Shown here piece after piece: positions 1 to 64,000 of a DNA stretch of 64,000 nt. Both the position numbers and the translations under genes were made by a program. The notes under the pieces were generated by a model, which did not search any database, was not told where the DNA came from, and saw only the letters and a program-made list of their open reading frames with translations. Numbering within the stretch: the stretch's first letter is position 1; every line of letters begins with the position of its first letter. Source of the DNA: Streptomyces sp. NBC_01260 (GTDB lineage Bacteria > Actinomycetota > Actinomycetes > Streptomycetales > Streptomycetaceae); the NCBI RefSeq assembly GCF_036226405.1, contig NZ_CP108464.1, positions 4,898,001-4,962,000 on the forward strand, written 5' to 3'.

Positions 1-972
1 ATTCAGCAGCACCAGGCGCGTCAGCAGGCTGAGTTGCGGCAGATCCCGGTCTTTCCGCCGCCTCCGGTAGTGGAGCGCCGGTCCCGTCGCAAGGTTGCGT
101 TGATCAGTGCGGCGGTCGCGGTGGCCGTGCTGGCCGGTGTGGTGGGCGTCGGACGGCTGGGGCTCGGGCAGGGAGGCGGGGGCGGTGCGGAGGCCTTGGT
201 GCCCGCCCCTGTCGTGCGGGTGGTGCCGGGGACGACGCGGGGGCTGGGCGGCACGGTGGACCGGATCTCGGTGGCGGCCGGCAAGGATGCGCTGCCGGAG
301 CCGGGGCCGGGGCAGTTCATTTACGTCAAGAGTCAGGTGTCATGGCTCGCTTCGGAACACAACCTCAGCACCGGCGAGGAGAAGACATGGGTGCAGAAGC
401 TGCATCCGCGCGAGGTGTGGATGTCGCCGGACGGACGCAAGGGCTGGCTGATCGAGGCGGACAACGGCACCACCTCGAAGGAGGGCATGGATCTGGACAG
501 CGACGTCGAGCCCCATCTGTCCGCGCCCAGCTACGACTACCTCAAGACCTTGCCCACCGACCCGGACGCGCTGCTGAAGAAGATCTATGCCGAGACCGAG
601 GGGCTGGGCAATGGAAGGAACCAGGAGGCCTTCACCGTCATCGGTGATCTGGTGATGGAGCAGTTGATGACACCCGAGCTGACTGCCGCCCTGTACCGGG
701 CTGCCGCGAAGATTCCGGGTGTGGTGCTGGTGGACGAGGCGAAGGACGCGGAGGGGCGGAGCGGAATCGCCATAGCGCGGGTCGACGAGGAGGCGGGTGA
801 GCGCACGGAGTGGATCTTCGACGCGAAGTCGTACGACTACCTCGGTGAGCGCACGGTCCGGATTCGGGAGGCCGACGGAATAGCGGCCGGCACCGTCACC
901 GCGCGGACCGCGATCACCCAGCGGGCCGTGGTCGACGAGATGAAGGCGCTGCCGGGGACGGGCAAGGCCTAG
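1..972 (+). CDS. Membrane-anchored protein, CU044_5270-like (5' end missing)
   Basis: The reading frame is open from the first base of the window to the TAG at 970-972, so the gene almost certainly starts upstream; the TTG at 34 is only the first possible start inside the window. A basic stretch followed by one hydrophobic segment (about positions 90-170) predicts a type II membrane anchor, with a soluble extracytoplasmic domain after it. The spacing of the anchor and the end of the domain (a GVVLVDEA-type motif followed by a strand-rich tail) resemble the actinobacterial CU044_5270 family, often encoded beside ECF sigma factors. Function unknown; the family call is from memory of sequence style. 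Confidence 0.7.
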   Translation: MQQHQARQQAELRQIPVFPPPPVVERRSRRKVALISAAVAVAVLAGVVGVGRLGLGQGGGGGAEALVPAPVVRVVPGTTRGLGGTVDRISVAAGKDALPEPGPGQFIYVKSQVSWLASEHNLSTGEEKTWVQKLHPREVWMSPDGRKGWLIEADNGTTSKEGMDLDSDVEPHLSAPSYDYLKTLPTDPDALLKKIYAETEGLGNGRNQEAFTVIGDLVMEQLMTPELTAALYRAAAKIPGVVLVDEAKDAEGRSGIAIARVDEEAGERTEWIFDAKSYDYLGERTVRIREADGIAAGTVTARTAITQRAVVDEMKALPGTGKA

Positions 973-1090
973 GCGGGGAGGGGGTGAAAGTGGCAAGGAT
1001 GGGAGGTAGCCCCTGTGACAGGGGGTGGGGTGATGGGGAGGCTGCCCAGGCACCCAGGCACCCCAGACACTCCAGGTGCCGGGTGATCTC

Positions 1091-1119
1091 TTGACGGGGT
1101 GCGGGCGCGGGCATAGCGT
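1091..1119 (+). promoter_or_regulatory. Probable housekeeping (HrdB-type) promoter of the acyl-CoA synthetase gene
   Basis: TTGACG at 1091-1096 and TAGCGT at 1114-1119 are separated by 17 bases, which fits the -35/-10 arrangement of the principal Streptomyces sigma factor. Transcription would start near 1126, leaving a leader of about 30 bases before the GTG at 1157. Its position supports that start rather than the upstream GTG at 1076, which would lie ahead of the promoter. Confidence 0.55.
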
Positions 1120-1156
1120 CACGAAAGCCCTGAGCAAGCGCTTAGAAAGGTCGTTC

Positions 1157-3034
1157 GTGTCGCACACCGACCCGACTCCAGCCACACCCGCTCCCGAGCC
1201 TGCTGAAGGGGCTGAAGAGCCCGCTGCCGCTGCCGAATTCGATTCCGAGCCTGGTGCCGCCCCCGCGCCCCGGCCCCTCGCCCCCGCCGCCACCGAGGCA
1301 GCCACAGCTGTTGCCGAGGCTGCTGTCCGGGTGGAGGCCGCGCTGACCGGACCCGGGGGCCCGTTCGCCGTCGTACGTGCTGAGGACGGGCCGCAGGCGG
1401 GCTCACTCGTCTATGCGGACGGGCCCAGGACCCTCCGTGAGTTCGTGGAGACCACCTGGGCGTTCGGGGACCAGCCGTTCCTGATCGCGGGGGAACGCAG
1501 CTATTCGTACGGGGAGTTCTTCGCCGCGGCATCCGCGCTGGCGTGCCGGCTGAGCGAGACGTACGGGCTTCGGCCGGGCGACCGGGCCGTGGTGGCGATG
1601 CGCAATCACCCGGAGTGGCAGATCGCGTTCTGGGCCGTCCAGCTGGCCGGACTGGTCGCCGTCCCGCTGAACGCCTGGTGGACCGAGGAGGAGTTCACGT
1701 ATGCGCTCGACGACTCCGGACCGCGGGTGCTCCTGGTCGACGGGGAGCGGATGCCGCGGGTCGCGGCCTGGGCCCGTAGCTCCGAGGCGCGCGTGATCGT
1801 CTTTCACGACGAGGAGCGCGAGGCCCGCGGGGCGGTGCCGCCGCGCGGGGTCGAGTGGTACGAGGACCTGCCCGCGCCCGATCCCTTCGCCGCGCCGCCG
1901 GAGGTCGAGATCCGGCCCGAGGACGACGCGACGATCATCTACACCTCCGGCACCACCGGCAGGCCCAAGGGTGCCGTCGCCACACAGCTCGCCCAGGCGG
2001 GTGCCGCGCGCAATCCGCGGTTCCACGCGGCGGCCTCCGCGCTCAGCCGGGGCGTCATCCCGGGACAGGGGCCGGCGCCGGTCTCGCTGCTGACGTTCCC
2101 GTTCTTCCACGTCGCCGCGTTCACCAGCTTCTATGCCGCGATGTCGGCGGGTGGCGCACTCGTTCTGATGCGCAAGTGGGACGCGGAGGAAGCGCTGCGG
2201 CTGATCCGTGAGCACGGGGTGACGCACTACGCCGGAGTGCCGGCCACCGCGCTTCAGCTGCTCGCCGCGGCCACCCGGGAGGGAGACGGTCTGGAGAGCC
2301 TCCAGATGCTCAACACGGGCGGGGCCGCCGCTCCGCCGGATCTGGTCGCTCGGCTGACCGCCCGCTACGGCGAGCGGATCGAGCCGCGCAACGGGTACGG
2401 GTTGACCGAGACCAGTGGTGGAGTCATGGCGAATTTCGGCGAGGACTACCGGCTGCACCCGGGCAGTGTCGGCCGCCCGACCCCCACCACGGAGGTGCGC
2501 ATTGCCGGTCCGGCGGGTGACGTGCTGCCCGAGGGCGAGGTCGGCGAGCTGTGGCTGCGCGGCCAGGCGCTGGTCCGGGGCTACTGGCGGGACGAGGCGG
2601 CGACGGCGCAGGCGTTCAGCGGTGGCTGGTTCCGTACCGGAGACCTGGCGGTGGTCCACGAAGGGCGGGTCAGCGTTGTCGACCGGCTCAAGGACATGGT
2701 GATCCGCGGCGGTGAGAACGTGTACTGCGTCGAGGTCGAGGGCGTGCTGCACGACCACCCGGATGTCGAGGACGCGGCGGTTTTGGGGGTGGCCCACCCG
2801 GTGCTGGGCGAGGAGGTCGCCGCGGTCGTCCGGCTCCGCCCCGGTGCCGTCGCCACGACCGAGGACCTGCGGGCCCATGTGAGGCGGAGCCTGGCCGCGT
2901 TCAAGGTCCCGGCGCATGTGCTGGTGTCCAGGGAGCCATTGCCCCGCAACGCCACTGGAAAGATCCTCAAGCTGGAGCTGCGCGGGCCGGTCGAGCGGGA
3001 GGTGCGGGAGGCGCGGGCGGTCAGGGGCGAGTGA
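1157..3034 (+). CDS. AMP-dependent acyl-CoA synthetase/ligase
   Basis: This 625-residue ANL-superfamily enzyme should adenylate a carboxylic acid with ATP and transfer it to CoA. Diagnostic motifs are the P-loop TSGTTGRPKG near residue 262, YGLTET near 413, GWFRTGD before the C-terminal lid, and the catalytic lysine in NATGKIL near 601. The first 60 residues are Ala/Pro/Glu-rich and probably disordered, an unusual extension for the family. The GTG at 1157 is chosen because AGAAAGG precedes it by six bases and a promoter ends just upstream. The substrate cannot be read from the sequence; long-chain or aromatic acids are both possible. Its last 14 bases overlap the convergent protease gene. Confidence 0.9.
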   Translation: MSHTDPTPATPAPEPAEGAEEPAAAAEFDSEPGAAPAPRPLAPAATEAATAVAEAAVRVEAALTGPGGPFAVVRAEDGPQAGSLVYADGPRTLREFVETTWAFGDQPFLIAGERSYSYGEFFAAASALACRLSETYGLRPGDRAVVAMRNHPEWQIAFWAVQLAGLVAVPLNAWWTEEEFTYALDDSGPRVLLVDGERMPRVAAWARSSEARVIVFHDEEREARGAVPPRGVEWYEDLPAPDPFAAPPEVEIRPEDDATIIYTSGTTGRPKGAVATQLAQAGAARNPRFHAAASALSRGVIPGQGPAPVSLLTFPFFHVAAFTSFYAAMSAGGALVLMRKWDAEEALRLIREHGVTHYAGVPATALQLLAAATREGDGLESLQMLNTGGAAAPPDLVARLTARYGERIEPRNGYGLTETSGGVMANFGEDYRLHPGSVGRPTPTTEVRIAGPAGDVLPEGEVGELWLRGQALVRGYWRDEAATAQAFSGGWFRTGDLAVVHEGRVSVVDRLKDMVIRGGENVYCVEVEGVLHDHPDVEDAAVLGVAHPVLGEEVAAVVRLRPGAVATTEDLRAHVRRSLAAFKVPAHVLVSREPLPRNATGKILKLELRGPVEREVREARAVRGE

Positions 3035-4298
3035 CCCGTACCCGGTAGTTCCCCTTGGCCTCCTTGTCGACCACCGATATGCGTATCCCGCTGGCCTGGT
3101 CGGTGAAGGTCTGGCCGGGCTGGAACGGGGCGTCGGAGAGTTCGGCGTGCACATTGGGCAGCCGGGTGCAGCCGCTGCTGTCCTTGGTGCTGTCCGCGAC
3201 GGAGATGGGCCCCTGGCCGGTGTCGATGTCCGAGCTCACCTTGTAGATCAGTACGCCGGGGCGGCAGACCGCTTGATCGTTGCCCGACTGGGTCCGTACC
3301 TCCACCGCAAAGCCGGACTCCGCGGTCAGCGGCACGAACGCCAGCTTCGGGCCGCCGCGGGTGGCCAGCGGCTCGAGGACGTGGTCGCTGGTGCCGGTCC
3401 CGGAGGCGCAGCTGATCTGGCTGTCGTCCAGCCAGCCGAGCTTCCACTTGTGCCAGCCCAGCAGGTCGTTGTTGGCGCCCCAGTCCTCGGACATGATGTC
3501 CCAGTGCCCGACGGAGCCGCCGCCCTGCATCGTGTAGAGGTCGGGCAGGCCGAAGACGTGGCCGTTCTCGTGCGGGAGGACGCGGTATCCGTTCTGGGCG
3601 TACGACCCCGAGCCGTCGTCCTGCCGGCTGTAGATGAAGGACGTGTTGGCGAGCGGCACGCCGTCCGCGTACGGGGCGTCGTTGTTGCCCGAGAAGGTCA
3701 CGGACAGCACGGTGTCCAGGGCGGAGGGTCCGGCGTTCGGGCTGACGAGAATGTTGACCAGGTCGTACGCGCTGAAGTCCACCTTCGGGTCGGCGGCGGC
3801 GACTATGTCCTTGACGAGGTGGCGGTAGCCCGGTTCGTACGGTGATCCACGCTCGATCCCGTATCCCGAGAACGGCAGCGGCATCCGCAGCCAGGACTTC
3901 ACCGGGGCCTCCGGCACGTAGGTGAGCCGCCCGTACGAGCTGGTGCGGAACCAGTCGGTGGTCTGCGGGAAGAATTCGGCGAGCCGGTCCATGGCCGGCT
4001 CCTTCCCCGGCGCGTCCGGGAAGTCGACCATCAGATTGAGTGCGTGGATCTGACCGGTGGAGCGGGCGTAGCCCGGCTGTGTCGGCATGCCCTCCGACAT
4101 TTGTACGCCCATGGTCGACGAGATCCGGCACGGGCCGATCCCGGCCGGTCCGGTGCTGGACACCGGACCGGCGGAGGCCCGGCTGGGAAGGGGGAGCGTG
4201 TTGCTGGCCGAGGCCAGCGCCGCGATGACCAGGGCTGTTGCCGCGCCAAGGGCGACCGGGTGACGGTGCTTGCGTATCCGGTGGCGGGGCTGCTGCAT
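3021..4298 (-). CDS. Secreted M6-family (immune inhibitor A-like) metalloprotease
   Basis: The 425-residue product begins with a basic, then hydrophobic stretch and an AxA-like site (about residues 1-43), a Sec-type signal peptide. The zinc-binding motif HENGH is at 243-247, followed by VFGLPD, whose Asp fits the M6 third-ligand region. The C-terminal half (from about 290) is probably a beta-rich accessory domain. The enzyme is predicted to be an extracellular Zn endopeptidase. It faces the TetR gene across a 329-base spacer holding a Crp-like palindrome at 4425-4442, 127 bases upstream of this start. The 3' end overlaps the convergent ligase gene by 14 bases. Confidence 0.88.
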   Translation of the reverse strand: MQQPRHRIRKHRHPVALGAATALVIAALASASNTLPLPSRASAGPVSSTGPAGIGPCRISSTMGVQMSEGMPTQPGYARSTGQIHALNLMVDFPDAPGKEPAMDRLAEFFPQTTDWFRTSSYGRLTYVPEAPVKSWLRMPLPFSGYGIERGSPYEPGYRHLVKDIVAAADPKVDFSAYDLVNILVSPNAGPSALDTVLSVTFSGNNDAPYADGVPLANTSFIYSRQDDGSGSYAQNGYRVLPHENGHVFGLPDLYTMQGGGSVGHWDIMSEDWGANNDLLGWHKWKLGWLDDSQISCASGTGTSDHVLEPLATRGGPKLAFVPLTAESGFAVEVRTQSGNDQAVCRPGVLIYKVSSDIDTGQGPISVADSTKDSSGCTRLPNVHAELSDAPFQPGQTFTDQASGIRISVVDKEAKGNYRVRVTRP

Positions 4299-4424
4299 GG
4301 AGCCGCCTTCGGGGCCGCGGCAGCCGGCCGACCCTGGCTGCGCTCTGCCGATCAGCCTGTGACGGGTGGTACGGCGCCGCGCGTTGGGTGCGCCGAAGGG
4401 GTGGGATTTTCCCGCTTCAAGGTG

Positions 4425-4442
4425 ATGTGACGTAGGTCACAT
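4425..4442. promoter_or_regulatory. Crp-like palindrome
   Basis: ATGTGACGTAGGTCACAT is a perfect 7-4-7 inverted repeat. It matches TGTGA-N6-TCACA and also GTG-N6-GNCAC, the motif reported for Streptomyces Crp as I recall it. It lies between the divergent protease and TetR genes, nearer the protease. Confidence 0.6.
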
Positions 4443-4458
4443 TGGGTCGGGAAATAAC

Positions 4459-4515
4459 CGGGGATCCTTTCCCCGTTTGAACCTGTGTCTCTGCGAAGCG
4501 GGGAAATGCTCCCCG
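4459..4515. promoter_or_regulatory. Paired operator upstream of the TetR gene
   Basis: Two perfect copies of CGGGGA-N5-TCCCCG occur at 4459-4475 and 4499-4515, with centres 40 bases apart (about four helical turns). The longer flanks AACCGGGGA...TTTCCCCG are also arranged as an inverted pair. The most economical reading is an autoregulatory TetR operator, but binding by another regulator is possible. Confidence 0.55.
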
Positions 4516-4627
4516 GTTACGCGGAGGGGTCGCCCGAGTAACGCACGCACGAACACGCACGAACAGCACGGACCGCAAGAGCAGTCGGAAGGTCGGCCGG
4601 AAGGCCAGGAAGAGAAGGAGTGCCGTC

Positions 4628-5290
4628 GTGGACACCGTCGCCCGTACCGCCGCCGGAACCGCGCAGCCGCGTACACCCCGCCCGCGGGCCGACGCGCTGC
4701 GCAACCGGGAGCGGATCGTGACGGCCGCGCGCGAGATGTTCGTCGAGTTCGGGCCGGATGTGCCGCTCGACGAGGTCGCCCGCCGCGCGGGTGTCGGCAA
4801 CGCCACGCTCTACCGGAACTTCCCCGACCGGGCCGCACTGACCCATGAGGTCGTCCTCGCGGTCACCTCTCGCACCACCGATCGCGCCGAGGAAGCCGCG
4901 AACGATGAGGGAGACCCCTTCATTGCGCTCAGTCGCTTCGTGCACGCGGCGGCCGACGAACGGATCGGTGCGCTGTGCCCGATGCTGTCCGGCGGCTTCG
5001 ACAAGGACCATCCCGAACTGCTCGCCGAGCGGCGACGCCTCGAAGAGGCCGTCGAAGGACTCGTCGGGCGTGCCATGTCCGCGGGGCGCCTGCGTACCGA
5101 CATCGCCGTCGGTGACGTACTGGTCGCCCTCTCCCAGCTCACCCGGCCGCTGCCAGGCACTGCCTGTATGAACATCGACCGGTTCACCCACCGCCACATC
5201 CAGGTGTTCCTGGACGGTCTGGAGGCCCCGGCCCGGTCCCGACTGACCGGAACGGCGGCGACTTTGGAGGATCTGCGGCGCCGGACATGA
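4628..5290 (+). CDS. TetR/AcrR family transcriptional regulator
   Basis: The 220-residue protein has an N-terminal TetR helix-turn-helix (about residues 25-70; DEVARRAGVGNATLYRNF is characteristic) and a C-terminal ligand/dimerisation domain of the kind found next to drug exporters. AAGGAG at 4615-4620 lies seven bases before the GTG start. The next gene on the same strand, 270 bases on, is a DHA2 exporter, so this regulator probably represses it and itself, using the CGGGGA-N5-TCCCCG pair upstream or the repeat-rich spacer downstream. The inducer is unknown. Confidence 0.9.
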   Translation: MDTVARTAAGTAQPRTPRPRADALRNRERIVTAAREMFVEFGPDVPLDEVARRAGVGNATLYRNFPDRAALTHEVVLAVTSRTTDRAEEAANDEGDPFIALSRFVHAAADERIGALCPMLSGGFDKDHPELLAERRRLEEAVEGLVGRAMSAGRLRTDIAVGDVLVALSQLTRPLPGTACMNIDRFTHRHIQVFLDGLEAPARSRLTGTAATLEDLRRRT

Positions 5291-5551
5291 CCATCGCGCC
5301 GGGCTCCTGAGACGGCTGCCCGGCCGCGCGTCCGCCACGCCTCGACCACCCCTTTCGTCCCGACCCACGCCCGACCCACGCCCGGTCCGCGCCTGGTCCG
5401 CGCCTGGCCCAGGCCCTCACCGAGCTTCTCCGAGCCTTCTCCCCCGCATTCCGGTCCACGACCGCTTTCCCGGTTGACGACCACATCCACGGTTCACGAC
5501 CGCTTTCACGGTTCACGGTTCACGACTTCGCGCGCCCGAGCGCGCTCTTAG
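5291..5551. repeat. Repeat-rich spacer between TetR and exporter genes
   Basis: The spacer carries CGACCCACGCC twice in tandem (5361-5382), then GGTCCGCGCCT twice in tandem (5384-5405), and further on four variants of GGTT(C/G)ACGAC between 5472 and 5526. No gene is supportable here. The GGTTCACGAC copies lie just upstream of the exporter and could be regulator-binding half-sites; the 11-base duplications look like replication slippage. Confidence 0.45.
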
Positions 5552-5563
5552 GTGGCTACTCCC

Positions 5564-7108
5564 ATGTCAAAAACACCTGATATACGACTCCCTGATCCGA
5601 GTCGCTGGAAGGCGCTGGCGTTCATCGCGCTCGCTCAGCTGATGGTCGTGCTCGATGCCACGATCGTGAACATCGCGCTGCCGCACGCCCAGACGGACCT
5701 GGGCATCACGGATGCCAACAAGCAGTGGGTCATCACGGCCTACGCCCTCGCCTTCGGCGGACTGCTGCTCTTCGGAGGCCGGATCGCCGATCTCTGGGGC
5801 CGTAAGCGCACCTTCGTCGTCGGTCTGATCGGCTTCGCCCTGGCCTCGGCGCTCGGCGGAGCGGCTCAGAACCAGGGCATGCTCTTCGGCTCGCGCGCAC
5901 TCCAGGGTGTGTTCGGCGCCCTGCTCGCCCCTGCGGCGCTCTCGCTGCTCGCGGTGATGTTCACCGACGCCAAGGAGCGCGCCAAGGCGTTCGGCATCTA
6001 CGGTGCGATCGCCGGTGGTGGTGGCGCCGTCGGCCTGATCCTCGGCGGCTTCCTCACCCAGACGCTGAACTGGCGCTGGACCTTCTTCGTCAACATCCCG
6101 TTCGCGATCGTCGCCGCCGTCGGCGCGTACTTCGTGATCCGTGAGCCGGTCGGCAGCCGCAACCGTTCCTCGCTCGACATTCCGGGCGTCGTCCTGTCCG
6201 CGCTGGGTCTGGTCTCGCTGGTGTACGGATTCACCCGCGTCGAGTCCAGCGGCTGGTCGGACCCGCTGACCATCGGCACGTTCGTCGCCTCCGCCGTGCT
6301 GCTGCTGGCCTTCGTTCTGACCGAGTCCAGGGTCAAGTCGCCGCTGCTCCCGCTGCGCGTCGTGATGGACCGCAACCGCGGTGGTGTCTACCTCTCGCTG
6401 GGCCTGGCCATCATCGCGATGTTCGGCCTGTTCCTCTTCCTCACGTACTACCTGCAGGTCGTCCAGGGCTTCTCGCCGATCAAGACCGGTTTCGCCTTCC
6501 TCCCGATGATCGCGGGAATGATCACCGGTTCGACGCAGATCGGCGCCCGGCTGATGACCCGGGTCCCGGCCCGCATGCTGATGGGCCCCGGCTTCCTGAC
6601 CGCCGCCATCGGCATGCTGCTGCTCACGCAGCTGGAGATCGACTCGTCCTACGCGGCGGTCATCCTGCCGGGGCAGCTCCTGCTGGGTCTGGGCATGGGT
6701 ACGGCGTTCATGCCCGCCATGTCGCTGGCCACGCACGGTATCGAGCCGCGTGACGCGGGTGTCGCCTCCGCGATGGTCAACACCTCGCAGCAGGTCGGTG
6801 GTGCGATCGGTACGGCGCTGCTCAACACCATCGCCGCCTCGGCCGCCACGGCGTACGCCACCTCGCACGCCGCGCTCGGTGCCACCGACCCGGAGCTGCT
6901 GAAGCTCCAGTCGATGGTGCACGGCTTCACCGGCGCCATCTGGTGGGCCGTCGGCATCCTGGTGGTGGCCTCCGCGATCGCGGTGACCTTCATCAACGCC
7001 GGCCGTCCCTCGTCGATCACGACGTCCGGTGGTACCGGCTCCGGCTCCGGTTCAGGCTCCGCCGACGGTGTCGAGGACGAGTTCAAGATCCCGGTCGTCG
7101 CTCACTGA
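5564..7108 (+). CDS. DHA2-family (EmrB/QacA) MFS drug exporter
   Basis: The 514-residue integral membrane protein has the 14-helix architecture of DHA2 proton-drug antiporters. LDATIVNIALP in the first helix and GRIADLWGRKR in the first cytoplasmic loop are family motifs. The C-terminus carries a Gly/Ser-rich linker and an acidic tail. I prefer the ATG at 5564, since AGGTGG at 5550-5555 is an eight-base-spaced ribosome site; the GTG at 5552 overlaps that site. A strong hairpin follows. The upstream TetR gene is the likely local regulator. Substrates cannot be inferred. Confidence 0.92.
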   Translation: MSKTPDIRLPDPSRWKALAFIALAQLMVVLDATIVNIALPHAQTDLGITDANKQWVITAYALAFGGLLLFGGRIADLWGRKRTFVVGLIGFALASALGGAAQNQGMLFGSRALQGVFGALLAPAALSLLAVMFTDAKERAKAFGIYGAIAGGGGAVGLILGGFLTQTLNWRWTFFVNIPFAIVAAVGAYFVIREPVGSRNRSSLDIPGVVLSALGLVSLVYGFTRVESSGWSDPLTIGTFVASAVLLLAFVLTESRVKSPLLPLRVVMDRNRGGVYLSLGLAIIAMFGLFLFLTYYLQVVQGFSPIKTGFAFLPMIAGMITGSTQIGARLMTRVPARMLMGPGFLTAAIGMLLLTQLEIDSSYAAVILPGQLLLGLGMGTAFMPAMSLATHGIEPRDAGVASAMVNTSQQVGGAIGTALLNTIAASAATAYATSHAALGATDPELLKLQSMVHGFTGAIWWAVGILVVASAIAVTFINAGRPSSITTSGGTGSGSGSGSADGVEDEFKIPVVAH

Positions 7109-7151
7109 GCCACCTTGAGCCATCCAGAGCCATCTGGAGCCGCCTCACAGG

Positions 7152-7190
7152 CCTCTGCCCCGGTTCCGTTCGGCGGAACCGGGGCAGAGG
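7152..7190. terminator. Bidirectional hairpin terminator
   Basis: A perfect 17-base-pair stem (7152-7168 with 7174-7190) closes on the loop TTCGG. It lies between the convergent exporter and MarR genes and can end both transcripts. Confidence 0.8.
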
Positions 7191-7210
7191 TGCGTGCGGT
7201 GGGCGGTGGG

Positions 7211-7723
7211 TCAGCGGAGCCAGGGCAGATCGGCGTTCGTGCCCTCCGGCTGCAGTCCGGCCGCGATGACCTGCATGATCTCGCCGAGCGAGCGCACCTG
7301 CTCGGGGGTGAGCCGGTCGAACATGGCCTGGCGTACGGCGCTGACGTGGCCCGGTGCCGAGCGCTGGAGCATCTCGTGGCCCTCGTCGGTGAGGACCGCG
7401 TTCTGGCCGCGCTTGTCGGACGGGCAGTCCTCGCGGCGCACCCAGCCGCTCTTCTCCAGCCGGGCGACGGCGTGTGAGAGCCGGGAGCGGGTGATCTTGG
7501 CGTCCTTGGCCAGCTCCGTCATCCGCTTCTGGCGGCGGGGCGCCTGGGACAGCTGGACGAGCAGTCCGTAGTAGATGTGCGGCATACCGGCATCGCGCTG
7601 CAACTGGCGGTCGAGGTGATCCTCCAGCAGCGTGGTGGCGTGGAGGTACGCCCGCCACACGCTCTGTTCTTCGTCGGTGAGCCAGCGCGGCGCACCGGTG
7701 GATGCCGTGGTCATGTACTCCAC
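7211..7723 (-). CDS. MarR-family transcriptional regulator
   Basis: The 170-residue protein matches winged-helix MarR proteins: a dimerisation helix, recognition helix region around ITRSRLSHAVARLEKSGWV, and a wing with EDCPSDKRGQNAVLTDEG. It is transcribed away from a LigB-type dioxygenase, an arrangement that usually means the MarR protein represses both and is released by a phenolic or oxidised ligand. Two CTTGAA-type repeats lie in the spacer just upstream of its start. Confidence 0.9.
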   Translation of the reverse strand: MEYMTTASTGAPRWLTDEEQSVWRAYLHATTLLEDHLDRQLQRDAGMPHIYYGLLVQLSQAPRRQKRMTELAKDAKITRSRLSHAVARLEKSGWVRREDCPSDKRGQNAVLTDEGHEMLQRSAPGHVSAVRQAMFDRLTPEQVRSLGEIMQVIAAGLQPEGTNADLPWLR

Positions 7724-7736
7724 TGTACGACCTTTT

Positions 7737-7794
7737 CTTGAAAGTTGAACTAGATAGAGCTAAGGTCTCCGAACATGGGAACTTGAAGGTTAAA
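7737..7794. promoter_or_regulatory. Candidate MarR operator repeats
   Basis: CTTGAAAGTTGAA at 7737-7749 and CTTGAAGGTTAAA at 7782-7794 agree at 11 of 13 bases and are 45 bases apart as direct repeats. The first includes the odd palindrome AGTTGAACT. The spacer is noticeably A+T-rich for this genome, as expected for two facing promoters. Confidence 0.5.
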
Positions 7795-7857
7795 GAAGTG
7801 TTCCTTCTGAAGGCCCAGTAGAAGACTTACCTTGAGCAGCAGCGGATGGGGAGTGCC

Positions 7858-8640
7858 ATGACAGTCACTGCGGAGCGCATGCCCGCCCTCTACCTCTCCC
7901 ACGGCGCCCCGCCGCTGGCCGACGACCCGGTCTGGCCCGGTGAGCTGGCCGCCTGGTCCGCCGGGCTGCCGCGGCCCACCGCCGTTCTGATGGTCTCGGC
8001 CCACTGGGAGGAGGCCCCGCTCGCTCTCGGCTCCACCGAGACGATTCCGCTCGTCTACGACTTCTGGGGCTTCCCCGAGCACTACTACCAGGTGCGGTAC
8101 GCCGCGCCGGGCGCCCCGCGACTGGCCGAGAGCGTCCGGAAGCTGCTGCGCGGCGCCGGTACGCCGGTCCAGGACATCCCGGACCGCGGGCTCGATCACG
8201 GGGCCTACGTCCCGCTGGTGGAGATGTTCCCGGAGGCCGACATCCCGGTGCTGCAGATCTCCATGCCGACGCTGGACCCGCAGAAGCTGATGGACATCGG
8301 ACGCAAGCTCGCGCCACTGCGCGACGAGGGCGTCCTGATCGTCGGCAGCGGCTTCTTCACCCACAACCTGGCCGCCCTGCGGCATCAGGGCGGTGGCACC
8401 CCCGGCTGGTCGGCGGAGTTCGACGACTGGGGGAGCCGCGCACTGCAGGCGCAGGACATCGACGCGCTGCTGGACTTCGAGAACAAGTCCCCGGCGGGCC
8501 GGCTCGCCCATCCGCGCACCGAGCACTTCGCCCCGCTCTTCGTGACGCTGGGCGCCGCGGAGCACGATCTCGACCGGGGGCGCAGCGTGATCGACGGATT
8601 CTGGATGGGACTGGCCAAGCGCTCGCTGCAGTACGGCTAG
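7858..8640 (+). CDS. Class III extradiol dioxygenase (LigB/DODA type)
   Basis: The 260-residue protein is a non-haem-iron LigB-superfamily dioxygenase resembling plant/bacterial 4,5-DOPA extradiol dioxygenases. Visible motifs are LSHGAPP at the N-terminus, SAHWEE, LDHGAYVPL with its metal-ligand His, and GSGFFTHNL. Its usual reaction is ring opening of catechols or aminophenols, but several homologues in MarR-linked pairs act in stress responses, so the substrate is uncertain. The ATG at 7858 follows GGGGAG by four bases; an ATG at 7846 is less well placed. A hairpin terminator follows. Confidence 0.85.
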   Translation: MTVTAERMPALYLSHGAPPLADDPVWPGELAAWSAGLPRPTAVLMVSAHWEEAPLALGSTETIPLVYDFWGFPEHYYQVRYAAPGAPRLAESVRKLLRGAGTPVQDIPDRGLDHGAYVPLVEMFPEADIPVLQISMPTLDPQKLMDIGRKLAPLRDEGVLIVGSGFFTHNLAALRHQGGGTPGWSAEFDDWGSRALQAQDIDALLDFENKSPAGRLAHPRTEHFAPLFVTLGAAEHDLDRGRSVIDGFWMGLAKRSLQYG

Positions 8641-8664
8641 GGCGACCGGGACCCCGCAGCCCGC

Positions 8665-8705
8665 GGGGCCTGTCCGGCGGCTCGTTCGCCGGCCGGACAG
8701 GCCCC
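8665..8705. terminator. Hairpin terminator between convergent genes
   Basis: A perfect 14-base-pair stem (8665-8678 with 8692-8705) with a 13-base loop sits 25 bases after the dioxygenase stop and 28 bases before the end of the opposing gene. Confidence 0.75.
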
Positions 8706-8732
8706 GGTTCATGGCAGGGTCAGAGCATGGGG

Positions 8733-9773
8733 TCAGAGCGCCGGAGGGTTCAGCTCGATCGAGCGGAGCGCGGCGGCCAGCGCGGTCGGGCCGCCGACGT
8801 CCAGCGCGGTGTCGGTGAACTTGATGGTGTGGTCGTCACCGTGTGCGGCCGCCCGCGCGAAGACCTCCTCCGGGGTCAGGCCGTCGGGCACGGCCGGGTA
8901 GTCGGCCGGCTTGGCCGGGGAGTACGCGGCGATGACCGCCGCGCCGGCCGCCCATGCGGCGTCCAGGCTCGGCGCCCACAGGTCCCGGGGGAGCGCCGGC
9001 AGCGTACGCAGCACGGCATTGGGTGCGGTGGCGGCGTGCACCAGCATGATCGGCGAGCCGTGCGCGTATGCCGCGTAGCGGTGGGTCGCGGCGCGTACGA
9101 GCTCCTCCAGCCGGGCTCGGGCGAGGTCGGGGTCCGCCACGGGCTGCTGCGGCCACAGCGGGAACGCGGTGAGCTGTCCGAGCCGTTCCCGGATGCCGCC
9201 GCTCTGGTCCGGCACCCGGTCCACCGCGTCCAGCGCGGCCGCGGCGTCGGCTGCGGGGGCTAGGGAGGCCAGCGGGGGCAGCGGCTGGTGGCGGGCGGCC
9301 CAGTAGCCGAGTCCGTGGGCGAGTTCCGCGACCCGGGGCGCGTTCTCCCCGGAGGCCAGCAGGGTGCGTACGCAGTGGCCGACCCGGATCACCGGGTGCG
9401 TGGCGCCGGCCGCGATGCCGGGGAGCAGCCGGGGCCACCACTCGGCGAGGACCTCGCGCCAGGGCCGGTCGGCCGTCTCCCGCTCGAAGTACGCCGTCCA
9501 GTCGGCGATGCGGCGCGGGTCGCCCAGGGCCTCGCGCCAGTTGGCCGGGGTCACCTCGGTGAACCGGTCGGGCATGTCCTCCAGCTTCGCGCGGTAGTGG
9601 TCCAGCCATCGGTGCACACCGGGTGCCTGGCCGTGGTGCACCAGCGCCTCGACGGCCATCGGGGCGTGATTGCTGAGCCAGCCATCCCGTTCGGGGCCGA
9701 AGGAGTGAAGCCGCTCCAGTGCTTCGTCGAGCGTGCCCGAGGTGTCGGGTGTCCTGCGTGTCGTGTCATCCAT
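8733..9773 (-). CDS. Questin-oxidase-like protein (DUF4243)
   Basis: The 346-residue protein resembles the DUF4243/questin oxidase family, which in fungi performs Baeyer-Villiger-like oxidations of anthraquinones without an obvious classical cofactor. The supporting features are a helical His-rich protein with NHAPMAVEAL near residue 35 and a terminal HGDDHTIKFTDTALD-like motif. Actinobacterial homologues have no assigned role. It is monocistronic, converging on the dioxygenase. The start at 9773 matches the expected N-terminal helix; no better upstream start exists. Confidence 0.75.
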   Translation of the reverse strand: MDDTTRRTPDTSGTLDEALERLHSFGPERDGWLSNHAPMAVEALVHHGQAPGVHRWLDHYRAKLEDMPDRFTEVTPANWREALGDPRRIADWTAYFERETADRPWREVLAEWWPRLLPGIAAGATHPVIRVGHCVRTLLASGENAPRVAELAHGLGYWAARHQPLPPLASLAPAADAAAALDAVDRVPDQSGGIRERLGQLTAFPLWPQQPVADPDLARARLEELVRAATHRYAAYAHGSPIMLVHAATAPNAVLRTLPALPRDLWAPSLDAAWAAGAAVIAAYSPAKPADYPAVPDGLTPEEVFARAAAHGDDHTIKFTDTALDVGGPTALAAALRSIELNPPAL

Positions 9774-9779
9774 GCGGAG

Positions 9780-10171
9780 TCACGCTAGGCACCGCACCGG
9801 CTCCCCGTAACGGGCTGTGGACCTAGGTAGGCAAGGGGCTGTGGACCTAGGGACGTAACGGGCTGTGGTCCTAGGGATGTAACGGCTGCGGTCCTGGGGA
9901 ACACCGTGGCGGGAGGCGCTGCTCGTGGCACAGCCCAGGATCCGGGGATCCGGTCCGTCGACATTACGGACATCCTGAGCAACCAGGAGCCGGTGCGGGC
10001 CGTCTTGGGAGTGGGAGCACGCAACCAGGGCAGACGCCGGTCGAGAGTGAAGGGAACCGTGTCGAATGTGAGGGCGGTCTCACGTACGTCATGGTCGTAG
10101 ATGTCCGTGAGGGCCTCCAAATCGCTCTCGACACCTGGCCTGACCTGCGTTTCCGTGCCGAACTTGGCCAT
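9780..10171 (-). pseudogene. Frameshifted, truncated GNAT (pat/bar-like) acetyltransferase
   Basis: From an ATG at 10171, preceded by a good GGAGG, the frame reads MAKFGTETQVRPGVESDLEA and continues to RRLPWLR, typical of phosphinothricin-acetyltransferase-like GNAT proteins. Near 10010 the homologous reading moves to another frame (SHSQDGPHRLLVAQ, then RILGCATSS), where a GNAT protein should continue. Shortly afterwards the sequence degenerates into 24-base tandem repeats and stops at 9780-9782; the acetyl-CoA-binding and C-terminal parts are missing. A pat homologue next to hrdD is, as I recall, the normal arrangement in other Streptomyces, so this is a decayed resident gene. Confidence 0.75.
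9807..9901. repeat. 24-base tandem repeat, four copies
   Basis: Copies begin at 9807, 9831, 9855 and 9879, with consensus GTAACGGGCTGTGGACCTAG plus a variable tail. The last copy is the most diverged and one base short. The repeat occupies the 3' remnant of the pat-like pseudogene. Confidence 0.8.
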
Positions 10172-10232
10172 GCGCCCTCCCCGGGTGGCGCGACAGGGTA
10201 CTGCATGATCGCGAAAATGAATGCCAGGCATG

Positions 10233-10258
10233 GGAATTCTGTCCGGATTCCAGTCGTT
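10233..10258 (+). promoter_or_regulatory. SigR-type (thiol stress) promoter of hrdD
   Basis: GGAAT at 10233-10237 (GGGAAT including 10232) and GTT at 10256-10258 are separated by exactly 18 bases, the SigR consensus GGGAAT-N18-GTT. Transcription would begin around 10265, about 54 bases before the ATG. hrdD is a known SigR target in S. coelicolor. Confidence 0.8.
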
Positions 10259-10318
10259 GTTTCCATCGGAAGCTGGGCACCCGAAAGGGTGTCGCGACCT
10301 ACTCAGCAAGGAGCACGC

Positions 10319-11317
10319 ATGGCAACCCGTGCCGTCGCCCGTCGTTCGTCCGCCACCGGCGGGACCAACCGGGCAAGCAGTGTTCGCGCCGTGGGCGGGG
10401 AGATCGCCGATCGCGACCTGGTCGGCATGTACTTGGACGAGATCGCGCGGACGCCGCTGCTCGATGCCGCCAAGGAGGTCGAGCTGTCGCAGACCGTCGA
10501 AGCGGGCGTCTTCGCACAGCGGATCCTCGACGGCGTGGTGGAGAGCGATGCCGGCGGGGCCTCGCGCGAAGAGCTGGAGGCGCTGGTCGCCGAGGGCGAG
10601 CGCGCCAAGGACGTATTCATCCGGTCGAACCTCCGACTCGTGGTTGCCGTCGCCCGCAGGTATCCGCGGGCCGGGCTGCCCCTGCTCGACCTGATCCAGG
10701 AGGGCAATGCGGGCCTGGTGCGCGCGGTCGAGAAGTTCGACTACGCCAAGGGCTTCAAGTTCTCCACGTATGCGACGTGGTGGATCCGGCAGGCCATCAC
10801 CCGCTCCATAGCCGACCAGTCGCGCACGATCCGGCTCCCCGTCCACCTGGTGGAGGAGCTCGGCCGGATCCGCCGGGTGCAGCGCGAGTTCAACCGCGAG
10901 CACGGGCGCGACCCGGAGCACGCGGAGATCGCCGCCGAGCTGGACTCCACCACGTCGCGGGTCGGTGACGTGCTGGACTGGGCCCGTGACCCGGTCAGCC
11001 TGAACATGTCCGTGGACGACGACGGCGACACGCAGTTCGGCGATCTGCTGGAGGACACCTCGGCGGTGTCTCCCGAGCAGTCGGTGATGACGCTGCTGCG
11101 CAGCGAGGAGCTGGAGGACCTGATCGGCAAGCTCGACAACCGCACCGCCTCCATCATCCGAATGCGGTACGGCATTGAGGACGGCCGTGAGCGGACGCTG
11201 ACCGAAGTGGGCAAGCAGCACGGGCTGACCCGCGAGCGAATCCGCCAGATCGAGAAGCACGCACTGCTCGAATTGAAGCGAATGGCTCACGACACGGGCT
11301 TTGACGCTGCGGCGTGA
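10319..11317 (+). CDS. hrdD: RNA polymerase sigma factor HrdD (group 2 sigma-70)
   Basis: The 332-residue product has the expected HrdD length and N-terminus (MATRAVARR), without the long N-terminal extension of HrdB. Region 1.2/2 includes DLVGMYLDEIARTPLL and the highly conserved FIRSNLRLVVAVARRY, DLIQEGNAGLVRAVEKFDY and FSTYATWWIRQAI; region 4.2 ends in LTRERIRQIE. It directs core RNA polymerase to a promoter set overlapping that of HrdB and is dispensable in the species studied. AAGGAG at 10308-10313 fixes the ATG at 10319; longer in-frame versions would run through the SigR promoter. Confidence 0.9.
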   Translation: MATRAVARRSSATGGTNRASSVRAVGGEIADRDLVGMYLDEIARTPLLDAAKEVELSQTVEAGVFAQRILDGVVESDAGGASREELEALVAEGERAKDVFIRSNLRLVVAVARRYPRAGLPLLDLIQEGNAGLVRAVEKFDYAKGFKFSTYATWWIRQAITRSIADQSRTIRLPVHLVEELGRIRRVQREFNREHGRDPEHAEIAAELDSTTSRVGDVLDWARDPVSLNMSVDDDGDTQFGDLLEDTSAVSPEQSVMTLLRSEELEDLIGKLDNRTASIIRMRYGIEDGRERTLTEVGKQHGLTRERIRQIEKHALLELKRMAHDTGFDAAA

Positions 11318-11370
11318 GCCCAAGTCCAGTAACCTCCGAATTGGGCCGCTTCATATCGGCCCCCTGAGCT

Positions 11371-11407
11371 GAGTCCCGGCGCCCACCCCCCCCTGGCGCC
11401 GGGGCTC
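11371..11407. terminator. Hairpin terminator between hrdD and the WYL gene
   Basis: A 13-base-pair stem (11371-11383 with 11395-11407, one G-T pair) with a C-rich loop. Its 3' arm reaches into the stop codon of the opposing gene. Confidence 0.7.
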
Positions 11408-12383
11408 ATCCTTTTTGAGCCGGCGAGGACGCCGCGCGGGTGAGCCTGCCGCCCAGGTCGTTCAGATACGCCACCAGCTGCGGCGGCCGGTGCGCGGTGA
11501 ATTCGCAGTCGACCAGCGCCAGCCGCACCGCCACCCACTCCAGCGAGTCCGACAGCACCGCACGCAGCCGGCAGCTGTGCTCGCCGGTCGGCTCCAGCGG
11601 GCCGATCGCGGCGGGCAGCCGCGCGGCGACGAACTCCGCCGGAGCCTCGAAGCTCACGTCGACCGCCAGCTCCGGCTTGATGCGCGCCATGGAACTGCTC
11701 AGGAACGCCGCCGCATCCCCGGTGGGCAGCTCACGGGGTGTGAAGCGGACCCCGGTCGCGAACGGATCGTTCACCCGGTCGACCCGGAAGGTGCGCCAGG
11801 CATCCCGCTCCAGGTCGTACGCCACCAGATACCAGCGCCACCCGGTGCTCACCAGGCGATACGGCTCGACCTGCCGCCGTGTCTCGGCGCCGTCCCCCGC
11901 GCGGTACGCGAAGCGCAGCCGCTCCCGTCCGGTGACCGCCGACGCCATCACGGTCAGTGTCTGCGGGTCGATCGTCGCACCGTCACCGCGGGTCAGCGGC
12001 ACCGTCGCGTTCTGGAGGGTGGAGACCCGGTGGCGCAGCCGCGACGGCAGCACCTGCTCCAGCTTGGCCAGCGCCCTGACGGAGGCCTCGTCGACACCCT
12101 CGATGGCGTGACCGGCCCCGGCCCGCAGCCCCACCGCGATGGCCACCGCCTCCTCGTCGTCCAGCAGCAGGGGTGGCATGGCCGTGCCGGCCACGAGCCG
12201 GTAGCCGCCGACCGAACCGCGCGATGCCTCGACCGGGTATCCCAGGTCGCGGAGGCGGTCGACGTCCCGGCGGATGGTGCGGGGGCTGACGTCGAGCCGG
12301 TCGGCGAGTTCACTGCCCGGCCACTCGCGCGGCGTCTGGAGCAGTGACAGCAGATTCAGCAGTCGTGCCGGGGTGTCGGTCAT
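11406..12383 (-). CDS. YafY-type transcriptional regulator (HTH + WYL domains)
   Basis: The 325-residue protein has an N-terminal DeoR/YafY-like helix-turn-helix (about residues 1-60; SPRTIRRDVDRLRDLGYPVE) and a central-to-C-terminal WYL ligand-sensing domain (RWYLVAYDLERDAWRTFRVDR). The start at 12383 is preferred because homologues start directly at the HTH; the longer version to 12461 would overlap the opposing gene and its promoter. It diverges from a DHA2 exporter, its probable target, with a GGTCA-N5-TGACC palindrome between them. Confidence 0.88.
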   Translation of the reverse strand: MTDTPARLLNLLSLLQTPREWPGSELADRLDVSPRTIRRDVDRLRDLGYPVEASRGSVGGYRLVAGTAMPPLLLDDEEAVAIAVGLRAGAGHAIEGVDEASVRALAKLEQVLPSRLRHRVSTLQNATVPLTRGDGATIDPQTLTVMASAVTGRERLRFAYRAGDGAETRRQVEPYRLVSTGWRWYLVAYDLERDAWRTFRVDRVNDPFATGVRFTPRELPTGDAAAFLSSSMARIKPELAVDVSFEAPAEFVAARLPAAIGPLEPTGEHSCRLRAVLSDSLEWVAVRLALVDCEFTAHRPPQLVAYLNDLGGRLTRAASSPAQKG

Positions 12384-12407
12384 GTCACCCAGGATGCCCG
12401 CCCATTG

Positions 12408-12422
12408 GGTCACGTTCTGACC
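12408..12422. promoter_or_regulatory. Candidate operator for the WYL regulator
   Basis: GGTCACGTTCTGACC is a perfect 5-5-5 inverted repeat in the 62-base spacer between the WYL regulator and the exporter, 24 bases before the exporter ATG, where bound protein would block transcription both ways. Confidence 0.5.
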
Positions 12423-12445
12423 TAATAGGCCTTTAACTTCTTCAT

Positions 12446-13987
12446 ATGACTTCTTCCGCACCCCAGCCGTCCGGGGCGGCCGCTCCCGCGGTGTCCTCGG
12501 ACTCCTCGGACCGCCGCCGGTGGTTCGCGCTGGCCATCGTGATGACCGCGGCCTTCATGGACCTGGTCGACGTCACGATCGTCAACATCGCCATCCCGAG
12601 CATCAAGCGCGACACCGGTGCCTCGTTCAGCTCGATCCAGTGGATCACCGCCGGATACGCCCTGGCCTTCGCCGCCGGGCTGATCACAGGTGGCCGGCTC
12701 GGTGACATCTACGGCCGCAAGCGGCTGTTCCTCATCGGGATCGGCGGCTTCACCGTGGCCTCCGCACTGTGCGGCTTCGCCGCCAACCCGGAGATGCTGG
12801 TCGCCTCCCGCATCCTCCAGGGCGGCACGGCCGCGCTGATGGTCCCGCAGGTGCTGTCGATCGTGCACGCCACCTTCCCGGCGCACGAGCGCGGCAAGGT
12901 CTTCGGTCTCTTCGGTGCGATCGTCGGCCTCGGCGCCGTGTCCGGGCCGCTGCTGGGCGCGCTGCTCACCGAGTGGAACATCGCCGGTCTGGAATGGCGC
13001 CCGATCTTCCTGATCAACCTGCCGGTCGGCATCGCGGGCCTGATCCTGGGCCGCAAGTTCATCACCGAGTCCAAGGCGCCGAAGGCGCTGCGCCTCGACC
13101 TGACCGGGGTGGCACTGGTGACGGCGGGGATGCTCATGCTGATCTACCCGCTGACCCGCGGCGAGGAGCTGGGCTGGCCGCTCTGGGGTTACCTCTCGAT
13201 GGCCGGCAGCCTCGTGGTGTTCCTGGTCCTCGTGCTCTTCGAGCGGTCGAAGGCGCGCCGGGACGGTTCGCCGCTGGTCGAGCTGTCGCTGTTCCGGGTC
13301 AAGAGCTTCGCCGCCGGTATCGCCGTGCAGCTGACCTTCGGCGTCGGCCTCGGCATCTTCTTCCTGGTGTGGACGCTGTACATGCAGGAGGGGCTCGGCT
13401 GGAGCGCGCTGCGGGCCGGTACGACCGGTATCCCGTTCTCGGTCGCCGTCTCGTTCGCCGCCGGGATCTCCGTACAGAAGCTGGTGCCACGCTTCGGCCG
13501 CAAGGTCCTCCAGGCGGGGGCGCTCCTGATGGTCGCCGGGCTGCTGCTCTACATCTGGGAGTCCGACCGCTACGGCATGGGGATCACGTCCTGGCAGATG
13601 GCGTTGCCGCTGGTGGTCATGGGCGTCGGTATGGGGCTGATCGTGGCTCCGCTGGCCGACGCGGTGCTGTCCGAGGTGCCCAAGGAGCACTCCGGCTCCG
13701 CCTCCGGGCTGTTCAACACCGTGCAGCAGATGGGCAACGCCCTGGGGCTCGCGCTCGTCTCGGTCGTCTTCTTCGGGGCGATCGGTGACAGGCTCACGCC
13801 CGCACAGGTGGGTCCGGCGTTCGCCGACGCCTTCGAGCACTCGCTGTGGTGGGTGGCCGGCGTGCTCGCGGCCATCTTCCTGCTGATGTTCGCGCTGCCG
13901 GCCCGGCCGAAGCAGCACGTGGAGGGCGGCGAGGTGGCCACCGACACCACCGCGGAACCCGCCAAGGAGCCCGCGCTCACGCACTGA
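12446..13987 (+). CDS. DHA2-family (EmrB/QacA) MFS exporter
   Basis: The 513-residue polytopic membrane protein has 14 predicted helices. The first helix contains DLVDVTIVNIAIPSI, and the first cytoplasmic loop GRLGDIYGRKR, both standard for DHA2 antiporters. A soluble acidic tail rich in Thr/Glu/Ala ends the protein. The ATG at 12446 lies close to the divergent WYL regulator, and its leader is short and A+T-rich. A very strong terminator follows. The cargo is unknown; control by the adjacent WYL protein is inferred. Confidence 0.92.
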   Translation: MTSSAPQPSGAAAPAVSSDSSDRRRWFALAIVMTAAFMDLVDVTIVNIAIPSIKRDTGASFSSIQWITAGYALAFAAGLITGGRLGDIYGRKRLFLIGIGGFTVASALCGFAANPEMLVASRILQGGTAALMVPQVLSIVHATFPAHERGKVFGLFGAIVGLGAVSGPLLGALLTEWNIAGLEWRPIFLINLPVGIAGLILGRKFITESKAPKALRLDLTGVALVTAGMLMLIYPLTRGEELGWPLWGYLSMAGSLVVFLVLVLFERSKARRDGSPLVELSLFRVKSFAAGIAVQLTFGVGLGIFFLVWTLYMQEGLGWSALRAGTTGIPFSVAVSFAAGISVQKLVPRFGRKVLQAGALLMVAGLLLYIWESDRYGMGITSWQMALPLVVMGVGMGLIVAPLADAVLSEVPKEHSGSASGLFNTVQQMGNALGLALVSVVFFGAIGDRLTPAQVGPAFADAFEHSLWWVAGVLAAIFLLMFALPARPKQHVEGGEVATDTTAEPAKEPALTH

Positions 13988-14018
13988 GCGGACGCAGGAC
14001 GCGACGCAGAGCGGACGG

Positions 14019-14067
14019 AGGACATGACGGTGCCCGCACCCGGGGGGTGCGGGCACCGTCATGTCCT
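14019..14067. terminator. Very strong bidirectional terminator
   Basis: A perfect 22-base-pair stem (14019-14040 with 14046-14067) closes on the loop CGGGG, between the exporter and the convergent DUF6227-like gene. Confidence 0.85.
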
Positions 14068-14147
14068 GTCCGCGGAACCGGCCGTCGGCCCGCAGCGCGG
14101 GTCGGCGGGTGGCGCGGTGCCGTCGTGTGCCGTGCGCGCGCCGTGGG

Positions 14148-14918
14148 TCAGCAGATGCGCGTACGGCTCTCCATCGCGCCGCGCGCGGCCCGCTCGTCGC
14201 CGTACACCTCGCACATGTGGCGGCCGTCAGGCGTCGCCGTGTGCTCGACCTCCCACAGGCTCGTCTCGCTGCCGTCCAGGAGCAGGAAGGCGTGCTCGTA
14301 CAGGGTGAAGCCCGCGTCCCGCCCGTCCACCTGGCACTGCCGGCCGAAGATCTGCGTGATGTGGTGGGCGAAGGCGGCCCGCAGCAGGTGGGCGGTCTCC
14401 TCGCCCGGGACGTCCCGGTTCTCCGCGCGGCGCAGCACGCGGCGGGCGTGGTCCGCGGAGTTGTCCGGGGCGTACATCCGGGGGAGCGGTGCCGGGGGCG
14501 CGGCCATCAGGGCCGTGAGGATGTCCAGGTCGGCCTGCGGCCCGTCGTCCCCGAAGACCGGGTCGTCGCAGAAGCCGCCTGCGAGCCGGGCCGCGGCGAT
14601 GTGCACGTCGCCCTCGTCGTCGTACAGCTCGTGCTGCCGGAAGCCGGGCTGCGAGCCGTGCCGGGTGTCCTCGGCGTGCCGCTGACCGCAGTGCACCAGC
14701 TCCCAGAGGGTGAACGGGCTGCCGTCGGCCAGCAGATACGTATGCCGGTAGGTCTCGCGGTGCAGGGCCGAGCTGTGGTGCGAGGAGTGCAGGGAACTGC
14801 TGTGGGCGAGCGCTGTGCCGAGCCGCTCCACCGTGCTGTCGGGCAGGTCGAACGAGTTGAGAGCCCGTCGCAGGAGTCGCTCGAGGTGCTGCTCGGTTGT
14901 CTCGTACGGATCGCTCAA
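14148..14918 (-). CDS. Conserved Streptomyces protein, DUF6227-like
   Basis: The 256-residue cytoplasmic protein has an internal duplication: a segment with TYLLADGSPFTLWELVHCG (near residue 60) recurs as an AFLLLDGSETSLWEVEHTA-like segment (near 215), each preceded by a helical region with His/Arg. It has no signal peptide or membrane segment. I believe it belongs to DUF6227, a Streptomyces-restricted family without assigned function. It is transcribed alone, converging on the exporter. Confidence 0.7.
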   Translation of the reverse strand: MSDPYETTEQHLERLLRRALNSFDLPDSTVERLGTALAHSSSLHSSHHSSALHRETYRHTYLLADGSPFTLWELVHCGQRHAEDTRHGSQPGFRQHELYDDEGDVHIAAARLAGGFCDDPVFGDDGPQADLDILTALMAAPPAPLPRMYAPDNSADHARRVLRRAENRDVPGEETAHLLRAAFAHHITQIFGRQCQVDGRDAGFTLYEHAFLLLDGSETSLWEVEHTATPDGRHMCEVYGDERAARGAMESRTRIC

Positions 14919-15051
14919 GGTGCTTCTCCAGGCCGTCGCCGCGTGTTACCCGATGCGTGCATAACGTAGTCCCTGGGTCTGACATCGTGACCGGGGTTCA
15001 GAAAAACGTACGACGCACGCAGAAGGTTCCCGGCGTTTTGCCCGAACTTCC

Positions 15052-16236
15052 TTATACGGCGGGCGAGTCGGTTGCCGGTCCGCTGCCGTCCGTCGGCCGC
15101 CGCGGGTGCTGCTCCGTGCCGTAGAGATCGCTGTACGAGAGATATGCGCCGCCGCCTTCGCGGCCGCTGACGCCCGCCGCCGCCCGCACGGCCTTCACGA
15201 TGGCGCGTGCCACGGCCTCCGCACCCGCCGCCAGCAGGTCGTTGAGCGCGATCGGGTTGGCCGGGTCCAGCGTTCGTCCGCCGGTCGCCAGCGCGAAGAC
15301 GGTGTCCCCGTCCGTCAGCAGATGTACGGGCCGGATGGCGCGTGCCAGCCCGTCGTGCGCCGTGCCCGCGAGCTTCTGCGCCTGCGCCCGGCTGAGGTCG
15401 GCGTCCGTGGCGACGACGGCGAGCGTGGTGTTGAGCGGGGGGCGCGTGTTCGCGTCGTGCGCCCGGGCCAGGCGCTGTTGCGCCGCGTGGTGGATCTCCG
15501 GCGCCGGGGCGACGGCCGGCTCGGCGGCGCCGTACTCCCCGTACAGCACCCCGGTACGGGGATCGAGCACCGAGCCTGCCGCGTTCACCACGGCCAGCGC
15601 GCCCACCGTGATCCCGGACGGCAGCACGACGCTCGCCGTCCCCACTCCGCCCTTCAGCTGCCCGGCGACCGCGCCGGTACCCGCGCCGACGCATCCCTCG
15701 TCGACCGCCGCCCCCGGCTCCGTGCGCGCGGCGTCCTCCACGGCGGCCCGGCCGGTCGACGCGTCCGGGCGGGCCCGCCAGTCACCGCCCCGGCCCAGGT
15801 CGAAGATGCACGCCGCCGGGACCACCGGAACGACCTGTGCCGGATCGGCGCCGACCCGCACGCCGCGCCCCTGCTCCTCCAGCCAGGCCATCACCCCGGA
15901 GGCCGCGTCCAGTCCGTACGCGCTGCCGCCGGTGAGGACCACGGCGTCGATGCGCTGCACCAGATTGCGCGGGTCGAGCGCGTCCGTCTCGCGGGTGCCG
16001 GGGCCGCCCCCGCGCACATCGACGGCGGCGACCGCACCGCCCTCCGGGGCGAGGATCACGGTGGTGCCGCTGAGCGCCCCCTCGCCCGCGAGCGCCGCAT
16101 GACCGACCCGCACTCCGGCGACATCGGTCAGCGCGTCCAGCCGCCGGTCCGCCGGCGGCGGTGCATCCGAGGGCTGTGGCGGCTGTGGCGGCTGTGAAGG
16201 GCGGTTCGGCGGGTCCGCGCTGTCCTGGCCGGTCAT
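15052..16236 (-). CDS. P1-family (DmpA/BapA-type) aminopeptidase
   Basis: The 394-residue protein is an N-terminal-nucleophile peptidase of family S58/P1, whose members release N-terminal D-, L- or beta-amino acids after self-cleavage. The fold signature LTGGSAYGLDAASGV lies at about 101-115, and the predicted autoproteolysis site is Asn269-Thr270 in PLNTTLAVVATDAD, making Thr270 the nucleophile of the small subunit. The first 30 residues are Pro/Gln-rich and probably disordered. GAGGAG six bases upstream selects the ATG at 16236 over the longer frame to 16368. No signal peptide, so cytoplasmic. Confidence 0.88.
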   Translation of the reverse strand: MTGQDSADPPNRPSQPPQPPQPSDAPPPADRRLDALTDVAGVRVGHAALAGEGALSGTTVILAPEGGAVAAVDVRGGGPGTRETDALDPRNLVQRIDAVVLTGGSAYGLDAASGVMAWLEEQGRGVRVGADPAQVVPVVPAACIFDLGRGGDWRARPDASTGRAAVEDAARTEPGAAVDEGCVGAGTGAVAGQLKGGVGTASVVLPSGITVGALAVVNAAGSVLDPRTGVLYGEYGAAEPAVAPAPEIHHAAQQRLARAHDANTRPPLNTTLAVVATDADLSRAQAQKLAGTAHDGLARAIRPVHLLTDGDTVFALATGGRTLDPANPIALNDLLAAGAEAVARAIVKAVRAAAGVSGREGGGAYLSYSDLYGTEQHPRRPTDGSGPATDSPAV

Positions 16237-16358
16237 CCGGTGCTCCTCGTGCTCGGGTCGTGATCGTGGTGGTGATCGTTGTGCGGGCGGCTGACTGCTG
16301 GGCAGCGCAAGGCGAACGTACCCGCGGGAGTGTGGGGAGCAGGTGCGGCCGAAATATC

Positions 16359-16372
16359 GTGAACACATTCAC
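16359..16372. promoter_or_regulatory. Palindrome between the peptidase and the redox operon
   Basis: GTGAACACATTCAC is a perfect 5-4-5 inverted repeat. It resembles a Crp/FNR-superfamily half-site pair but differs from GTG-N6-GNCAC at one position. It is 187 bases upstream of the redox operon and 122 bases upstream of the divergent peptidase. Confidence 0.35.
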
Positions 16373-16546
16373 AAGCGAACGATGGGTGAGGTCCGTGCTG
16401 ATGCCCGGGCTGACGGACGACCCTGCCGGCGTCGAGGGTGTCGCCGCCTTCGCCGTCTCCCCGGCCACGCAGTCTCACGCAGACGCGCTCACCCCGTAAG
16501 GCCATAAAACAGGGCGAATATCCCCATACGGCCCTACGGTGACCGA

Positions 16547-17698
16547 GTGACCGAGCCACCAGAACCCTCTGCTGCCGCCGCGCAACCCGCCCCCGGTGCC
16601 GGCACCGGCTCGTCCGCCGCGGCCGGTACCTCACCGTCCGCCGACGGGTCCGCCCGTCCCGGTGCGACGAGCCCCCGGTCCGCCACCGCCCGCGCGACCG
16701 CGGTCGGCGTCATCGTCTCCCTCCTGCTCGTCATCGCGATCGTGCTCGGCAGCAGGCTTCTGGAGAACTTCGACTCGGCCCTCCTGCCCTATGCCGTGGC
16801 CACCGTCTTCCTCGCCTTCGGAGTGGCCCACCGCTACACGGTCTGGGTCTCCGCGCCCGGCGCCCGGCGGCTGTTCAAGAAGGGCTGGGGGAGCCTCTTC
16901 TCGGTCGCCAACTTCCGCAGGGCCCCCACCGCCCTGCCGAAGATGATCGCCACCTACCTCGGCTTCCAGAAGTTCCTCGGCGCCCGCTCCCACGCCCGCT
17001 GGGCCGCCCACCAGCTGATCTTCTGGGGCTGCATCCTCGCCTCCCTGATCACCTTCCCGCTGACCTGGGGCTGGTTCACCTTCACCTCCGGCAACGGGTC
17101 CGGGCCCGGTTACGAGATGCGCATCTGGGGCTTCAAGATCATCGGTTTCGACTCCCTGAACATCCTCGGCTGGCTGATGTTCCACGGCCTGGACATCGCG
17201 GCCGTTCTCGTCATCCCCGGCGCCTCCTATTTCCTGTGGCGCCGGATGAAGGACCGCGGCGCCATCACGGGCCAGCGGTTCGCCTACGACCTGGTGCCGC
17301 TGATCGCGCTCATCGTCATCTCCGTCACCGGTCTGCTGCTCACCTTCTCCTCGATCTTCCTGCACGGCGGCGGATACGAGTTCCTGGCGATCCTCCACAT
17401 GGTGTCGGTGGTCTTCACCCTCATCTACATCCCGTTCGGGAAGTTCTTCCACATCGTCCAGCGGCCCGCCGCGGTCGGTATGCAGCTGTTCAAGTACACC
17501 GGCCGGCAGGACCAGGAGGTCTTCAGCTGCCGCCGCTGCGAGGAGCCCATCGACACCGCCCCGTACGTCGACAACCTCCGCGGCACCATGCGCGACCTCA
17601 GCCTCGACTTCGACGCGTGGGCCGAGTACTGCCCGCGCTGTAAGCGGGTGCTGCGCGGCAGTGCCTATCTCTCCCAGGTGAAGAAGGGCTTCAAGTGA
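16547..17698 (+). CDS. NarI/DsrM-like b-type cytochrome membrane subunit with C-terminal Cys motifs
   Basis: The 383-residue protein starts with a 45-residue Ala/Pro-rich tail, followed by about six transmembrane helices. Several helices contain His residues that could bind haem b (HQLIFWG, LMFHGLD, AILHMVS, KFFHIVQ), as in quinol-oxidising NarI/DsrM proteins. A soluble C-terminal domain carries CRRC and CPRC, a zinc-ribbon or rubredoxin-like pair. Automated pipelines may call it MFS, but no MFS motif is present. GTG overlaps TGA with the next gene, so it is the first gene of a coupled operon and the likely quinone-facing electron port. A TACGGT six bases before the GTG suggests a nearly leaderless mRNA. 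Confidence 0.72.
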   Translation: MTEPPEPSAAAAQPAPGAGTGSSAAAGTSPSADGSARPGATSPRSATARATAVGVIVSLLLVIAIVLGSRLLENFDSALLPYAVATVFLAFGVAHRYTVWVSAPGARRLFKKGWGSLFSVANFRRAPTALPKMIATYLGFQKFLGARSHARWAAHQLIFWGCILASLITFPLTWGWFTFTSGNGSGPGYEMRIWGFKIIGFDSLNILGWLMFHGLDIAAVLVIPGASYFLWRRMKDRGAITGQRFAYDLVPLIALIVISVTGLLLTFSSIFLHGGGYEFLAILHMVSVVFTLIYIPFGKFFHIVQRPAAVGMQLFKYTGRQDQEVFSCRRCEEPIDTAPYVDNLRGTMRDLSLDFDAWAEYCPRCKRVLRGSAYLSQVKKGFK

Positions 17699-20034
17699 CC
17701 GCGGACCCCCGAGCGGCCGACCCCCGAGCGGCAGACACCCGTGCGGTCGTTCCCCTCGACCCCTCCCTCGCACCGCCGGGCACCCGCGCGTTCCGGGACG
17801 CGGGCGGCATCCCCGCCGACCAGTGGCACGCCGACCAGAACGGCGAGACGCTCGTCCCCACCCACTGCTGCTTCTGCGGCGTCCAGTGCGGGATGTATCT
17901 CCGCGTCGACCGCGGCGGCAAGGTCTTCGGCGTCGAACCCCGCAACCACGACATCAACCGGATGCGCCTGTGCCCCAAGGGCATCAACGCCTACCAGCAG
18001 GTGAACCACCCCGACCGGCTCACCGCCCCGCTGATGCGCCGCTCCCGCGACGAGGACTTCCGGGAGGTCTCCTGGGACGAGGCCCTCGACTTCACCGTCG
18101 CCGAGATCAAGCGTATCCAGCAGACCCACGGGAACGACGCCTTCGGGCTGCTCGGCGGGGCCAGCCTGTTCTCCGAGAAGACCTATCTGGTCGGCAAATT
18201 CGCCCGGGTCGCCCTCAAGTCCCGGCACGTCGACTACAACGGCCGGCTCTGCATGGTCAGCGCCGCCGGTGCCAACAAGCTCGCCTTCGGCATCGACCGG
18301 GCCGGCAACCCCTTCTCCGACATCCTGCTCACCGACTGCCTGCTGATCGCGGGCTCCAACGTCGGCGAGTGCTTCCCGGTGATGACCCAGTACGTGTGGG
18401 GCGCCCGGGACCGCGGGGCCAGCCTGATCGTCATCGACCCGCGCGAGACGGCCATCGCCCGCACCGCCGACATCCATGTCGCCCTCAAACCCGGCACCGA
18501 CTCGGCGTTCTTCAACGCCGTACTGAACGTGGTCATCGAGGAAGGGCTCACCGACGAGACCTATCTCGCCGCCCACGCCACCGGCTGGGCGGAGGTGAAG
18601 GCCAAGGCCGCCGAGTACCCGCCGTCCAGGTCCGCCGAGATCTGCGGTGTCCCGGCCGAACAGATCGTCCAGGTCGCCCGCACCTTCGCCCGTGCGCCCA
18701 AGGCCATGGCCTGGCACGCCCGCGGTATCGAGCACCACTCGCAGGGCGTCGAGAACTGCCTCACCGTGATCAACCTCTGCGCGGCCACCGGGCACATCGG
18801 CAAACCCGGTGCCGGATACGGAACCATCACCGGCCAGGGCAACGGGCAGGGCGGCCGCGAACACGGCCAGAAGTCCGACCTCCTGCCGGGCGGCCGCTCG
18901 ATCGTGAACGAGGAGCACCGCCGGCAGATCTGCGAGATCTGGGGCATCGAGGAGTCCGAACTCCCGCCCGCCGGAACGTCGATGATGGAGATGGTCTGGC
19001 AGATGCAGCGCCGCGAGATCCGCGGACTGATCGGTATCTGCAACAACCCGTTCGTCTCCCTCCCCAACTACAAGGTGGTCAAGGAGGGGTACGACGCGAC
19101 AGAGTTCCACGCTCAATTCGACTTCTTCCTTTCCGAGACCGCCGCCAACGCCCATGTCGTCTTCCCCGTCACCACCTGGGCCGAGGACGAAGGGGTGATG
19201 GCCAACGCCGAAGCCCGCGTGGTCAAGCACAACAAGGCCCAGGACCCGCCCCCCGGCGTACGGACCGACACCTGGGTGATGTGCGAACTGGCCAAACGCC
19301 TCGGCGCGGGCGACAAATTCGCCTTCACCGATTCCCGCGAGGTCTTCGACGAACTCCGGATCGCCTCCGCCGGCACCGTCAACGACTACTACGGCATCAC
19401 CTACGAACGGCTGGAGGAGACGGGCGGAATCGCCTGGCCCTGCCCCTCCACCGACCACCCCGGTACCCCGCGTCTCTTCGAGGACGGCAGGACCTACCAC
19501 CCCGACGGCAAGATCCATATGCAGGTCGTCGAGTGGCACCCGCCGATGGACCCGTACGACGACGAGCACCCGATGTCCCTCACCACCGGACGCACCGTCG
19601 CGCATTTCCTCTCCGGCAACCAGACCCGCCGCCTGGGCGCCCTCGTCGAACAGACCCCGCGTCCCTGGGCCGAGATCCACCCCTCCCACGGCTTCCGCAA
19701 CGGCGAACCGGTCCGTGTCGTCACCCGGCGCGGCAGCGAGGTCTTCCCCGCTCTGGTCACCGAGGCGATCCGCCCCGACACCGTCTTCATCCCGTACCAC
19801 TGGCCCGTTCCCACCTCCGCCAACGCGCTGACCATCGACGCCCTGGACCCCCGCTCGAAGATCCCCGAGTACAAGGTGTGCGCCTGCCGCATCGAGCACG
19901 CCGAGAAGATCGACGAGGTCCCCGCGCCCCCTGTCGCGCCGGGCCATGTCGCCTATCCGGAGACCCAGGTCTCCCGTACCGACCCGTTGCCGCCCACGTC
20001 CCCGCAGGGCCGTGGCACCTCGGAGAGGAGCTGA
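17695..20034 (+). CDS. Molybdopterin oxidoreductase, NapA/NasA-like catalytic subunit
   Basis: The 779-residue enzyme binds bis-MGD molybdenum and one [4Fe-4S] cluster. Cluster ligands are C58-x2-C61-x3-C65-x27-C93. The RLCMVS segment places Cys186 where NapA/NasA-type nitrate reductases have their Mo-ligating cysteine; selenocysteine formate dehydrogenases differ here. The molydopterin dinucleotide-binding domain is C-terminal (from about 640). There is no twin-arginine signal, so it is cytoplasmic. It lacks the flavin/ferredoxin domains of assimilatory reductases and is instead fed by the adjacent cytochrome, ferredoxin and Rieske proteins. The GTG overlaps the previous stop by four bases. 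Nitrate, formate or another substrate: undecided. Confidence 0.85.
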   Translation: MTADPRAADPRAADTRAVVPLDPSLAPPGTRAFRDAGGIPADQWHADQNGETLVPTHCCFCGVQCGMYLRVDRGGKVFGVEPRNHDINRMRLCPKGINAYQQVNHPDRLTAPLMRRSRDEDFREVSWDEALDFTVAEIKRIQQTHGNDAFGLLGGASLFSEKTYLVGKFARVALKSRHVDYNGRLCMVSAAGANKLAFGIDRAGNPFSDILLTDCLLIAGSNVGECFPVMTQYVWGARDRGASLIVIDPRETAIARTADIHVALKPGTDSAFFNAVLNVVIEEGLTDETYLAAHATGWAEVKAKAAEYPPSRSAEICGVPAEQIVQVARTFARAPKAMAWHARGIEHHSQGVENCLTVINLCAATGHIGKPGAGYGTITGQGNGQGGREHGQKSDLLPGGRSIVNEEHRRQICEIWGIEESELPPAGTSMMEMVWQMQRREIRGLIGICNNPFVSLPNYKVVKEGYDATEFHAQFDFFLSETAANAHVVFPVTTWAEDEGVMANAEARVVKHNKAQDPPPGVRTDTWVMCELAKRLGAGDKFAFTDSREVFDELRIASAGTVNDYYGITYERLEETGGIAWPCPSTDHPGTPRLFEDGRTYHPDGKIHMQVVEWHPPMDPYDDEHPMSLTTGRTVAHFLSGNQTRRLGALVEQTPRPWAEIHPSHGFRNGEPVRVVTRRGSEVFPALVTEAIRPDTVFIPYHWPVPTSANALTIDALDPRSKIPEYKVCACRIEHAEKIDEVPAPPVAPGHVAYPETQVSRTDPLPPTSPQGRGTSERS

Positions 20035-20041
20035 GTCCCGC

Positions 20042-20644
20042 ATGATGGGCAGAACGATCTTTATCGACCCGGGGCGCTGTATCGGCTGCCAGGCCTGCGT
20101 CTCCGCCTGCCGGGAATGCGACTCGCACCGAGGCAAGTCGATGATCCACCTCGACTACACCGACGAGGGCCAGTCCGTCGCCTCCCTTCCCACGGTCTGC
20201 ATGCACTGCGAGGACCCCGTCGCCCCGTGTGCCGAGGTCTGTCCCGCCGACGCGATCCTGGTGACCGCGGACGGGGTGGTGCAGCAGGCGGACACCACCC
20301 GCTGCATCGGATGTGCCAACTGCGTCAACGCCTGTCCCTTCGGTGTGCCGAAGATCGACCTCCAGGCCAAGCTCCAGATGAAGTGCAACCTCTGCTACGA
20401 CCGCACCGCCTACGGCCTCGCCCCCATGTGCGCGACCGTCTGCCCGACGGGGGCGCTCTTCTACGGAACCGTCGAGGAGCTCCAGGCCGAACGCCCCGGC
20501 GTCCAGGTCGCCGACACCTTCGTCTTCGGCGAGAGCGAGGTCCGCACCGGCGTCGCCATGGTCGTCCCCGCCGACAAGGTCCAGTGGCCGGTGCCCGGCG
20601 GCCTGCCTGTCGTGGAGATCAACGGGAAGGACGTCCGCCGATGA
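20042..20644 (+). CDS. Four-cluster ferredoxin-type electron-transfer subunit (HycB/DmsB-like)
   Basis: The 200-residue protein contains sixteen cysteines in four ferredoxin motifs: CIGCQACVSAC, CMHC...CAEVCP, CIGCANCVNACP and CNLC...CATVCP. This is the pattern of the electron-wire subunits paired with molybdopterin oxidoreductases. It should carry electrons between the catalytic subunit and the membrane or Rieske partner. AGGAG at 20026-20030 favours the first of two adjacent ATGs (20042). Its stop overlaps the next start as ATGA, so translation is coupled. Confidence 0.88.
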   Translation: MMGRTIFIDPGRCIGCQACVSACRECDSHRGKSMIHLDYTDEGQSVASLPTVCMHCEDPVAPCAEVCPADAILVTADGVVQQADTTRCIGCANCVNACPFGVPKIDLQAKLQMKCNLCYDRTAYGLAPMCATVCPTGALFYGTVEELQAERPGVQVADTFVFGESEVRTGVAMVVPADKVQWPVPGGLPVVEINGKDVRR

Positions 20645-21369
20645 GCATCACCGACCCGCCGCCCTCCCAGCCGCCCGGCGGGGACCCGCGTGAGGCCCTG
20701 CGCGACCGGATCTCCGCGGACTCCCTCACCACCCGGCGCGACTACCTGCGGATCGTCGCCACCGTCTCCGGCGGACTCGCCGTCGGCGGTCTCGGCGTCG
20801 CCTCCGGCATCCTCCCGCGCCATGGCGACCCCGACGACGCCAAGGCACCCGCACCGAAGAGGATCAGCGCCCAGCTGCTGCCCGGGGAGTCCGTCGCCTT
20901 CCGCTACCCGGACGAGGAGGACCGCGCGGTCGCCGTCCGGCTCAATGACGGGACCCTCGTCGGCTACTCGGCGATCTGTACCCATCTCGCCTGCGCCGTG
21001 CTCTGGCGGAAGGACCGGGGCTCCGAGGGCGAGCTGTACTGCCCCTGCCACGAAGGCGTCTTCGACGCCCGTACCGGCGAGGTCACCGCGGGACCGCCGC
21101 CGCGCGGACTGCCCAAGGTGGTGCTCACCGAGCAGACCGACGGCAGCGTCTGGGCCGTGGGCACCACGTACTCCGGCGAGAGCGTCGAGCACGGGCTCTG
21201 CCGCCAGTTGGGCGAGGACCGCCCGGACCTCGCCTCCCGGATCGGCTGCCCCGGAGCCAAGCGGGGCGCCGAGGCCCCCGCGGCCGCCGGCCCCTCCCGT
21301 ACCCCGGCGTCGCCGGCCACCCGGGCGACGGACGCCACCGACGCCGAGACCTCCGGCAGGCGGACATGA
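20641..21369 (+). CDS. Rieske [2Fe-2S] protein, bc1-type
   Basis: The 242-residue protein has cluster ligands C113-x-H115 and C134-x2-H137, plus the disulphide cysteines C118 and C136 typical of high-potential Rieske proteins of bc1/b6f type. An N-terminal TTRRDYLRIV followed by a Gly/Ala/Val-rich hydrophobic segment resembles a Tat signal/anchor, with Tyr where Phe is usual, so it probably sits on the outer face of the membrane. The C-terminal 50 residues are Ala/Thr-rich. It is coupled by ATGA overlaps to genes on both sides. A Rieske protein is unexpected in a cytoplasmic Mo-enzyme operon. Confidence 0.88.
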   Translation: MSITDPPPSQPPGGDPREALRDRISADSLTTRRDYLRIVATVSGGLAVGGLGVASGILPRHGDPDDAKAPAPKRISAQLLPGESVAFRYPDEEDRAVAVRLNDGTLVGYSAICTHLACAVLWRKDRGSEGELYCPCHEGVFDARTGEVTAGPPPRGLPKVVLTEQTDGSVWAVGTTYSGESVEHGLCRQLGEDRPDLASRIGCPGAKRGAEAPAAAGPSRTPASPATRATDATDAETSGRRT

Positions 21370-21752
21370 CCGACGCCCAGCAGCCCGAGCCCGAGCCTGT
21401 CCCGCACTACCCGGAGTACCACCCGGGCAGCTCCCGGCCCGAACTCAACCGGCCCGTCCATGAGCGCTACCCGCAGATCCGGGCCACCAGTGGTTACGGG
21501 GACCCCCGCGTCCGCCACACCGGACCGGGGCCGGGAGCCGGCAGCGACCAGGAGCCGGAGCGCTCCTCGAAGCTCACGGCCCGGCTGACCCTGGCCATGA
21601 CCGTGGTCATCGGGCAGCTCTGGGGCCTGACCGTGATCATCGACGAATGGATGGAGGGCAACTCCGGCACCGCCTGGTGGGGGGCCGGTTTCCTCTGCCT
21701 CTCGTTCCTCGTCGTGCTCGGCCTCTGGGCGCTCGACCCGAAGGACCGCTGA
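21366..21752 (+). CDS. Two-helix membrane protein of the redox operon
   Basis: The 128-residue protein has a Pro/Glu/Tyr-rich cytoplasmic N-terminal half followed by two hydrophobic helices (about 75-95 and 103-122) separated by a short acidic loop. It has no Cys or His cluster motif. Its start overlaps the Rieske stop (ATGA), making it the last coupled gene of the operon; a role as a membrane assembly or anchoring subunit is inferred. I recall a family name DUF6755 for such proteins but am not certain. Confidence 0.75.
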   Translation: MTDAQQPEPEPVPHYPEYHPGSSRPELNRPVHERYPQIRATSGYGDPRVRHTGPGPGAGSDQEPERSSKLTARLTLAMTVVIGQLWGLTVIIDEWMEGNSGTAWWGAGFLCLSFLVVLGLWALDPKDR

Positions 21753-21802
21753 CCACGGCCGCACCGCCGACCGCACCCGCACCGCTCATCACGGCTGCGC
21801 CG

Positions 21803-21838
21803 CGGAGGGCGGCCGTACCCCGGAGGGCGGCCGTACCC
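21803..21838. repeat. Perfect 18-base tandem duplication
   Basis: CGGAGGGCGGCCGTACCC occurs twice without a gap (21803-21820 and 21821-21838), directly before the start of the 71-residue gene. Each copy contains GGAGGG, so it duplicates a possible ribosome-binding sequence. Confidence 0.8.
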
Positions 21839-21845
21839 TGGGGGT

Positions 21846-22061
21846 ATGAGTACCGCCCCCGCACCCGGACCGCGTGATCCGAAGCCGGATCCGTCGGACC
21901 GGCCCGAGCCCAAGCCGAAACCGGCACTGATCTTCGACGATCCGCTGGACCAGCAGTCGGCGGACGACACGGACCGGGGGTGGGGGGAGCGGGCCCCCTC
22001 CGGCGGCAGCACCGCCGACCTGGCGCGTTTCCTCGACGAGAAGCCGCCGCACCACGTCTGA
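21846..22061 (+). CDS. Small acidic Pro-rich protein of unknown function
   Basis: The 71-residue product starts with a Pro/Lys/Asp-rich disordered stretch, has a PALIFDDPLDQQ core and ends in ADLARFLDEKPPHHV, which could form one helix. Codon use matches the neighbours and the protein looks conserved in style with small Streptomyces proteins, but I do not recognise a domain. ATG at 21846 follows a tandem duplication. It lies 94 bases after the redox operon and may be its tail. Confidence 0.55.
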   Translation: MSTAPAPGPRDPKPDPSDRPEPKPKPALIFDDPLDQQSADDTDRGWGERAPSGGSTADLARFLDEKPPHHV

Positions 22062-22097
22062 CTGCCGGCAGGTGCCATGATGGTTCGTCAGTACGAA

Positions 22098-22703
22098 TCA
22101 GCACAGGACCACCGCAAGTCCGGCCGAAACCCCCGCACCCGCCAGCGTCGCTGCCGTGGCTCGCGGCACGGACAGCACGATGAGTGCCCCGTTCTCCATC
22201 GAACCCCCGGTGGACGGCTCCGGCACCTGGGCCACTCGCGCGCTCTTCGCCAGCACCCGGGCGTCGGTCCCGGACCCCGCGGACGCGATCACATCCACGC
22301 GGTCGCCGGGCCGCAGCAGTCGCACGGTCGCCGCATCCGCGATCCGCACCGGCGCCGATACCAGCCGCACTGGCGGCGATGCCCGCTCCCGCGCCGTCCC
22401 GGCCGGGTGTGCCGTGCCCGTGGCCGCGCCGGCCGCTTCGTGTGCCGCGTCACCGCCCCCGCTCCCTCCGAGCCCCGAGGCGGCCAGCGCGGCCGCTGTC
22501 AGAGCCAGCCCGGCAGCCACCGCCCGCCGCCGGCGCCACACCGCCCGCCGCAGCCGGTGCCCGCCGCCCCCGCGTACCCGCAATGGCGGGAACGCGGGCA
22601 CCCCGCAGGGTGCGGGCGCGGGCGCACACATCAGTGGAGAGCCGGCGGACGGGGGAGCGGGTTGCGGGGACGCGGATGAGCCTGATGAGCCGGATGAGCG
22701 CAT
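22098..22703 (-). CDS. SAF-domain / RcpC-CpaB-like membrane protein
   Basis: The 201-residue protein has a Ser/Pro-rich N-terminus, a basic patch then one hydrophobic helix (about residues 62-80), and a periplasm-facing C-terminal domain. That domain carries VRIADAATVRLLRPGDRVDV, the beta-clip SAF/RcpC region associated with Flp-pilus assembly. No other pilus genes are nearby, so the role is open. I prefer the ATG at 22703, with AGGCGG upstream, over the GTG at 22766. Confidence 0.72.
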   Translation of the reverse strand: MRSSGSSGSSASPQPAPPSAGSPLMCAPAPAPCGVPAFPPLRVRGGGGHRLRRAVWRRRRAVAAGLALTAAALAASGLGGSGGGDAAHEAAGAATGTAHPAGTARERASPPVRLVSAPVRIADAATVRLLRPGDRVDVIASAGSGTDARVLAKSARVAQVPEPSTGGSMENGALIVLSVPRATAATLAGAGVSAGLAVVLC

Positions 22704-22845
22704 GTCGAACACCGCCTGGGGTGAGGGAGTCGGGGAATCGATCGGCCCCGCATGAACAGACCTCACGATCCGGCATCCGGGAGATTCCCGCTGAGCCCTG
22801 TGGACGGCTCAGCCGATGTGGAGATCTCCCTCGCCCGCCCCCGAC

Positions 22846-23679
22846 CTACGGCAGCTCGATCCCGGTGTCGATCCCGTCCAGCGCGTGCGCGCACGGACAG
22901 TCGCGGTCCGCCTCGGCGGGCAGCGCGGCCACCGCGTCGAAGAGGACCGAGCGCAGCCGGTCGACGTTGGCCGCGAACACCTTGAGGACTTCGCCGTGGG
23001 AGACGCCCTCGCCGGTCTCCGCGCCCGCGTCCAGGTCCGTCACCAGCGTCGTCGTCGTGTAGCAGAGCGCCAGTTCGCGGGCGAGGACGGCCTCCGGGTG
23101 CCCGGTCATGCCGACCACCGACCAGCCCATCGCCGCGTGCCAGCGCGATTCCGCCCGGGTCGAGAAGCGCGGCCCCTCGACGACCACCAGCGTCCCGCCG
23201 TCCACGGGCTCCCAGTCCCGGCCCCGGGCCGCCGCCAGCGCGACCTTGCGTCCCTTGGGGCAGTAGGGGTCGGCGAAGCCCAGGTGCACCACGTTCGGCG
23301 CCACCCCGTCCGTCCGGGTCTCCCCGTCGTAGAACGTCTGGGTGCGGGCCTTCGTACGGTCCACCAGCTGGTCCGGTACGAGCAGCGTGCCCGGCCCGTA
23401 ATCCGGGCGGAGCCCGCCGACCGCGCACGGGCCGAGCACCTGGCGTACGCCGACCGAGCGCAGCGCCCACAGGTTGGCGCGGTAGTTGATGCGGTGCGGC
23501 GGCACATGGTGGCCGCGTCCGTGCCGGGGGAGGAAGGCGACCCGGCGGCCGCCGATCTCGCCCATGAAGACGGAGTCGCTGGGCTCTCCGTAAGGGGTCT
23601 CCACGCGAACCTCGGTGACGTCCTCCAGGAAGGAGTACAGCCCCGATCCGCCGATCACACCGATCTCTGCGTTCACCAT
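22846..23679 (-). CDS. mtnP: S-methyl-5'-thioadenosine phosphorylase
   Basis: The 277-residue protein belongs to the trimeric purine-nucleoside/MTA phosphorylase family (family 2). Phosphate-binding GVIGGSGLY opens the protein, followed by RHGRGHHVPPHRINYRAN, the family signature, and purine-site GPRFSTRAE. It cleaves methylthioadenosine to adenine and methylthioribose-1-phosphate in methionine salvage. The start at 23679 places the phosphate loop at residue 6 as in homologues. Specificity for MTA versus other nucleosides cannot be fully resolved from sequence. Confidence 0.88.
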   Translation of the reverse strand: MVNAEIGVIGGSGLYSFLEDVTEVRVETPYGEPSDSVFMGEIGGRRVAFLPRHGRGHHVPPHRINYRANLWALRSVGVRQVLGPCAVGGLRPDYGPGTLLVPDQLVDRTKARTQTFYDGETRTDGVAPNVVHLGFADPYCPKGRKVALAAARGRDWEPVDGGTLVVVEGPRFSTRAESRWHAAMGWSVVGMTGHPEAVLARELALCYTTTTLVTDLDAGAETGEGVSHGEVLKVFAANVDRLRSVLFDAVAALPAEADRDCPCAHALDGIDTGIELP

Positions 23680-23764
23680 GCGGTCACAGTAGCGGGGCCG
23701 CAAACGCCGGGAACCCCGCCGAGTGGATCAGCGGGGTCACGGTCGAAGCAGGTGGGCCGGCGGC

Positions 23765-24121
23765 TCAGGCGGCCGACGTACCGCTCGACGAAGACGAGGA
23801 CGAGGACGACGACGAAGCACTCGAAGAGGAGGACGTCGAGGAGGACGAAGAGGCCGAGGACTTGGTGTCCGACCCCGTCGAGGACGACGATCCGGAACCG
23901 GAGGCCTTCGCGGCGGCCGGCGCAGGCGTGCTGCTCGACGAGGAGCCGCGGCTGTCGTTCCGGTAGAAGCCGGAGCCCTTGAAGACAATGCCGACCGCCG
24001 AGAACACCTTCTTGAGGCGTCCTTCGCAGTTCGGGCACACCGTCAGGGCGTCATCGGTGAACTTCTGCACCGCTTCGAGGCCCTCGCCACACTCGGTGCA
24101 CTGGTACTGATAGGTCGGCAC
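23765..24121 (-). CDS. FmdB-family zinc-ribbon protein with poly-Ser tail
   Basis: The 118-residue protein begins PTYQYQCTECG and continues with a CPNC pair, the FmdB/putative regulatory zinc ribbon (about residues 1-45). The remaining half is low-complexity Ser/Ala/Thr, including runs of more than ten serines. The GTG at 24121 has AGGAGG nine bases upstream. FmdB proteins were named from formamidase regulation, but no function is proven for actinobacterial members. The tail is conspicuously extended. Confidence 0.85.
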   Translation of the reverse strand: MPTYQYQCTECGEGLEAVQKFTDDALTVCPNCEGRLKKVFSAVGIVFKGSGFYRNDSRGSSSSSTPAPAAAKASGSGSSSSTGSDTKSSASSSSSTSSSSSASSSSSSSSSSSGTSAA

Positions 24122-24187
24122 TTGTTCCTCCTGGCACTCTGACTCAATGAGTGCTAACGACGCTCCATAGTGACGCATTCCGCTGGA

Positions 24188-25471
24188 TCAGTCCACCGTG
24201 ACCGGCCCGCGGTGACCGACACCACGTGCCACGGTCCGCCCCGAAGTGCTCGGTACGAGCCTGGAACGCAGTGCCAGCAGGGTCACCAGCGCCAGCACCG
24301 TACCCACCAGCGGCACCAGGAATCCGGTGCTCGCGCCATGGGCGTCCGCGAGTTGCCCCGCGACCGTCACGGCCGCCGCCTGCCCGAGCGCGACCGCGCC
24401 CGTCAGCCAGGTGAACGCCTCGGTCCGGGCGGACGCCGGCACCAGCGCCTCGACCAGCGTGTAGCCGCTGATCAGGGCGGGGGCGATGCAGAGTCCGACC
24501 AGCAGCCCGAGCGCGGCCAGCAGGGGCACGGAGTGCACCGCCCACAGGCCCGATGCGGTCAGGGTCAGTGCCGCGTATCCGGCGATGAGCCGACGCCGCG
24601 GTCCGGTCTTCCAGGCGATGGCGCCGCAGGCGATCCCGGCCAGCATGTTGCCGGCCGCGAAGATTCCGTACAGCACCCCGTTCGAGCCGGGGCTGCCGAT
24701 CTCCTCGGCGAACGCGGTCAGCGAGACCTGCATGCCGCCGAAGACCGCGCCGATCCCGAGGAAGGCCACCGCGAGCACCCGTACGCCGGGTACCGACAGG
24801 GCGGAGGCGTGCCGCGGGGAGCCGGCGGGACCGACGTCGCGCACGGTCGGCTGGGTGGCGCGCTGCGCGGCGAAGAACAGCCCGCCGATCAGTGTCAGCG
24901 CGGCTTCCGCGATGAGTCCCGCCGCCGGATGCACCCCCGTGCACAGCGCGGTGGCGATGACCGGTCCGATGACGAAGGTGAACTCGTCCGTCACCGACTC
25001 GAAGGCGGCGGCGGTGGACATCAGGGGTGAGGCCTCACGGCCCGGCGCCGCCCCGAGCACGGCCGCCCAGCGGGCGCGCACCATGGGGCCGATCTGCGGG
25101 ATGGAGGCACCCGTCGGCACAGCCGCCAGGAACAGCGCCCAGATCGGCGCGTCCGCCAGCGCGAGTACCGTCAGGGCCGACACGGACGCCGCGTGCACCA
25201 GGACACCGGGCAGCAGTACGGCCCGCTGTCCGAAGCGGTCGGCGAGCTTGCCGGTCTGCGGCGCGAACAGGGCCATGGAGACGCCGCTCACGGCCGCGAC
25301 GGCGCCCGCGCTGCCGTAGGAGCCGGTGGTGTGCTGGACCAGCAGGACGATGCCGATGGTCAGCATGGCGAAGGGCTGCCGTGCGGCGAAGCCCGGCAGG
25401 AGGAAGGTCCACGCACCTGGAGTGCGCAGCAACTGCCCGTATCCGGGGCGGTCGGAGACCGTGGACGCCAC
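24188..25471 (-). CDS. MFS transporter, 12-helix type
   Basis: The 427-residue membrane protein shows two sets of six helices with a central loop; GKLADRFGQRAVLLPG after helix 2 is the MFS motif A. It resembles Streptomyces transporters of unknown cargo rather than DHA2 exporters. The GTG at 25471, with AGAAAGG eight bases upstream, is favoured over the frame extension to 25525. It stands alone between fmdB and the antiporter genes with no adjacent regulator. Confidence 0.85.
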   Translation of the reverse strand: MASTVSDRPGYGQLLRTPGAWTFLLPGFAARQPFAMLTIGIVLLVQHTTGSYGSAGAVAAVSGVSMALFAPQTGKLADRFGQRAVLLPGVLVHAASVSALTVLALADAPIWALFLAAVPTGASIPQIGPMVRARWAAVLGAAPGREASPLMSTAAAFESVTDEFTFVIGPVIATALCTGVHPAAGLIAEAALTLIGGLFFAAQRATQPTVRDVGPAGSPRHASALSVPGVRVLAVAFLGIGAVFGGMQVSLTAFAEEIGSPGSNGVLYGIFAAGNMLAGIACGAIAWKTGPRRRLIAGYAALTLTASGLWAVHSVPLLAALGLLVGLCIAPALISGYTLVEALVPASARTEAFTWLTGAVALGQAAAVTVAGQLADAHGASTGFLVPLVGTVLALVTLLALRSRLVPSTSGRTVARGVGHRGPVTVD

Positions 25472-25879
25472 GGTCCATGCCTTTCTGCCGCCTGGTGGCC
25501 TTGCTCCTGCGGGACGGGCTGGCACCTGGGTGCGGGCCCGGTCAGGGGCTGCCGAGAGCTGTCCTCTTCGCGCGGAACTGCGGTAGATGCCGGGCGCTCA
25601 CAGCTGAGGCGGAGGACGCCACGACCGCCATACGGTCGCGCCAGCTCTGCGTCAGGCAGAGTTGGTCGATCAAGATCATTGAGTGTCGGTGGATCTGGTG
25701 GATCTGAATGCCGGTGGATCAGTCACTGCCGGACGCGCGCGGTACGGCTGTGCGGCACCGGGGTGCGTCACAGCCGTACGGAGCATGGGCAGGTTTCCTT
25801 CATGGTACAGGCAGAGTTCCGTATGAACCTGCGATTGTGCGCCAGTCACCCTCCGTAACCTGCGAACGCGGGCGCACTC
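25472..25879. other. Non-coding spacer with inverted repeats
   Basis: No supportable gene lies here. GTACGGCTGTG at 25742-25752 and CACAGCCGTAC at 25769-25779 form an 11-base-pair stem that could terminate the antiporter transcript, which runs leftward and stops at 25880. A second imperfect repeat, CCAGCTCTGC and GCAGAGTTGG, occurs near 25638-25662. Confidence 0.5.
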
Positions 25880-27547
25880 TCACTGGTGGGCCTTCGCTTC
25901 TCGCGCCTTCGCTTCACGGGCCTTCGTCTCGCGGGTCTTCATCTCCCGGGCCGTCGTCTCGTGCGCCACTGTCTCGTCCGGCATCCGGCCCAGTTTCTTC
26001 ACGGCCTTGAGCGCATTGGAGACATGTGGCCCGGTGAAGGGTTCCGCGCCGGGATTCCCGTCGGTCCCCAGCCAGCCGGCCAGCTTGCCGCCCTCGCCGA
26101 CCGCGTGCAGCCGCGCCTCTGTCGCGTCGCGCACCGGATCGGTCGTGACCACCAGCAGTTCGTCGCCGCGGCGCAGCACGGTCGGCGGGGTGGGGACGAA
26201 GCTCTTGTCGTCCCGTACGACGAGGGTGACCGCGGCCCCCGCGGGCAGTCGCAGTTCGCCGACCTCGACACCGTGCATCTTCGACTTGGCGGGGATGGCC
26301 ACCGACAGCAGATGTCCGCGCAGCCGCTCCAGGGGCGCCGACTCGATGCCCAGGTCGGCCGCCTCGGACGGGTCTTCGGCGATCTTGAGGGCCTTCGCGA
26401 GCCAGGGCAGCGTCGGGCCCTGGATGAGGGTGTAGACGATGACGAGTACGAAGACGATGTTGAAGACCCGGGTGGAGCCCTCGATACCGGACACCATCGG
26501 AATGGTCGCCAGGATGATGGGCACGGCGCCGCGCAGCCCCGCCCAGGACATCAGGGCCTTCTCCTGCCACGGCAATCGGAACGGCGCGAGCGAGAGGAAG
26601 ACCTCCAGCGGCCGGGCCACCACCGTGAGCACCAGGCCCACGACGACGGCGGGCCAGAAGTCGTCGAGCAGGTCGTGCGGGGTGACCAGCAGGCCGAGCA
26701 GCACGAACATGCCGATCTGGGCCAGCCAGCCGAGCCCGTCGGCGAAGCCGCGGGTGGCGGGCCAGTGCGGCAGCTTGGCGTTGCCGAGGATCATCGCCGC
26801 GAGGTAGACGGCGAGGAAGCCGCTGCCGTGGACCAGGGCACCCGCCGCGTACGCGGACACCGCGATCGCCATCACGGCGATCGGGTAGAGGCCGGAGGCG
26901 GGCAGCGCCACATGCCGCAGCCCGAACGAGCCGAGCCAGCCGACCGCGATGCCGACGGCCGCGCCGATCGCCAGCTCCAGTGCTATCTCGCCGACCAGTA
27001 CGTACCAGCTGTCCACCGGCCCGACGGTCGAGAAGGCCACCACCAGAATCACCACGGGGGCGTCGTTGAAGCCGGATTCGGCTTCCAGGACGCCGGTGAT
27101 CCGGGCGGGCAACGGCACCTTGCGCAGTACGGAGAAGACCGCGGCGGCGTCCGTGGAGGAGACGACCGCGCCGATGATCAGCGCCTGCCGCCAGTCGAGG
27201 CCGACCAGGTAGTGCGCTCCGGCGGCGGTCACGCCCACGCTCACCGCGACGCCGACGGTGGAGAGCAGCGCCGCCGCGGGCAGGGCGGGTCTGACCTCTT
27301 TCCACTTCGTGCCGAGGCCACCCTCGGCGAGGATCACGACCAGGGCCGCGTACCCGATGACCTGCGTCAGTTCCGCGTTGTCGAACTTGACGTCGAAGAG
27401 CCCGTCCTGCCCCATGACGACGCCGATGCCGAGGTACAGGAGCAGGCTGGGGAGCCCGCTGCGTGACGAGATCCGTACCGCCGCCACCGCGACGAGCAGG
27501 ACAAGTGAGCAGACGAGCAGGAGCTCGTTGAGCGCGTGGACAGTCAG
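25880..27547 (-). CDS. K+/H+ antiporter, CPA1/NhaP2 type with C-terminal RCK_C domain
   Basis: The 555-residue protein has 12-13 helices of the CPA1 exchanger core, including the ion-site segment STDAAAVFSVLR and ESGFNDAP. A C-terminal TrkA-C/RCK_C domain (about 405-470) suggests nucleotide or ion gating. The tail consists of degenerate ARE(M/T/A)K repeats. The first in-frame ATG/GTG (27487) would cut through the first helix; a CTG at 27545-27547 gives LTVHALNELLLVCSLVLLVA, restores it, and has AAGGA seven bases upstream, so I use CTG. No ATG or GTG lies further upstream before the stop. Confidence 0.82.
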   Translation of the reverse strand: MTVHALNELLLVCSLVLLVAVAAVRISSRSGLPSLLLYLGIGVVMGQDGLFDVKFDNAELTQVIGYAALVVILAEGGLGTKWKEVRPALPAAALLSTVGVAVSVGVTAAGAHYLVGLDWRQALIIGAVVSSTDAAAVFSVLRKVPLPARITGVLEAESGFNDAPVVILVVAFSTVGPVDSWYVLVGEIALELAIGAAVGIAVGWLGSFGLRHVALPASGLYPIAVMAIAVSAYAAGALVHGSGFLAVYLAAMILGNAKLPHWPATRGFADGLGWLAQIGMFVLLGLLVTPHDLLDDFWPAVVVGLVLTVVARPLEVFLSLAPFRLPWQEKALMSWAGLRGAVPIILATIPMVSGIEGSTRVFNIVFVLVIVYTLIQGPTLPWLAKALKIAEDPSEAADLGIESAPLERLRGHLLSVAIPAKSKMHGVEVGELRLPAGAAVTLVVRDDKSFVPTPPTVLRRGDELLVVTTDPVRDATEARLHAVGEGGKLAGWLGTDGNPGAEPFTGPHVSNALKAVKKLGRMPDETVAHETTAREMKTRETKAREAKAREAKAHQ

Positions 27548-27604
27548 TGGCCGGTCCTTCCCTGCGAGCGCCTGCCGGAGCGTGTTCCGGCGGCCGGTAC
27601 TTCG

Positions 27605-27617
27605 TTACCTTACCTAA
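27605..27617. promoter_or_regulatory. Possible iron-regulator (DmdR/IdeR-like) half-box
   Basis: On the minus strand this reads TTAGGTAAGGTAA, close to the TTAGGTTAGG half of the actinobacterial iron box; the second half is poor. It lies in the A+T-rich spacer between the antiporter and the penicillin acylase gene. Confidence 0.25.
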
Positions 27618-27763
27618 TCTTTAACGTTTTCTTGATGCGTTCGAGTACTCGTGCGATCGCTACGCAATTCGAACCATCCCGATACCGCGTCAGAGAGGCT
27701 TCGGCGCTGCGCCTATGGTTGCTCCTGCACTCCCAGGACCACCCTGCCCCTCGAAGGACAGCG

Positions 27764-30514
27764 ATGCCCGCCAACACAACCGCCTCTTCCGGCTCCACCG
27801 GTACCGCCGGTGGCGGGTCGCGCAAGAAGAAGGGGCGACGCGCCCGCCTGATCGTGATCGTCCTGGTGCTGGCGCTTGTCGCGGGTATCGGATACGGCAC
27901 GTACTGGTCCGTATCCACCGTGCGGGCCTCGTACCCGCAGACCAACGGGACCGCCCAGCTCGCCGGCCTCGACAGCGATGTCGAGGTGAAGCGCGACAGC
28001 TACGGGATTCCGCAGATCTACGCCGACTCCGATGCCGACCTGTTCCGCGCCCAGGGATTCGTCCAGGCGCAGGACCGCTTCTGGGAGATGGACGTCCGCC
28101 GTCACATGACGGCCGGCCGGCTCTCCGAGATGTTCGGGTCCGGCCAGGTCGAGACAGACTCCTTCCTGCGCACGCTCGGCTGGCGCAAGGTCGCACAGGA
28201 GGAGTACGACCACGTCCTGTCCGCGGAGACCAAGAAGAACCTCCAGTCGTACGCGGACGGGGTGAACGCCTACCTCAAGGGCCGCGACGGCAAGGACATC
28301 TCCGTCGAGTACGCGGCGCTGGGCCTCACCAACGACTACAAGCCGACGCAGTGGACCCCGGTCGACTCGGTCGCCTGGCTGAAGGCCATGGCCTGGGACC
28401 TCCGCGGCAACATGCAGGACGAGATCGACCGTTCGCTGATGACCAGCAGGCTCGACGCGAAGCAGATCGAGGACCTGTACCCGCCCTACCCGTACGACAA
28501 GCACAAGCCGATCGTCGCCGAGGGCGCGATCTCCCCGGTCACCGGGAAGTTCGACCCGCAGGCGACGCCGTCCGACGGCCTCGGCTCGTCCACCGCGCAG
28601 GGCGCCACACAGGGGCTCAACACCCAGCTCGGCGCGCTCTCCGACACCCTCGACAAGATCCCCTCGCTGCTCGGGCCTAACGGCACCGGCATCGGGTCGA
28701 ACTCCTGGGTGGTCTCGGGCAAGTACACGACGACCAACAAGCCGCTGCTCGCCAACGACCCGCACCTGGCGCCGCAGCTGCCCTCGCTCTGGTACCAGAT
28801 GGGGCTGCACTGCCGCACTGTCTCGGCGACCTGCAAGTACGACGCCGCCGGCTACACGTTCTCCGGTATGCCGGGCGTGATCATCGGCCACAACCAGGAC
28901 ATCGCCTGGGGCTTCACCAACCTGGGCGCGGACGTCACCGACCTCTTCCTGGAGAAGGTCTCCGCGGACGGCTACCAGTACGACGGCAAGGTGAAGCCCT
29001 TCACCACCCGCGAGGAGACCATCAAGGTCGCCGGCGGCAGGGACCGGCACATCACCGTCCGTGAGACCAACAACGGTCCGCTGGTCTCCGACCGTTCCAG
29101 CGAGCTGGAGAAGGTTGGCCAGAAGGCGCCCGTCACCAACGCGGCTCCGGACCGTGCGGACGGCTACGGGGTGGCGCTGAAGTGGACCGCGCTGGAGCCC
29201 GGCAAGTCCATGGACGCGGTCTTCGAGCTCAACCGCGCCAAGGACTTCACGTCCTTCCGTGCGGCGGCCGAGCACTTCGAGGTTCCCTCGCAGAACCTGA
29301 TCTACGCCGACACCAAGGGCCACATCGGCTACCAGGCGCCGGGCAGGATCCCGCAGCGCAAGTCCGGCGACGGCACGATGCCCAGCCCCGGCTGGTCCTC
29401 GGCCTACGGCTGGAAGAAGGACCCGATCCCGTTCGACGAGCTGCCGTACGAGTACGACCCGAAGCGCGGGTACATCGTCACCGCCAACCAGGCGGTCATC
29501 GACGAGGAAAAGTACCCGTACATGCTCACCAAGGACTGGGGCTACGGCACCCGCAGCCAGCGGATCAACGACCTCATCGAGTCGAAGATCAAGGGTGGCG
29601 GGAAGATCTCGACCGATGACATGCAGAAGATGCAGATGGACAACACCAGCGAGATCGCCACGCTGCTGGTGCCCGAGCTGATGAAGATCAACATCTCGGA
29701 CAAGGACGTCCGGGAGGCGCAGAAGCTGCTGGAGGGCTGGGACTACACCCAGGAGTCCGACTCGGCGGCGGCCGCGTACTTCAACGCGGTCTGGCGAAAC
29801 ATCCTCAAGCTGGCCTTCGGCGACAAGCTCCCCAAGGAGCTGCGGGTCAAGGGCGAATGCCTGAACGTGCCCCCGGCCAAGAGCTCCGGTCCGGTCGACG
29901 AGCAGGACAAGCGGGTACGCGAATGCGGCCAGCGCGCCCCCGACTCGGCGCAGCCGGACGGCGGTGACCGCTGGTACCAGGTCGTCGAGAACCTCATGGA
30001 CAAGCCGGACAGCGACTGGTGGAAGGCGCCGGCGAACCGCAAGGACAAGGCGACCGGGAACCGCGAGGAGCTCTTCGCCCGCGCCATGGAGGACGCCCGC
30101 TGGGAGCTGACGGCCAAGCTCGGCAAGGACATCACCACCTGGAACTGGGGCCGGCTGCACCAGCTGACCCTGAAGAACCAGACCCTCGGTACGGAGGGGC
30201 CCGGACTGCTCCAGCGGGTGCTGAACCGGGGCCCGTGGAACCTGGGCGGCGGCGAGGCCGCGGTGGACGCCACCGGCTGGAACGCGGCGGGCGGCTACGA
30301 GGTCGTCTGGGTCCCGTCGATGCGGATGGTCCTCAACGTGGGGGACTGGGACAAGTCCCGCTGGATCAACCTCACCGGCGCCTCCGGGCACGCGTTCAGC
30401 GCGCACTACACCGACCAGACGGACAAGTGGGTCAACGGCGAGCTGCTCGACTGGTCCTACGGGACGAACGCGGTCACCGGGTCGACGAAGGACACGCTGA
30501 CCCTGAAACCGTAA
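27764..30514 (+). CDS. Penicillin acylase family Ntn-hydrolase
   Basis: The 916-residue precursor has a basic N-terminus, one hydrophobic anchor (about 28-50) and an extracellular acylase. After a spacer the beta-chain is predicted to start at Ser312 within GIGSNSWVVSG, matching the autocatalytic Gly-Ser cleavage site and nucleophile of penicillin G acylases. DPHLAPQLPS and GHNQDIAWGFTN are further family motifs. Substrates may be beta-lactam side chains, acyl-homoserine lactones or lipopeptides. GAAGGA at 27753-27758 sets the ATG at 27764; the reading frame extends upstream through promoter sequence without a site. A terminator follows. Confidence 0.9.
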   Translation: MPANTTASSGSTGTAGGGSRKKKGRRARLIVIVLVLALVAGIGYGTYWSVSTVRASYPQTNGTAQLAGLDSDVEVKRDSYGIPQIYADSDADLFRAQGFVQAQDRFWEMDVRRHMTAGRLSEMFGSGQVETDSFLRTLGWRKVAQEEYDHVLSAETKKNLQSYADGVNAYLKGRDGKDISVEYAALGLTNDYKPTQWTPVDSVAWLKAMAWDLRGNMQDEIDRSLMTSRLDAKQIEDLYPPYPYDKHKPIVAEGAISPVTGKFDPQATPSDGLGSSTAQGATQGLNTQLGALSDTLDKIPSLLGPNGTGIGSNSWVVSGKYTTTNKPLLANDPHLAPQLPSLWYQMGLHCRTVSATCKYDAAGYTFSGMPGVIIGHNQDIAWGFTNLGADVTDLFLEKVSADGYQYDGKVKPFTTREETIKVAGGRDRHITVRETNNGPLVSDRSSELEKVGQKAPVTNAAPDRADGYGVALKWTALEPGKSMDAVFELNRAKDFTSFRAAAEHFEVPSQNLIYADTKGHIGYQAPGRIPQRKSGDGTMPSPGWSSAYGWKKDPIPFDELPYEYDPKRGYIVTANQAVIDEEKYPYMLTKDWGYGTRSQRINDLIESKIKGGGKISTDDMQKMQMDNTSEIATLLVPELMKINISDKDVREAQKLLEGWDYTQESDSAAAAYFNAVWRNILKLAFGDKLPKELRVKGECLNVPPAKSSGPVDEQDKRVRECGQRAPDSAQPDGGDRWYQVVENLMDKPDSDWWKAPANRKDKATGNREELFARAMEDARWELTAKLGKDITTWNWGRLHQLTLKNQTLGTEGPGLLQRVLNRGPWNLGGGEAAVDATGWNAAGGYEVVWVPSMRMVLNVGDWDKSRWINLTGASGHAFSAHYTDQTDKWVNGELLDWSYGTNAVTGSTKDTLTLKP

Positions 30515-30544
30515 GGGGCGCGCCGCCCCCGAAGCCGTGGGCAC

Positions 30545-30576
30545 GGGCCCGCTCCCGGAGTTCCGGGGGCGGGCCC
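30545..30576. terminator. Hairpin terminator between convergent genes
   Basis: A 14-base-pair stem (30545-30558 with 30563-30576, one G-T pair) closes on AGTT, 30 bases after the acylase stop and just before the end of the opposing cyclo-ligase gene. Confidence 0.75.
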
Positions 30577-30584
30577 GCGGTGCT

Positions 30585-31193
30585 TCAGCCGTCGCTGAAG
30601 CGCCGTGATCCAGCCGGTGTCACGACCGCGTCCACGGGGTGGTCGTGCGGTTCCTCCGGGACCCGCGCGGCCACCTCGTCGTCGTACAGCAGGACGATCA
30701 GGGCCGGATGCGCCCCGGCCGCCGAGAGCCGGGCCAGCACCCGGTCGTAGCTGCCGCCGCCGCGGCCCAGCCGCATTCCGCGCCCGTCCACCGCGAGGCC
30801 CGGCAGCAGTACCGCGTCCGCCTCCAGAACGGCGCCGGGGCCGAGCCGCTCCCCGTCCGGTTCCAGCAGTCCGCGACCGGCCTTCTCAAGCCTCCCGGCG
30901 CCCTCGTACGGCGCCCAGTCCAGGTCGTTGTCCGGCAGGAGCACCGGCAGCAGCACCCGCACGCCCCGTGCGCGCAGCGCGTCCAGCAGGGCGCGGGTGC
31001 CCGGTTCGCGCCCCACCGAGACATACGCGGCGACGGTGCGGGCCGCGGAGAGCTCGGCGAGTCCGAGCGCGCGGCGGGCCAGAACCGCGGCGGCCCGTTC
31101 GACGTCCTCCTCTGTCAGGAGGCGTCGTGCGGCGAGCAGTTCACGCCGCAGCAGTGCCTTTGCGGACATGTCGTCGTTCAACGGGGCACCCAC
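30585..31193 (-). CDS. 5-formyltetrahydrofolate cyclo-ligase
   Basis: The 202-residue enzyme converts 5-formyl-THF to 5,10-methenyl-THF using ATP. The substrate/ATP loop RLGRGGGSYDR near residue 140 and the N-terminal basic RRELLAARR helix are the family signature. The GTG at 31193 or the ATG at 31169 could be the start; neither has a strong ribosome site. The gene diverges from galU across an 83-base spacer with an inverted repeat. Confidence 0.88.
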   Translation of the reverse strand: MGAPLNDDMSAKALLRRELLAARRLLTEEDVERAAAVLARRALGLAELSAARTVAAYVSVGREPGTRALLDALRARGVRVLLPVLLPDNDLDWAPYEGAGRLEKAGRGLLEPDGERLGPGAVLEADAVLLPGLAVDGRGMRLGRGGGSYDRVLARLSAAGAHPALIVLLYDDEVAARVPEEPHDHPVDAVVTPAGSRRFSDG

Positions 31194-31226
31194 GGATCTC
31201 TCGTACTGGCATATATGAGGACAAAG

Positions 31227-31266
31227 TTAACCGGAGACTCATCTTCCGCCCATGTCTGCCGGTTAA
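31227..31266. promoter_or_regulatory. Inverted repeat upstream of galU
   Basis: TTAACCGG at 31227-31234 and CCGGTTAA at 31259-31266 form a perfect interrupted palindrome with 24 bases between the arms, ending 10 bases before the galU ATG. Confidence 0.4.
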
Positions 31267-31276
31267 GGTTCTGCGC

Positions 31277-32179
31277 ATGACTCAGTCGAACCCCAGGATC
31301 AGCAAGGCTGTCATTCCGGCGGCGGGCCTCGGTACCCGCTTCCTGCCGGCCACCAAAGCCACTCCCAAAGAGATGCTGCCTGTCGTCGACAAGCCTGCCA
31401 TCCAGTACGTCGTCGAGGAGGCGGTGGCCGCCGGGCTCTCCGACGTACTGATGATCACCGGTCGCAACAAGCGTCCCCTGGAGGACCACTTCGACCGCAA
31501 TTACGAACTGGAGTCCGCGCTCACCCGCAAGGGTGACGCCGAACGGCTGCGCAAGGTCCAGGAGTCGAGCGACCTCGCCACCATGCACTACGTCCGACAG
31601 GGCGACCCGCGCGGCCTCGGCCACGCCGTCCTGTGCGCGGCGCCGCACGTCGGCGACCAGCCGTTCGCGGTGCTCCTGGGCGACGACCTGATCGACCCGC
31701 GCGATCCGCTGCTGGCCCGCATGGTGGAGATCCAGGAGCGCGAGGGCGGCAGCGTCATCGCGCTCATGGAGGTCCCGCCCGAGCTGATCCACCAGTACGG
31801 CTGTGTGGCCGTCGAGCCCACCGCCGAGGGCGATGTGATGCGGATCACCGGCCTGGTCGAGAAGCCGGAACCGGCCGACGCGCCCAGCAACCTCGCCATC
31901 ATCGGCCGCTATGTCCTGGACCCCGCGGTGTTCGGGATACTGCGCCGGACCGAGCCCGGCCGCGGTGACGAGATCCAGCTGACCGACGCCCTGCAACTGC
32001 TGGCCGAGGACGAGAAGGCCGGCGGCCCGGTGCACGGGGTCGTCTTCAAGGGCCGCCGCTATGACACCGGCGACCGGAGCGACTACCTCCGTGCCATTGT
32101 CAGACTCGCGTGCGAACGTGAAGATCTGGGACCGGAGTTCCGGACCTGGCTCCGCAGTTACGTCACCGAGGAGATGTAA
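31277..32179 (+). CDS. galU: UTP-glucose-1-phosphate uridylyltransferase
   Basis: The 300-residue nucleotidyltransferase makes UDP-glucose from UTP and glucose-1-phosphate, feeding cell-wall, trehalose and glycan synthesis. It carries AAGLGTRFLPATKATPKEML, the nucleotide-binding signature of bacterial GalU, at residues 15-34, and LVEKP near 195. The leader between the inverted repeat and ATG is very short, suggesting a leaderless or nearly leaderless message. It is followed after four bases by the molybdotransferase gene, so the two may be co-transcribed. Confidence 0.93.
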   Translation: MTQSNPRISKAVIPAAGLGTRFLPATKATPKEMLPVVDKPAIQYVVEEAVAAGLSDVLMITGRNKRPLEDHFDRNYELESALTRKGDAERLRKVQESSDLATMHYVRQGDPRGLGHAVLCAAPHVGDQPFAVLLGDDLIDPRDPLLARMVEIQEREGGSVIALMEVPPELIHQYGCVAVEPTAEGDVMRITGLVEKPEPADAPSNLAIIGRYVLDPAVFGILRRTEPGRGDEIQLTDALQLLAEDEKAGGPVHGVVFKGRRYDTGDRSDYLRAIVRLACEREDLGPEFRTWLRSYVTEEM

Positions 32180-32183
32180 GACC

Positions 32184-33494
32184 TTGAGCAGCACGATCTG
32201 GTCGGTGGACGAGCACCTGGAAGACATCCTCGCCGCGGTGAAGCCGCTCGAACCCATCGAGCTGCAGCTGCCCGATGCGCAGGGCTGCGTCCTGGTGGAG
32301 GACGTCGTGGTGGAGATCGCCCTGCCGCCCTTCGACAACAGCTCGATGGACGGCTACGCGGTCCGCGTCGCCGATGTGGAGGGTGCCACCGAGGAGTTCC
32401 CCGCGGTCCTCACCGTCATCGGTGACGTCGCGGCGGGCGACGCCGGACTCCTCGGCGGCCAGCGGGTGGGGCCGGGCGAGGCCGCCCGCGTCATGACCGG
32501 CGCCCCGCTGCCGGCCGGTGCGGAGGCCGTGATCCCGGTCGAGTGGACCGACGGCGGCACGGGCGAGGGCCCCGTCGCCGCGATGCGCGCCCACAGCGAC
32601 GCCCCGGAGGGCGCGCGCGGCGAGGTCCGCGTCCACCGCCCGGTCGAGGCCCGCGCCCACGTCAGGGACCGGGGCAGCGACGTCCGGCCGGGCGATCTGG
32701 CCCTGCGCGCCGGGTCGGTGGTCGGACCGCCGCAGATCGGCCTGCTCGCGGCGATCGGCCGCTCGACGGTGAAGGTGCGGCCCCGGCCGCGCGTCGTCGT
32801 CATCTCCACCGGCAGTGAACTGGTCCAGCCCGGCGAGGAACTGACCGGCGGCCAGATCTACGACTCGAACAGCTTCGCGCTGACGGCCGCCGCGCGCGAC
32901 GCCGGAGCGATCGCCTACCGGGTCGGCGCCGTCACCGACGACGCCGAGACGCTGCGCGCCACCATCGAGGACCAGCTGATCCGTGCCGACATCGTCGTCA
33001 CCACCGGTGGCGTCAGCGTCGGCGCCTACGACGTGGTCAAGGAGGCCCTGTCCTCGGTGGGCGACGAGGACGAGCCGGGGAGCGGCATCGACTTCCGCAA
33101 GCTCGCCATGCAGCCCGGCAAGCCGCAGGGCTTCGGCTCCATCGGCCCCGACCACACCCCGCTGCTGGCGCTGCCGGGCAACCCGGTCTCCAGTTACGTC
33201 TCCTTCGAGCTGTTCGTGCGGCCCGCGATCCGTACCCTGATGGGCCTTCAGGATGTGAACCGCCCCACCGCCAGGGCCACCCTGGTCGGCGACAAGGCGC
33301 TGTCCTCGCCCGCGGGCAGGCGGCAGTTCCTGCGCGGGACGTACGACGCCGAGGCGGGCACCGTCACGCCCGTGGGCGGTTCCGGATCGCATCTGATCGC
33401 CGCTCTCGCCCAGGCGGACGCGCTGATCGTGCTGCCCGAGGACGTCACCTCCGCCGAGCCCGGCACGGACACCGAGGTGATCCTGATCCGCTGA
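32184..33494 (+). CDS. moeA: Gephyrin-like molybdotransferase Glp/MoeA
   Basis: The 436-residue enzyme inserts molybdate into adenylylated molybdopterin. MoeA features are NSSMDGYAV near residue 52, MTGAPLPAGAEAVIPVE, the MoCF domain with TTGGVSVGAYD, and PGNPVSSYVSFELFV near 335. TTG at 32184 is preceded by GAGGAG about ten bases upstream, partly inside the galU stop region. The name Glp is used for the actinobacterial branch. It begins the cofactor block moeA-moaC-mogA. Confidence 0.9.
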   Translation: MSSTIWSVDEHLEDILAAVKPLEPIELQLPDAQGCVLVEDVVVEIALPPFDNSSMDGYAVRVADVEGATEEFPAVLTVIGDVAAGDAGLLGGQRVGPGEAARVMTGAPLPAGAEAVIPVEWTDGGTGEGPVAAMRAHSDAPEGARGEVRVHRPVEARAHVRDRGSDVRPGDLALRAGSVVGPPQIGLLAAIGRSTVKVRPRPRVVVISTGSELVQPGEELTGGQIYDSNSFALTAAARDAGAIAYRVGAVTDDAETLRATIEDQLIRADIVVTTGGVSVGAYDVVKEALSSVGDEDEPGSGIDFRKLAMQPGKPQGFGSIGPDHTPLLALPGNPVSSYVSFELFVRPAIRTLMGLQDVNRPTARATLVGDKALSSPAGRRQFLRGTYDAEAGTVTPVGGSGSHLIAALAQADALIVLPEDVTSAEPGTDTEVILIR

Positions 33495-33616
33495 CCCGCG
33501 CCGGGTGGCGGTACGGTATCTGCCGCTGTGCCTTCCGGGGGACACCCCCCGGACCCCGGGCCTGCACCCCGGTGCGGCCCAGGGGCAACCGGCGCCCTAC
33601 CGCTAGGCGGAGTTAG

Positions 33617-34113
<497 letters not shown>

Positions 34114-34117
<4 letters not shown>

Positions 34118-34632
34118 CCACACCGGGGACATCGCCGTCCGGGTACCGCGCCCTCGTGGTGACCGCGTCCAACCGCGCCGCCGCCGGGGTCTACGCCGAC
34201 AAGGGCGGCCCGCTGATCGCCGAGGCGCTGACCGGGCTCGGCCTCACCGTCGACGGGCCGCGGGTCGTCCCCGACGGCGATCCGGTCGAGCAGGCGCTGC
34301 GGGCCGGGGTGGCCGCCGGGTACGACGTCATCGTGACCACCGGCGGTACGGGCATCTCGCCCACCGACCGCACCCCCGAGGCGACCGGGCGTGTCCTGGA
34401 CCGGGAGATTCCCGGTATCCCCGAGGCGATCCGTGCCGAGGGCCGGGACAAGGTCCCCACGGCCGCGCTCTCGCGCGGTCTGGCGGGCGTGGCCGGCCGT
34501 ACCCTCGTCGTCAACCTGCCCGGTTCCACCGGCGGGGTGCGCGACGGGCTCGCGGTCCTGACCCGACTCCTGGTGCACGCCGTCGACCAGCTCCGCGGCG
34601 GCGATCACCCCCGACCCGGGAGCCCGAGCTGA
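34114..34632 (+). CDS. mogA: Molybdopterin adenylyltransferase-like MogA/MoaB protein
   Basis: The 172-residue MoCF-domain protein has TTGGTGISPTDRTPEAT (about 75-91) and NLPGSTGGVRDGL (about 134-146), which bind the pterin and nucleotide in MogA/MoaB. It activates molybdopterin by adenylylation before MoeA inserts the metal. ATG overlaps the moaC stop by four bases. MogA and MoaB are not cleanly separable here. Confidence 0.88.
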
Positions 34633-35264
34633 ACGTCCCGACCTGGCCGGTGACCCTGGTGGACGGCGACGTCACCCTCCGGCCGATAAAGCTGCGCGAC
34701 CAGACCATGTGGCGCGAGGTCAACCGGCGCAACCGGGACTGGCTGCGCCCCTGGGAGGCGACCGTGCCGCCGCCCGCCCCCGGCGGTCCGGTGGCCCAGC
34801 GCCCCACGTACCGGCAGATGATCCGCCATCTGCGGGCCGAGGCCAACGCCGGCCGGATGCTGCCCTTCGCCATCGAGTACCGGGGCCTGCTGGTCGGCCA
34901 GCTGACCGTCGCCGGGATCACCTGGGGCTCGATGTGCTCGGGCCATGTCGGCTACTGGGTCGACCAGGAGGTGGCGGGCCGCGGGGTGATGCCGACCGCG
35001 GTCGCCCTCGCCGTCGACCATTGTTTCCGCGCGGTCGGACTGCACCGGATCGAGGTGTGCATTCGCCCGGAGAACGCGCCCAGCCGGCGGGTGGTGGCGA
35101 AGCTGGGATTCCGTGAGGAAGGGATCCGGCCCCGCTATCTGCACATCGACGGGGCCTGGCGGGACCATCTGATCTACGCGCTCACCGCCGAGGAGGTGCC
35201 CGAGGGGCTGCTCCGGAGATGGCAGCGGGCCCGTCCGGAGCACCCCGAACATCGCACTAAATGA
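34629..35264 (+). CDS. RimJ/RimL-type GNAT N-acetyltransferase
   Basis: The 211-residue protein has the GNAT acetyl-CoA loop around DQEVAGRGVMPTAVALAVDH and a C-terminal substrate region (RIEVCIRPENAPSRRVVAKLG) like ribosomal-protein or amino-acid N-acetyltransferases. A CTG at 34629 is the preferred start: it forms a CTGA overlap with the mogA stop, matching the ATGA coupling seen in the operon, and GGGAG lies six bases upstream. The GTG at 34650 would shorten the protein by seven residues and has no ribosome site. Acetylated target unknown. Confidence 0.82.
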   Translation: MNVPTWPVTLVDGDVTLRPIKLRDQTMWREVNRRNRDWLRPWEATVPPPAPGGPVAQRPTYRQMIRHLRAEANAGRMLPFAIEYRGLLVGQLTVAGITWGSMCSGHVGYWVDQEVAGRGVMPTAVALAVDHCFRAVGLHRIEVCIRPENAPSRRVVAKLGFREEGIRPRYLHIDGAWRDHLIYALTAEEVPEGLLRRWQRARPEHPEHRTK

Positions 35265-35334
35265 AATATGTGTTCGAAATTGATCGCGATTTGACCGCTA
35301 ACGGACACGCAAACGCCGACTGTTGATCCGAACA

Positions 35335-35355
35335 ATCACAAAAAAAGTCTGTGAT
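35335..35355. promoter_or_regulatory. Palindrome in the sepX upstream region
   Basis: ATCACA (35335-35340) and TGTGAT (35350-35355) flank AAAAAAGTC as a perfect 6-9-6 inverted repeat within a conspicuously A+T-rich spacer. A GACAC, the core recognised by WhiA, occurs at 35304-35308. No ribosome site is evident before the sepX GTG. Confidence 0.35.
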
Positions 35356-35427
35356 ATCAGCCGGATCGCGCGACACACCGCGTCAATTGGCGGATGCCTC
35401 CATGCAAACCCCTCTACGGTGTGAGAT

Positions 35428-36567
35428 GTGAGCAGCAGCGGCCTGATCTACGCAGTCATCGTCGGGGCCTGGGCCGCCTACTTGGTGCCGATGTGGCTCC
35501 GCAGGCAGGACGAGCTCAACGAAGCCCGTCCGACGGAACGCTTCAGCACGGCCATCCGGCTGCTGTCCGGACGGGCGGCGATGGAGCGCCGGTATGCCAA
35601 GGGGCTGCAGGAGCGCACCGACGATGAGGCGGCGCCCGACGCCGACCCGGACGCGAGCACGGATCGAATGGATACCGTCGACGTCCGGAACTTCTCCGCG
35701 CCTCCGGCACACACCGAGGCCCGGGTGCACGACCCGGCTCGTGCGCCGGAGGAGCGCCCGGCCCGGGAACGGCCGGCTTCCCCCTCCGACTCCGCACCCG
35801 CCCGGCGCAGGCGTCCGCGCCCCGGCGGGATCGACGCCGAGCGGGCCCGGCGTGCGCAGCGCACCCAGGTCCTCGCACGCCGTCGGCGTACCACCGTCGT
35901 CCTGTTCCTCGGCTTCACGCTCGGCGCGGTCGTCGCGGCGGTCGGCGGCCTCGGCTTCCTCTGGGCCCCCGCGGTTCCCGCGGTGCTGCTGAGCACGTAC
36001 ATCGTGCATCTGCGCGCCAAGGAGCGGCACAGATTCGCCTTCACCATGGACCGGCGACGGGCCGAGGTGGCGGCGCAGCGCCTCCGCGAGAACCGCCCGC
36101 GCAGGCACCAGCCCACCGCGACGGCCCCCGCGGAGTCGGACGAGGACTCCGAAGCGCGCCACCCCGTCCCCGAGCCCACCCCCACGGTCTCCCCGCAGGA
36201 GGCCGGCCGCCGCGCCCTCGTCGAGCAGACGGACCACGCGGAGTGGGTGGACCAGCAGCGCGAACGAGGCCGGGTCCACGGCGACAGCTGGGAGCCGGTC
36301 CCGGTCCCGCTGCCGACCTATGTCACCGCCCCGGTCGCCCCGCGCGCCACGGGCGGCGTCGAGGTCGGCAACCCGGAGACCTGGAGCGCGGCCCGCTCCA
36401 GCACCGCCGAACCCACCCAGCCGGCCGCCCCGCACCCCGCGGCACCCCCCGTGGACCCGGCGCCCCGCCAGCGCACCAACCAGTCCCGCCGCTCCCGCGA
36501 CCGGGGCCGGACCCCCCTCTTCGACCAGTACGACGAGGACGACCGCCCCCGCGCGGCCAACGAGTGA
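35428..36567 (+). CDS. sepX: Divisome protein SepX/GlpR
   Basis: The 379-residue protein begins SSSGLIYAVIVGAWAAYLVP, an N-terminal membrane segment diagnostic of SepX/GlpR, followed by RRQDELNEARPTERFSTAIR. Two further helices lie near residues 152-193. The cytoplasmic regions are Arg/Pro/Glu-rich and disordered. In S. venezuelae SepX stabilises FtsZ rings and is needed for hyphal cross-walls and sporulation septa. Its place downstream of galU, the molybdopterin genes and the acetyltransferase is the conserved actinobacterial order. GTG at 35428 gives the expected N-terminus. Confidence 0.9.
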   Translation: MSSSGLIYAVIVGAWAAYLVPMWLRRQDELNEARPTERFSTAIRLLSGRAAMERRYAKGLQERTDDEAAPDADPDASTDRMDTVDVRNFSAPPAHTEARVHDPARAPEERPARERPASPSDSAPARRRRPRPGGIDAERARRAQRTQVLARRRRTTVVLFLGFTLGAVVAAVGGLGFLWAPAVPAVLLSTYIVHLRAKERHRFAFTMDRRRAEVAAQRLRENRPRRHQPTATAPAESDEDSEARHPVPEPTPTVSPQEAGRRALVEQTDHAEWVDQQRERGRVHGDSWEPVPVPLPTYVTAPVAPRATGGVEVGNPETWSAARSSTAEPTQPAAPHPAAPPVDPAPRQRTNQSRRSRDRGRTPLFDQYDEDDRPRAANE

Positions 36568-36663
36568 GACCTCCGCGCCGCGCCGCGACACCGGCTCGGC
36601 TGACCAGCGCGGAACGGATTTCCGAGCACCCCGGTGAGGGTGCTAAAGTTTCACTCGTTGCAA

Positions 36664-36737
36664 GGGCCTGTGGCGCAGTCTGGTAGCGCACCTCGTTCGC
36701 ATCGAGGGGGTCTGGGGTTCAAATCCCCACAGGTCCA
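36664..36737 (+). tRNA. tRNA-Ala (anticodon CGC)
   Basis: A 74-base cloverleaf folds with acceptor GGGCCTG/CAGGTCC, D-stem GCGC/GCGC, anticodon stem CCTCG/CGAGG around TTCGCAT, and T-arm TGGGG-TTCAAAT-CCCCA. The G3-T70 wobble in the acceptor is the alanine identity pair. CCA is not encoded. A terminator follows, and its last three bases begin a 91-base repeat also found at 45211. Confidence 0.95.
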
Positions 36738-36825
36738 CCGCAGCAACTGTTCTTGAGCTGGCTCAGGAAGAGTTCACAAGATCCCGTCCGATCTGATTGA
36801 TCGGGCGGGATTTTGGCGTTTCCGG
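36735..36825. repeat. 91-base direct repeat, left copy (attL-like)
   Basis: This block starts at the last three bases of tRNA-Ala and covers its downstream sequence and terminator. It is identical to 45211-45301 except at 36760 (G against A) and 36780 (G against A). Beyond both ends the two loci have nothing in common. Confidence 0.92.
36781..36811 (+). terminator. Intrinsic terminator of tRNA-Ala
   Basis: A 13-base-pair stem (36781-36793 with 36799-36811, one G-T pair) closes on TGATT and is followed by TTTT. Confidence 0.85.
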
Positions 36826-36975
36826 GGTTTGTTCGAGGAGTTGTCCGAACGCGATCGGTGCCGGAGGCGGTTGCCGGGCGGTCGTCGGCCTGATGTTTTC
36901 GGGGTGGTTCGGGTGCGTGAGGCATTTCTGGGCTGTATGCGGGCGCGCGTGATCCCGGCCTGTGGTGCTGGGGTC

Positions 36976-38337
36976 TCAGATGGTCTTGCAGATCTCCGGC
37001 CGTATGGGCGGCGGCAGCCCGGCCGCGTCGGGGGGCGTGGATGCCGATCCAGCGAGCGCGGTGACTCCGTGGGCGGTCCCGGTCGCCTGTGTTCGGGTGG
37101 TCTGGTGCCAGCTGAAGAGGATGTGCAGGTTGATGCTGCAGATCATCAGCGCGAGCAGGATGGTCTGCGCGACTCTCCCGTGAGCGAGTCGCTTCGTGGG
37201 GTCGGAGATGTCGATGCCGTGGCTCTTGGCCCTGCCGTTGAGGCCTTCGATGTTCGCTCGCTCGGGACGGTAGGCGTCCTGCCAGGTGGGGTGGAGGTAG
37301 TGCCGGTCCTGGCGGAACTTGTCGAGCTTGCCGAGGGCGCCGGGGCGGACGGTGATCGTGGGCTTCTGGCAGATCCGCGGAAGCTCGTCCTGGGGCAGGG
37401 GCCGCAGCCGTTCACCTTGAGGGATCGGGACGGTGGGTTTGGCCGCGCTGTGTGCGGCGGTGGCCCGCTTGTCGGTGAGGTCGACCACGGCCGGCCGTGG
37501 TGCCGGGACGCGGTGGACCTGGTTGAAGCGGGGACACACCACGGCGGGCGAGGGCCCGCTTGCCGGGCACTGGAGCCTGATCGCGCCCCGCTCGTCGGCG
37601 GACTCCTTGAGCTTGAGGAAGTACGGTTCCCGGCCCGCGATTCGCTCGCTGAGTTCGGTGCCGTCATCGAGGCTGCGTACGGCTTTGTCGTTGAGCCCTG
37701 TGGTCGCGTGGGCCAGTGCTGGCGGCATGGCGGGGCAGGCGAGGGATCCGTCGACGAGAAGGGCGCCTTGGTGGGTGCCCTGGACTCCACGGTGTTGCTG
37801 TTTGTAGTCGAGGTCACTGATCTCCTGCAACAGCTCCCGCCGACGCGTGCGCTCGACGTCCGCATCTTCCCAAGCAGCAGCGACAACTCTCGCCTCTTCG
37901 GCCGGCAGGCGGCTGCGCCGGTCACAGCGGTGAGGGTCGACGACTGTGGTCAGCCGGTCGAAGGAACGGTAGATACGACGGGAGAACGCGATCCTGGCGT
38001 GGCCATCAACACGACTGCCCTCCGGAACACCGAGCCAGGAGCGCGCAGGGGCCCGCAGCTCATCGAGGAGCACCCGGCAGACAACCGCGAGGCTGGCGCT
38101 CTGGTGATAGTGCAGCGCAAGCAACAAGCCCACCAGCACGGTCCGCACCGGGAGCCCTTTCGGGCCTGGCCGATTTCCCAGCTCGGTGTCGATCAGATGG
38201 AGGACTCCGGACTCGTGCAGGAGCGCATCGAGTTGTCCGACCTTGGAGTCCGGAATCTCCATCGGCGCGTCGGTGACCGGCCGTGGCCGGCACTGCTTGA
38301 TCTTCTCCGGGCTTCGCCAGGCCCGGGGTTTGGTCAC
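36976..38337 (-). CDS. DDE-transposase-like protein (IS1182/IS4-like)
   Basis: The 453-residue protein shows an N-terminal PVRTVLVGLLLALHYH region, a first acidic candidate Asp196 in LLVDGSLACPAMP, a Cys-containing middle (CPAS...CPR) and a likely Glu364 in RANIEGLNGRAKSHG; the second Asp is not obvious. This order recalls IS1182/IS4 transposases. The GTG at 38337 overlaps the stop of the recombinase-like gene by four bases, so the two are translated together, unlike a standalone IS. Terminal inverted repeats were not found. Function in or beyond transposition is uncertain. Confidence 0.65.
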   Translation of the reverse strand: MTKPRAWRSPEKIKQCRPRPVTDAPMEIPDSKVGQLDALLHESGVLHLIDTELGNRPGPKGLPVRTVLVGLLLALHYHQSASLAVVCRVLLDELRAPARSWLGVPEGSRVDGHARIAFSRRIYRSFDRLTTVVDPHRCDRRSRLPAEEARVVAAAWEDADVERTRRRELLQEISDLDYKQQHRGVQGTHQGALLVDGSLACPAMPPALAHATTGLNDKAVRSLDDGTELSERIAGREPYFLKLKESADERGAIRLQCPASGPSPAVVCPRFNQVHRVPAPRPAVVDLTDKRATAAHSAAKPTVPIPQGERLRPLPQDELPRICQKPTITVRPGALGKLDKFRQDRHYLHPTWQDAYRPERANIEGLNGRAKSHGIDISDPTKRLAHGRVAQTILLALMICSINLHILFSWHQTTRTQATGTAHGVTALAGSASTPPDAAGLPPPIRPEICKTI

Positions 38338-39302
38338 CTCGCCTTCGGGCCTCGCAAGAGCCGGGCCGCAGTCAGCTCGTCCACGGGTGGGACCAGGTGC
38401 TGCCAGCGGGCCAGAGACGCGGCGGAAGAGAGCCCGGCTGCCTGGGCGATCAGCTGGTGATCGATATGCGCGCGCATCAGCTCGACGATCCACGTCGCCC
38501 GCAGTCGGCCCACCGACACCGCGGGGAGCTCCTGCGGAGGCCGGTGGATCAGGGACCAGGAGCCGATCAGGTTCTTCGCGTACTCGACAGTCCGCCTCGG
38601 CCGGAACAGGTAGCCGCCGCCCGCCGTTTCTGCCAGCTCCCCCAGAACTGTGTCCCAGGCCGCCCTGGCGACAAGCGGGACCAGCCGGTCGACGCCCCGG
38701 TGCAGCAGCGGGCCGCCCCGGCTCGGACGGTACAGATCGAGACCTCGGCTGGCCGCGACCTCCTTCGGCATCAGGCCCAGACCGGCACCCAGCCCCAGCA
38801 ACGCGAGCGCGTCGGTCCGCTGCTGACGGGGCAGATGGGTGGCCCAGTGCCGCAGCCCCGCCAACTCAGCTGCGCAGTAGGGCTGGTGCGGGCTTGTGTC
38901 CGCACGTATCCGTGCCGGGGGCGCCTCCCCGCGCTCGCTCCAGGCGAGGGCGTCGCGGACACGCAGCAGCCACGTCCGGTACGTCCGTACCGACGCCCCC
39001 TGGATTTCCCCCACCCTCGAGAGTACGAACGCGTCGATCACCTCATTGCGCAACCACGCGTCCGGGGATCGTTCGAGCCCTGCCGCCTCGGCCCACAACG
39101 CCAGCCGGCCGACCACGTGCAGCAATCGCTCCACGTCATAGGGAACGGCCGTCACGGCGGCGGCAACGATCGACCGCACCAGCGGAGCGACCTCGGCCCA
39201 GACAGGTGGAGCGCTCTTGGGCCGATAGCGAGTGATCTTTACGGACGTGACGGGATCAAGGACCACGGTCCATACATACCGGCTGGACAAGCAGCCATTC
39301 AC
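38334..39302 (-). CDS. Tyrosine-recombinase-fold protein lacking catalytic residues
   Basis: The 322-residue protein has an N-terminal SAM-like helical domain (about 40-160) and a C-terminal part aligning with phage integrases. In the integrase box the expected Arg (LRxxE) is replaced within LGLMPKEVAAS, the HxLRHT box reads GRLRATW with only one Arg kept, LGH becomes AGLSS, and the catalytic Tyr position reads RWQHLV. The frame is intact, so loss of catalysis is not simple decay. It diverges from an HTH gene by 35 bases and is coupled to the DDE-like gene. The exact start (39302 or GTG 39266) is uncertain. Confidence 0.68.
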   Translation of the reverse strand: MNGCLSSRYVWTVVLDPVTSVKITRYRPKSAPPVWAEVAPLVRSIVAAAVTAVPYDVERLLHVVGRLALWAEAAGLERSPDAWLRNEVIDAFVLSRVGEIQGASVRTYRTWLLRVRDALAWSERGEAPPARIRADTSPHQPYCAAELAGLRHWATHLPRQQRTDALALLGLGAGLGLMPKEVAASRGLDLYRPSRGGPLLHRGVDRLVPLVARAAWDTVLGELAETAGGGYLFRPRRTVEYAKNLIGSWSLIHRPPQELPAVSVGRLRATWIVELMRAHIDHQLIAQAAGLSSAASLARWQHLVPPVDELTAARLLRGPKAR

Positions 39303-39337
39303 AGCTGATCAACTTCAACGGACAGGATGGTGCGCGC

Positions 39338-39655
39338 ATGGTCGGCGGACGCGCCCGCGCACGCTCCCCCCGGGAGCTGACCGACGATCCGAAAGCCTGG
39401 CCCGAACAGCCGAGCGCCGACGTGGCCGCTGAAGCGGTCCGCCTCATCGCACGTACCCTCGCCCTGGTCCTGAACGACCAGGGCCTGAGCCTGCGTGCGA
39501 CCGCCGCCGGCTCTGGAGTGAACAGGCAGGCCATTGCCGACCTCGTCGCGGGACGGTCCTGGCCGGACGTGGCCACCGTCGCCCGCCTCGCACACTTCAC
39601 CGGCACCACCCTGTGGCCGAACGGCACCAACATCGATCGAAAGAGAACGCATTGA
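39338..39655 (+). CDS. XRE-type helix-turn-helix protein
   Basis: The 105-residue protein has an HTH (about residues 50-95): LSLRATAAGSGVNRQAIADLVAGRSWPD is a Cro/CI-type motif. An Arg/Pro-rich N-terminus precedes it. It is divergent from the recombinase-like operon with only 35 bases between starts, so it probably regulates that operon and itself. Nothing identifies a ligand. Confidence 0.7.
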   Translation: MVGGRARARSPRELTDDPKAWPEQPSADVAAEAVRLIARTLALVLNDQGLSLRATAAGSGVNRQAIADLVAGRSWPDVATVARLAHFTGTTLWPNGTNIDRKRTH

Positions 39656-39857
39656 GCCTCGATCCATGCCCGAAGACGCCAAACAGCGACCGGGCATGAC
39701 GTTTCGTGGCTCCGCGCATCGAGAGGAGACTGCCTCAACTACCCTCGAAAACGCGGGAGCCACCTGTCAGACGGCGCTCACGCACCCGGCACCGCCGAGT
39801 CGATGGGTAATCCCTCGGCGGTGCCACCCTCTCCTGCCGCGCGCTCGCGGCCCCGGA

Positions 39858-40397
39858 TCACCCCCGAGGATCCTCCTGCCGCTCGTTACCGGCGCCGACC
39901 GGAGAGATCGTGAACCAGGCCGTTGGACCTTCAGTGACGCGGCCGTCCTTCGCCAGGCGCTTCAGCCGGGACCTGGTCGTCTCCACCCGCCGCCCCTTCG
40001 ACGTGGCCGAGACGTCCTCGCCGATCGCCGACGCAATGTCCTGCACCTTCATCGCCCGACCCACCCCCGCCAGCAGCACCAACATCCGCTCTCGCGCCAC
40101 TTCCCACTCCAACGGGCCGCCCGAGGCGGGCCCACCGGCAGGTACTTCCGCATCGGCAGGTTGGGGATCAGAGGCAAGACCATTCGGCATCGGCTCGGCT
40201 GCGGGCCTCGCCGTCGCCTGTTGCGTGGCATCACCTTGGTTGACGCAGTCCTCGCCGCCCAGGGACAGCAGCGTCTCCCGAGTGATCGTCAGGTGAGCCA
40301 GCCGCTCCTCGGCCACCGCGACCTTCTCGCGCAGCGTGGCCAACTCGCCACGAACAACCGCCTCTTCCTGATCCAGACGCTCGAACAGTGGCGTCAT
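39858..40397 (-). CDS. Coiled-coil plus winged-helix protein, function unknown
   Basis: The 179-residue protein starts with a charged amphipathic helix (residues 1-48, heptad-like, with QEEAVVRGELATLREKVAVA), passes through a Pro/Ala linker and ends in a winged-helix-like domain (about 115-170; IASAIGEDVSATSKGRRVETTR). Proteins of this layout are common near mobile elements in Streptomyces but lack a defined role. The ATG at 40397 begins the coiled coil; the longer frame to 40814 has no coding character. Confidence 0.68.
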   Translation of the reverse strand: MTPLFERLDQEEAVVRGELATLREKVAVAEERLAHLTITRETLLSLGGEDCVNQGDATQQATARPAAEPMPNGLASDPQPADAEVPAGGPASGGPLEWEVARERMLVLLAGVGRAMKVQDIASAIGEDVSATSKGRRVETTRSRLKRLAKDGRVTEGPTAWFTISPVGAGNERQEDPRG

Positions 40398-40855
40398 CCC
40401 GGCCCCGCCTTCGCTTGCCGATCCCCGAGCCCGATGGCACTCCGAGCCCCAGCCAAACGTAGGGGCGGGCATAGCAAGATCGCAGAAGGTGACCGCAGAT
40501 GCCCCCAACCGACAACTCCTGCCCGCCTTGAGTCCACCATTCGAAATGGATCGACCACTTCCACCCATGACTGCAGTCATCGGTAACGGGCCTCGGGCTG
40601 GCCTGATCCACGTCGCGAGACAAATTAGCGATTGAGCGGCCGATTCCCGCAGGAATCGGCCCCTCATCGACGCGGAGATCAGGTGGGTTCGGCAAAGTGG
40701 TGCCGATGTCCGTATACAGCTCAAGTTCCAGCGACTGGACCGTGAGCGGCTCTCCCTGACGCAGCACCCGGGCCCCATCTGTGCGCCGCCGACGTTGTAT
40801 GGACCCACACCCACGACAGCGCCGCCATGCTGCCGTAACTGGGTGGCCCCTTTCG
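40398..40855. other. Spacer with hairpin, no supportable gene
   Basis: GGCCGATTCC at 40638-40647 and GGAATCGGCC at 40652-40661 form a perfect 10-base-pair stem with a 4-base loop, possibly terminating the ABC-exporter transcript from the right. A minus-strand frame across about 40600-40850 looks partly protein-like but has no start or recognisable domain, so I treat it as a remnant at most. Confidence 0.4.
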
Positions 40856-43018
40856 TCAGTCGGCCGCCGGCTTCCAGTTCTGGGCCTCGCGGGCTGCCGC
40901 GCGTGCACCAAGGAGTCCGACAGCCAGGGAGACCGCGGCACAGGCTGAGATGCCGGCTGCCAGGACTGCCCAGGACACAGAGCCTTCATTCACCAGGGCG
41001 ATGAAGAACACGGAGTGCCACGCGGTCACTGCTCCCGTGATGACGGTCGCAATGAGCAGGGGCACGGTGAGGTGCCACGAGGTTACTGACCGGAACACGC
41101 GGCGTCGTCCGGTCAGTACGGACAGCGGGGCGAGAGCGTGCCGGATCCGGACGAACTCGGCCGCCGCACTCACCGCGCCGGCGACGAGAATGAAGAGGAT
41201 GCCAGTGATCCCGAACAGTTGGATCCAGTTCGGCAGGCGGGTACGCGATGAACCCAGCCAGTTCCCCCCCAATGCCTCCACTTGTACCGAAGGGTTGGGA
41301 AGCGTGAACCCGGCCTGCTTCACCGCGGCAAGCTGCCCAGCGGCAGGGGCCACGACAAGGAGCGACTGTTCTCCGTCTGCCTTCACGGTGATCCGGGAGG
41401 CCTGTACAAATCTCACGTCGCCGTACCAGCGGCGCATCTCCTCCACCTGGGCGTTTCCTCCCGTCGGTGCCGTCGTGCTGCCGTGGCACTCCACCTCCAG
41501 CACGCGCAGGTCGTGACACGTCCCTCCGACCGTGACCCACGGATCCTTCGGCGGCCCTGGATCATGGAACGTACGACTCAGCAGAACCGTGCCTGCCGGC
41601 AGAGATGAGCGAAAGTGGTCGGTCTGGGCCGCGGTCATGTTGCTGGCGGCCACCTCGATGACGGTGTCCTTGATCCGCTGATGCGTGGCAACGGCCGCTT
41701 GCGAGTGAGCCCCCAGCCTGCTGGTCCATACCTGCATCTGGGCGACGATGCCGATGCCGATCACCATCGCAAGGGCTAGGCGCACGATCACGCCAGGGTG
41801 GGCGTGCGTCCATCGTCCGCCGATCAGGCGGCCCGGATGGCCCTTCCGCCTTCCGCTGTCGGCGACCCAAGAGCCCAAGTGGCGGGTGAGGAGGGCCACG
41901 ACGGACGACAGGAAAGCCCACATGGCTACGGTTCCGGAGGTGAAGACAATGAGCTGTGCCCTGCGAGGCACGTACTGGCTCGTCAGGACTAGTGCAACCC
42001 CCACACCGCAGAGAGCCAGGCGCCACGCGGGAACCCGGGAACTGAAAGAGGTGGGGCGGGTGGACGTGCCGTTGCGTTGAATGCGGTGCGTGCCCACCAC
42101 GATACCGAGGACTACCAACAGGGATACGGCGGCCATGGCGCAGGCCATAAGCCAGGCGTCCCACACGTCGCGGTGATCGAGGATGTATCCGGTGGGCGCC
42201 AGGCGTGTGCTGTGTACGGACGCGATGGCATATGGGACGAGCGCGGTGAGTGTTCCCAGTGTGGCTGGGATCGCGGCTTCGCCGGTGTTGACGATCATGC
42301 GGTGGCGCCAGGTGCCGCCGAGTGCCTGCAGCAGGCCGCTGCGCCGATCGCGAGTGCGAGAGCCGACCCGTGCGGCCACGACCGTCAGGGCGAGGGCGGG
42401 CAGCCCGGTCAAGGCCCACAGCGCGAGGATCGGAGAGGTTACCGTCGGCTGATCGACCATCTCTCCCGTCGCCCCGCCGTTGCTCCCGAAGCCGGACACA
42501 TGCATCCACCTGGGATCGTTCCTCGGCGCCCCGTCCCCTACTCGGACATAGGCAATCCGTTCGGAGGGAGTAACCAGGCCGTCCGTGGTGACGGTGCCGG
42601 CGAACCTTCCAAAACGGGTCAGGATTCCTTCCCCGCTGCCGGTCCTGATGAGTTCGGGAGAGAGTAGAACCTCGCCCGGCTTCGGCCAGCGGGTCACGCC
42701 GGCGGGAACCGGAGCCTCGGCAGTGAGCGGCCGGACGAATACTACTGAGAATGGTCTGCTGCCGACAGTGTCGGCCCCCTCCCGGTACAGCAGGGCGGCA
42801 TCCTTCCCGAAGGTGATCACCGGCCCTCTGGCGTCTGCCCTAGTTTCCCGGCCGTCGTACGTCGCGACCGTGGCCACGGTCGCCAGGACGACGAAGGCGA
42901 CGGCAGCCGCCGCACAGAACAGCCCCCACCATCGCAAGCGGTCGCCCGGAGTGGAGCGGCCTGCGGCAAGACCGATCCGGAGCAGCGTGGCCGCGGTGCG
43001 GATCACGTTCCCCATCAC
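40856..43018 (-). CDS. FtsX/MacB-type ABC transporter permease
   Basis: The 720-residue membrane protein has an N-terminal helix (about 28-49), a large extracytoplasmic domain, and two groups of helices typical of FtsX-like export permeases. It starts within an ATGA overlap with the ATPase gene, so the pair forms one exporter. The family usually exports peptides or lipoproteins or resists antimicrobial peptides. A small secreted protein gene lies just upstream in the same direction and could be cargo or sensor. Codon and base composition look less G+C-biased than the core genes. Confidence 0.82.
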   Translation of the reverse strand: MMGNVIRTAATLLRIGLAAGRSTPGDRLRWWGLFCAAAAVAFVVLATVATVATYDGRETRADARGPVITFGKDAALLYREGADTVGSRPFSVVFVRPLTAEAPVPAGVTRWPKPGEVLLSPELIRTGSGEGILTRFGRFAGTVTTDGLVTPSERIAYVRVGDGAPRNDPRWMHVSGFGSNGGATGEMVDQPTVTSPILALWALTGLPALALTVVAARVGSRTRDRRSGLLQALGGTWRHRMIVNTGEAAIPATLGTLTALVPYAIASVHSTRLAPTGYILDHRDVWDAWLMACAMAAVSLLVVLGIVVGTHRIQRNGTSTRPTSFSSRVPAWRLALCGVGVALVLTSQYVPRRAQLIVFTSGTVAMWAFLSSVVALLTRHLGSWVADSGRRKGHPGRLIGGRWTHAHPGVIVRLALAMVIGIGIVAQMQVWTSRLGAHSQAAVATHQRIKDTVIEVAASNMTAAQTDHFRSSLPAGTVLLSRTFHDPGPPKDPWVTVGGTCHDLRVLEVECHGSTTAPTGGNAQVEEMRRWYGDVRFVQASRITVKADGEQSLLVVAPAAGQLAAVKQAGFTLPNPSVQVEALGGNWLGSSRTRLPNWIQLFGITGILFILVAGAVSAAAEFVRIRHALAPLSVLTGRRRVFRSVTSWHLTVPLLIATVITGAVTAWHSVFFIALVNEGSVSWAVLAAGISACAAVSLAVGLLGARAAAREAQNWKPAAD

Positions 43019-43698
43019 AGGGCCCCAACTTCGGCCAGGATCCCGCCACGCAGTTCGTGGCGTCGGTCGGCACGCTCAGCCACCGAGAGGTCATGGGTGA
43101 CGACCAGCAGCGCGCACCCCCGGTCTCGGGCGGCCGTGAACAGGAGCGTGGCGACTCCCTCTTTGGCCTCCGGATCGAGGGCCCCGGTGGGCTCGTCAGC
43201 GAGTAGGACGGCGGGCTCGGTGATCAGGGCGCGGGCGACGGCGGTCCGCTGTCGTTCGCCGCCGGAGAGCATGCCGGTGGGAGTGGAGCCGGTGGGGACA
43301 CCGAGATCCCCGAGGAGTTCTTCCGCACGCCGGTAGGCCTCCTGATGCCGGCCTCCGTCGAGCAGAACGGGCAGAGCGACATTCTCTACCGGGCTGAGCT
43401 CAGGCAGGAGCTCACCGAACTGGAACACCATGCTCAGCGTCTTCCGCCGCGCCTGGGCGAGCCGTGCCGATCCGACTCTGGTGATGTCCATACCCCCTGC
43501 GCTGATAGTGCCCGCCTGCGGTTTGATCAGGCCGAGGATGCACATCAGCAGGGTCGACTTGCCCGATCCGCTGGGGCCGGTCACGGCGACCGACTCAGTC
43601 CGGCGTACGGACAGCCCCACGCAGTCGAGGAGAGTCCGCCCGCCGACCTGGTAGCTCAGACCGCTGACGTCGAGCCCTGACGAATCGTTCTGGTTCAC
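43015..43698 (-). CDS. MacB/LolD-like ABC transporter ATPase
   Basis: The 227-residue ATPase carries Walker A GPSGSGKST, signature LSGGERQRTAVARAL, Walker B VLLADEPTGALD and the switch His in VVTHD. It energises the adjacent FtsX-type permease. The GTG at 43698 is preferred, with AGAGG nine bases upstream; the reading frame extends to 43737 without a better site. It stands 85 bases downstream of the small secreted protein gene, with which it may form an operon. Confidence 0.9.
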   Translation of the reverse strand: MNQNDSSGLDVSGLSYQVGGRTLLDCVGLSVRRTESVAVTGPSGSGKSTLLMCILGLIKPQAGTISAGGMDITRVGSARLAQARRKTLSMVFQFGELLPELSPVENVALPVLLDGGRHQEAYRRAEELLGDLGVPTGSTPTGMLSGGERQRTAVARALITEPAVLLADEPTGALDPEAKEGVATLLFTAARDRGCALLVVTHDLSVAERADRRHELRGGILAEVGAL

Positions 43699-43783
43699 GA
43701 AGAATTGCCTCTTATCGCGGGAACGGGGACGCCGCACCAGCCGTGTGCTGGCTGGTGCGGCAGTGACGCCTCGGAGCTTCTGC

Positions 43784-44128
43784 CTACGAAATCTTCCACC
43801 CCGAGCAATCGTCCGGCGTTCCGTAGTTCTCGTCGCATACCTGGAACTTGTAGATTCTTGCCCCGTCAGCCGAGTACGACGTAGTTCCCGGGCCGCTGTG
43901 GTTCCACAGGGTCCGCTTCGTCTCCGTGGTGTCGGTCCGGTAGTACTCGGCCTTCACCGGGTCGCCGTCGCTGCTGTTGTCCTTGACGGCCACCTTTCCG
44001 CTGTCGTTCGTGGCCGGAGTCCAGCCGTGTGCGCCCCCGCCGTAAGCATCCACCGCCGCCGCCGTGGCCGTGGGCACGGCGAGCGCCAGCGTGAGTAGCG
44101 CAGCTGCGACGATCTTCGTTCGGGTCAT
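43784..44128 (-). CDS. Small secreted protein
   Basis: The 114-residue product starts with a classic Sec signal (MTRTKIVAAALLTLALAVP, cleavage near TATA-A). The mature domain of about 85 residues is rich in Gly, Ser, Asp and Tyr, with RTLWNHSGPGTTSYS and two cysteines near the C-terminus that could form one disulphide. GAGGAG seven bases upstream fixes the ATG. It belongs to a group of small Streptomyces exoproteins I recognise by style only. Its position upstream of the ABC genes on the same strand suggests functional linkage. Confidence 0.78.
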   Translation of the reverse strand: MTRTKIVAAALLTLALAVPTATAAAVDAYGGGAHGWTPATNDSGKVAVKDNSSDGDPVKAEYYRTDTTETKRTLWNHSGPGTTSYSADGARIYKFQVCDENYGTPDDCSGWKIS

Positions 44129-45210
44129 TCGAGTACTCCTCAGCTGATGATGTCGAGGACACGGAAGGACCATCAGTCAGCGACAGGAAGTGATGCTGCC
44201 ACTGATGAGTGGCGCTTCCTTGACGTGTCCGAATCAAGGCCCCCAACGGGACGGCCGAAAGGAATCACGCCCAAGGTCGCGGAGGCAAGGGATGGCTCGG
44301 GTCGCCCCTCCCTGCCTCCTGGGCGCATTCTGTATTGCGCTCCGTGCAACGCAGCAGCTCCGGCGCTGCTTCATCCCGCCTTCGCGGAGGAAGTCCGAGA
44401 TCGGGGATGAACTTGATCCGAACATGATCGACCGAAAACTGCCTCTGGAGTCGAGGCCTCCGGTTTGTGAATTGCTCGTCCACGATCGCGGATTTCCTCC
44501 CGGGACTCCGTGAAGTCTCAGAACTGAGACCAATTGGCGGTGGAGCACGCGCGATGATGTGGTGCGTGGCCTGACCTGCGATGCTGAGCTGCTGCGGCAA
44601 CTCGGAAATGTCGATGGATGCCAACTTGACATCCAGCGTGAGTTCCTGGGTGACCCGAGCTCAGTCGGCGGTAACCAGACTCACACCGCTGTTTCTCCAG
44701 GTTTCTCAGCAGACTGGCCGCGACCATCCAGGCGTGCCCGGTGATCCCGAAGGGAGGGGCTTGCGGCAGGGAGCTCCCCGGCCCGCTCGTTGGCCCGTCC
44801 ACCGGGCGGGCCTCACGTCCATCGGCTCGTTCCTGCGCCGTACGGACCGGTCCCATCTTCATCGTCAACTTCTGGCCTCTGCGGTCGTCCGGGCCGCCTC
44901 CATTACGACCCGCAGAGCAGTGTGTGCCAGACCGGCGACGAACTCGACCTCTCCCACCAGCTCCTGACGGGGCGCGACCTGTGCGCCACCATCCTCGCCA
45001 CCCAGATCGCCGCCCTCGTAGCGGCGCGGGAACCACCCCGTGCACCCGCCTCCTGTGCGCACGGAGGCCGCTGGCGTTGTCTCCGCCCAGGTCATGACCC
45101 AACTTGCCGCAGGAGGAGCCTTGCAGCGGGGTGGGAAACGATCTCCGTTGGTTTGGGAAGCGATCTTCGTGCGCCTCGGGAGCGCCTGGTCAGGGGGACT
45201 CGTGAACACC
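44129..45210. other. Decayed right end of the island
   Basis: No reading frame in this stretch has consistent Streptomyces codon bias, a start with ribosome site, and a recognisable domain at once. Short frames on both strands look like fragments of former genes. The segment ends exactly at the right 91-base repeat. Confidence 0.5.
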
Positions 45211-45301
45211 CCACCGCAGCAACTGTTCTTGAGCTAGCTCAGGAAGAGTTCACAAAATCCCGTCCGATCTGATTGATCGGGCGGGATTTTGGCGTTTCCG
45301 G
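45211..45301. repeat. 91-base direct repeat, right copy (attR-like)
   Basis: This copy repeats the tRNA-Ala 3' terminal bases, flank and terminator found at 36735-36825 with two mismatches, but no tRNA precedes it. The hairpin at 45257-45287 is retained. Confidence 0.92.
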
Positions 45302-45497
45302 AGGGCGTCGGGACAGCTCTCGTCCGCGTCGTGGCCGCGGTCGCTGTCAGTGGCTCCTGCCAGGATGCTCACACGGCCCCGGGCGGGCGAACATCCACCG
45401 GGTGCGGGGCGCGCTCCTGCCACAACCTGCTGGGGTGCGGCTCCCGCCTGGCCTGGGACACCCCGACCACCCGACGAGTCCTACCCGGAAGATCTTC

Positions 45498-45902
45498 ATG
45501 AGCTGGGACGTGCTTCTTCTCCGCCTGCCTGACGAGATCACCTCGGTCCAGGACATCCCCGACGACTACTCCCCGCCCCCGCTCGGCCGCCGCCGCGACG
45601 TACTCGCGGCCGTCACCCGGGCCGTCCCCGCAGCAGATCTCTCGGACCCCGCCTGGGGCGAACTGCTCGGACCCACCTGGTCCATGGAGCTCAGTATCGG
45701 CTCGGCGGACCGCGTGGACACGATCATGCTCCACATCCGGGGCTCCGGCGACGGCGTACTCACGACCGTCTTCCGTCTCGCCGAAGCTCTGAGCTGCAAG
45801 GTGCTGGACTGCTCCGAGGGAGACCTGATCACTCCGGGGGAGACGTCGGGATGGCATGGCTTCCAGCAGTACCGCGACCGTGTGGCCGGCGGCGTGCACT
45901 GA
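45498..45902 (+). CDS. Conserved hypothetical protein
   Basis: The 134-residue cytoplasmic protein starts MSWDVLLLRLPDEITSVQD and has a mixed alpha/beta pattern with a WSMELSIGS strand and a Trp-containing end. I recognise it only as a type of small hypothetical protein in Streptomyces. The ATG at 45498 follows a weak GGAAG. It is the first gene right of the island and would stand directly downstream of tRNA-Ala if the island were absent. Confidence 0.65.
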   Translation: MSWDVLLLRLPDEITSVQDIPDDYSPPPLGRRRDVLAAVTRAVPAADLSDPAWGELLGPTWSMELSIGSADRVDTIMLHIRGSGDGVLTTVFRLAEALSCKVLDCSEGDLITPGETSGWHGFQQYRDRVAGGVH

Positions 45903-45948
45903 CCACCGCGGGGCCGTTCGCGAGCCGGCCCGTGGACGGATCACGAAC

Positions 45949-45977
45949 GCCCGCCCGGTCACTTCGACCGGACGGGC
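45949..45977. terminator. Hairpin terminator between convergent genes
   Basis: A 12-base-pair stem (45949-45960 with 45966-45977, one mismatch) closes on ACTTC, between the hypothetical protein and inhibitor genes. Confidence 0.7.
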
Positions 45978-46040
45978 ATGCGTCTTCACAGGGCCGGTGC
46001 GGTGGTCATGCCGCACCCGGGCGAGCCAGGTACTCAGGCC

Positions 46041-46628
46041 CTAGCAGGGGCTGAGGTACCAGACCCACCGCCAGTCCGCGGCAGCGTCCTGGCTGTAGCC
46101 ACCCGGCGAGGTCCAGCGCAGAATCTCGTCGCTGTCGTAGAACTTCGCGCTCAGCCCGGCCCGCTGGTTGTTCTTCCACGATCCGGTGGTGTTCCAGTAG
46201 ATACGGACCGGGTAGTTGCAGGTGAAGAGGCGCAGCTCGTCACCGGTGAAGTTCGTTCCCGAGTACGCGCACACATAGGTGTACGGGCAGGAGGAGGCGG
46301 CAGCCCGCGCGGCGTCCTTCGTGCCGAGGTTGCGGGCGTGCTTCTCCCCGGGCAGGGCGAGCGTCAGCTCTCCACCCGGCACCCGGATCTTGTTGGCGGC
46401 CACCTGAGTGCCGCCCCACTTGGCCACGTTGGCGTCGGCCTCGGCCTGAAGTGCCCTGGCCTCGGAGCTGCTCAGCCCGGCGCCCTTCGCCTGAGCCGAG
46501 AAGTCCGGCCGGCTGTCCGCGTCGGCCGAACCCGCCGTGGCCACACACGCGGCCAGCACCATCATCAGCGCGACGACAACCCTCCCCACCCCGGTCGGTC
46601 TGTACGTCCGCTGCTGGATCCGAGTCAC
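46041..46628 (-). CDS. Secreted peptidase inhibitor, family I36
   Basis: The 195-residue preprotein has a Sec signal (basic start, VVVALMMVLAACVATAGSA, cleavage near ADA at about 38), a helical pro-region (about 40-100) and a C-terminal betagamma-crystallin-like domain (about 110-195) with CPYTYVCAYSGTNFTG and several Cys, as in the SMPI-type metalloprotease inhibitors. The GTG at 46628 has GGAGGGG upstream. It could inhibit secreted proteases such as thermolysin-like enzymes; the target is not established. Confidence 0.8.
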   Translation of the reverse strand: MTRIQQRTYRPTGVGRVVVALMMVLAACVATAGSADADSRPDFSAQAKGAGLSSSEARALQAEADANVAKWGGTQVAANKIRVPGGELTLALPGEKHARNLGTKDAARAAASSCPYTYVCAYSGTNFTGDELRLFTCNYPVRIYWNTTGSWKNNQRAGLSAKFYDSDEILRWTSPGGYSQDAAADWRWVWYLSPC

Positions 46629-46668
46629 TGGGACACCCCTCCGTTTGACGTTCCCCCCATGGGGATCG

Positions 46669-47703
46669 TCACCACTGTGCGGCGCGGTGCGTGGTCCGGT
46701 CGTTGGCCGGGAGCGCAGACATTCTGTGCACGGAGTGCATCGAGCGCCGCCGCTCGCCCGGTGCGATCCCGTACGCGGCGCGGAACATCCGGCTCAACGC
46801 CGCCCCGTTCCCCAGACCCCACCGCGCCCCGATGTCCTGGACCGACAGCCGTCGGAGCCGCGGGTCGGCCAGATCCGCGTAGCAGCCCTCCAGCCGCTGC
46901 CGTCGTATGGAGGCGGCCACGGTCTCCTTCCGCCGCCGGAAGAGCTGATGGAGCAGCCGTACGGAGATGTGATGCCGCGCGGCGATCGCACCGGGGGTGA
47001 GCGCCGGGTCAGCCAGGTTGTCCCGGACGAAGACGTCGATACGGGCCAGCAGCAGCTCGTGCCGCGCCTCCGGGGGCAGGAACTCCTGCGCGTCGAGCCG
47101 GTGGGCGAGGAACCCGGCAGCCAGGTCGAGCCCCGTGTCGCCGAGCCGTGCGCGGCTGCGCTCGTCCAGCACCGCCGCCTCTGCCATCGACGAGCCGAGA
47201 AAGTCGCCGAGCACCTTCCCGAGTCCGGCTCGGGCAGGCAGACCGTGTGCGAGAAGGGCACCGACCCGGGCCTCGGGCAACGGCACGAGCGCGCGCGGCA
47301 GATGCAGGATGAGCGCGCGCGAGGCCCCGGTCACCGGCCCGCTCACCGCCTCCCCGCTGTAGGGCCGCGACGATGTCCACAGGGTGATGTCACCGGCGGC
47401 GAGGCGGGTGGTGTGACGCCCCTGCGAGACCCCCATCGACCCGCCCAGGATCAGGGTCAGTTCGTACGTCTCGGGGTCGGCCCGCCGGATCAGTTCCGGA
47501 GTGCGCCGCGACCGCAGGGCGGGAAACGACATCCTCGTCAGCTGAAGCCGTCCCAGATCGAGGGAGCCCACACTTCCCACGAAGTCGGGGGCGAAATCGC
47601 TGCTGATGTGAGTCGGCGCGACCCCCTGCCCGACGGCCTGACGCCACCAGTCGAACCGCTGCTCCCGCGGTAGCAGCCCGGTGTCGAACTCCGTGAACGC
47701 CAT
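46669..47703 (-). CDS. AraC-family transcriptional regulator
   Basis: The 344-residue protein has an N-terminal AraC-binding-2 domain (about 10-190) and a C-terminal double HTH (about 225-325); ISVRLLHQLFRRRKETVAASIRRQRLEGC and a second HTH with GFGNGAALSRMFR-like sequence are visible. Such NphR-like regulators usually activate catabolic or secondary genes. The start at 47703 matches homologues (MAFTEFD); the frame extends to 47739. No divergent target is adjacent, as the neighbour on the left is the inhibitor gene. Confidence 0.85.
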   Translation of the reverse strand: MAFTEFDTGLLPREQRFDWWRQAVGQGVAPTHISSDFAPDFVGSVGSLDLGRLQLTRMSFPALRSRRTPELIRRADPETYELTLILGGSMGVSQGRHTTRLAAGDITLWTSSRPYSGEAVSGPVTGASRALILHLPRALVPLPEARVGALLAHGLPARAGLGKVLGDFLGSSMAEAAVLDERSRARLGDTGLDLAAGFLAHRLDAQEFLPPEARHELLLARIDVFVRDNLADPALTPGAIAARHHISVRLLHQLFRRRKETVAASIRRQRLEGCYADLADPRLRRLSVQDIGARWGLGNGAALSRMFRAAYGIAPGERRRSMHSVHRMSALPANDRTTHRAAQW

Positions 47704-47867
47704 CAGATCCCCCGTATGAGCGGCACATGGATACAGCACTCACAGTGGCTATCGGGGCGTGGGACGCGCAATCGTGCCTCGGCGGCCCGCCGGAGCGCGA
47801 GGCCGGAAACCGTCTTTGTGCTCCGGCGGGCCGCGCGGTCACCCGCGATGCCCGCCGGGCCGGGGCG

Positions 47868-48437
47868 TCAGTGAGCCCCGTCCAGCCGGGCCCGCTGCTC
47901 GTCCGTCAGCTCCAGGTCGACCGCCGCCAGGTTCTCCTTCAGCTGGGCCACCGATGACGCCCCGGCCAGCGGGATCACGGGGAGCCGGCCGCCGATCTGC
48001 CAGGCCAGGACCACCTGGTTGACGCTCGCCCCGGTCTCGGCGGCGATCTCGCGCAGCACCGTGAGCCGCTCCCGGCTGCGCTCGGCGGCCTCGCGGACCG
48101 CCTTCGCCGACAGGCCCTCCGGGTTGTCGGTGTAGCCGGTGCCGGGTGCGAGGGGCGCGGCGCCCAGCTTGGTGGCGATGACTATCTCGTCACCGACACC
48201 GCGGCTGCGCCGCCACTTCCCGAGCAGCCGCTCGCTCTGGCCGCCGAGGCCGCCGTCGACCCAGAAGGCGTAGTTGTCGGAGGTGTCGATGAAGGTGCCG
48301 CCGGCCTCGACGTAGTGGTCCAGGACGGCGAACGAGGTCCTCTCGTCGGTCACCGACCCGAACAGCATCGCGCCGAGTGCGAGGACGCTCACCTCGCGCC
48401 GGGTGGCGGGGTCCGTTCCGATGGTGCGGTACTTCAT
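47868..48437 (-). pseudogene. Aldo-keto reductase with large in-frame internal deletion
   Basis: The 189-residue frame begins as a normal AKR (VLALGAMLFGS, then FIDTSDNYAFW) up to the EAAERSRERL segment, then jumps at about residue 122 to the C-terminal TVLREIAAETGASVNQVVLAW and SSVAQLKENLAAV. The 130-150 residues that normally lie between, including the catalytic-site strands and most of the barrel, are missing, although the frame is kept. Known AKRs of this class are about 310-330 residues. The product would probably not fold as an active reductase. Confidence 0.75.
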
Positions 48438-48645
48438 GGCTGTCCCCTCCGTCGGGCCGCCGTCGCCCGGTGGCCGTGGGAGGGAGTGTGGTTGTTGAAG
48501 TGCGCTTCAGGGCAAGGGGATTGCTCAGGCGGGTCCACCGCCGGTCGCGGAACGTGCGGCGCGGATCGTCGGCCCGGGCGTCCGGGACAGCCCTTACGCT
48601 GAGGGCGCTCGCAAGCACCGTGTTTCCCGTACAGAGGAGCGTCCT

Positions 48646-49431
48646 GTGACGGCCGGCATACCCCACCCGCGGATCGACACCAGCAAGCCTCATCCCGCGC
48701 GCGTCTACGACTGGCTGCTGGGCGGCAAGGACAACTATCCGGTCGATCAGCAGGTGGCGGAGAAACTGCCGGAGGCGGCTCGGGGCAACGCGGCCCGCAA
48801 CCGGGCGTTCATGCACCGGGCGTCGGCCTGGCTGGCGCGGGACGGGATCGACCAGTTCCTCGACATCGGCACCGGAATCCCCACGGAGCCGAATCTGCAC
48901 CAGATCGTCCAGGCGATCAGGCCGACGGCCCGGATCGTGTACGCGGACAACGACCCGATCGTGCTGCGTCACGCGGAGGCGCTGCTCGTCAGCAGCCCAG
49001 AAGGGGCCACGGACTACCTCCACGCCGATGCGCGGGAACCGGAGGCGATCCTCGAACGGGCCAGGGAGCTGCTGGACTTCGACCGGCCCATCGCCCTGTC
49101 GCTCATCGCGCTGATGCACTTCCTGCCGGACGACCAGGACCCGTACGGCATCACCCGCACCCTGGTCGACGCGCTGCCCCCGGGCAGCTTCCTGGTGCTT
49201 TCGCACGGCACCGCCGACCAGCATCCGGAGCTCAGGCAGGAGACCGAGACGGCGTACAAGAAGGGCGCCATCGCGCTGCGGATGCGTACACGCGTCGAGG
49301 TGGAGCGGTTCTTCGACGGGCTGGAACTCGTCGAACCCGGGCTCGTCCCGGCCACCGAGTGGTACCGGCAGGAGCCGGCGCCGGTCGTGGAGCGCAGCGG
49401 TTTCTACGTGGGCGTCGGGCGGGTCCGGTAG
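48646..49431 (+). CDS. S-adenosylmethionine-dependent methyltransferase (DUF574)
   Basis: The 261-residue protein matches the actinobacterial SAM methyltransferase family DUF574: PHPARVYDWLLGGKDNYPVD at the N-terminus, FLDIGTGIPTEPNLH for the SAM-binding motif I, and VYADNDPIVL for motif II. Substrates are unknown; many paralogues occur per genome. AGAGGAG precedes the GTG by nine bases. It stands divergently from the truncated reductase. Confidence 0.9.
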   Translation: MTAGIPHPRIDTSKPHPARVYDWLLGGKDNYPVDQQVAEKLPEAARGNAARNRAFMHRASAWLARDGIDQFLDIGTGIPTEPNLHQIVQAIRPTARIVYADNDPIVLRHAEALLVSSPEGATDYLHADAREPEAILERARELLDFDRPIALSLIALMHFLPDDQDPYGITRTLVDALPPGSFLVLSHGTADQHPELRQETETAYKKGAIALRMRTRVEVERFFDGLELVEPGLVPATEWYRQEPAPVVERSGFYVGVGRVR

Positions 49432-49444
49432 GTGTCCGGGAGCC

Positions 49445-49936
49445 TCAGGGCGTGATGTCCAGCAGCGGCTTCGCGAAGCAGCGGCTGCTGTCGTACGTCC
49501 GGTAGTGGCCGAACTTCTCGCAGGGCTCGTAGCCGCTGGAGGCGTACAGGGCGATCGCCTCGGGCTGCTGGTCGCCGGTCTCCAGGACCATGCGGACGCG
49601 GCCGGCCGCACGGGCGTCGGCCTCCAGGGCGGCCAGGATGCGGCGGGCCAGGCCGTGGCCGCGCCCCTCGGGGATCACGTACATCCGCTTCAGCTCGGCG
49701 TCCCCGTCCGAGTACCCCTCGGTGTTCCGCTCCTGCGGGCGCCAGCCGCCGGTGGCGACCGGGCTGTCCGACGCGTCGTAGGCGATCAGATAGCGACCGT
49801 GCGGCGGATCGAACATCGTGGCGTCCAGCGGTGTGACATCGCCCTCGTCCCCGTAGCGCTCGGCGTATTCGAGCTGCACGCGATCGTTGAGTTTGACGGC
49901 GTCGGGGTGGTCGAACGCACGGGTGTGGATATTCAT
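49445..49936 (-). CDS. GNAT N-acetyltransferase
   Basis: The 163-residue protein shows the GNAT acetyl-CoA motif in PEGRGHGLARRILAALEADA (about 89-108) and a following strand-helix with VLETGDQQPEAIALYASSGY. The acceptor is unknown. It diverges from the exonuclease gene across a 50-base spacer and converges on the methyltransferase with 13 bases between stops. Confidence 0.85.
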   Translation of the reverse strand: MNIHTRAFDHPDAVKLNDRVQLEYAERYGDEGDVTPLDATMFDPPHGRYLIAYDASDSPVATGGWRPQERNTEGYSDGDAELKRMYVIPEGRGHGLARRILAALEADARAAGRVRMVLETGDQQPEAIALYASSGYEPCEKFGHYRTYDSSRCFAKPLLDITP

Positions 49937-49986
49937 ACGGGCGATGGTACATGTATGCGGATGGCGGGTGTCGGTATCGTGCCGGA

Positions 49987-50802
49987 ATGCTCACCGTTAC
50001 CAGCGTGAATGTAAACGGTCTCCGTGCCGCCGCCAAGAAGGGCTTCGTCGAGTGGCTGGCGCAGACCGACGCCGATGTGATCTGCCTCCAGGAGGTGCGG
50101 GCCGAGGCGCAGCAGCTGCCCGAGGAGGTGCGTGAGCCCGAGGGCTGGCACACCGTCCACGCGCCGGCCGCCGCCAAGGGCCGTGCCGGGGTCTCGCTCT
50201 ACTCCCGCCGGGCGCCCGAGCGGGTACAGATCGGCTTCGGCGCCTTCGGTGACGCCGGGAGCGAGGAGTTCGACGCGAGCGGCCGGTACGTCGAGATCGA
50301 CCTGCCGGGTGTCACGGTCGCGAGCCTGTATCTGCCCTCCGGCGAGGTCGGCACGGAGAAGCAGGAGGAGAAGGAGCGCTTCATGGCGGCCTTCCTGCCC
50401 TACCTGGCCGGGCTGAAGGCGCGGGCCGCCGCCGGTGGGCGCGAGGTGGTGGTGTGCGGCGACTGGAACATCGCCCACCAGGAGGCCGACCTCAAGAACT
50501 GGAAGGGCAACAAGAAGAACTCCGGCTTCCTCCCCGAGGAGCGGGAGTGGCTGACCCGGGTCTTCGGGGAGGCCGCGTACGTCGATGTCGTACGGGCTCT
50601 GCACCCGGACGTCGAGGGCCCGTACTCGTGGTGGTCCTACCGCGGGCGCGCCTTCGACAACGACACGGGCTGGCGCATCGACTACCAGGTGGCCACCCCG
50701 GGACTGGCCGCCCGCGCGGTGAAGGCGTGGGTCGAGCGGGCCGCCACGCACGGCGAGCGGTGGAGCGATCACGCGCCGGTGACGGTGGTGTACGAGCAGT
50801 AG
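49987..50802 (+). CDS. xthA: Exodeoxyribonuclease III
   Basis: The 271-residue protein belongs to the ExoIII/APE1 family of AP endonucleases that repair abasic sites. Motifs SVNVNGLRAA, CLQEVRAEA, CGDWNIAHQEADLKN and the C-terminal SDHAPV give the metal and catalytic residues. The ATG at 49987 is followed at once by the conserved first strand; a GTATCGTGCCGGA upstream suggests a -10 element and nearly leaderless message. Confidence 0.92.
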   Translation: MLTVTSVNVNGLRAAAKKGFVEWLAQTDADVICLQEVRAEAQQLPEEVREPEGWHTVHAPAAAKGRAGVSLYSRRAPERVQIGFGAFGDAGSEEFDASGRYVEIDLPGVTVASLYLPSGEVGTEKQEEKERFMAAFLPYLAGLKARAAAGGREVVVCGDWNIAHQEADLKNWKGNKKNSGFLPEEREWLTRVFGEAAYVDVVRALHPDVEGPYSWWSYRGRAFDNDTGWRIDYQVATPGLAARAVKAWVERAATHGERWSDHAPVTVVYEQ

Positions 50803-51014
50803 GGGAGCGTCTGCCCCGGAGCGGGGATTCGCCGGACGCCCGGGGCGCGTGCGCCGCCCGTGCGGGAGCCCGCATGGGGCAGCACGCGGCCGGGGCCCGG
50901 AAGAAGAAGCCACACATCCCGCGAAAGGAGAACGCCCCGGCATCACCGTTCCGAGGCACCGTCACCGTCGCGGCGGTCCGCCCATGGCTCCGCCCGTGAT
51001 GCGTCGGACGGAAC

Positions 51015-52064
51015 TCAGGGGTGCATGACGATCTTTCCCACGTGCCCCCTGCGGGACAGCTCCTCCTGCGCCTGAGCGGCCTGGTCCAGTGGGAAGGCCG
51101 CGGCGATGACGGGCTGAATCTCCGCCCGCCGGGCCAGGTCCATGAGGAGGTCGAAGTGCGTGGGCGTGTGCATCGCGGACCCGATGACCTGAGCGTTGTG
51201 CAGGTAAAGGCGGCGCACGTCAAAGGCCACGTCGTAGCCACCGAGTGCGCCGGCGATGACCCACCGGCCCCCTTCGCGAAGCAGCGGCAGCCCCTCACCC
51301 ACCAGCTCGCCGGCCACGACGTCGAGTGCGACGTCGATGCCCTCGGGGGCGGCAGCGCGAATCTGTTCGGCGACGTCTCCTGCGCGGTCGATGACTCCGT
51401 GCGCGCCTGCCTCGCGCACCGCATCGATCTTGGGTCCGCTACTGATGGCGAGCACCCTTGCGCCGCGCGCACGCGCGATCTGCACCAGCGCGAGGCCGAC
51501 GCCGCCGGACGCTCCCGAGACCAGGGCGGTTTCTCCCTTCCGCAGCCGGCCTCGCTCGATCATTCCCAGCGCCGTGCCGTAGGCAGTCGGCAACGTCGCG
51601 AGCTGGTCGTCCGTGAGCGGGGATTCCGTCACGTCGTGTACACGCTCTACGGGTGCTGTCACGTACTCGGCGTACCCGCCGTCGCGTTCGCTCCCCATCA
51701 GACCCACCGGGTTGGCGTCCGGCCCTACGGTGTCGTAGATCGCGGGATCGACGACCACGCGGCGGCCGATGAGGCTGTCCTCCACCCCGGCCCCGACGGC
51801 CACGACCCGGCCGGCTACGTCGGCACCCTGGATACGCGGAAAGTCGATCTGGCCGCGCCAGCCCGACAGTGCCTTCGGGTCTCCCGGGCAGCCGTAGGCG
51901 CCCTCTCGGGTCCACAGGTCGGTGTTGTTCAGCGCTACCGCGCTGACCTGGATCAACGCCTCTCCTGCCTGCGGCGCGGGGACAGCGACCTCCGTCAGCT
52001 CAAGAACCTCCGGTCCTCCGTGCCCTGTGATCCGCACCGCTCGCATGAACGGGGACGCACTCAT
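51015..52064 (-). CDS. Zinc-type alcohol dehydrogenase-like quinone oxidoreductase
   Basis: The 349-residue MDR-superfamily protein binds NADPH through VSGASGGVGLALVQIARARGA (about 174-193). It has a GroES-like N-terminal half with RIQGADVAGRVVAVGAG; it lacks the cysteine pattern of structural zinc, so quinone or enone reduction is more likely than alcohol oxidation. GGGAGG eight bases upstream selects the ATG at 52064. It is divergent from a TetR gene with an inverted-repeat operator between them. Confidence 0.85.
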   Translation of the reverse strand: MSASPFMRAVRITGHGGPEVLELTEVAVPAPQAGEALIQVSAVALNNTDLWTREGAYGCPGDPKALSGWRGQIDFPRIQGADVAGRVVAVGAGVEDSLIGRRVVVDPAIYDTVGPDANPVGLMGSERDGGYAEYVTAPVERVHDVTESPLTDDQLATLPTAYGTALGMIERGRLRKGETALVSGASGGVGLALVQIARARGARVLAISSGPKIDAVREAGAHGVIDRAGDVAEQIRAAAPEGIDVALDVVAGELVGEGLPLLREGGRWVIAGALGGYDVAFDVRRLYLHNAQVIGSAMHTPTHFDLLMDLARRAEIQPVIAAAFPLDQAAQAQEELSRRGHVGKIVMHP

Positions 52065-52087
52065 CGCTTGAACCTCCCTGAAGGTAT

Positions 52088-52125
52088 ACTGATCTGTGAA
52101 CATCTCCCACCGTACACCGATCAGT
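52088..52125. promoter_or_regulatory. Inverted operator pair for the TetR regulator
   Basis: ACTGATCTGTGAAC at 52088-52101 faces its counterpart at 52112-52125, which reads ACTGATCGGTGTAC on the other strand; 12 of 14 positions agree. The pair lies in the 74-base spacer between the oxidoreductase and TetR genes. Confidence 0.6.
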
Positions 52126-52138
52126 GAAGGGGCTCGCA

Positions 52139-52714
52139 GTGCAGGAAGCGCCGTCTATGACTCCGGCCGGTCGGCGCATCGTGGCGGCCGCCGAGGAACT
52201 GTTCTACAACCGCGGGATCACGGCGGTCGGCGTGGATCTGATCGCCGAGCACTCAGGGGTGTCCAAGCGGACCCTGTACAACCAGTTCGGTTCGAAAGAC
52301 CATCTCGTGGCGGCCTACCTCACGGAACGCGACCAGCGCTGGCGGTCACTTGTCCGTGCCGCCGTTGACGCCAGTGCCACTCCCGCCGAGGCCGTCACCG
52401 CACCCTTCGAGGCGCTGCGGACCTGGAGCGAAACCAACACCCGCGGGTGCGCCTTCATCAACGCACTGGCCGAACTCCCGGACCCCTCGCATCCCGCATA
52501 CCGCATCGCCGCGAACCAGAAGCTCTGGTTGCTGAGCCTGTTCAAGGAGCTCGCCGCCACAGCGGGGTGCTCGCACCCGGCCACCCTCGCCAACCAACTC
52601 CTCGTACTGCACGAGGGTGCCGTCGCCACGCAGCCCCTCCCGCTCGACAGCCTTCCGGGCAGCACTGACCTGGCACGATTCCTGGTTCAAGCCGCCGCAT
52701 CGCCCCGCCGCTAG
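52139..52714 (+). CDS. TetR-family regulator
   Basis: The 191-residue protein has a TetR HTH (about 15-55, GVDLIAEHSGVSKRTLYNQFGSKD without the run limit) and a C-terminal domain with a short NTRGCAFINAL helix, typical of regulators next to oxidoreductases. GTG at 52139 has AAGGGG six bases upstream; a GTG at 52124 is less likely because it lies in the operator. Repression of the divergent quinone oxidoreductase and itself is inferred. Confidence 0.88.
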   Translation: MQEAPSMTPAGRRIVAAAEELFYNRGITAVGVDLIAEHSGVSKRTLYNQFGSKDHLVAAYLTERDQRWRSLVRAAVDASATPAEAVTAPFEALRTWSETNTRGCAFINALAELPDPSHPAYRIAANQKLWLLSLFKELAATAGCSHPATLANQLLVLHEGAVATQPLPLDSLPGSTDLARFLVQAAASPRR

Positions 52715-52909
52715 AGCGTTTTCGACAAGGTGGCGTCGTTCGGCCAGGCCGGGCGGCGCCCGGTGCCTGCGATCGCACGGCGGAGGGTCGTCCTCGTGCG
52801 GGGTGCACGGATGCAATTCCTACTAGGGCGGGTGGACGCAACGCCGAGCGCAGCGCGAAGGCACAGGAGCAGGAGCCCCGCTCCTGACCCCGGCCACCTG
52901 AGACGCAGA

Positions 52910-52951
52910 GGGGGCCTTCCCGTTCCGGTCGTACGGAACGGGAAGGCCCCC
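52910..52951. terminator. Strong bidirectional terminator
   Basis: A perfect 18-base-pair stem (52910-52927 with 52934-52951) closes on GTCGTA, between the TetR gene and the convergent FG-GAP gene. The preceding 195 bases hold no gene. Confidence 0.85.
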
Positions 52952-52992
52952 CTCGTCGCTGCCACCGGCCGGCGGCGGCGAGCCGCTGCCCG

Positions 52993-54480
52993 TCAGCCGA
53001 TGTTCGGCCCGTTGTCGTTGGACAGGTCCAGACCGAACCGGGATCCCGGCACCGGGGCGCCCAGGTCGACCGGGTCGAACGCGAAGGCGCCCGTCGTGCT
53101 CAGGCCGGCGGCGGCGCCACGCAGCGCCCACACCGCACCGCCGTCCGCGACCGCGTCGAGGTTCTCGTCGGGGGCGCCGGCCGCCAGGTCCGCCTTCCCG
53201 TCCTTGTTGATGTCGAGCAGCCGGACCGATCCGCCGAAGTGGTCACCGGTCTCCGCCACGCCCGGCACGCCCGCGCTGTCCTGGTGGAAGGACTGCGAGC
53301 CGGTACCGCTCAGACCGCCCGCGCCGCCCTTCAGCAGCACCACGGCGCCCGCCCCCTTGGTCTTCTCGATGGCCTCGAAAGGCACACCCGCGGCCAGGTC
53401 GGCGTAACCGTCGCCGTTGACATCACCCGCGCTGAGCCGGGCGCCGAACTGGTCGCCCTTCTCGCCCACCCCGGGCACGCCTGCGGTGTCCTGGGTGATC
53501 GTCTTCGTCCGGGTGGTGCTCGGACCGGACGCGGAACCGTAGTAGATCTTGATGGTTCCGGGGTCCGTGGGCAGGTCCTCCGTGATGCCGTTCGGGATCA
53601 CCCGGGTGGCGAGGTCGTCCTTGCCGTCCTTGTCGAAGTCACCGACCGCTGTGGCCGCGGCGCTCGGGAGTGGGGTCGAGGTCGTGGACAGGCCCTTCGG
53701 GGTGCCCAGCCACAGCTTGCCGCCCTCGGCGTGGTTCTCGTACACGTAGAACGTGCACAGGTCCTCGATGCCGTCGCCGTTGAAGTCACCGGCCGCGGTG
53801 TTCGACATGTAGTTGTCCGTGTCGAACATGTTGATCCGCTGCTCGCGGGCGGGCGACCCGGCCCGGGTGAACGGCCCGTAGAGCACGCTGCGGAAATCCC
53901 CGTCGTCGCCGTGAAGCATCATCAGGTCCCTCGTCCCGTCGCCGTCGAAGTCACCGGCGGTGAGGTTGTCCCCCACCTGGGTGTCGCTCGAAGCCGCGAT
54001 ACGGGCCGCGCCCTGCCCGGTGATGCCGCCGGTGTTGCCCCACAGCACGATGACGGAGCCGTTGATGGCAGAGCCTTCGGACGAGAACCATTCATGGGTG
54101 ACCAGGGCGAGGTCGGTCAGCCCGTCGTGGTCGAGGTCCTCGGCGAACATCCGGTAGCCGAAGCCGTGATCGTCACCGGGCACCCCCGGCACGCCCGGGG
54201 TGTTCTGATCGATGACCGTGGTGTTCGCTGTCGTCAGGCCCTTGGCCGAGCCGTAGCTGACGGTGAGGTAACCGGCCCAGGAGTGGCCGGCCACCGTGGC
54301 GGCGGGGGCGGCGACGGCGAGGTCCTGATAGCCGTCCCCGTTGAAGTCCTCGCGCACGGTGGTAGCTGCTGTACTCCCGGCCGTACCCGCGGACGTGCCG
54401 CCGGGAGCTGCGACGGCCGTGCCGCCCGACAACGCCGTGGCAGCACAGACGGCTATGGCCAGCATGGTGCGAATGCCCAC
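52993..54480 (-). CDS. Secreted FG-GAP (integrin-alpha-like) repeat protein
   Basis: The 495-residue preprotein has a Sec signal (about 1-30, ALSGGTAVAAP) and a beta-propeller built from seven repeats, each with a Ca2+-binding DxDxDG-like loop: DFNGDGYQDL, DLDHDGLTDL, DFDGDGTRDL, DFNGDGIEDL, DFDKDGKDDL, DVNGDGYADL and DINKDGKADL. Such proteins are extracellular and may bind glycans or partner proteins. AAGGAG precedes the GTG at 54480; the frame extends to 54720 without coding character. Confidence 0.85.
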   Translation of the reverse strand: MGIRTMLAIAVCAATALSGGTAVAAPGGTSAGTAGSTAATTVREDFNGDGYQDLAVAAPAATVAGHSWAGYLTVSYGSAKGLTTANTTVIDQNTPGVPGVPGDDHGFGYRMFAEDLDHDGLTDLALVTHEWFSSEGSAINGSVIVLWGNTGGITGQGAARIAASSDTQVGDNLTAGDFDGDGTRDLMMLHGDDGDFRSVLYGPFTRAGSPAREQRINMFDTDNYMSNTAAGDFNGDGIEDLCTFYVYENHAEGGKLWLGTPKGLSTTSTPLPSAAATAVGDFDKDGKDDLATRVIPNGITEDLPTDPGTIKIYYGSASGPSTTRTKTITQDTAGVPGVGEKGDQFGARLSAGDVNGDGYADLAAGVPFEAIEKTKGAGAVVLLKGGAGGLSGTGSQSFHQDSAGVPGVAETGDHFGGSVRLLDINKDGKADLAAGAPDENLDAVADGGAVWALRGAAAGLSTTGAFAFDPVDLGAPVPGSRFGLDLSNDNGPNIG

Positions 54481-54755
54481 AAAATTCTCCTTGGTCGCGT
54501 ACGTGGAGCCAGCGGCGTACGAGGTGTGAGGGCTCGCATAGGAGACACCCGCGACAGGCAGATGGTTGCCCCGTTGACGGAAGGTGAACTCGACGGCAGC
54601 GGAGGGGAGTCGGCACCGGGCGTGGGCCGGCGCACCCATGGGCGGGGTCGTGGCCGCCCCCGCGTCTCGCTCAGCTGCCGGCGAGGAGGGTGAGGGTGTC
54701 GATATACCAGCAGGAACCACCAGGACGACCGCTTGCCCAGAGACGTAACAAAGCC

Positions 54756-55433
54756 CTACCAGGCCGGCGGCCCCGCCCCCTCCGCGTCGCGGCGCAGCCG
54801 CCGGTCCAGGGCCATGGAGAGTTCCGCGTCCACCACCGCGCGTGCCAGCGGCCGCAGTTGGGGAGGTTCCTGCTGCGTGCTGTGGTCGCGCAGGGTCGCG
54901 ACGAAGAGGTCGGCCAGCGCGTCCGCGTGCTCGCGGACCCGGCGGCCGGCGGCGAGGACGGTGGCGAGCGGGACCCCCTCCCGCACCAGTTCGGCCGACA
55001 CCTCCAGGAGGCGGCGGCTGATGTGCACGATCTCGTCGCCGTCCGTGCCGAGGTAGCCCAGCTCCATCGCGGCCGCCAGGTTCTCCGGGGTGGACTCGCC
55101 CTCGAAGTAGTCCGCGAGCTGCTCGGGCGTGAGCCGGACCGGGGTCTCCTCGGTCGGTTCGCCCAGGCCCAGCACCTCGGCGACATCCCGGCCGCTCTCG
55201 AAGGTGCGGGCCAGGTCGGCGATGCCGGTGAGGGTGTGGCCCCGCTCCAGCAGGCCCGTGATGGTGCGGAGCCGGGCCAGGTGGTGGTCGTCGTACCAGG
55301 CGATGCGGCCCTCGCGGCGCGGCGGTGAGATCAGGCCGCGTTCCCGGTAGAAGCGCAGGGTCCGGACGGGGATGCCGGCCTCCTTGGCCAGCTCCTCCAT
55401 GCGGTATTCGCGGTGCTCGTGTCCGTCAGCCAC
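54756..55433 (-). CDS. MerR-family transcriptional regulator
   Basis: The 225-residue protein has an N-terminal MerR winged HTH (about 8-75: MEELAKEAGIPVRTLRFYRERGL) and a helical C-terminal domain without metal-binding cysteines, so it probably senses an organic effector. It diverges from the monooxygenase operon; TACCGCCGGTA in the spacer is a likely binding site. The GTG at 55433 follows a weak ribosome site. Confidence 0.88.
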   Translation of the reverse strand: MADGHEHREYRMEELAKEAGIPVRTLRFYRERGLISPPRREGRIAWYDDHHLARLRTITGLLERGHTLTGIADLARTFESGRDVAEVLGLGEPTEETPVRLTPEQLADYFEGESTPENLAAAMELGYLGTDGDEIVHISRRLLEVSAELVREGVPLATVLAAGRRVREHADALADLFVATLRDHSTQQEPPQLRPLARAVVDAELSMALDRRLRRDAEGAGPPAW

Positions 55434-55477
55434 CCCCGCACCCTACCGGCCTGCCCCGCGGCGGAGGCCGCTTGTTG

Positions 55478-55488
55478 TACCGCCGGTA
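55478..55488. promoter_or_regulatory. Candidate MerR-type operator
   Basis: TACCGCCGGTA is a perfect 11-base palindrome 45 bases from the MerR start and within the shared promoter region. MerR proteins usually bind such dyads between -35 and -10. Confidence 0.4.
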
Positions 55489-55545
55489 ACTTTCCCTCGC
55501 CGCACCCCTACCCATCGGTACGGAGCTGCTCTAGTCTCCCAACAG

Positions 55546-55563
55546 TGCCAGTGATTGCTGGCA
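55546..55563. promoter_or_regulatory. Palindrome upstream of the monooxygenase operon
   Basis: TGCCAGTGATTGCTGGCA is a perfect 6-6-6 inverted repeat ending 33 bases before the monooxygenase ATG, just downstream of a TAGTCT that could be the -10 element; it is placed as a repressor site would be. Confidence 0.5.
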
Positions 55564-55596
55564 GAGTCGTGTGACGTACCGCGGGGAGGCGGCAGC

Positions 55597-57117
55597 ATGG
55601 CCCAGCACGAACATGTACGAGTGGCGGTGATCGGATCCGGATTCGGGGGCCTCGGAGCCGCTGTCCGGCTCCGCCGCGAAGGCATCACCGATTTCGTGAT
55701 CCTGGAACGCGCCGGTTCGGTGGGTGGCACCTGGCGCGACAACAGCTATCCGGGCTGCGCCTGCGACGTACCGTCCCACCTCTACTCGTTCTCGTTCGCT
55801 CCCAACCCCGAGTGGCCGCGCACCTTCTCCGGGCAGGAGCACATCCGCGCCTACCTGGAACATGTCGCGGACACCTTCGGACTGCGTCCGCACCTCAGGC
55901 TGAACCATGAGGTGACGATGATGCGCTGGGACGGGGACGAGCTGCACTGGGTCATCGAGAGCGCGAACGGCACCACGGTCCTGGCCGATGTCGTCGTCTC
56001 CGCGACCGGTCCGCTCTCCGACCCGAAGATGCCCGACATCCCCGGACTCGCGGACTTCCCCGGCAAGGTCTTCCACTCCGCCCGCTGGGACCACGACGCG
56101 GACCTGACCGGCAAGCGCGTCGCGATGATCGGCACCGGCGCCTCCGCGATCCAGATCGTGCCGTCGATCCAGCCGAAGGCCGCGAAGCTCACGCTGTTCC
56201 AGCGCACCCCGCCCTGGGTCATGCCGCGGATGGACCGCACCATCAGCGGCGCCGAGCGCTGGCTGCACCGCACGCTGCCCTTCACCGGCACCGCGCGCCG
56301 CGGACTGCTCTGGGGCATACGGGAGTTGCAGGTCAGCGCCTTCACCAAGCACCCGGACCAGCTGGGTCTGGTCGAGCGGATAGCCAAGTCCAACATGGCG
56401 CGCTCCATCAAGGATCCGGCGCTGCGGGCCAAGCTGACCCCCTCGTACCGCATCGGCTGCAAGCGCATCCTGCTCTCCAGCGCCTACTACCCGGCGCTTG
56501 CCCGGCCCAACGTGGACGTCGTCGCCTCCGGCCTCGCCGAGGTGCGCGGCTCCACGGCCGTCGCGTCCGACGGTACGGAGGCCGAGGTCGACGCGATCGT
56601 CTTCGGCACCGGCTTCCATGTGACGGACATGCCGATCGCCGAGCGGGTGGTGGGCGCTGAGGGCGGCACGCTCGCCGAGTCGTGGAAGGGCGGCATGCAG
56701 GCGCTGCGTGGCGCGAGCGCGGCCGGCTTCCCCAACTGGATGACGATCATCGGCCCCAACACGGGCCTGGGGAACTCCTCGATGATCCTGATGATCGAGG
56801 CCCAGCTGAACTACATGGCCGACTACCTCCGCCAACTGGACGTACTCGGCGGACGGGTGGCGCTCGACGCGCGGCCCTCGGCGGTCGGGTCCTGGAACCG
56901 CCGCGTCCAGGAGCGCATGAAGCGCACGGTCTGGAACACCGGCGGCTGCACCAGCTGGTACCTGGACGCCAACGGGCGCAACACCACGGTCTGGCCGGGC
57001 ACCACCGCCGAGTTCCGCAAGGTGACGCGGACGGTCGACCTCTCGGAGTACCAGGTCGTACGGGTGCCCGCGCAGCGGGACGCGAGGCAGGCCGTCGCCG
57101 AGGAGGTCGCCGGATGA
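55597..57117 (+). CDS. Baeyer-Villiger-type flavin monooxygenase
   Basis: The 506-residue enzyme binds FAD through GSGFGGLGAAVRL (about residue 11) and NADPH through GTGASAIQ (about 188). Between them FPGKVFHSARWDHD fits the Baeyer-Villiger fingerprint FxGxxxHxxxW. It should insert oxygen into ketones or oxidise N/S centres using NADPH and O2. GGGGAGG precedes the ATG at 55597. It opens a three-gene operon coupled by ATGA overlaps with a hydrolase and an SDR, consistent with ketone-to-ester-to-alcohol chemistry. Confidence 0.87.
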   Translation: MAQHEHVRVAVIGSGFGGLGAAVRLRREGITDFVILERAGSVGGTWRDNSYPGCACDVPSHLYSFSFAPNPEWPRTFSGQEHIRAYLEHVADTFGLRPHLRLNHEVTMMRWDGDELHWVIESANGTTVLADVVVSATGPLSDPKMPDIPGLADFPGKVFHSARWDHDADLTGKRVAMIGTGASAIQIVPSIQPKAAKLTLFQRTPPWVMPRMDRTISGAERWLHRTLPFTGTARRGLLWGIRELQVSAFTKHPDQLGLVERIAKSNMARSIKDPALRAKLTPSYRIGCKRILLSSAYYPALARPNVDVVASGLAEVRGSTAVASDGTEAEVDAIVFGTGFHVTDMPIAERVVGAEGGTLAESWKGGMQALRGASAAGFPNWMTIIGPNTGLGNSSMILMIEAQLNYMADYLRQLDVLGGRVALDARPSAVGSWNRRVQERMKRTVWNTGGCTSWYLDANGRNTTVWPGTTAEFRKVTRTVDLSEYQVVRVPAQRDARQAVAEEVAG

Positions 57118-58058
57118 GCCGCCCGCTGCGGAGCGGGAGCACCCGGCCGGTCCCCGTGCGCGAACTCATGGCCGTCTCCGCCGACGGCTCCCGCCTCCAC
57201 GTCGAGGTGCACGGACAGGACGGCGCCCCCGCGGTGGTCCTGTCCCACGGCTGGACCTGCAACACCAGTTTCTGGGACGCGCAGATCCGGGACCTGGCCG
57301 TGGACCACCGCGTCATCGCCTACGACCAGCGGGGCCACGGCACCTCACCCGCGGTCGGCCCCGCCGGATACACGACCGGCGCGCTGGCCGACGACCTCGA
57401 AGCGGTGCTCGCCGCCACGCTGGAACCGGCGGAGAAGGCCGTACTCGTGGGGCACTCCATGGGCGGCATGACGATCATGGCCGCCGCGCGCCGGGCCGGT
57501 CTGCGCGAGCACGCGGCCGCCGTACTGCTGTGCAGCACCGGCAGCTCAGGGCTGATCGCCGAATCGCGGGTCGTGCCCTTGCGGGCCGGTGCGGTCCGGA
57601 CTCGGATCACCCGGGCCGTCCTCGGCGCGCGGGCACCGCTCGGACCGGTCACCCCGCTCTCCCGCCGCATCCTCAAGTACGCGACGATGGGGGCGGGTTC
57701 GGCTCCCGACCGGGTCGACACCTGTGCCCGGATCGTGCACGCCTGTCCTCGCGTCCCCCGGGTCGCCTGGGGCCATGTCCTGGCCGGCCTCGATCTCGAC
57801 GAGGGCGTACGGGAGCTGCGGGTGCCCACCGCGGTGATCGCGGGTACGGAGGACCGGCTGACCCCGCCCGTCCACGCCCGCGCCATCGCGGCGGCGCTCC
57901 CGGACTGCCTGGGGCTCACCGAGCTGGCGGGCCTGGGGCACATGACGCCGGTGGAGGCGCCGGAGGCGGTCACGGAGAAAATAAGGGAACTGGTGACCGC
58001 GTGCCTCCCGGTGCGCGAAACGGCTGAAGTCGAGAGCAAGGAAGAGGAGGTCGCATGA
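57114..58058 (+). CDS. Alpha/beta hydrolase (esterase-like)
   Basis: The 314-residue hydrolase has the oxyanion strand HGWTCNTSFWD, nucleophile GHSMGGM (about 108-114), acid AGTEDRLTPP and His in GLGHMTPVEAPE. ATG overlaps the monooxygenase stop. It probably hydrolyses the ester or lactone made by that enzyme. The C-terminal tail is acidic. Confidence 0.85.
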   Translation: MSRPLRSGSTRPVPVRELMAVSADGSRLHVEVHGQDGAPAVVLSHGWTCNTSFWDAQIRDLAVDHRVIAYDQRGHGTSPAVGPAGYTTGALADDLEAVLAATLEPAEKAVLVGHSMGGMTIMAAARRAGLREHAAAVLLCSTGSSGLIAESRVVPLRAGAVRTRITRAVLGARAPLGPVTPLSRRILKYATMGAGSAPDRVDTCARIVHACPRVPRVAWGHVLAGLDLDEGVRELRVPTAVIAGTEDRLTPPVHARAIAAALPDCLGLTELAGLGHMTPVEAPEAVTEKIRELVTACLPVRETAEVESKEEEVA

Positions 58059-58948
58059 GCGGCAGGCGCAGTCTCGAAGGTCAGGTCGTCGTCGTCACGG
58101 GCGCGGCGCGCGGTGTGGGCGAGCTGCTGGCCCGCAAGCTCTCGGCGCGCGGCGCGACACTGGCGCTCGTCGGCCTGGAGCCGGACGAGCTGAAGAAGGT
58201 CTCGCAACGGCTGCACGGCGACAGCGACCACTGGCACGCGGACGTCACCGACCACGAGGCGATGTCCCGGGTCGCGCAGGAGGTCAAGGAGCGGTTCGGC
58301 AAGATCGACGTCGTCGTCGCCAACGCGGGCGTCGCCTCGGGCGGCCCGTTCGTCGACTCCGACCCGGTGGCCTGGCGACGGGTCATCGAGGTCAACCTGA
58401 TCGGCGGCGCGGTCACCGGCCGGGCGTTCCTGCCGATCCTGATGGAGAGCCGCGGCTACTTCCTCCAGATCGCCTCGCTCGCCGCGATCACCCCGGCGCC
58501 GATGATGACCGCGTACTGCGCGTCCAAGTCGGGCGTCGAGGCGTTCGCCCACAGCCTGCGCGCGGAGGTCGGCTACCGAGGAGTGAAGGTCGGCGTCGGC
58601 TACCTCTCCTGGACCGATACGGACATGGTGCGCGGCGCCGACGAGGACGACGTGATGCGGGAGTTGCGGCAGCGGCTGCCCTGGCCGTCGAACCGGACGT
58701 ACCCGCTCGGCCCGGCCGTCGACCGGATAGTGGCCGGCATCGAGCGGCGCTCGGCGCATGTGTACGCACAGTGGTGGCTGCGCGGGATGCAGTCCGTGCG
58801 GGGCTACCTGCCGACGCTGATCGGCGTCGTCGGCCAGCGCGAGATGAAGAGGTACGGCTCGCGGCTGGAGGGCGTCGGCAAGGGCCTTGTGGGCGCCGGA
58901 GGCGCCGCTGACCAGGACGAACGGGCGGCGCGTACGCAGCGTAACTGA
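58055..58948 (+). CDS. Short-chain dehydrogenase/reductase
   Basis: The 297-residue enzyme has the cofactor loop TGAARGVGELL, NAG within VVANAGVAS, and the catalytic Tyr-x3-Lys in AYCASKSG (about 150-156). It is coupled by ATGA overlap to the hydrolase. A role in making or oxidising the alcohol that enters or leaves the monooxygenase step fits the operon. Cofactor preference is not certain. Confidence 0.87.
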   Translation: MSGRRSLEGQVVVVTGAARGVGELLARKLSARGATLALVGLEPDELKKVSQRLHGDSDHWHADVTDHEAMSRVAQEVKERFGKIDVVVANAGVASGGPFVDSDPVAWRRVIEVNLIGGAVTGRAFLPILMESRGYFLQIASLAAITPAPMMTAYCASKSGVEAFAHSLRAEVGYRGVKVGVGYLSWTDTDMVRGADEDDVMRELRQRLPWPSNRTYPLGPAVDRIVAGIERRSAHVYAQWWLRGMQSVRGYLPTLIGVVGQREMKRYGSRLEGVGKGLVGAGGAADQDERAARTQRN

Positions 58949-59037
58949 TCGAAATGCGATGGATGTCCGGCCGTGTCAGTCTGGTCGAGGCCCCTCCGGG
59001 GGCCAACCCCCACGCACCACACAGAGGAGTGAACAGC

Positions 59038-59232
59038 ATGGGCATCGCCGACCAGTTCAAGGACAAGGCGCAGGATCTTGCCGACCAGGCGCAGAAGAAG
59101 ATGAAGGACGGCAAGGGCGAGGGCCGGGACCGGCCGCAGGACCGGTCCGACCGGACCTCCGGCGCGTCTGAGCGGGGTCGCGACAAGGCCCGGGGCGCGG
59201 CGGACGACATGCGCGAGAAGTTCGACCGCTGA
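59038..59232 (+). CDS. CsbD-like small stress protein
   Basis: The 64-residue highly charged protein is nearly all Asp, Lys, Arg, Gln, Gly and Ala, starting MGIADQFKDKAQDLADQAQK. This is typical of small actinobacterial CsbD/antitoxin-like proteins of general stress. AGAGGAG eight bases before the ATG supports expression. It is likely cytoplasmic and unstructured or helical. Confidence 0.72.
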   Translation: MGIADQFKDKAQDLADQAQKKMKDGKGEGRDRPQDRSDRTSGASERGRDKARGAADDMREKFDR

Positions 59233-59308
59233 CGCGGCTGTCGCTTGCGTGTCTGCGCGTTAGCTGTGAGGGGCGTGCCCGGGTTTCCGGGCGCGCCTCT
59301 CGCGCGTG

Positions 59309-59616
59309 TCATGAGCCGACGCCTTCCACCCCGATCGCGATGCCGGGGGCCACCCCCTCGACCGCGTAGGCGGTTCGCGAGGCCGGCGTCGCCGGTTCGT
59401 CCTGGCCATCGTTCGGCGTGTCGTCGCACGGCGGCTCGGTGGCGGTCCCGAGCTTCTCCCCGACCGTGACCTTCACGTTCCCCGGCCCAAGTAGGTGCGG
59501 TTCTGGTACTCGACCAGGGCCGCGCACGACGACGCGGCCTCGCCGCCGTCGCTGTCACTCGACATCGTGCAAGCGGCGGACAACGCGAGGACGGCTACCG
59601 CGAGGAGCGTCCGCAC
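59309..59616 (-). pseudogene. Frameshifted lipoprotein gene (DUF6281-like)
   Basis: From GTG 59616, with GGAG upstream, the frame encodes a lipoprotein signal (MRTLLAVAVLALSAAC, lipobox LSAAC) and continues to LVEYQNRTYLGRG, where a stop follows. In the neighbouring frame the protein resumes GNVKVTVGEKLGTATEPPCD and ends at 59309. A single-base loss near 59480-59489 explains both. The combination of lipobox, Cys in SCAAL and PPCDDTP resembles DUF6281 lipoproteins. Confidence 0.65.
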
Positions 59617-59694
59617 CGGGCCGCTCCATGAGCCGGACAGTGCAACGTTCGCCGGTGTGCTTACTCGGACGGCGTGACGAGAACAGTGCTGCTT

Positions 59695-59898
59695 TCAGGC
59701 GGACTTGACGGACTCCACGAAGGGCGCCCAGGCAGCCGCGTGCACGATGAGCGCGGGGCCGTCGGGGCGCTTGGAGTCGCGTACGGGGACGAGACCGGGG
59801 AGGCCGTCGGCTACTTCAAGGCAGTTGCCGCCGTCGCCGTTACTGTGGCTGCTTTTGTGCCAGGTGGCAGCGCTGAGGTCAAGATCGGTGCTGGCCAT
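59695..59898 (-). CDS. DUF397 protein
   Basis: The 67-residue protein matches DUF397: ATWHKSSHSNGDGGNCLEVAD and VRDSKRPDGPALIV are family motifs. Such proteins pair with WhiJ-like regulators encoded just upstream; here the two reading frames overlap by 20 bases (59879-59898). They are implicated in controlling development and antibiotic synthesis, possibly as antitoxin-like partners. Confidence 0.9.
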   Translation of the reverse strand: MASTDLDLSAATWHKSSHSNGDGGNCLEVADGLPGLVPVRDSKRPDGPALIVHAAAWAPFVESVKSA

Positions 59899-60730
59899 GC
59901 CGGTACTCCTCAGCCGCCCTTTTGATCAGGGTGAGGGACACCTCCGGCGGCAGTGCGGCGGCCCTCAGCCGATCGTATGTCTTGCGGTACTGCATCACGA
60001 GCGCCGGATCGTCGATGGTCTGGCCGTGGTAGGGCCCCTCGGTGTAGAGCAGGGGTGGCTCGTTGTCGAAATCCATGAGAAAGAGCGGCAGTTCGGTGAG
60101 CGCGCGGGTCGGACCATTCCACGGAAGGATCTGCGCAACGATGCGGCCGCGCTGCACCAAGGCGGCGATGTGATCCAGCTGCTCGGCCATCTCCGCAGGC
60201 GGGAGAATGGGTTGGTGCACCAGAGACTCGTGCAGGATCACCCAGTACTCGGGCTTCTTGGGGTTGTCGAACAGCCGGGCCCGCCGCAGTCGACCGTCGA
60301 CCTTGGCTTCGGCCTCCTCCGTTGTGTCCAGGGAGTGCGCGGACTGGACGACGGCATGGGCGTACGACCTGGTCTGGAGCAGCCCCGGGATCAGCGTGCC
60401 TGACCATTCGCCGATGGAGCGGGCTCGCGTCTCGGCTTCCGTGAGCTCGGCGAAGTATTCGGCGTGAGGACCCCGTTTCGCCTTCCGCACGTCCTCGCAC
60501 CGCCGCTGGAAGAACCCGTCCGTCCCCAGGACCCGGTCCACATGCCGCGCCAGCTCCACCGGCATCCGGCGGTGGCCGTGCTCGATCTCGCTCAGGTACG
60601 TGATGCCGAAGAAGCTGCCGTCCACCAGCTTCTCCAGGGTCAGGCCCGCTTCCTCCCGTTTGAAGCGGAGCTCGTTCCCGTAGAACTGCGGGACTCCCGC
60701 CGAGCCGTCGATCTCCTTGCGTGTGGCCAC
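59879..60730 (-). CDS. WhiJ-like (XRE + DUF5753, Scr1 type) regulator
   Basis: The 283-residue protein has an N-terminal XRE HTH (about 15-75: LRFKREEAGLTLEKLVDGSFF, slightly long-spaced) and a C-terminal DUF5753 domain (about 95-275) with WSGTLIPGLLQTRSYA. It forms a conserved pair with the overlapping DUF397 gene. The neighbouring ATP-binding protein at 61090 resembles AbaA-like partners of such clusters. Confidence 0.9.
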   Translation of the reverse strand: MATRKEIDGSAGVPQFYGNELRFKREEAGLTLEKLVDGSFFGITYLSEIEHGHRRMPVELARHVDRVLGTDGFFQRRCEDVRKAKRGPHAEYFAELTEAETRARSIGEWSGTLIPGLLQTRSYAHAVVQSAHSLDTTEEAEAKVDGRLRRARLFDNPKKPEYWVILHESLVHQPILPPAEMAEQLDHIAALVQRGRIVAQILPWNGPTRALTELPLFLMDFDNEPPLLYTEGPYHGQTIDDPALVMQYRKTYDRLRAAALPPEVSLTLIKRAAEEYRHGQHRS

Positions 60731-60847
60731 CGTTGACCGCCTTTCGCGCTGTTCTCTGTGGAGCGGTAATCCCTTCCACGGTAGAGACCCGTGCGGCAGC
60801 GTGTGAGGCGTTCGTCACAGTCAGCAACGAAAGGTGTACGGCTCCTC

Positions 60848-61093
60848 ATGGGCGAGAAGATGGACGGCTCGGCGCACGACAGGCAGGACACACCCACGTA
60901 CGACATCGTCGAGGACATCGACGCGCTGCGCGCCGCGCTCGCCGCGCACGGCATCACCCTGCCGTCGCTTGGCGTCGACCCGCTGACGCTCGCCGGGTGG
61001 ACGAACCACCCGCCGCTCGTCGCCCTCGGCAACTGCACGGTGGTGACCGCGCGCCGGCTGACCGATGCGCTGCGCCTGGCGGCCGGGGGATGA
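60848..61093 (+). CDS. Small conserved protein upstream of the ATP-binding gene
   Basis: The 81-residue protein ends in DPLTLAGWTNHPPLVALGNC and a basic C-terminal helix. I recognise the type from WhiJ/AbaA-like clusters but know no function. The ATG at 60848 is followed by an ATGA overlap with the ATPase-like gene, so the two are translated together, divergently from the WhiJ-like gene. Confidence 0.68.
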   Translation: MGEKMDGSAHDRQDTPTYDIVEDIDALRAALAAHGITLPSLGVDPLTLAGWTNHPPLVALGNCTVVTARRLTDALRLAAGG

Positions 61094-61530
61094 CGCCGCT
61101 GCCGTTCACGGTGGACCTGCTCGCCGTGCCGGAGGCCGTACCGGAGATGCGTCGCATGCTGCGGTCGCGGTTCGGGGAAGCGGACGTTCCCGGTCTGCTG
61201 CTCTGCGTCAGTGAGTTGCTGACCAATGTGATCGTGCACGTCGGTGAGGGAACACCGGTCACGTTGCGGGTCAGCGGCACGGGTTCCGGACGGGTCCGCG
61301 TCGGGCTGAGCGATCCCGCGCCCGATGTCTGGCCGGTCATACGGATCGCGGCGCGAGGTGAGGAGTCCGGGCGGGGGCTGCTGCTCGTGGACGCGTTCGC
61401 GCTGCGGTGGGGCGTGGAGCAGGGGCCGTACGGGAAGACGGTGTGGTGCGAGCTACGGGCGCCCGCCGGGCTCCGGCCCGGGCAGGTCCGGGGCCGGGCC
61501 GACGCGGTGAGCCCCGGGGTGAGCGGCTGA
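61090..61530 (+). CDS. HATPase-type ATP-binding protein (anti-sigma/AbaA-like)
   Basis: The 146-residue protein has the N box LLCVSELLTNVIVHV and G-box regions GLSDPAPDVWP and GRGLLLVDAFALRWG of the Bergerat fold found in RsbW/SpoIIAB-like anti-sigma factors and the AbaA-like developmental proteins. It may bind a sigma or anti-anti-sigma partner. ATGA overlap with the preceding small gene indicates coupling. Confidence 0.82.
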   Translation: MTPLPFTVDLLAVPEAVPEMRRMLRSRFGEADVPGLLLCVSELLTNVIVHVGEGTPVTLRVSGTGSGRVRVGLSDPAPDVWPVIRIAARGEESGRGLLLVDAFALRWGVEQGPYGKTVWCELRAPAGLRPGQVRGRADAVSPGVSG

Positions 61531-61674
61531 CGCGGCGGCTGGTGGTCGGGCCGGGCGCTGAGGGGGGAAGGGTTCCGCCTCTTGACGTACGCGGCAAGCG
61601 CATCAACGACGGCACCCCCGAAGGCCGGCTACTCAGCGGCACCGTCTCCTTCATGTCCGCGGTGGACCGGACGC

Positions 61675-64000
61675 CTACCGCGGCGGCAGCGGCGGCCGCT
61701 GCCGGTTGGGGGCCGCCTCGTACGTCGGCGGGGTCGCCTCCGGGTGCGCGGCCAGGAGGTCCAGGGCCATCCAGACCGCGTCGTCCAGAACCGCGTGCCG
61801 GCCCTCCGCCCAGTCCAGGGGGGTGCGCAGGGCCTCCACGTCGGGGGAGACGCCGTGGTTCTCCACCGACCAGCCGTACGCGTCGAACCAGGCCGCGTTC
61901 ATCGGCACCGTGATCACCGTGCCGTCGCCCAGCCGGTGGCGGCCGGTCATGCCGACCACGCCGCCCCAGGTGCGCTGGCCCACCACCGGGCCCAGTTCCA
62001 GCAGGCGGAACGCGGCGGTGATCATGTCGCCGTCGGAGGACGTCGCCTCGTCGGCGAGGGCGACCACCGGGCCGCGGGGGGCGTTGGAGGCGTAACTGAC
62101 GGGCTGGGCGTCGCGGGTGAGGTCCCAGCCGAGGATCGTGCGGGTGAGTTTCTCGACGACGAGTTCGCTGATGTGGCCGCCCGCGTTGCCGCGTACGTCC
62201 ACGATCAGGGCCGGGCGGGAGACCTCCAGGCGCAGGTCCCGGTTGAACTGGGCCCAGCCGGAGCCGCCCATGTCGGGGATGTGGAGGTAGCCGCAGCGGC
62301 CGTCGCTCATCTCCCGTACGACCTCGCGGCGCTTGGCCACCCAGTCCTGGTAGCGCAGCGGGCGTTCGTCGACCAGGGGGACGATCGCGACCCGGCGGGA
62401 GCGGCCCTCGCCCTCGGCCGGCCGGAAGGTCAGCTCGACCGTGGTGCCGCCCGCGGCGGAGAGCAGCGGGTAGGGGCCGGTGACCGGGTCCACCGGGCGG
62501 CCGTCCACGTGGGTGAGGACCGCGCCCTCCCTGATGCCCGTACCGGCCAGTGGGGAGCGGGCCTTGGAGTCCGAGGAGTCGCCGGGCAGGATGCGCTGGA
62601 TGGTCCAGTCGCCGTCCCGGCACACCAGGTTCGCGCCGAGCATGCCCATCGCCCGCTGGTAGTGCGGCGGGCCCTCGTTGCGGCGGGCGGGGGCCACGTA
62701 CGCGTGCGAGGTGCCCAGTTCGCCCAGGACTTCGCGCAGCAGATCGGCGAACTCGTCGGGGGTGGCGACCCGTTCGACCAGGGGGCGGTACTGGTCCAGG
62801 ATCGCGTCCCAGTCGATGCCGCACATGTCCGGCTCCCAGAAGTAGGAGCGGATGATGCGCCCGGCCTCGCCGTACGCCTGCCGCCACTCCGCCGCCGGGT
62901 CGACGTCGTGCAGGATGCGGCGCAGGTCCAGGTAGACCGTGGAGTCGTTGTCGCCGGGCTCGGTCGCGGGGACGGCGCGCAGCTCGCCGTCGTCCATCAC
63001 GACCAGCCGGGAGGCGTCGCCGCTGACGGCGAACCAGTCGAGGTGGCCGACGAGTTCGGTCTTCTTCGCCTTGGCGATGCTGAAGTGCTCCAGGGTCGGC
63101 CGGCCCGACATGTCCGCCGGGTTGGCGAACGTCTCGCCGAGCGCGCCGGAGATCGGCCAGCGCAGCCAGACCAGTCCGCCGCCGCTGACCGGGTACAGCG
63201 CCGAGTACTTGGAGGCGGAGACGGGGAAGGGCGTGACCCGGTTCTCCAGTCCCTCGAACTCGACGGTGACCGTGGACCCCTCGGCCGTACCCGCCTCGGC
63301 GGAGTCCAACGGGTCGAGGCCGCCCGCGGCCGGCCGGCCGTCGGGGGAGAGCGCGAAGGGGGAGGGGGTCGCCGAGGAGAGCGGGACCAGGTACGGGCGG
63401 CAGCCGAGCGGGAAGGAGAGGTCGCCGGTGTGCACGTCGTACACCGGGTCGAAGCCGCGCCAGGAGAGGAACGCGAGGTAGCGGCCGTCGCCCGTGAAGA
63501 CGGGGTTCTCGTCCTCGAAGCGGCCGTTGGTGACATCGACGATCACGGGGGAGTCGGCACCCATGATCCGGGCGAGTTTGATCTGGCGCAGCGAGCGGCC
63601 GATGCCGGGGTGCGACCAGGTCAGCCAGGCCCCGTCCGGGGAGAACGCCAGATCGCGGACCGGGCCGTTGACGGAGCGGATCAGTTCGACGGGTTCGCCG
63701 GTTGCGTCCTCCGCGGTGTCCAGGAGGAGCAGCCGGCCGTCGTGCGAGGCCATCGCGAGCGTCTCGCCGTCCGGGTCGGCGATCAGCTCCTGGACCCGGC
63801 CGACCAGGCCGGAGGCGAGCCGGCGCGGGGCGCGGTCGCCGCTGGCACGCGGCAGGTAGGCGATCTCGATCGCATCCTCGCCCGCCGCGTCCGTCACGTA
63901 CGCCACCTGGCCGCCGCTGCCGAGCATCTCCGGCAGCCGGACCCGTACGCCCGGGGTGTCGGCGATGGTGCGGGCGGGCCCGTCGCGGTGGGTGAGCCAG
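61675..64000 (-). CDS. Tricorn-type S41 peptidase (N-terminal part beyond the window)
   Basis: The frame is open to the right edge, so residues before about 775 codons are outside; the putative start at 63927 is internal. The visible part has beta-propeller repeats, a PDZ-like region (GTGIREGAVLTHVDGRPV) and a C-terminal S41 domain with DVRGNAGGHISEL and nucleophile Ser in EATSSDGDMITAAF. Tricorn proteases degrade peptides in the cytoplasm. The family is usually over 1,000 residues, consistent with truncation by the window. Confidence 0.88.
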   Translation of the reverse strand, partial: WLTHRDGPARTIADTPGVRVRLPEMLGSGGQVAYVTDAAGEDAIEIAYLPRASGDRAPRRLASGLVGRVQELIADPDGETLAMASHDGRLLLLDTAEDATGEPVELIRSVNGPVRDLAFSPDGAWLTWSHPGIGRSLRQIKLARIMGADSPVIVDVTNGRFEDENPVFTGDGRYLAFLSWRGFDPVYDVHTGDLSFPLGCRPYLVPLSSATPSPFALSPDGRPAAGGLDPLDSAEAGTAEGSTVTVEFEGLENRVTPFPVSASKYSALYPVSGGGLVWLRWPISGALGETFANPADMSGRPTLEHFSIAKAKKTELVGHLDWFAVSGDASRLVVMDDGELRAVPATEPGDNDSTVYLDLRRILHDVDPAAEWRQAYGEAGRIIRSYFWEPDMCGIDWDAILDQYRPLVERVATPDEFADLLREVLGELGTSHAYVAPARRNEGPPHYQRAMGMLGANLVCRDGDWTIQRILPGDSSDSKARSPLAGTGIREGAVLTHVDGRPVDPVTGPYPLLSAAGGTTVELTFRPAEGEGRSRRVAIVPLVDERPLRYQDWVAKRREVVREMSDGRCGYLHIPDMGGSGWAQFNRDLRLEVSRPALIVDVRGNAGGHISELVVEKLTRTILGWDLTRDAQPVSYASNAPRGPVVALADEATSSDGDMITAAFRLLELGPVVGQRTWGGVVGMTGRHRLGDGTVITVPMNAAWFDAYGWSVENHGVSPDVEALRTPLDWAEGRHAVLDDAVWMALDLLAAHPEATPPTYEAAPNRQRPPLPPR

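Follow-up and report, generated by a model that had tools for sequence, protein, structure and literature searches.

The island beside a tRNA-Ala(CGC) gene of Streptomyces sp. NBC_01260 proves, when its sequence is compared with related copies, to be a DDE transposon that has short terminal inverted repeats and duplicates 5-6 nt of its target. The full account that we put forward is very probably correct: this transposon inserted at the tRNA-Ala gene, came to be stacked on an older copy, and was aimed by an inactivated tyrosine recombinase, here called int. We also lean, more cautiously, towards a broader view, in which an Actinomycetota-wide family has recruited such a recombinase independently of TnsF to read the universal tRNA T-arm and to steer a Tn5-fold transposase to nucleotides 72/73; the end of the transposon would then swap the tRNA terminator and, in many Streptomyces, outlive the transposon as the tRNA-Ala trailer. 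The family is apparently undescribed, as our literature searches, which covered open-licence PMC papers, found no description of it.

The island lies in a 64,000-nt stretch of DNA (the window), to which coordinates refer unless a locus is named. A 91-nt direct repeat bounds it (36735-36825 and 45211-45301; two mismatches, 98% identical in a repeat search), and a search of the whole 9.28-Mb genome at E up to 0.001 returns just these two copies (E 1.8e-41 and 9.2e-39), so that chance can be set aside. The left copy consists of the final three nucleotides of the forward-strand tRNA-Ala(CGC) gene (36664-36737; ARAGORN gives 36664-36739, and A73 was read from the sequence at 36737) followed by downstream sequence. 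In all of this the original prediction was accurate: the repeat recurs with two mismatches and begins at the last three nucleotides of the tRNA, Pfam and NCBIfam searches of the interval's proteins find accessory genes between the copies, and the evidence supports a mobile island that inserted at the 3' end of the tRNA and is bounded by the two copies. Its remark that the repeat begins at the tRNA rather than within it pointed in the right direction, to the transposon reading. The conserved neighbour on the tRNA side is a gene at 35428-36567, and those on the right are genes at 49445-49936 and 49951-50802. The homologue of the 49445 gene was located beyond the tRNA in 22 relatives, at starting distances of 0.9 to 17.6 kb, which marks the interval as an insertion hotspot. 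The prediction had instead placed the gene at 45498 as the right flank of an empty site made of the tRNA, 91 bases and the sequence from 45302 onward; that arrangement is absent among the loci compared, and among 61 genomes searched with 45020-46650 a match spanning the predicted joint occurs in the own genome only. A same-species genome (G166) carries no information on occupancy, its contig ending at window position ~47226. Further to the right, 47782-47834 holds a 25-nt inverted repeat with a 3-nt loop, possibly a terminator.

The makeup of the repeat emerges from two other loci. G092 and G039, whose cargo is different, share the 80 nt ahead of the second 91-nt copy, and G092 has a further right end followed by the native type of tRNA trailer; the 91-nt flank is therefore not the tRNA's own, but consists of CC, a target duplication and a transposon left end. 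Element A accordingly spans ~36742 to 45212 (8.47 kb; 8476 nt with its duplication), with all of its end features given on the forward strand. Its left end (36742-36825), similar to ends of non-tRNA copies, carries the terminal inverted repeat (GTTCnnGAG) and a strong hairpin (36780-36812) and now forms the tRNA trailer. G092 and G039 conserve its right end (45128-45212), which holds GGGAAnCGATCTnCGT twice, at a spacing of 22 nt, and the terminus CTCGTGAACACCCC. The target duplication ACCGC (ACCGCAG if 7 nt) stands at 36737-36741 and again at 45213-45217, and directly beyond it lies the left end of an older element B (45218-45301), 98% identical to that of element A. The second copy at 45211 is thus the left end of an older, decayed element that has been pushed outward, and the forward-strand gene at 45498-45902 is a probable relic of its cargo, the G092 homologue lying between the module and a second left-end copy. 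A pattern search between 45000 and 50500 found no second right end or native trailer, so the far end of element B is either lost or unrecognised. The proposal that the repeat is a recombinase attachment site is not supported: the shared target sequence amounts to just 5-7 nt (ACCGC[AG]), and the remainder is a left end that also terminates copies at non-tRNA sites.

Ends of both kinds recur widely. We count 34 right ends of this kind in 29 of the 65 loci examined, and a right end abuts another left end also in L072/L133, L118, L123 and L151; by eye, the same automatic label is a false match for L124, while L128 and L145, labelled 'other' downstream of the right end, look like variant left ends. 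The hairpin of the element A left end folds at -25.3 kcal/mol, and values of -24 to -36 kcal/mol are reached by 23 of the 24 ends that were folded, among them those of the Leu and Met types and of two plasmid copies out of three; the hairpin is weak in plasmid copy L265. A standard terminator scan does not flag the left-end hairpin.

The first of the two large module genes, dde (36976-38337, reverse strand), encodes a 453-aa DDE transposase that is 85% identical to its relative P0121 on both sides of an in-frame loss of 154 residues. Because this deletion removes two catalytic Asp positions, and with them two of the three catalytic acids, the transposon copy in the window is probably immobile. 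All 23 rows of an alignment keep the D-D-E triad, its E preceded by a long insertion, and the last motif contains R-x3-E-x6-K, which we take to correspond to the YREK signature of the IS4 superfamily. An intact relative finds its best structural match in the Tn5 fold, so that the superfamily's DDE catalytic fold with insertion domain appears to be present; Foldseek alone gives no E below 0.001 for dde, and the VIA-align rows are a second look at Foldseek ranks that leaves room for other folds. Likeness to the IS4 superfamily (Tn5/IS50) stops short of sequence-family membership: three dde relatives, one of them probably frameshifted, match no Pfam family at E up to 1. NCBIfam, searched with the window proteins only, yields nothing above cut-off for int, dde or hth, PHROGs has no match for the dde relatives, and phage records contain no dde match. 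Tn5 makes a target duplication of 9 nt, and to our knowledge has neither a partner protein nor a tRNA target.

The second, int (38334-39302, reverse strand), has the fold of a tyrosine recombinase and lacks the catalytic set, with Arg I replaced by Met and Tyr by Trp in the window. Its AF2 model (pLDDT 90, pTM 0.69) matches the structures of Cre, XerH and Tn1549 Int. Across the family, Arg I and both His positions are gone nearly throughout: Arg I is present in 1 of 81 aligned rows, the box II His in 0 of 82 and Tyr in 48 of 82, with box I placed by a G-L-x-x-x-E pattern, since in the profile alignment to four active recombinases their Arg I falls opposite a gap. An own-genome search with PF00589 lists 17 stretches, none of them int, and a PDB sequence search with int returns no match. 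PHROGs gives none for the window int either; its relative P0070 matches the phrog_1 integrase (E 3.4e-7) and L095 does so weakly. In most named records both large proteins are labelled hypothetical, and in some integrase or transposase.

Two smaller genes complete the module: hth (39338-39655, forward strand), encoding a 105-aa XRE-type regulator (PF01381, E 4.6e-8), and wh (39858-40397, reverse strand), encoding a 179-aa protein with a coiled coil and, by our reading, a winged-helix-like domain. Among the 37 loci with a full or nearly full int, out of 43 with any int match, hth is matched in 36 and wh in 29, and the wh gene adjoins the module on plasmids. The cargo of element A, all on the reverse strand, comprises an FtsX-like permease (40856-43018; PF02687 at E 0.0044, below the family's cut-off), a LolD-like ABC ATPase of the MacB/LolD type (43015-43737; PF00005, E 3.9e-31) and a small 129-aa protein (43784-44173) that we read from its open reading frame as putatively secreted, and that matches no Pfam family and only one, meaningless, NCBIfam model (E 0.037).

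Target duplications were read between the right terminus GAACACCCC and the left terminus nnnnnGTTC. Two insertions in S. caatingaensis with both ends are flanked by 5-nt duplications, ACAAC and GCCCG, the latter resting on an inferred pairing of L138 with L171, and five other non-tRNA copies with both ends (L124, L159, L262, L264 and L265) have unrelated duplications of 5-6 nt or more. Duplication length thus differs between copies (5 nt, or 6 nt and more), which leaves the exact cut unfixed; at tRNA genes the apparent repeat is longer because the following bases agree by chance. The bases after the tRNA vary with the host, being ACCGC in the window, ACGCA in G092 and ACAAC in G149, while the int proteins of these hosts are 88-89% identical to that of the window. 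Removing the decayed 2.7-kb copy L170 of S. violaceusniger recreates an empty site: the joined flanks align with tRNA-Ala and its native trailer in G065 (153 columns, 90.9%, 1 gap), G091 (159 columns, 89.3%, 1 gap) and G023 (143 columns, 85.3%, 3 gaps). The L170 copy and the empty flank have just ~7-8 nt in common, and so do not show the identity of an ICE-type att site. The joined flanks of L135 gave no clean empty site (best 76%, 11 gaps).

Of 199 Streptomyces genomes, 30 contain a match to int; a profile search of a sample of the phylum finds it in 18 of 396 genomes and 13 of 236 genera. Of 20 int-bearing loci, the first fetched of 38 listed matches, 13 have int beside tRNA-Ala(CGC); eight of these show dde-int-hth in the order of the window, one an inverted hth fragment, and four are incomplete. 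A convergent tRNA-Ala lies 217-364 nt from the transposase match in 35 (32 CGC, 2 GGC, 1 TGC) of the 52 named loci, out of 58, that extend at least 420 nt beyond dde, L135 and L136 being one locus. The other 17 are not directly beside a tRNA: L154 and L158 lie behind another element's right end, and the rest are at other sites or unresolved. Further branches sit with the same geometry at Leu(GAG), Leu(CAG), Gly(CCC), Met(CAT) and Ser(GGA), and 5 of 10 loci from distant genera are beside a tRNA. The Leu(GAG)-type dde (L079, L173-L180, L233-L237, L240, L241) is 94-96% identical across several Streptomyces, where it sits at tRNA genes of one kind, and is more conserved than the Ala type.

The same ends enclose other cargo in many actinomycetes, also at unrelated chromosomal and plasmid sites. 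In S. caatingaensis, copies 99.3-99.8% identical occupy a tRNA and two other places, and four left ends begin at the same base. Eight plasmid records have dde and six have int; six Streptomyces plasmids carry both, and no tRNA was found at the insertion in five plasmids examined, two of which are alike (four distinct sites). Of 11 non-tRNA sites whose left end can be read, 7 have a RANTCC motif 21-22 nt before the element (the four plasmid sites, L124, L129 and L159; it is missing at L137, L138, L150 and L164), against 0.0016 per base. The count is post hoc, since the motif was noticed on some of these sites beforehand, and it omits two loci in tandem and eight whose left end is not readable. 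Non-tRNA targets often resemble a tRNA T-arm in this respect: in tRNA-Ala it is the T-arm that holds the motif (AAATCC), and 10 nt separate it from the cut. By our own count (query start 7 or less), at least 25 of the 199 Streptomyces genomes carry this left end at tRNA-Ala, and 10 of the 19 such genomes examined downstream have no dde or int match within 16-17 kb.

The comparison shows insertion between positions 72 and 73 of the tRNA-Ala gene; since the duplication starts with A73, the tRNA stays whole. The left end becomes a new tRNA trailer with a strong hairpin, and repeated insertions at the same tRNA push older elements outward and so produce the 91-nt repeat. We propose that int recognises the tRNA gene by its T-arm/acceptor part, to which it would bind, and places the Tn5-fold transposase a fixed distance downstream, with the XRE and wh proteins regulating or assisting. 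If the left-end hairpin acts as the tRNA terminator, left ends could persist for that reason after the rest has decayed, and those without a module may be captured transposon ends serving as tRNA trailers; the opposite direction, a transposon end taken from a tRNA trailer, may hold instead.

The role of int is where an alternative carries most weight. The same transposon may be aimed at tRNA genes by the transposase itself, with int as a regulator, an end-binding or an architectural factor; this is possible, though we hold it unlikely. As int and dde travel together, either could select the target, and several copies away from tRNA genes, L124, L129 and L159 among them, have an uninterrupted int. 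The aiming role of int is suggested by its likeness to TnsF and by the geometry of the insertions: according to Faure et al. 2023 (PMC10293859), Tn6022 has its target comM chosen by TnsF, itself a dead tyrosine recombinase. The int tree also groups by tRNA isotype (7 changes, where 6 is the least possible and the shuffled mean is 12.6), though dde might do so too, and the tree is weakened by long branches and one mis-framed row (L233). Since int and dde are inherited together, phylogeny does not assign the choice of tRNA to int.

An ordinary tRNA-integrating island of the AICE or genomic-island type, with an active tyrosine recombinase joining attP to a 91-nt attB at the tRNA 3' flank, would fit the fold of int, the insertion at a tRNA 3' end and the direct repeat at both boundaries. 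We consider it very improbable, given that int is without Arg I and both His nearly family-wide and is absent from its own genome's PF00589 list, that the bases after the tRNA are host-specific despite the 88-89% identity of int, that duplications at non-tRNA copies are unrelated, and that a DDE transposase gene or remnant adjoins most int loci. We reject the standard attL/attR reading of the repeat on the catalytic residues, the host-specific duplications and the non-tRNA copies. An account without any mobile element, in which the tRNA flank was duplicated in tandem and the middle later replaced, had also been raised in the original prediction and draws on the two 98% identical copies beside the tRNA. 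We give it next to no weight, as the right copy is preceded by the right end at 45128-45212, which is conserved in G092 and G039 with different cargo, the same termini recur at unrelated sites, and L170 recreates an empty site.

The DDE transposon reading places the element near several known systems. Tn7-like transposons make a 5-nt target duplication and have several 22-nt end repeats; here the duplication is 5-6 nt or more, and a 22-nt spacing of repeats is seen at the right end only. In PMC10293859, Tn6022 is a Tn7-like element in which TnsF, with its inactivated tyrosine recombinase domain, serves as target selector alongside a DDE transposase; it makes a target duplication, requires TnsA, TnsB, TnsC and TniQ, and targets comM. 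Our element shares the TnsF-type trait of a catalytically dead tyrosine recombinase fold adjoining a DDE transposase, as well as the target duplication, but differs in its Tn5-like transposase fold, in its tRNA gene targets and in that no module or cargo protein tested matches a TnsABC/TniQ family in Pfam or NCBIfam. Tsy, in the same paper, moves by an active tyrosine recombinase, whereas int lacks the catalytic set. CAST I-D CyCAST, as described there (PMC10293859), is likewise a DDE transposon homing near a tRNA gene, but it inserts 30-33 nt downstream through TnsD, in contrast to a cut between nucleotides 72 and 73 of the tRNA. Actinomycete ICEs such as pSAM2, as described in PMC3218068, also sit at the 3' end of a tRNA gene and form tandem arrays, as here; AICEs use an integrase, a replication initiator and an FtsK/SpoIIIE-type transfer protein, whereas our element has no intact catalytic integrase, and its eight interval ORFs tested gave no Pfam match to either of the other two.

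If our reading is correct, a dead site-specific recombinase would have become the aiming device of a transposon for a second time and independently, here on a transposase unrelated to Tn7 and with the tRNA T-arm as a safe and universal target. It would also account for tRNA-linked actinomycete islands that can escape annotation based on integrases, since most records call the large module genes hypothetical. As a small, testable system the family could serve directed insertion, and it potentially provides a natural experiment in which tRNA terminators are replaced.

Several individual loci show further arrangements. L137 (S. caatingaensis), where the partner end of the transposon copy was not found, adjoins a coding sequence whose translation we read as resembling alanyl-tRNA synthetase. 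L083 (G070) has a second, inverted tRNA-Ala(CGC) ~570 nt from the first (16101-16176 and 16673-16748), and in L075/L115 (S. blattellae) a complete tRNA-Ala(GGC) gene stands on each side of the element, the two ~5.8 kb from each other, which looks as though the tRNA itself had been carried along or duplicated. Finally, in L265 (~8400-13880), from a plasmid of Streptomyces sp. NBC_00057, the transposon apparently sits inside a spacer of a type I-E CRISPR array, with repeat-like sequence on either side of it and an adjoining cas operon.
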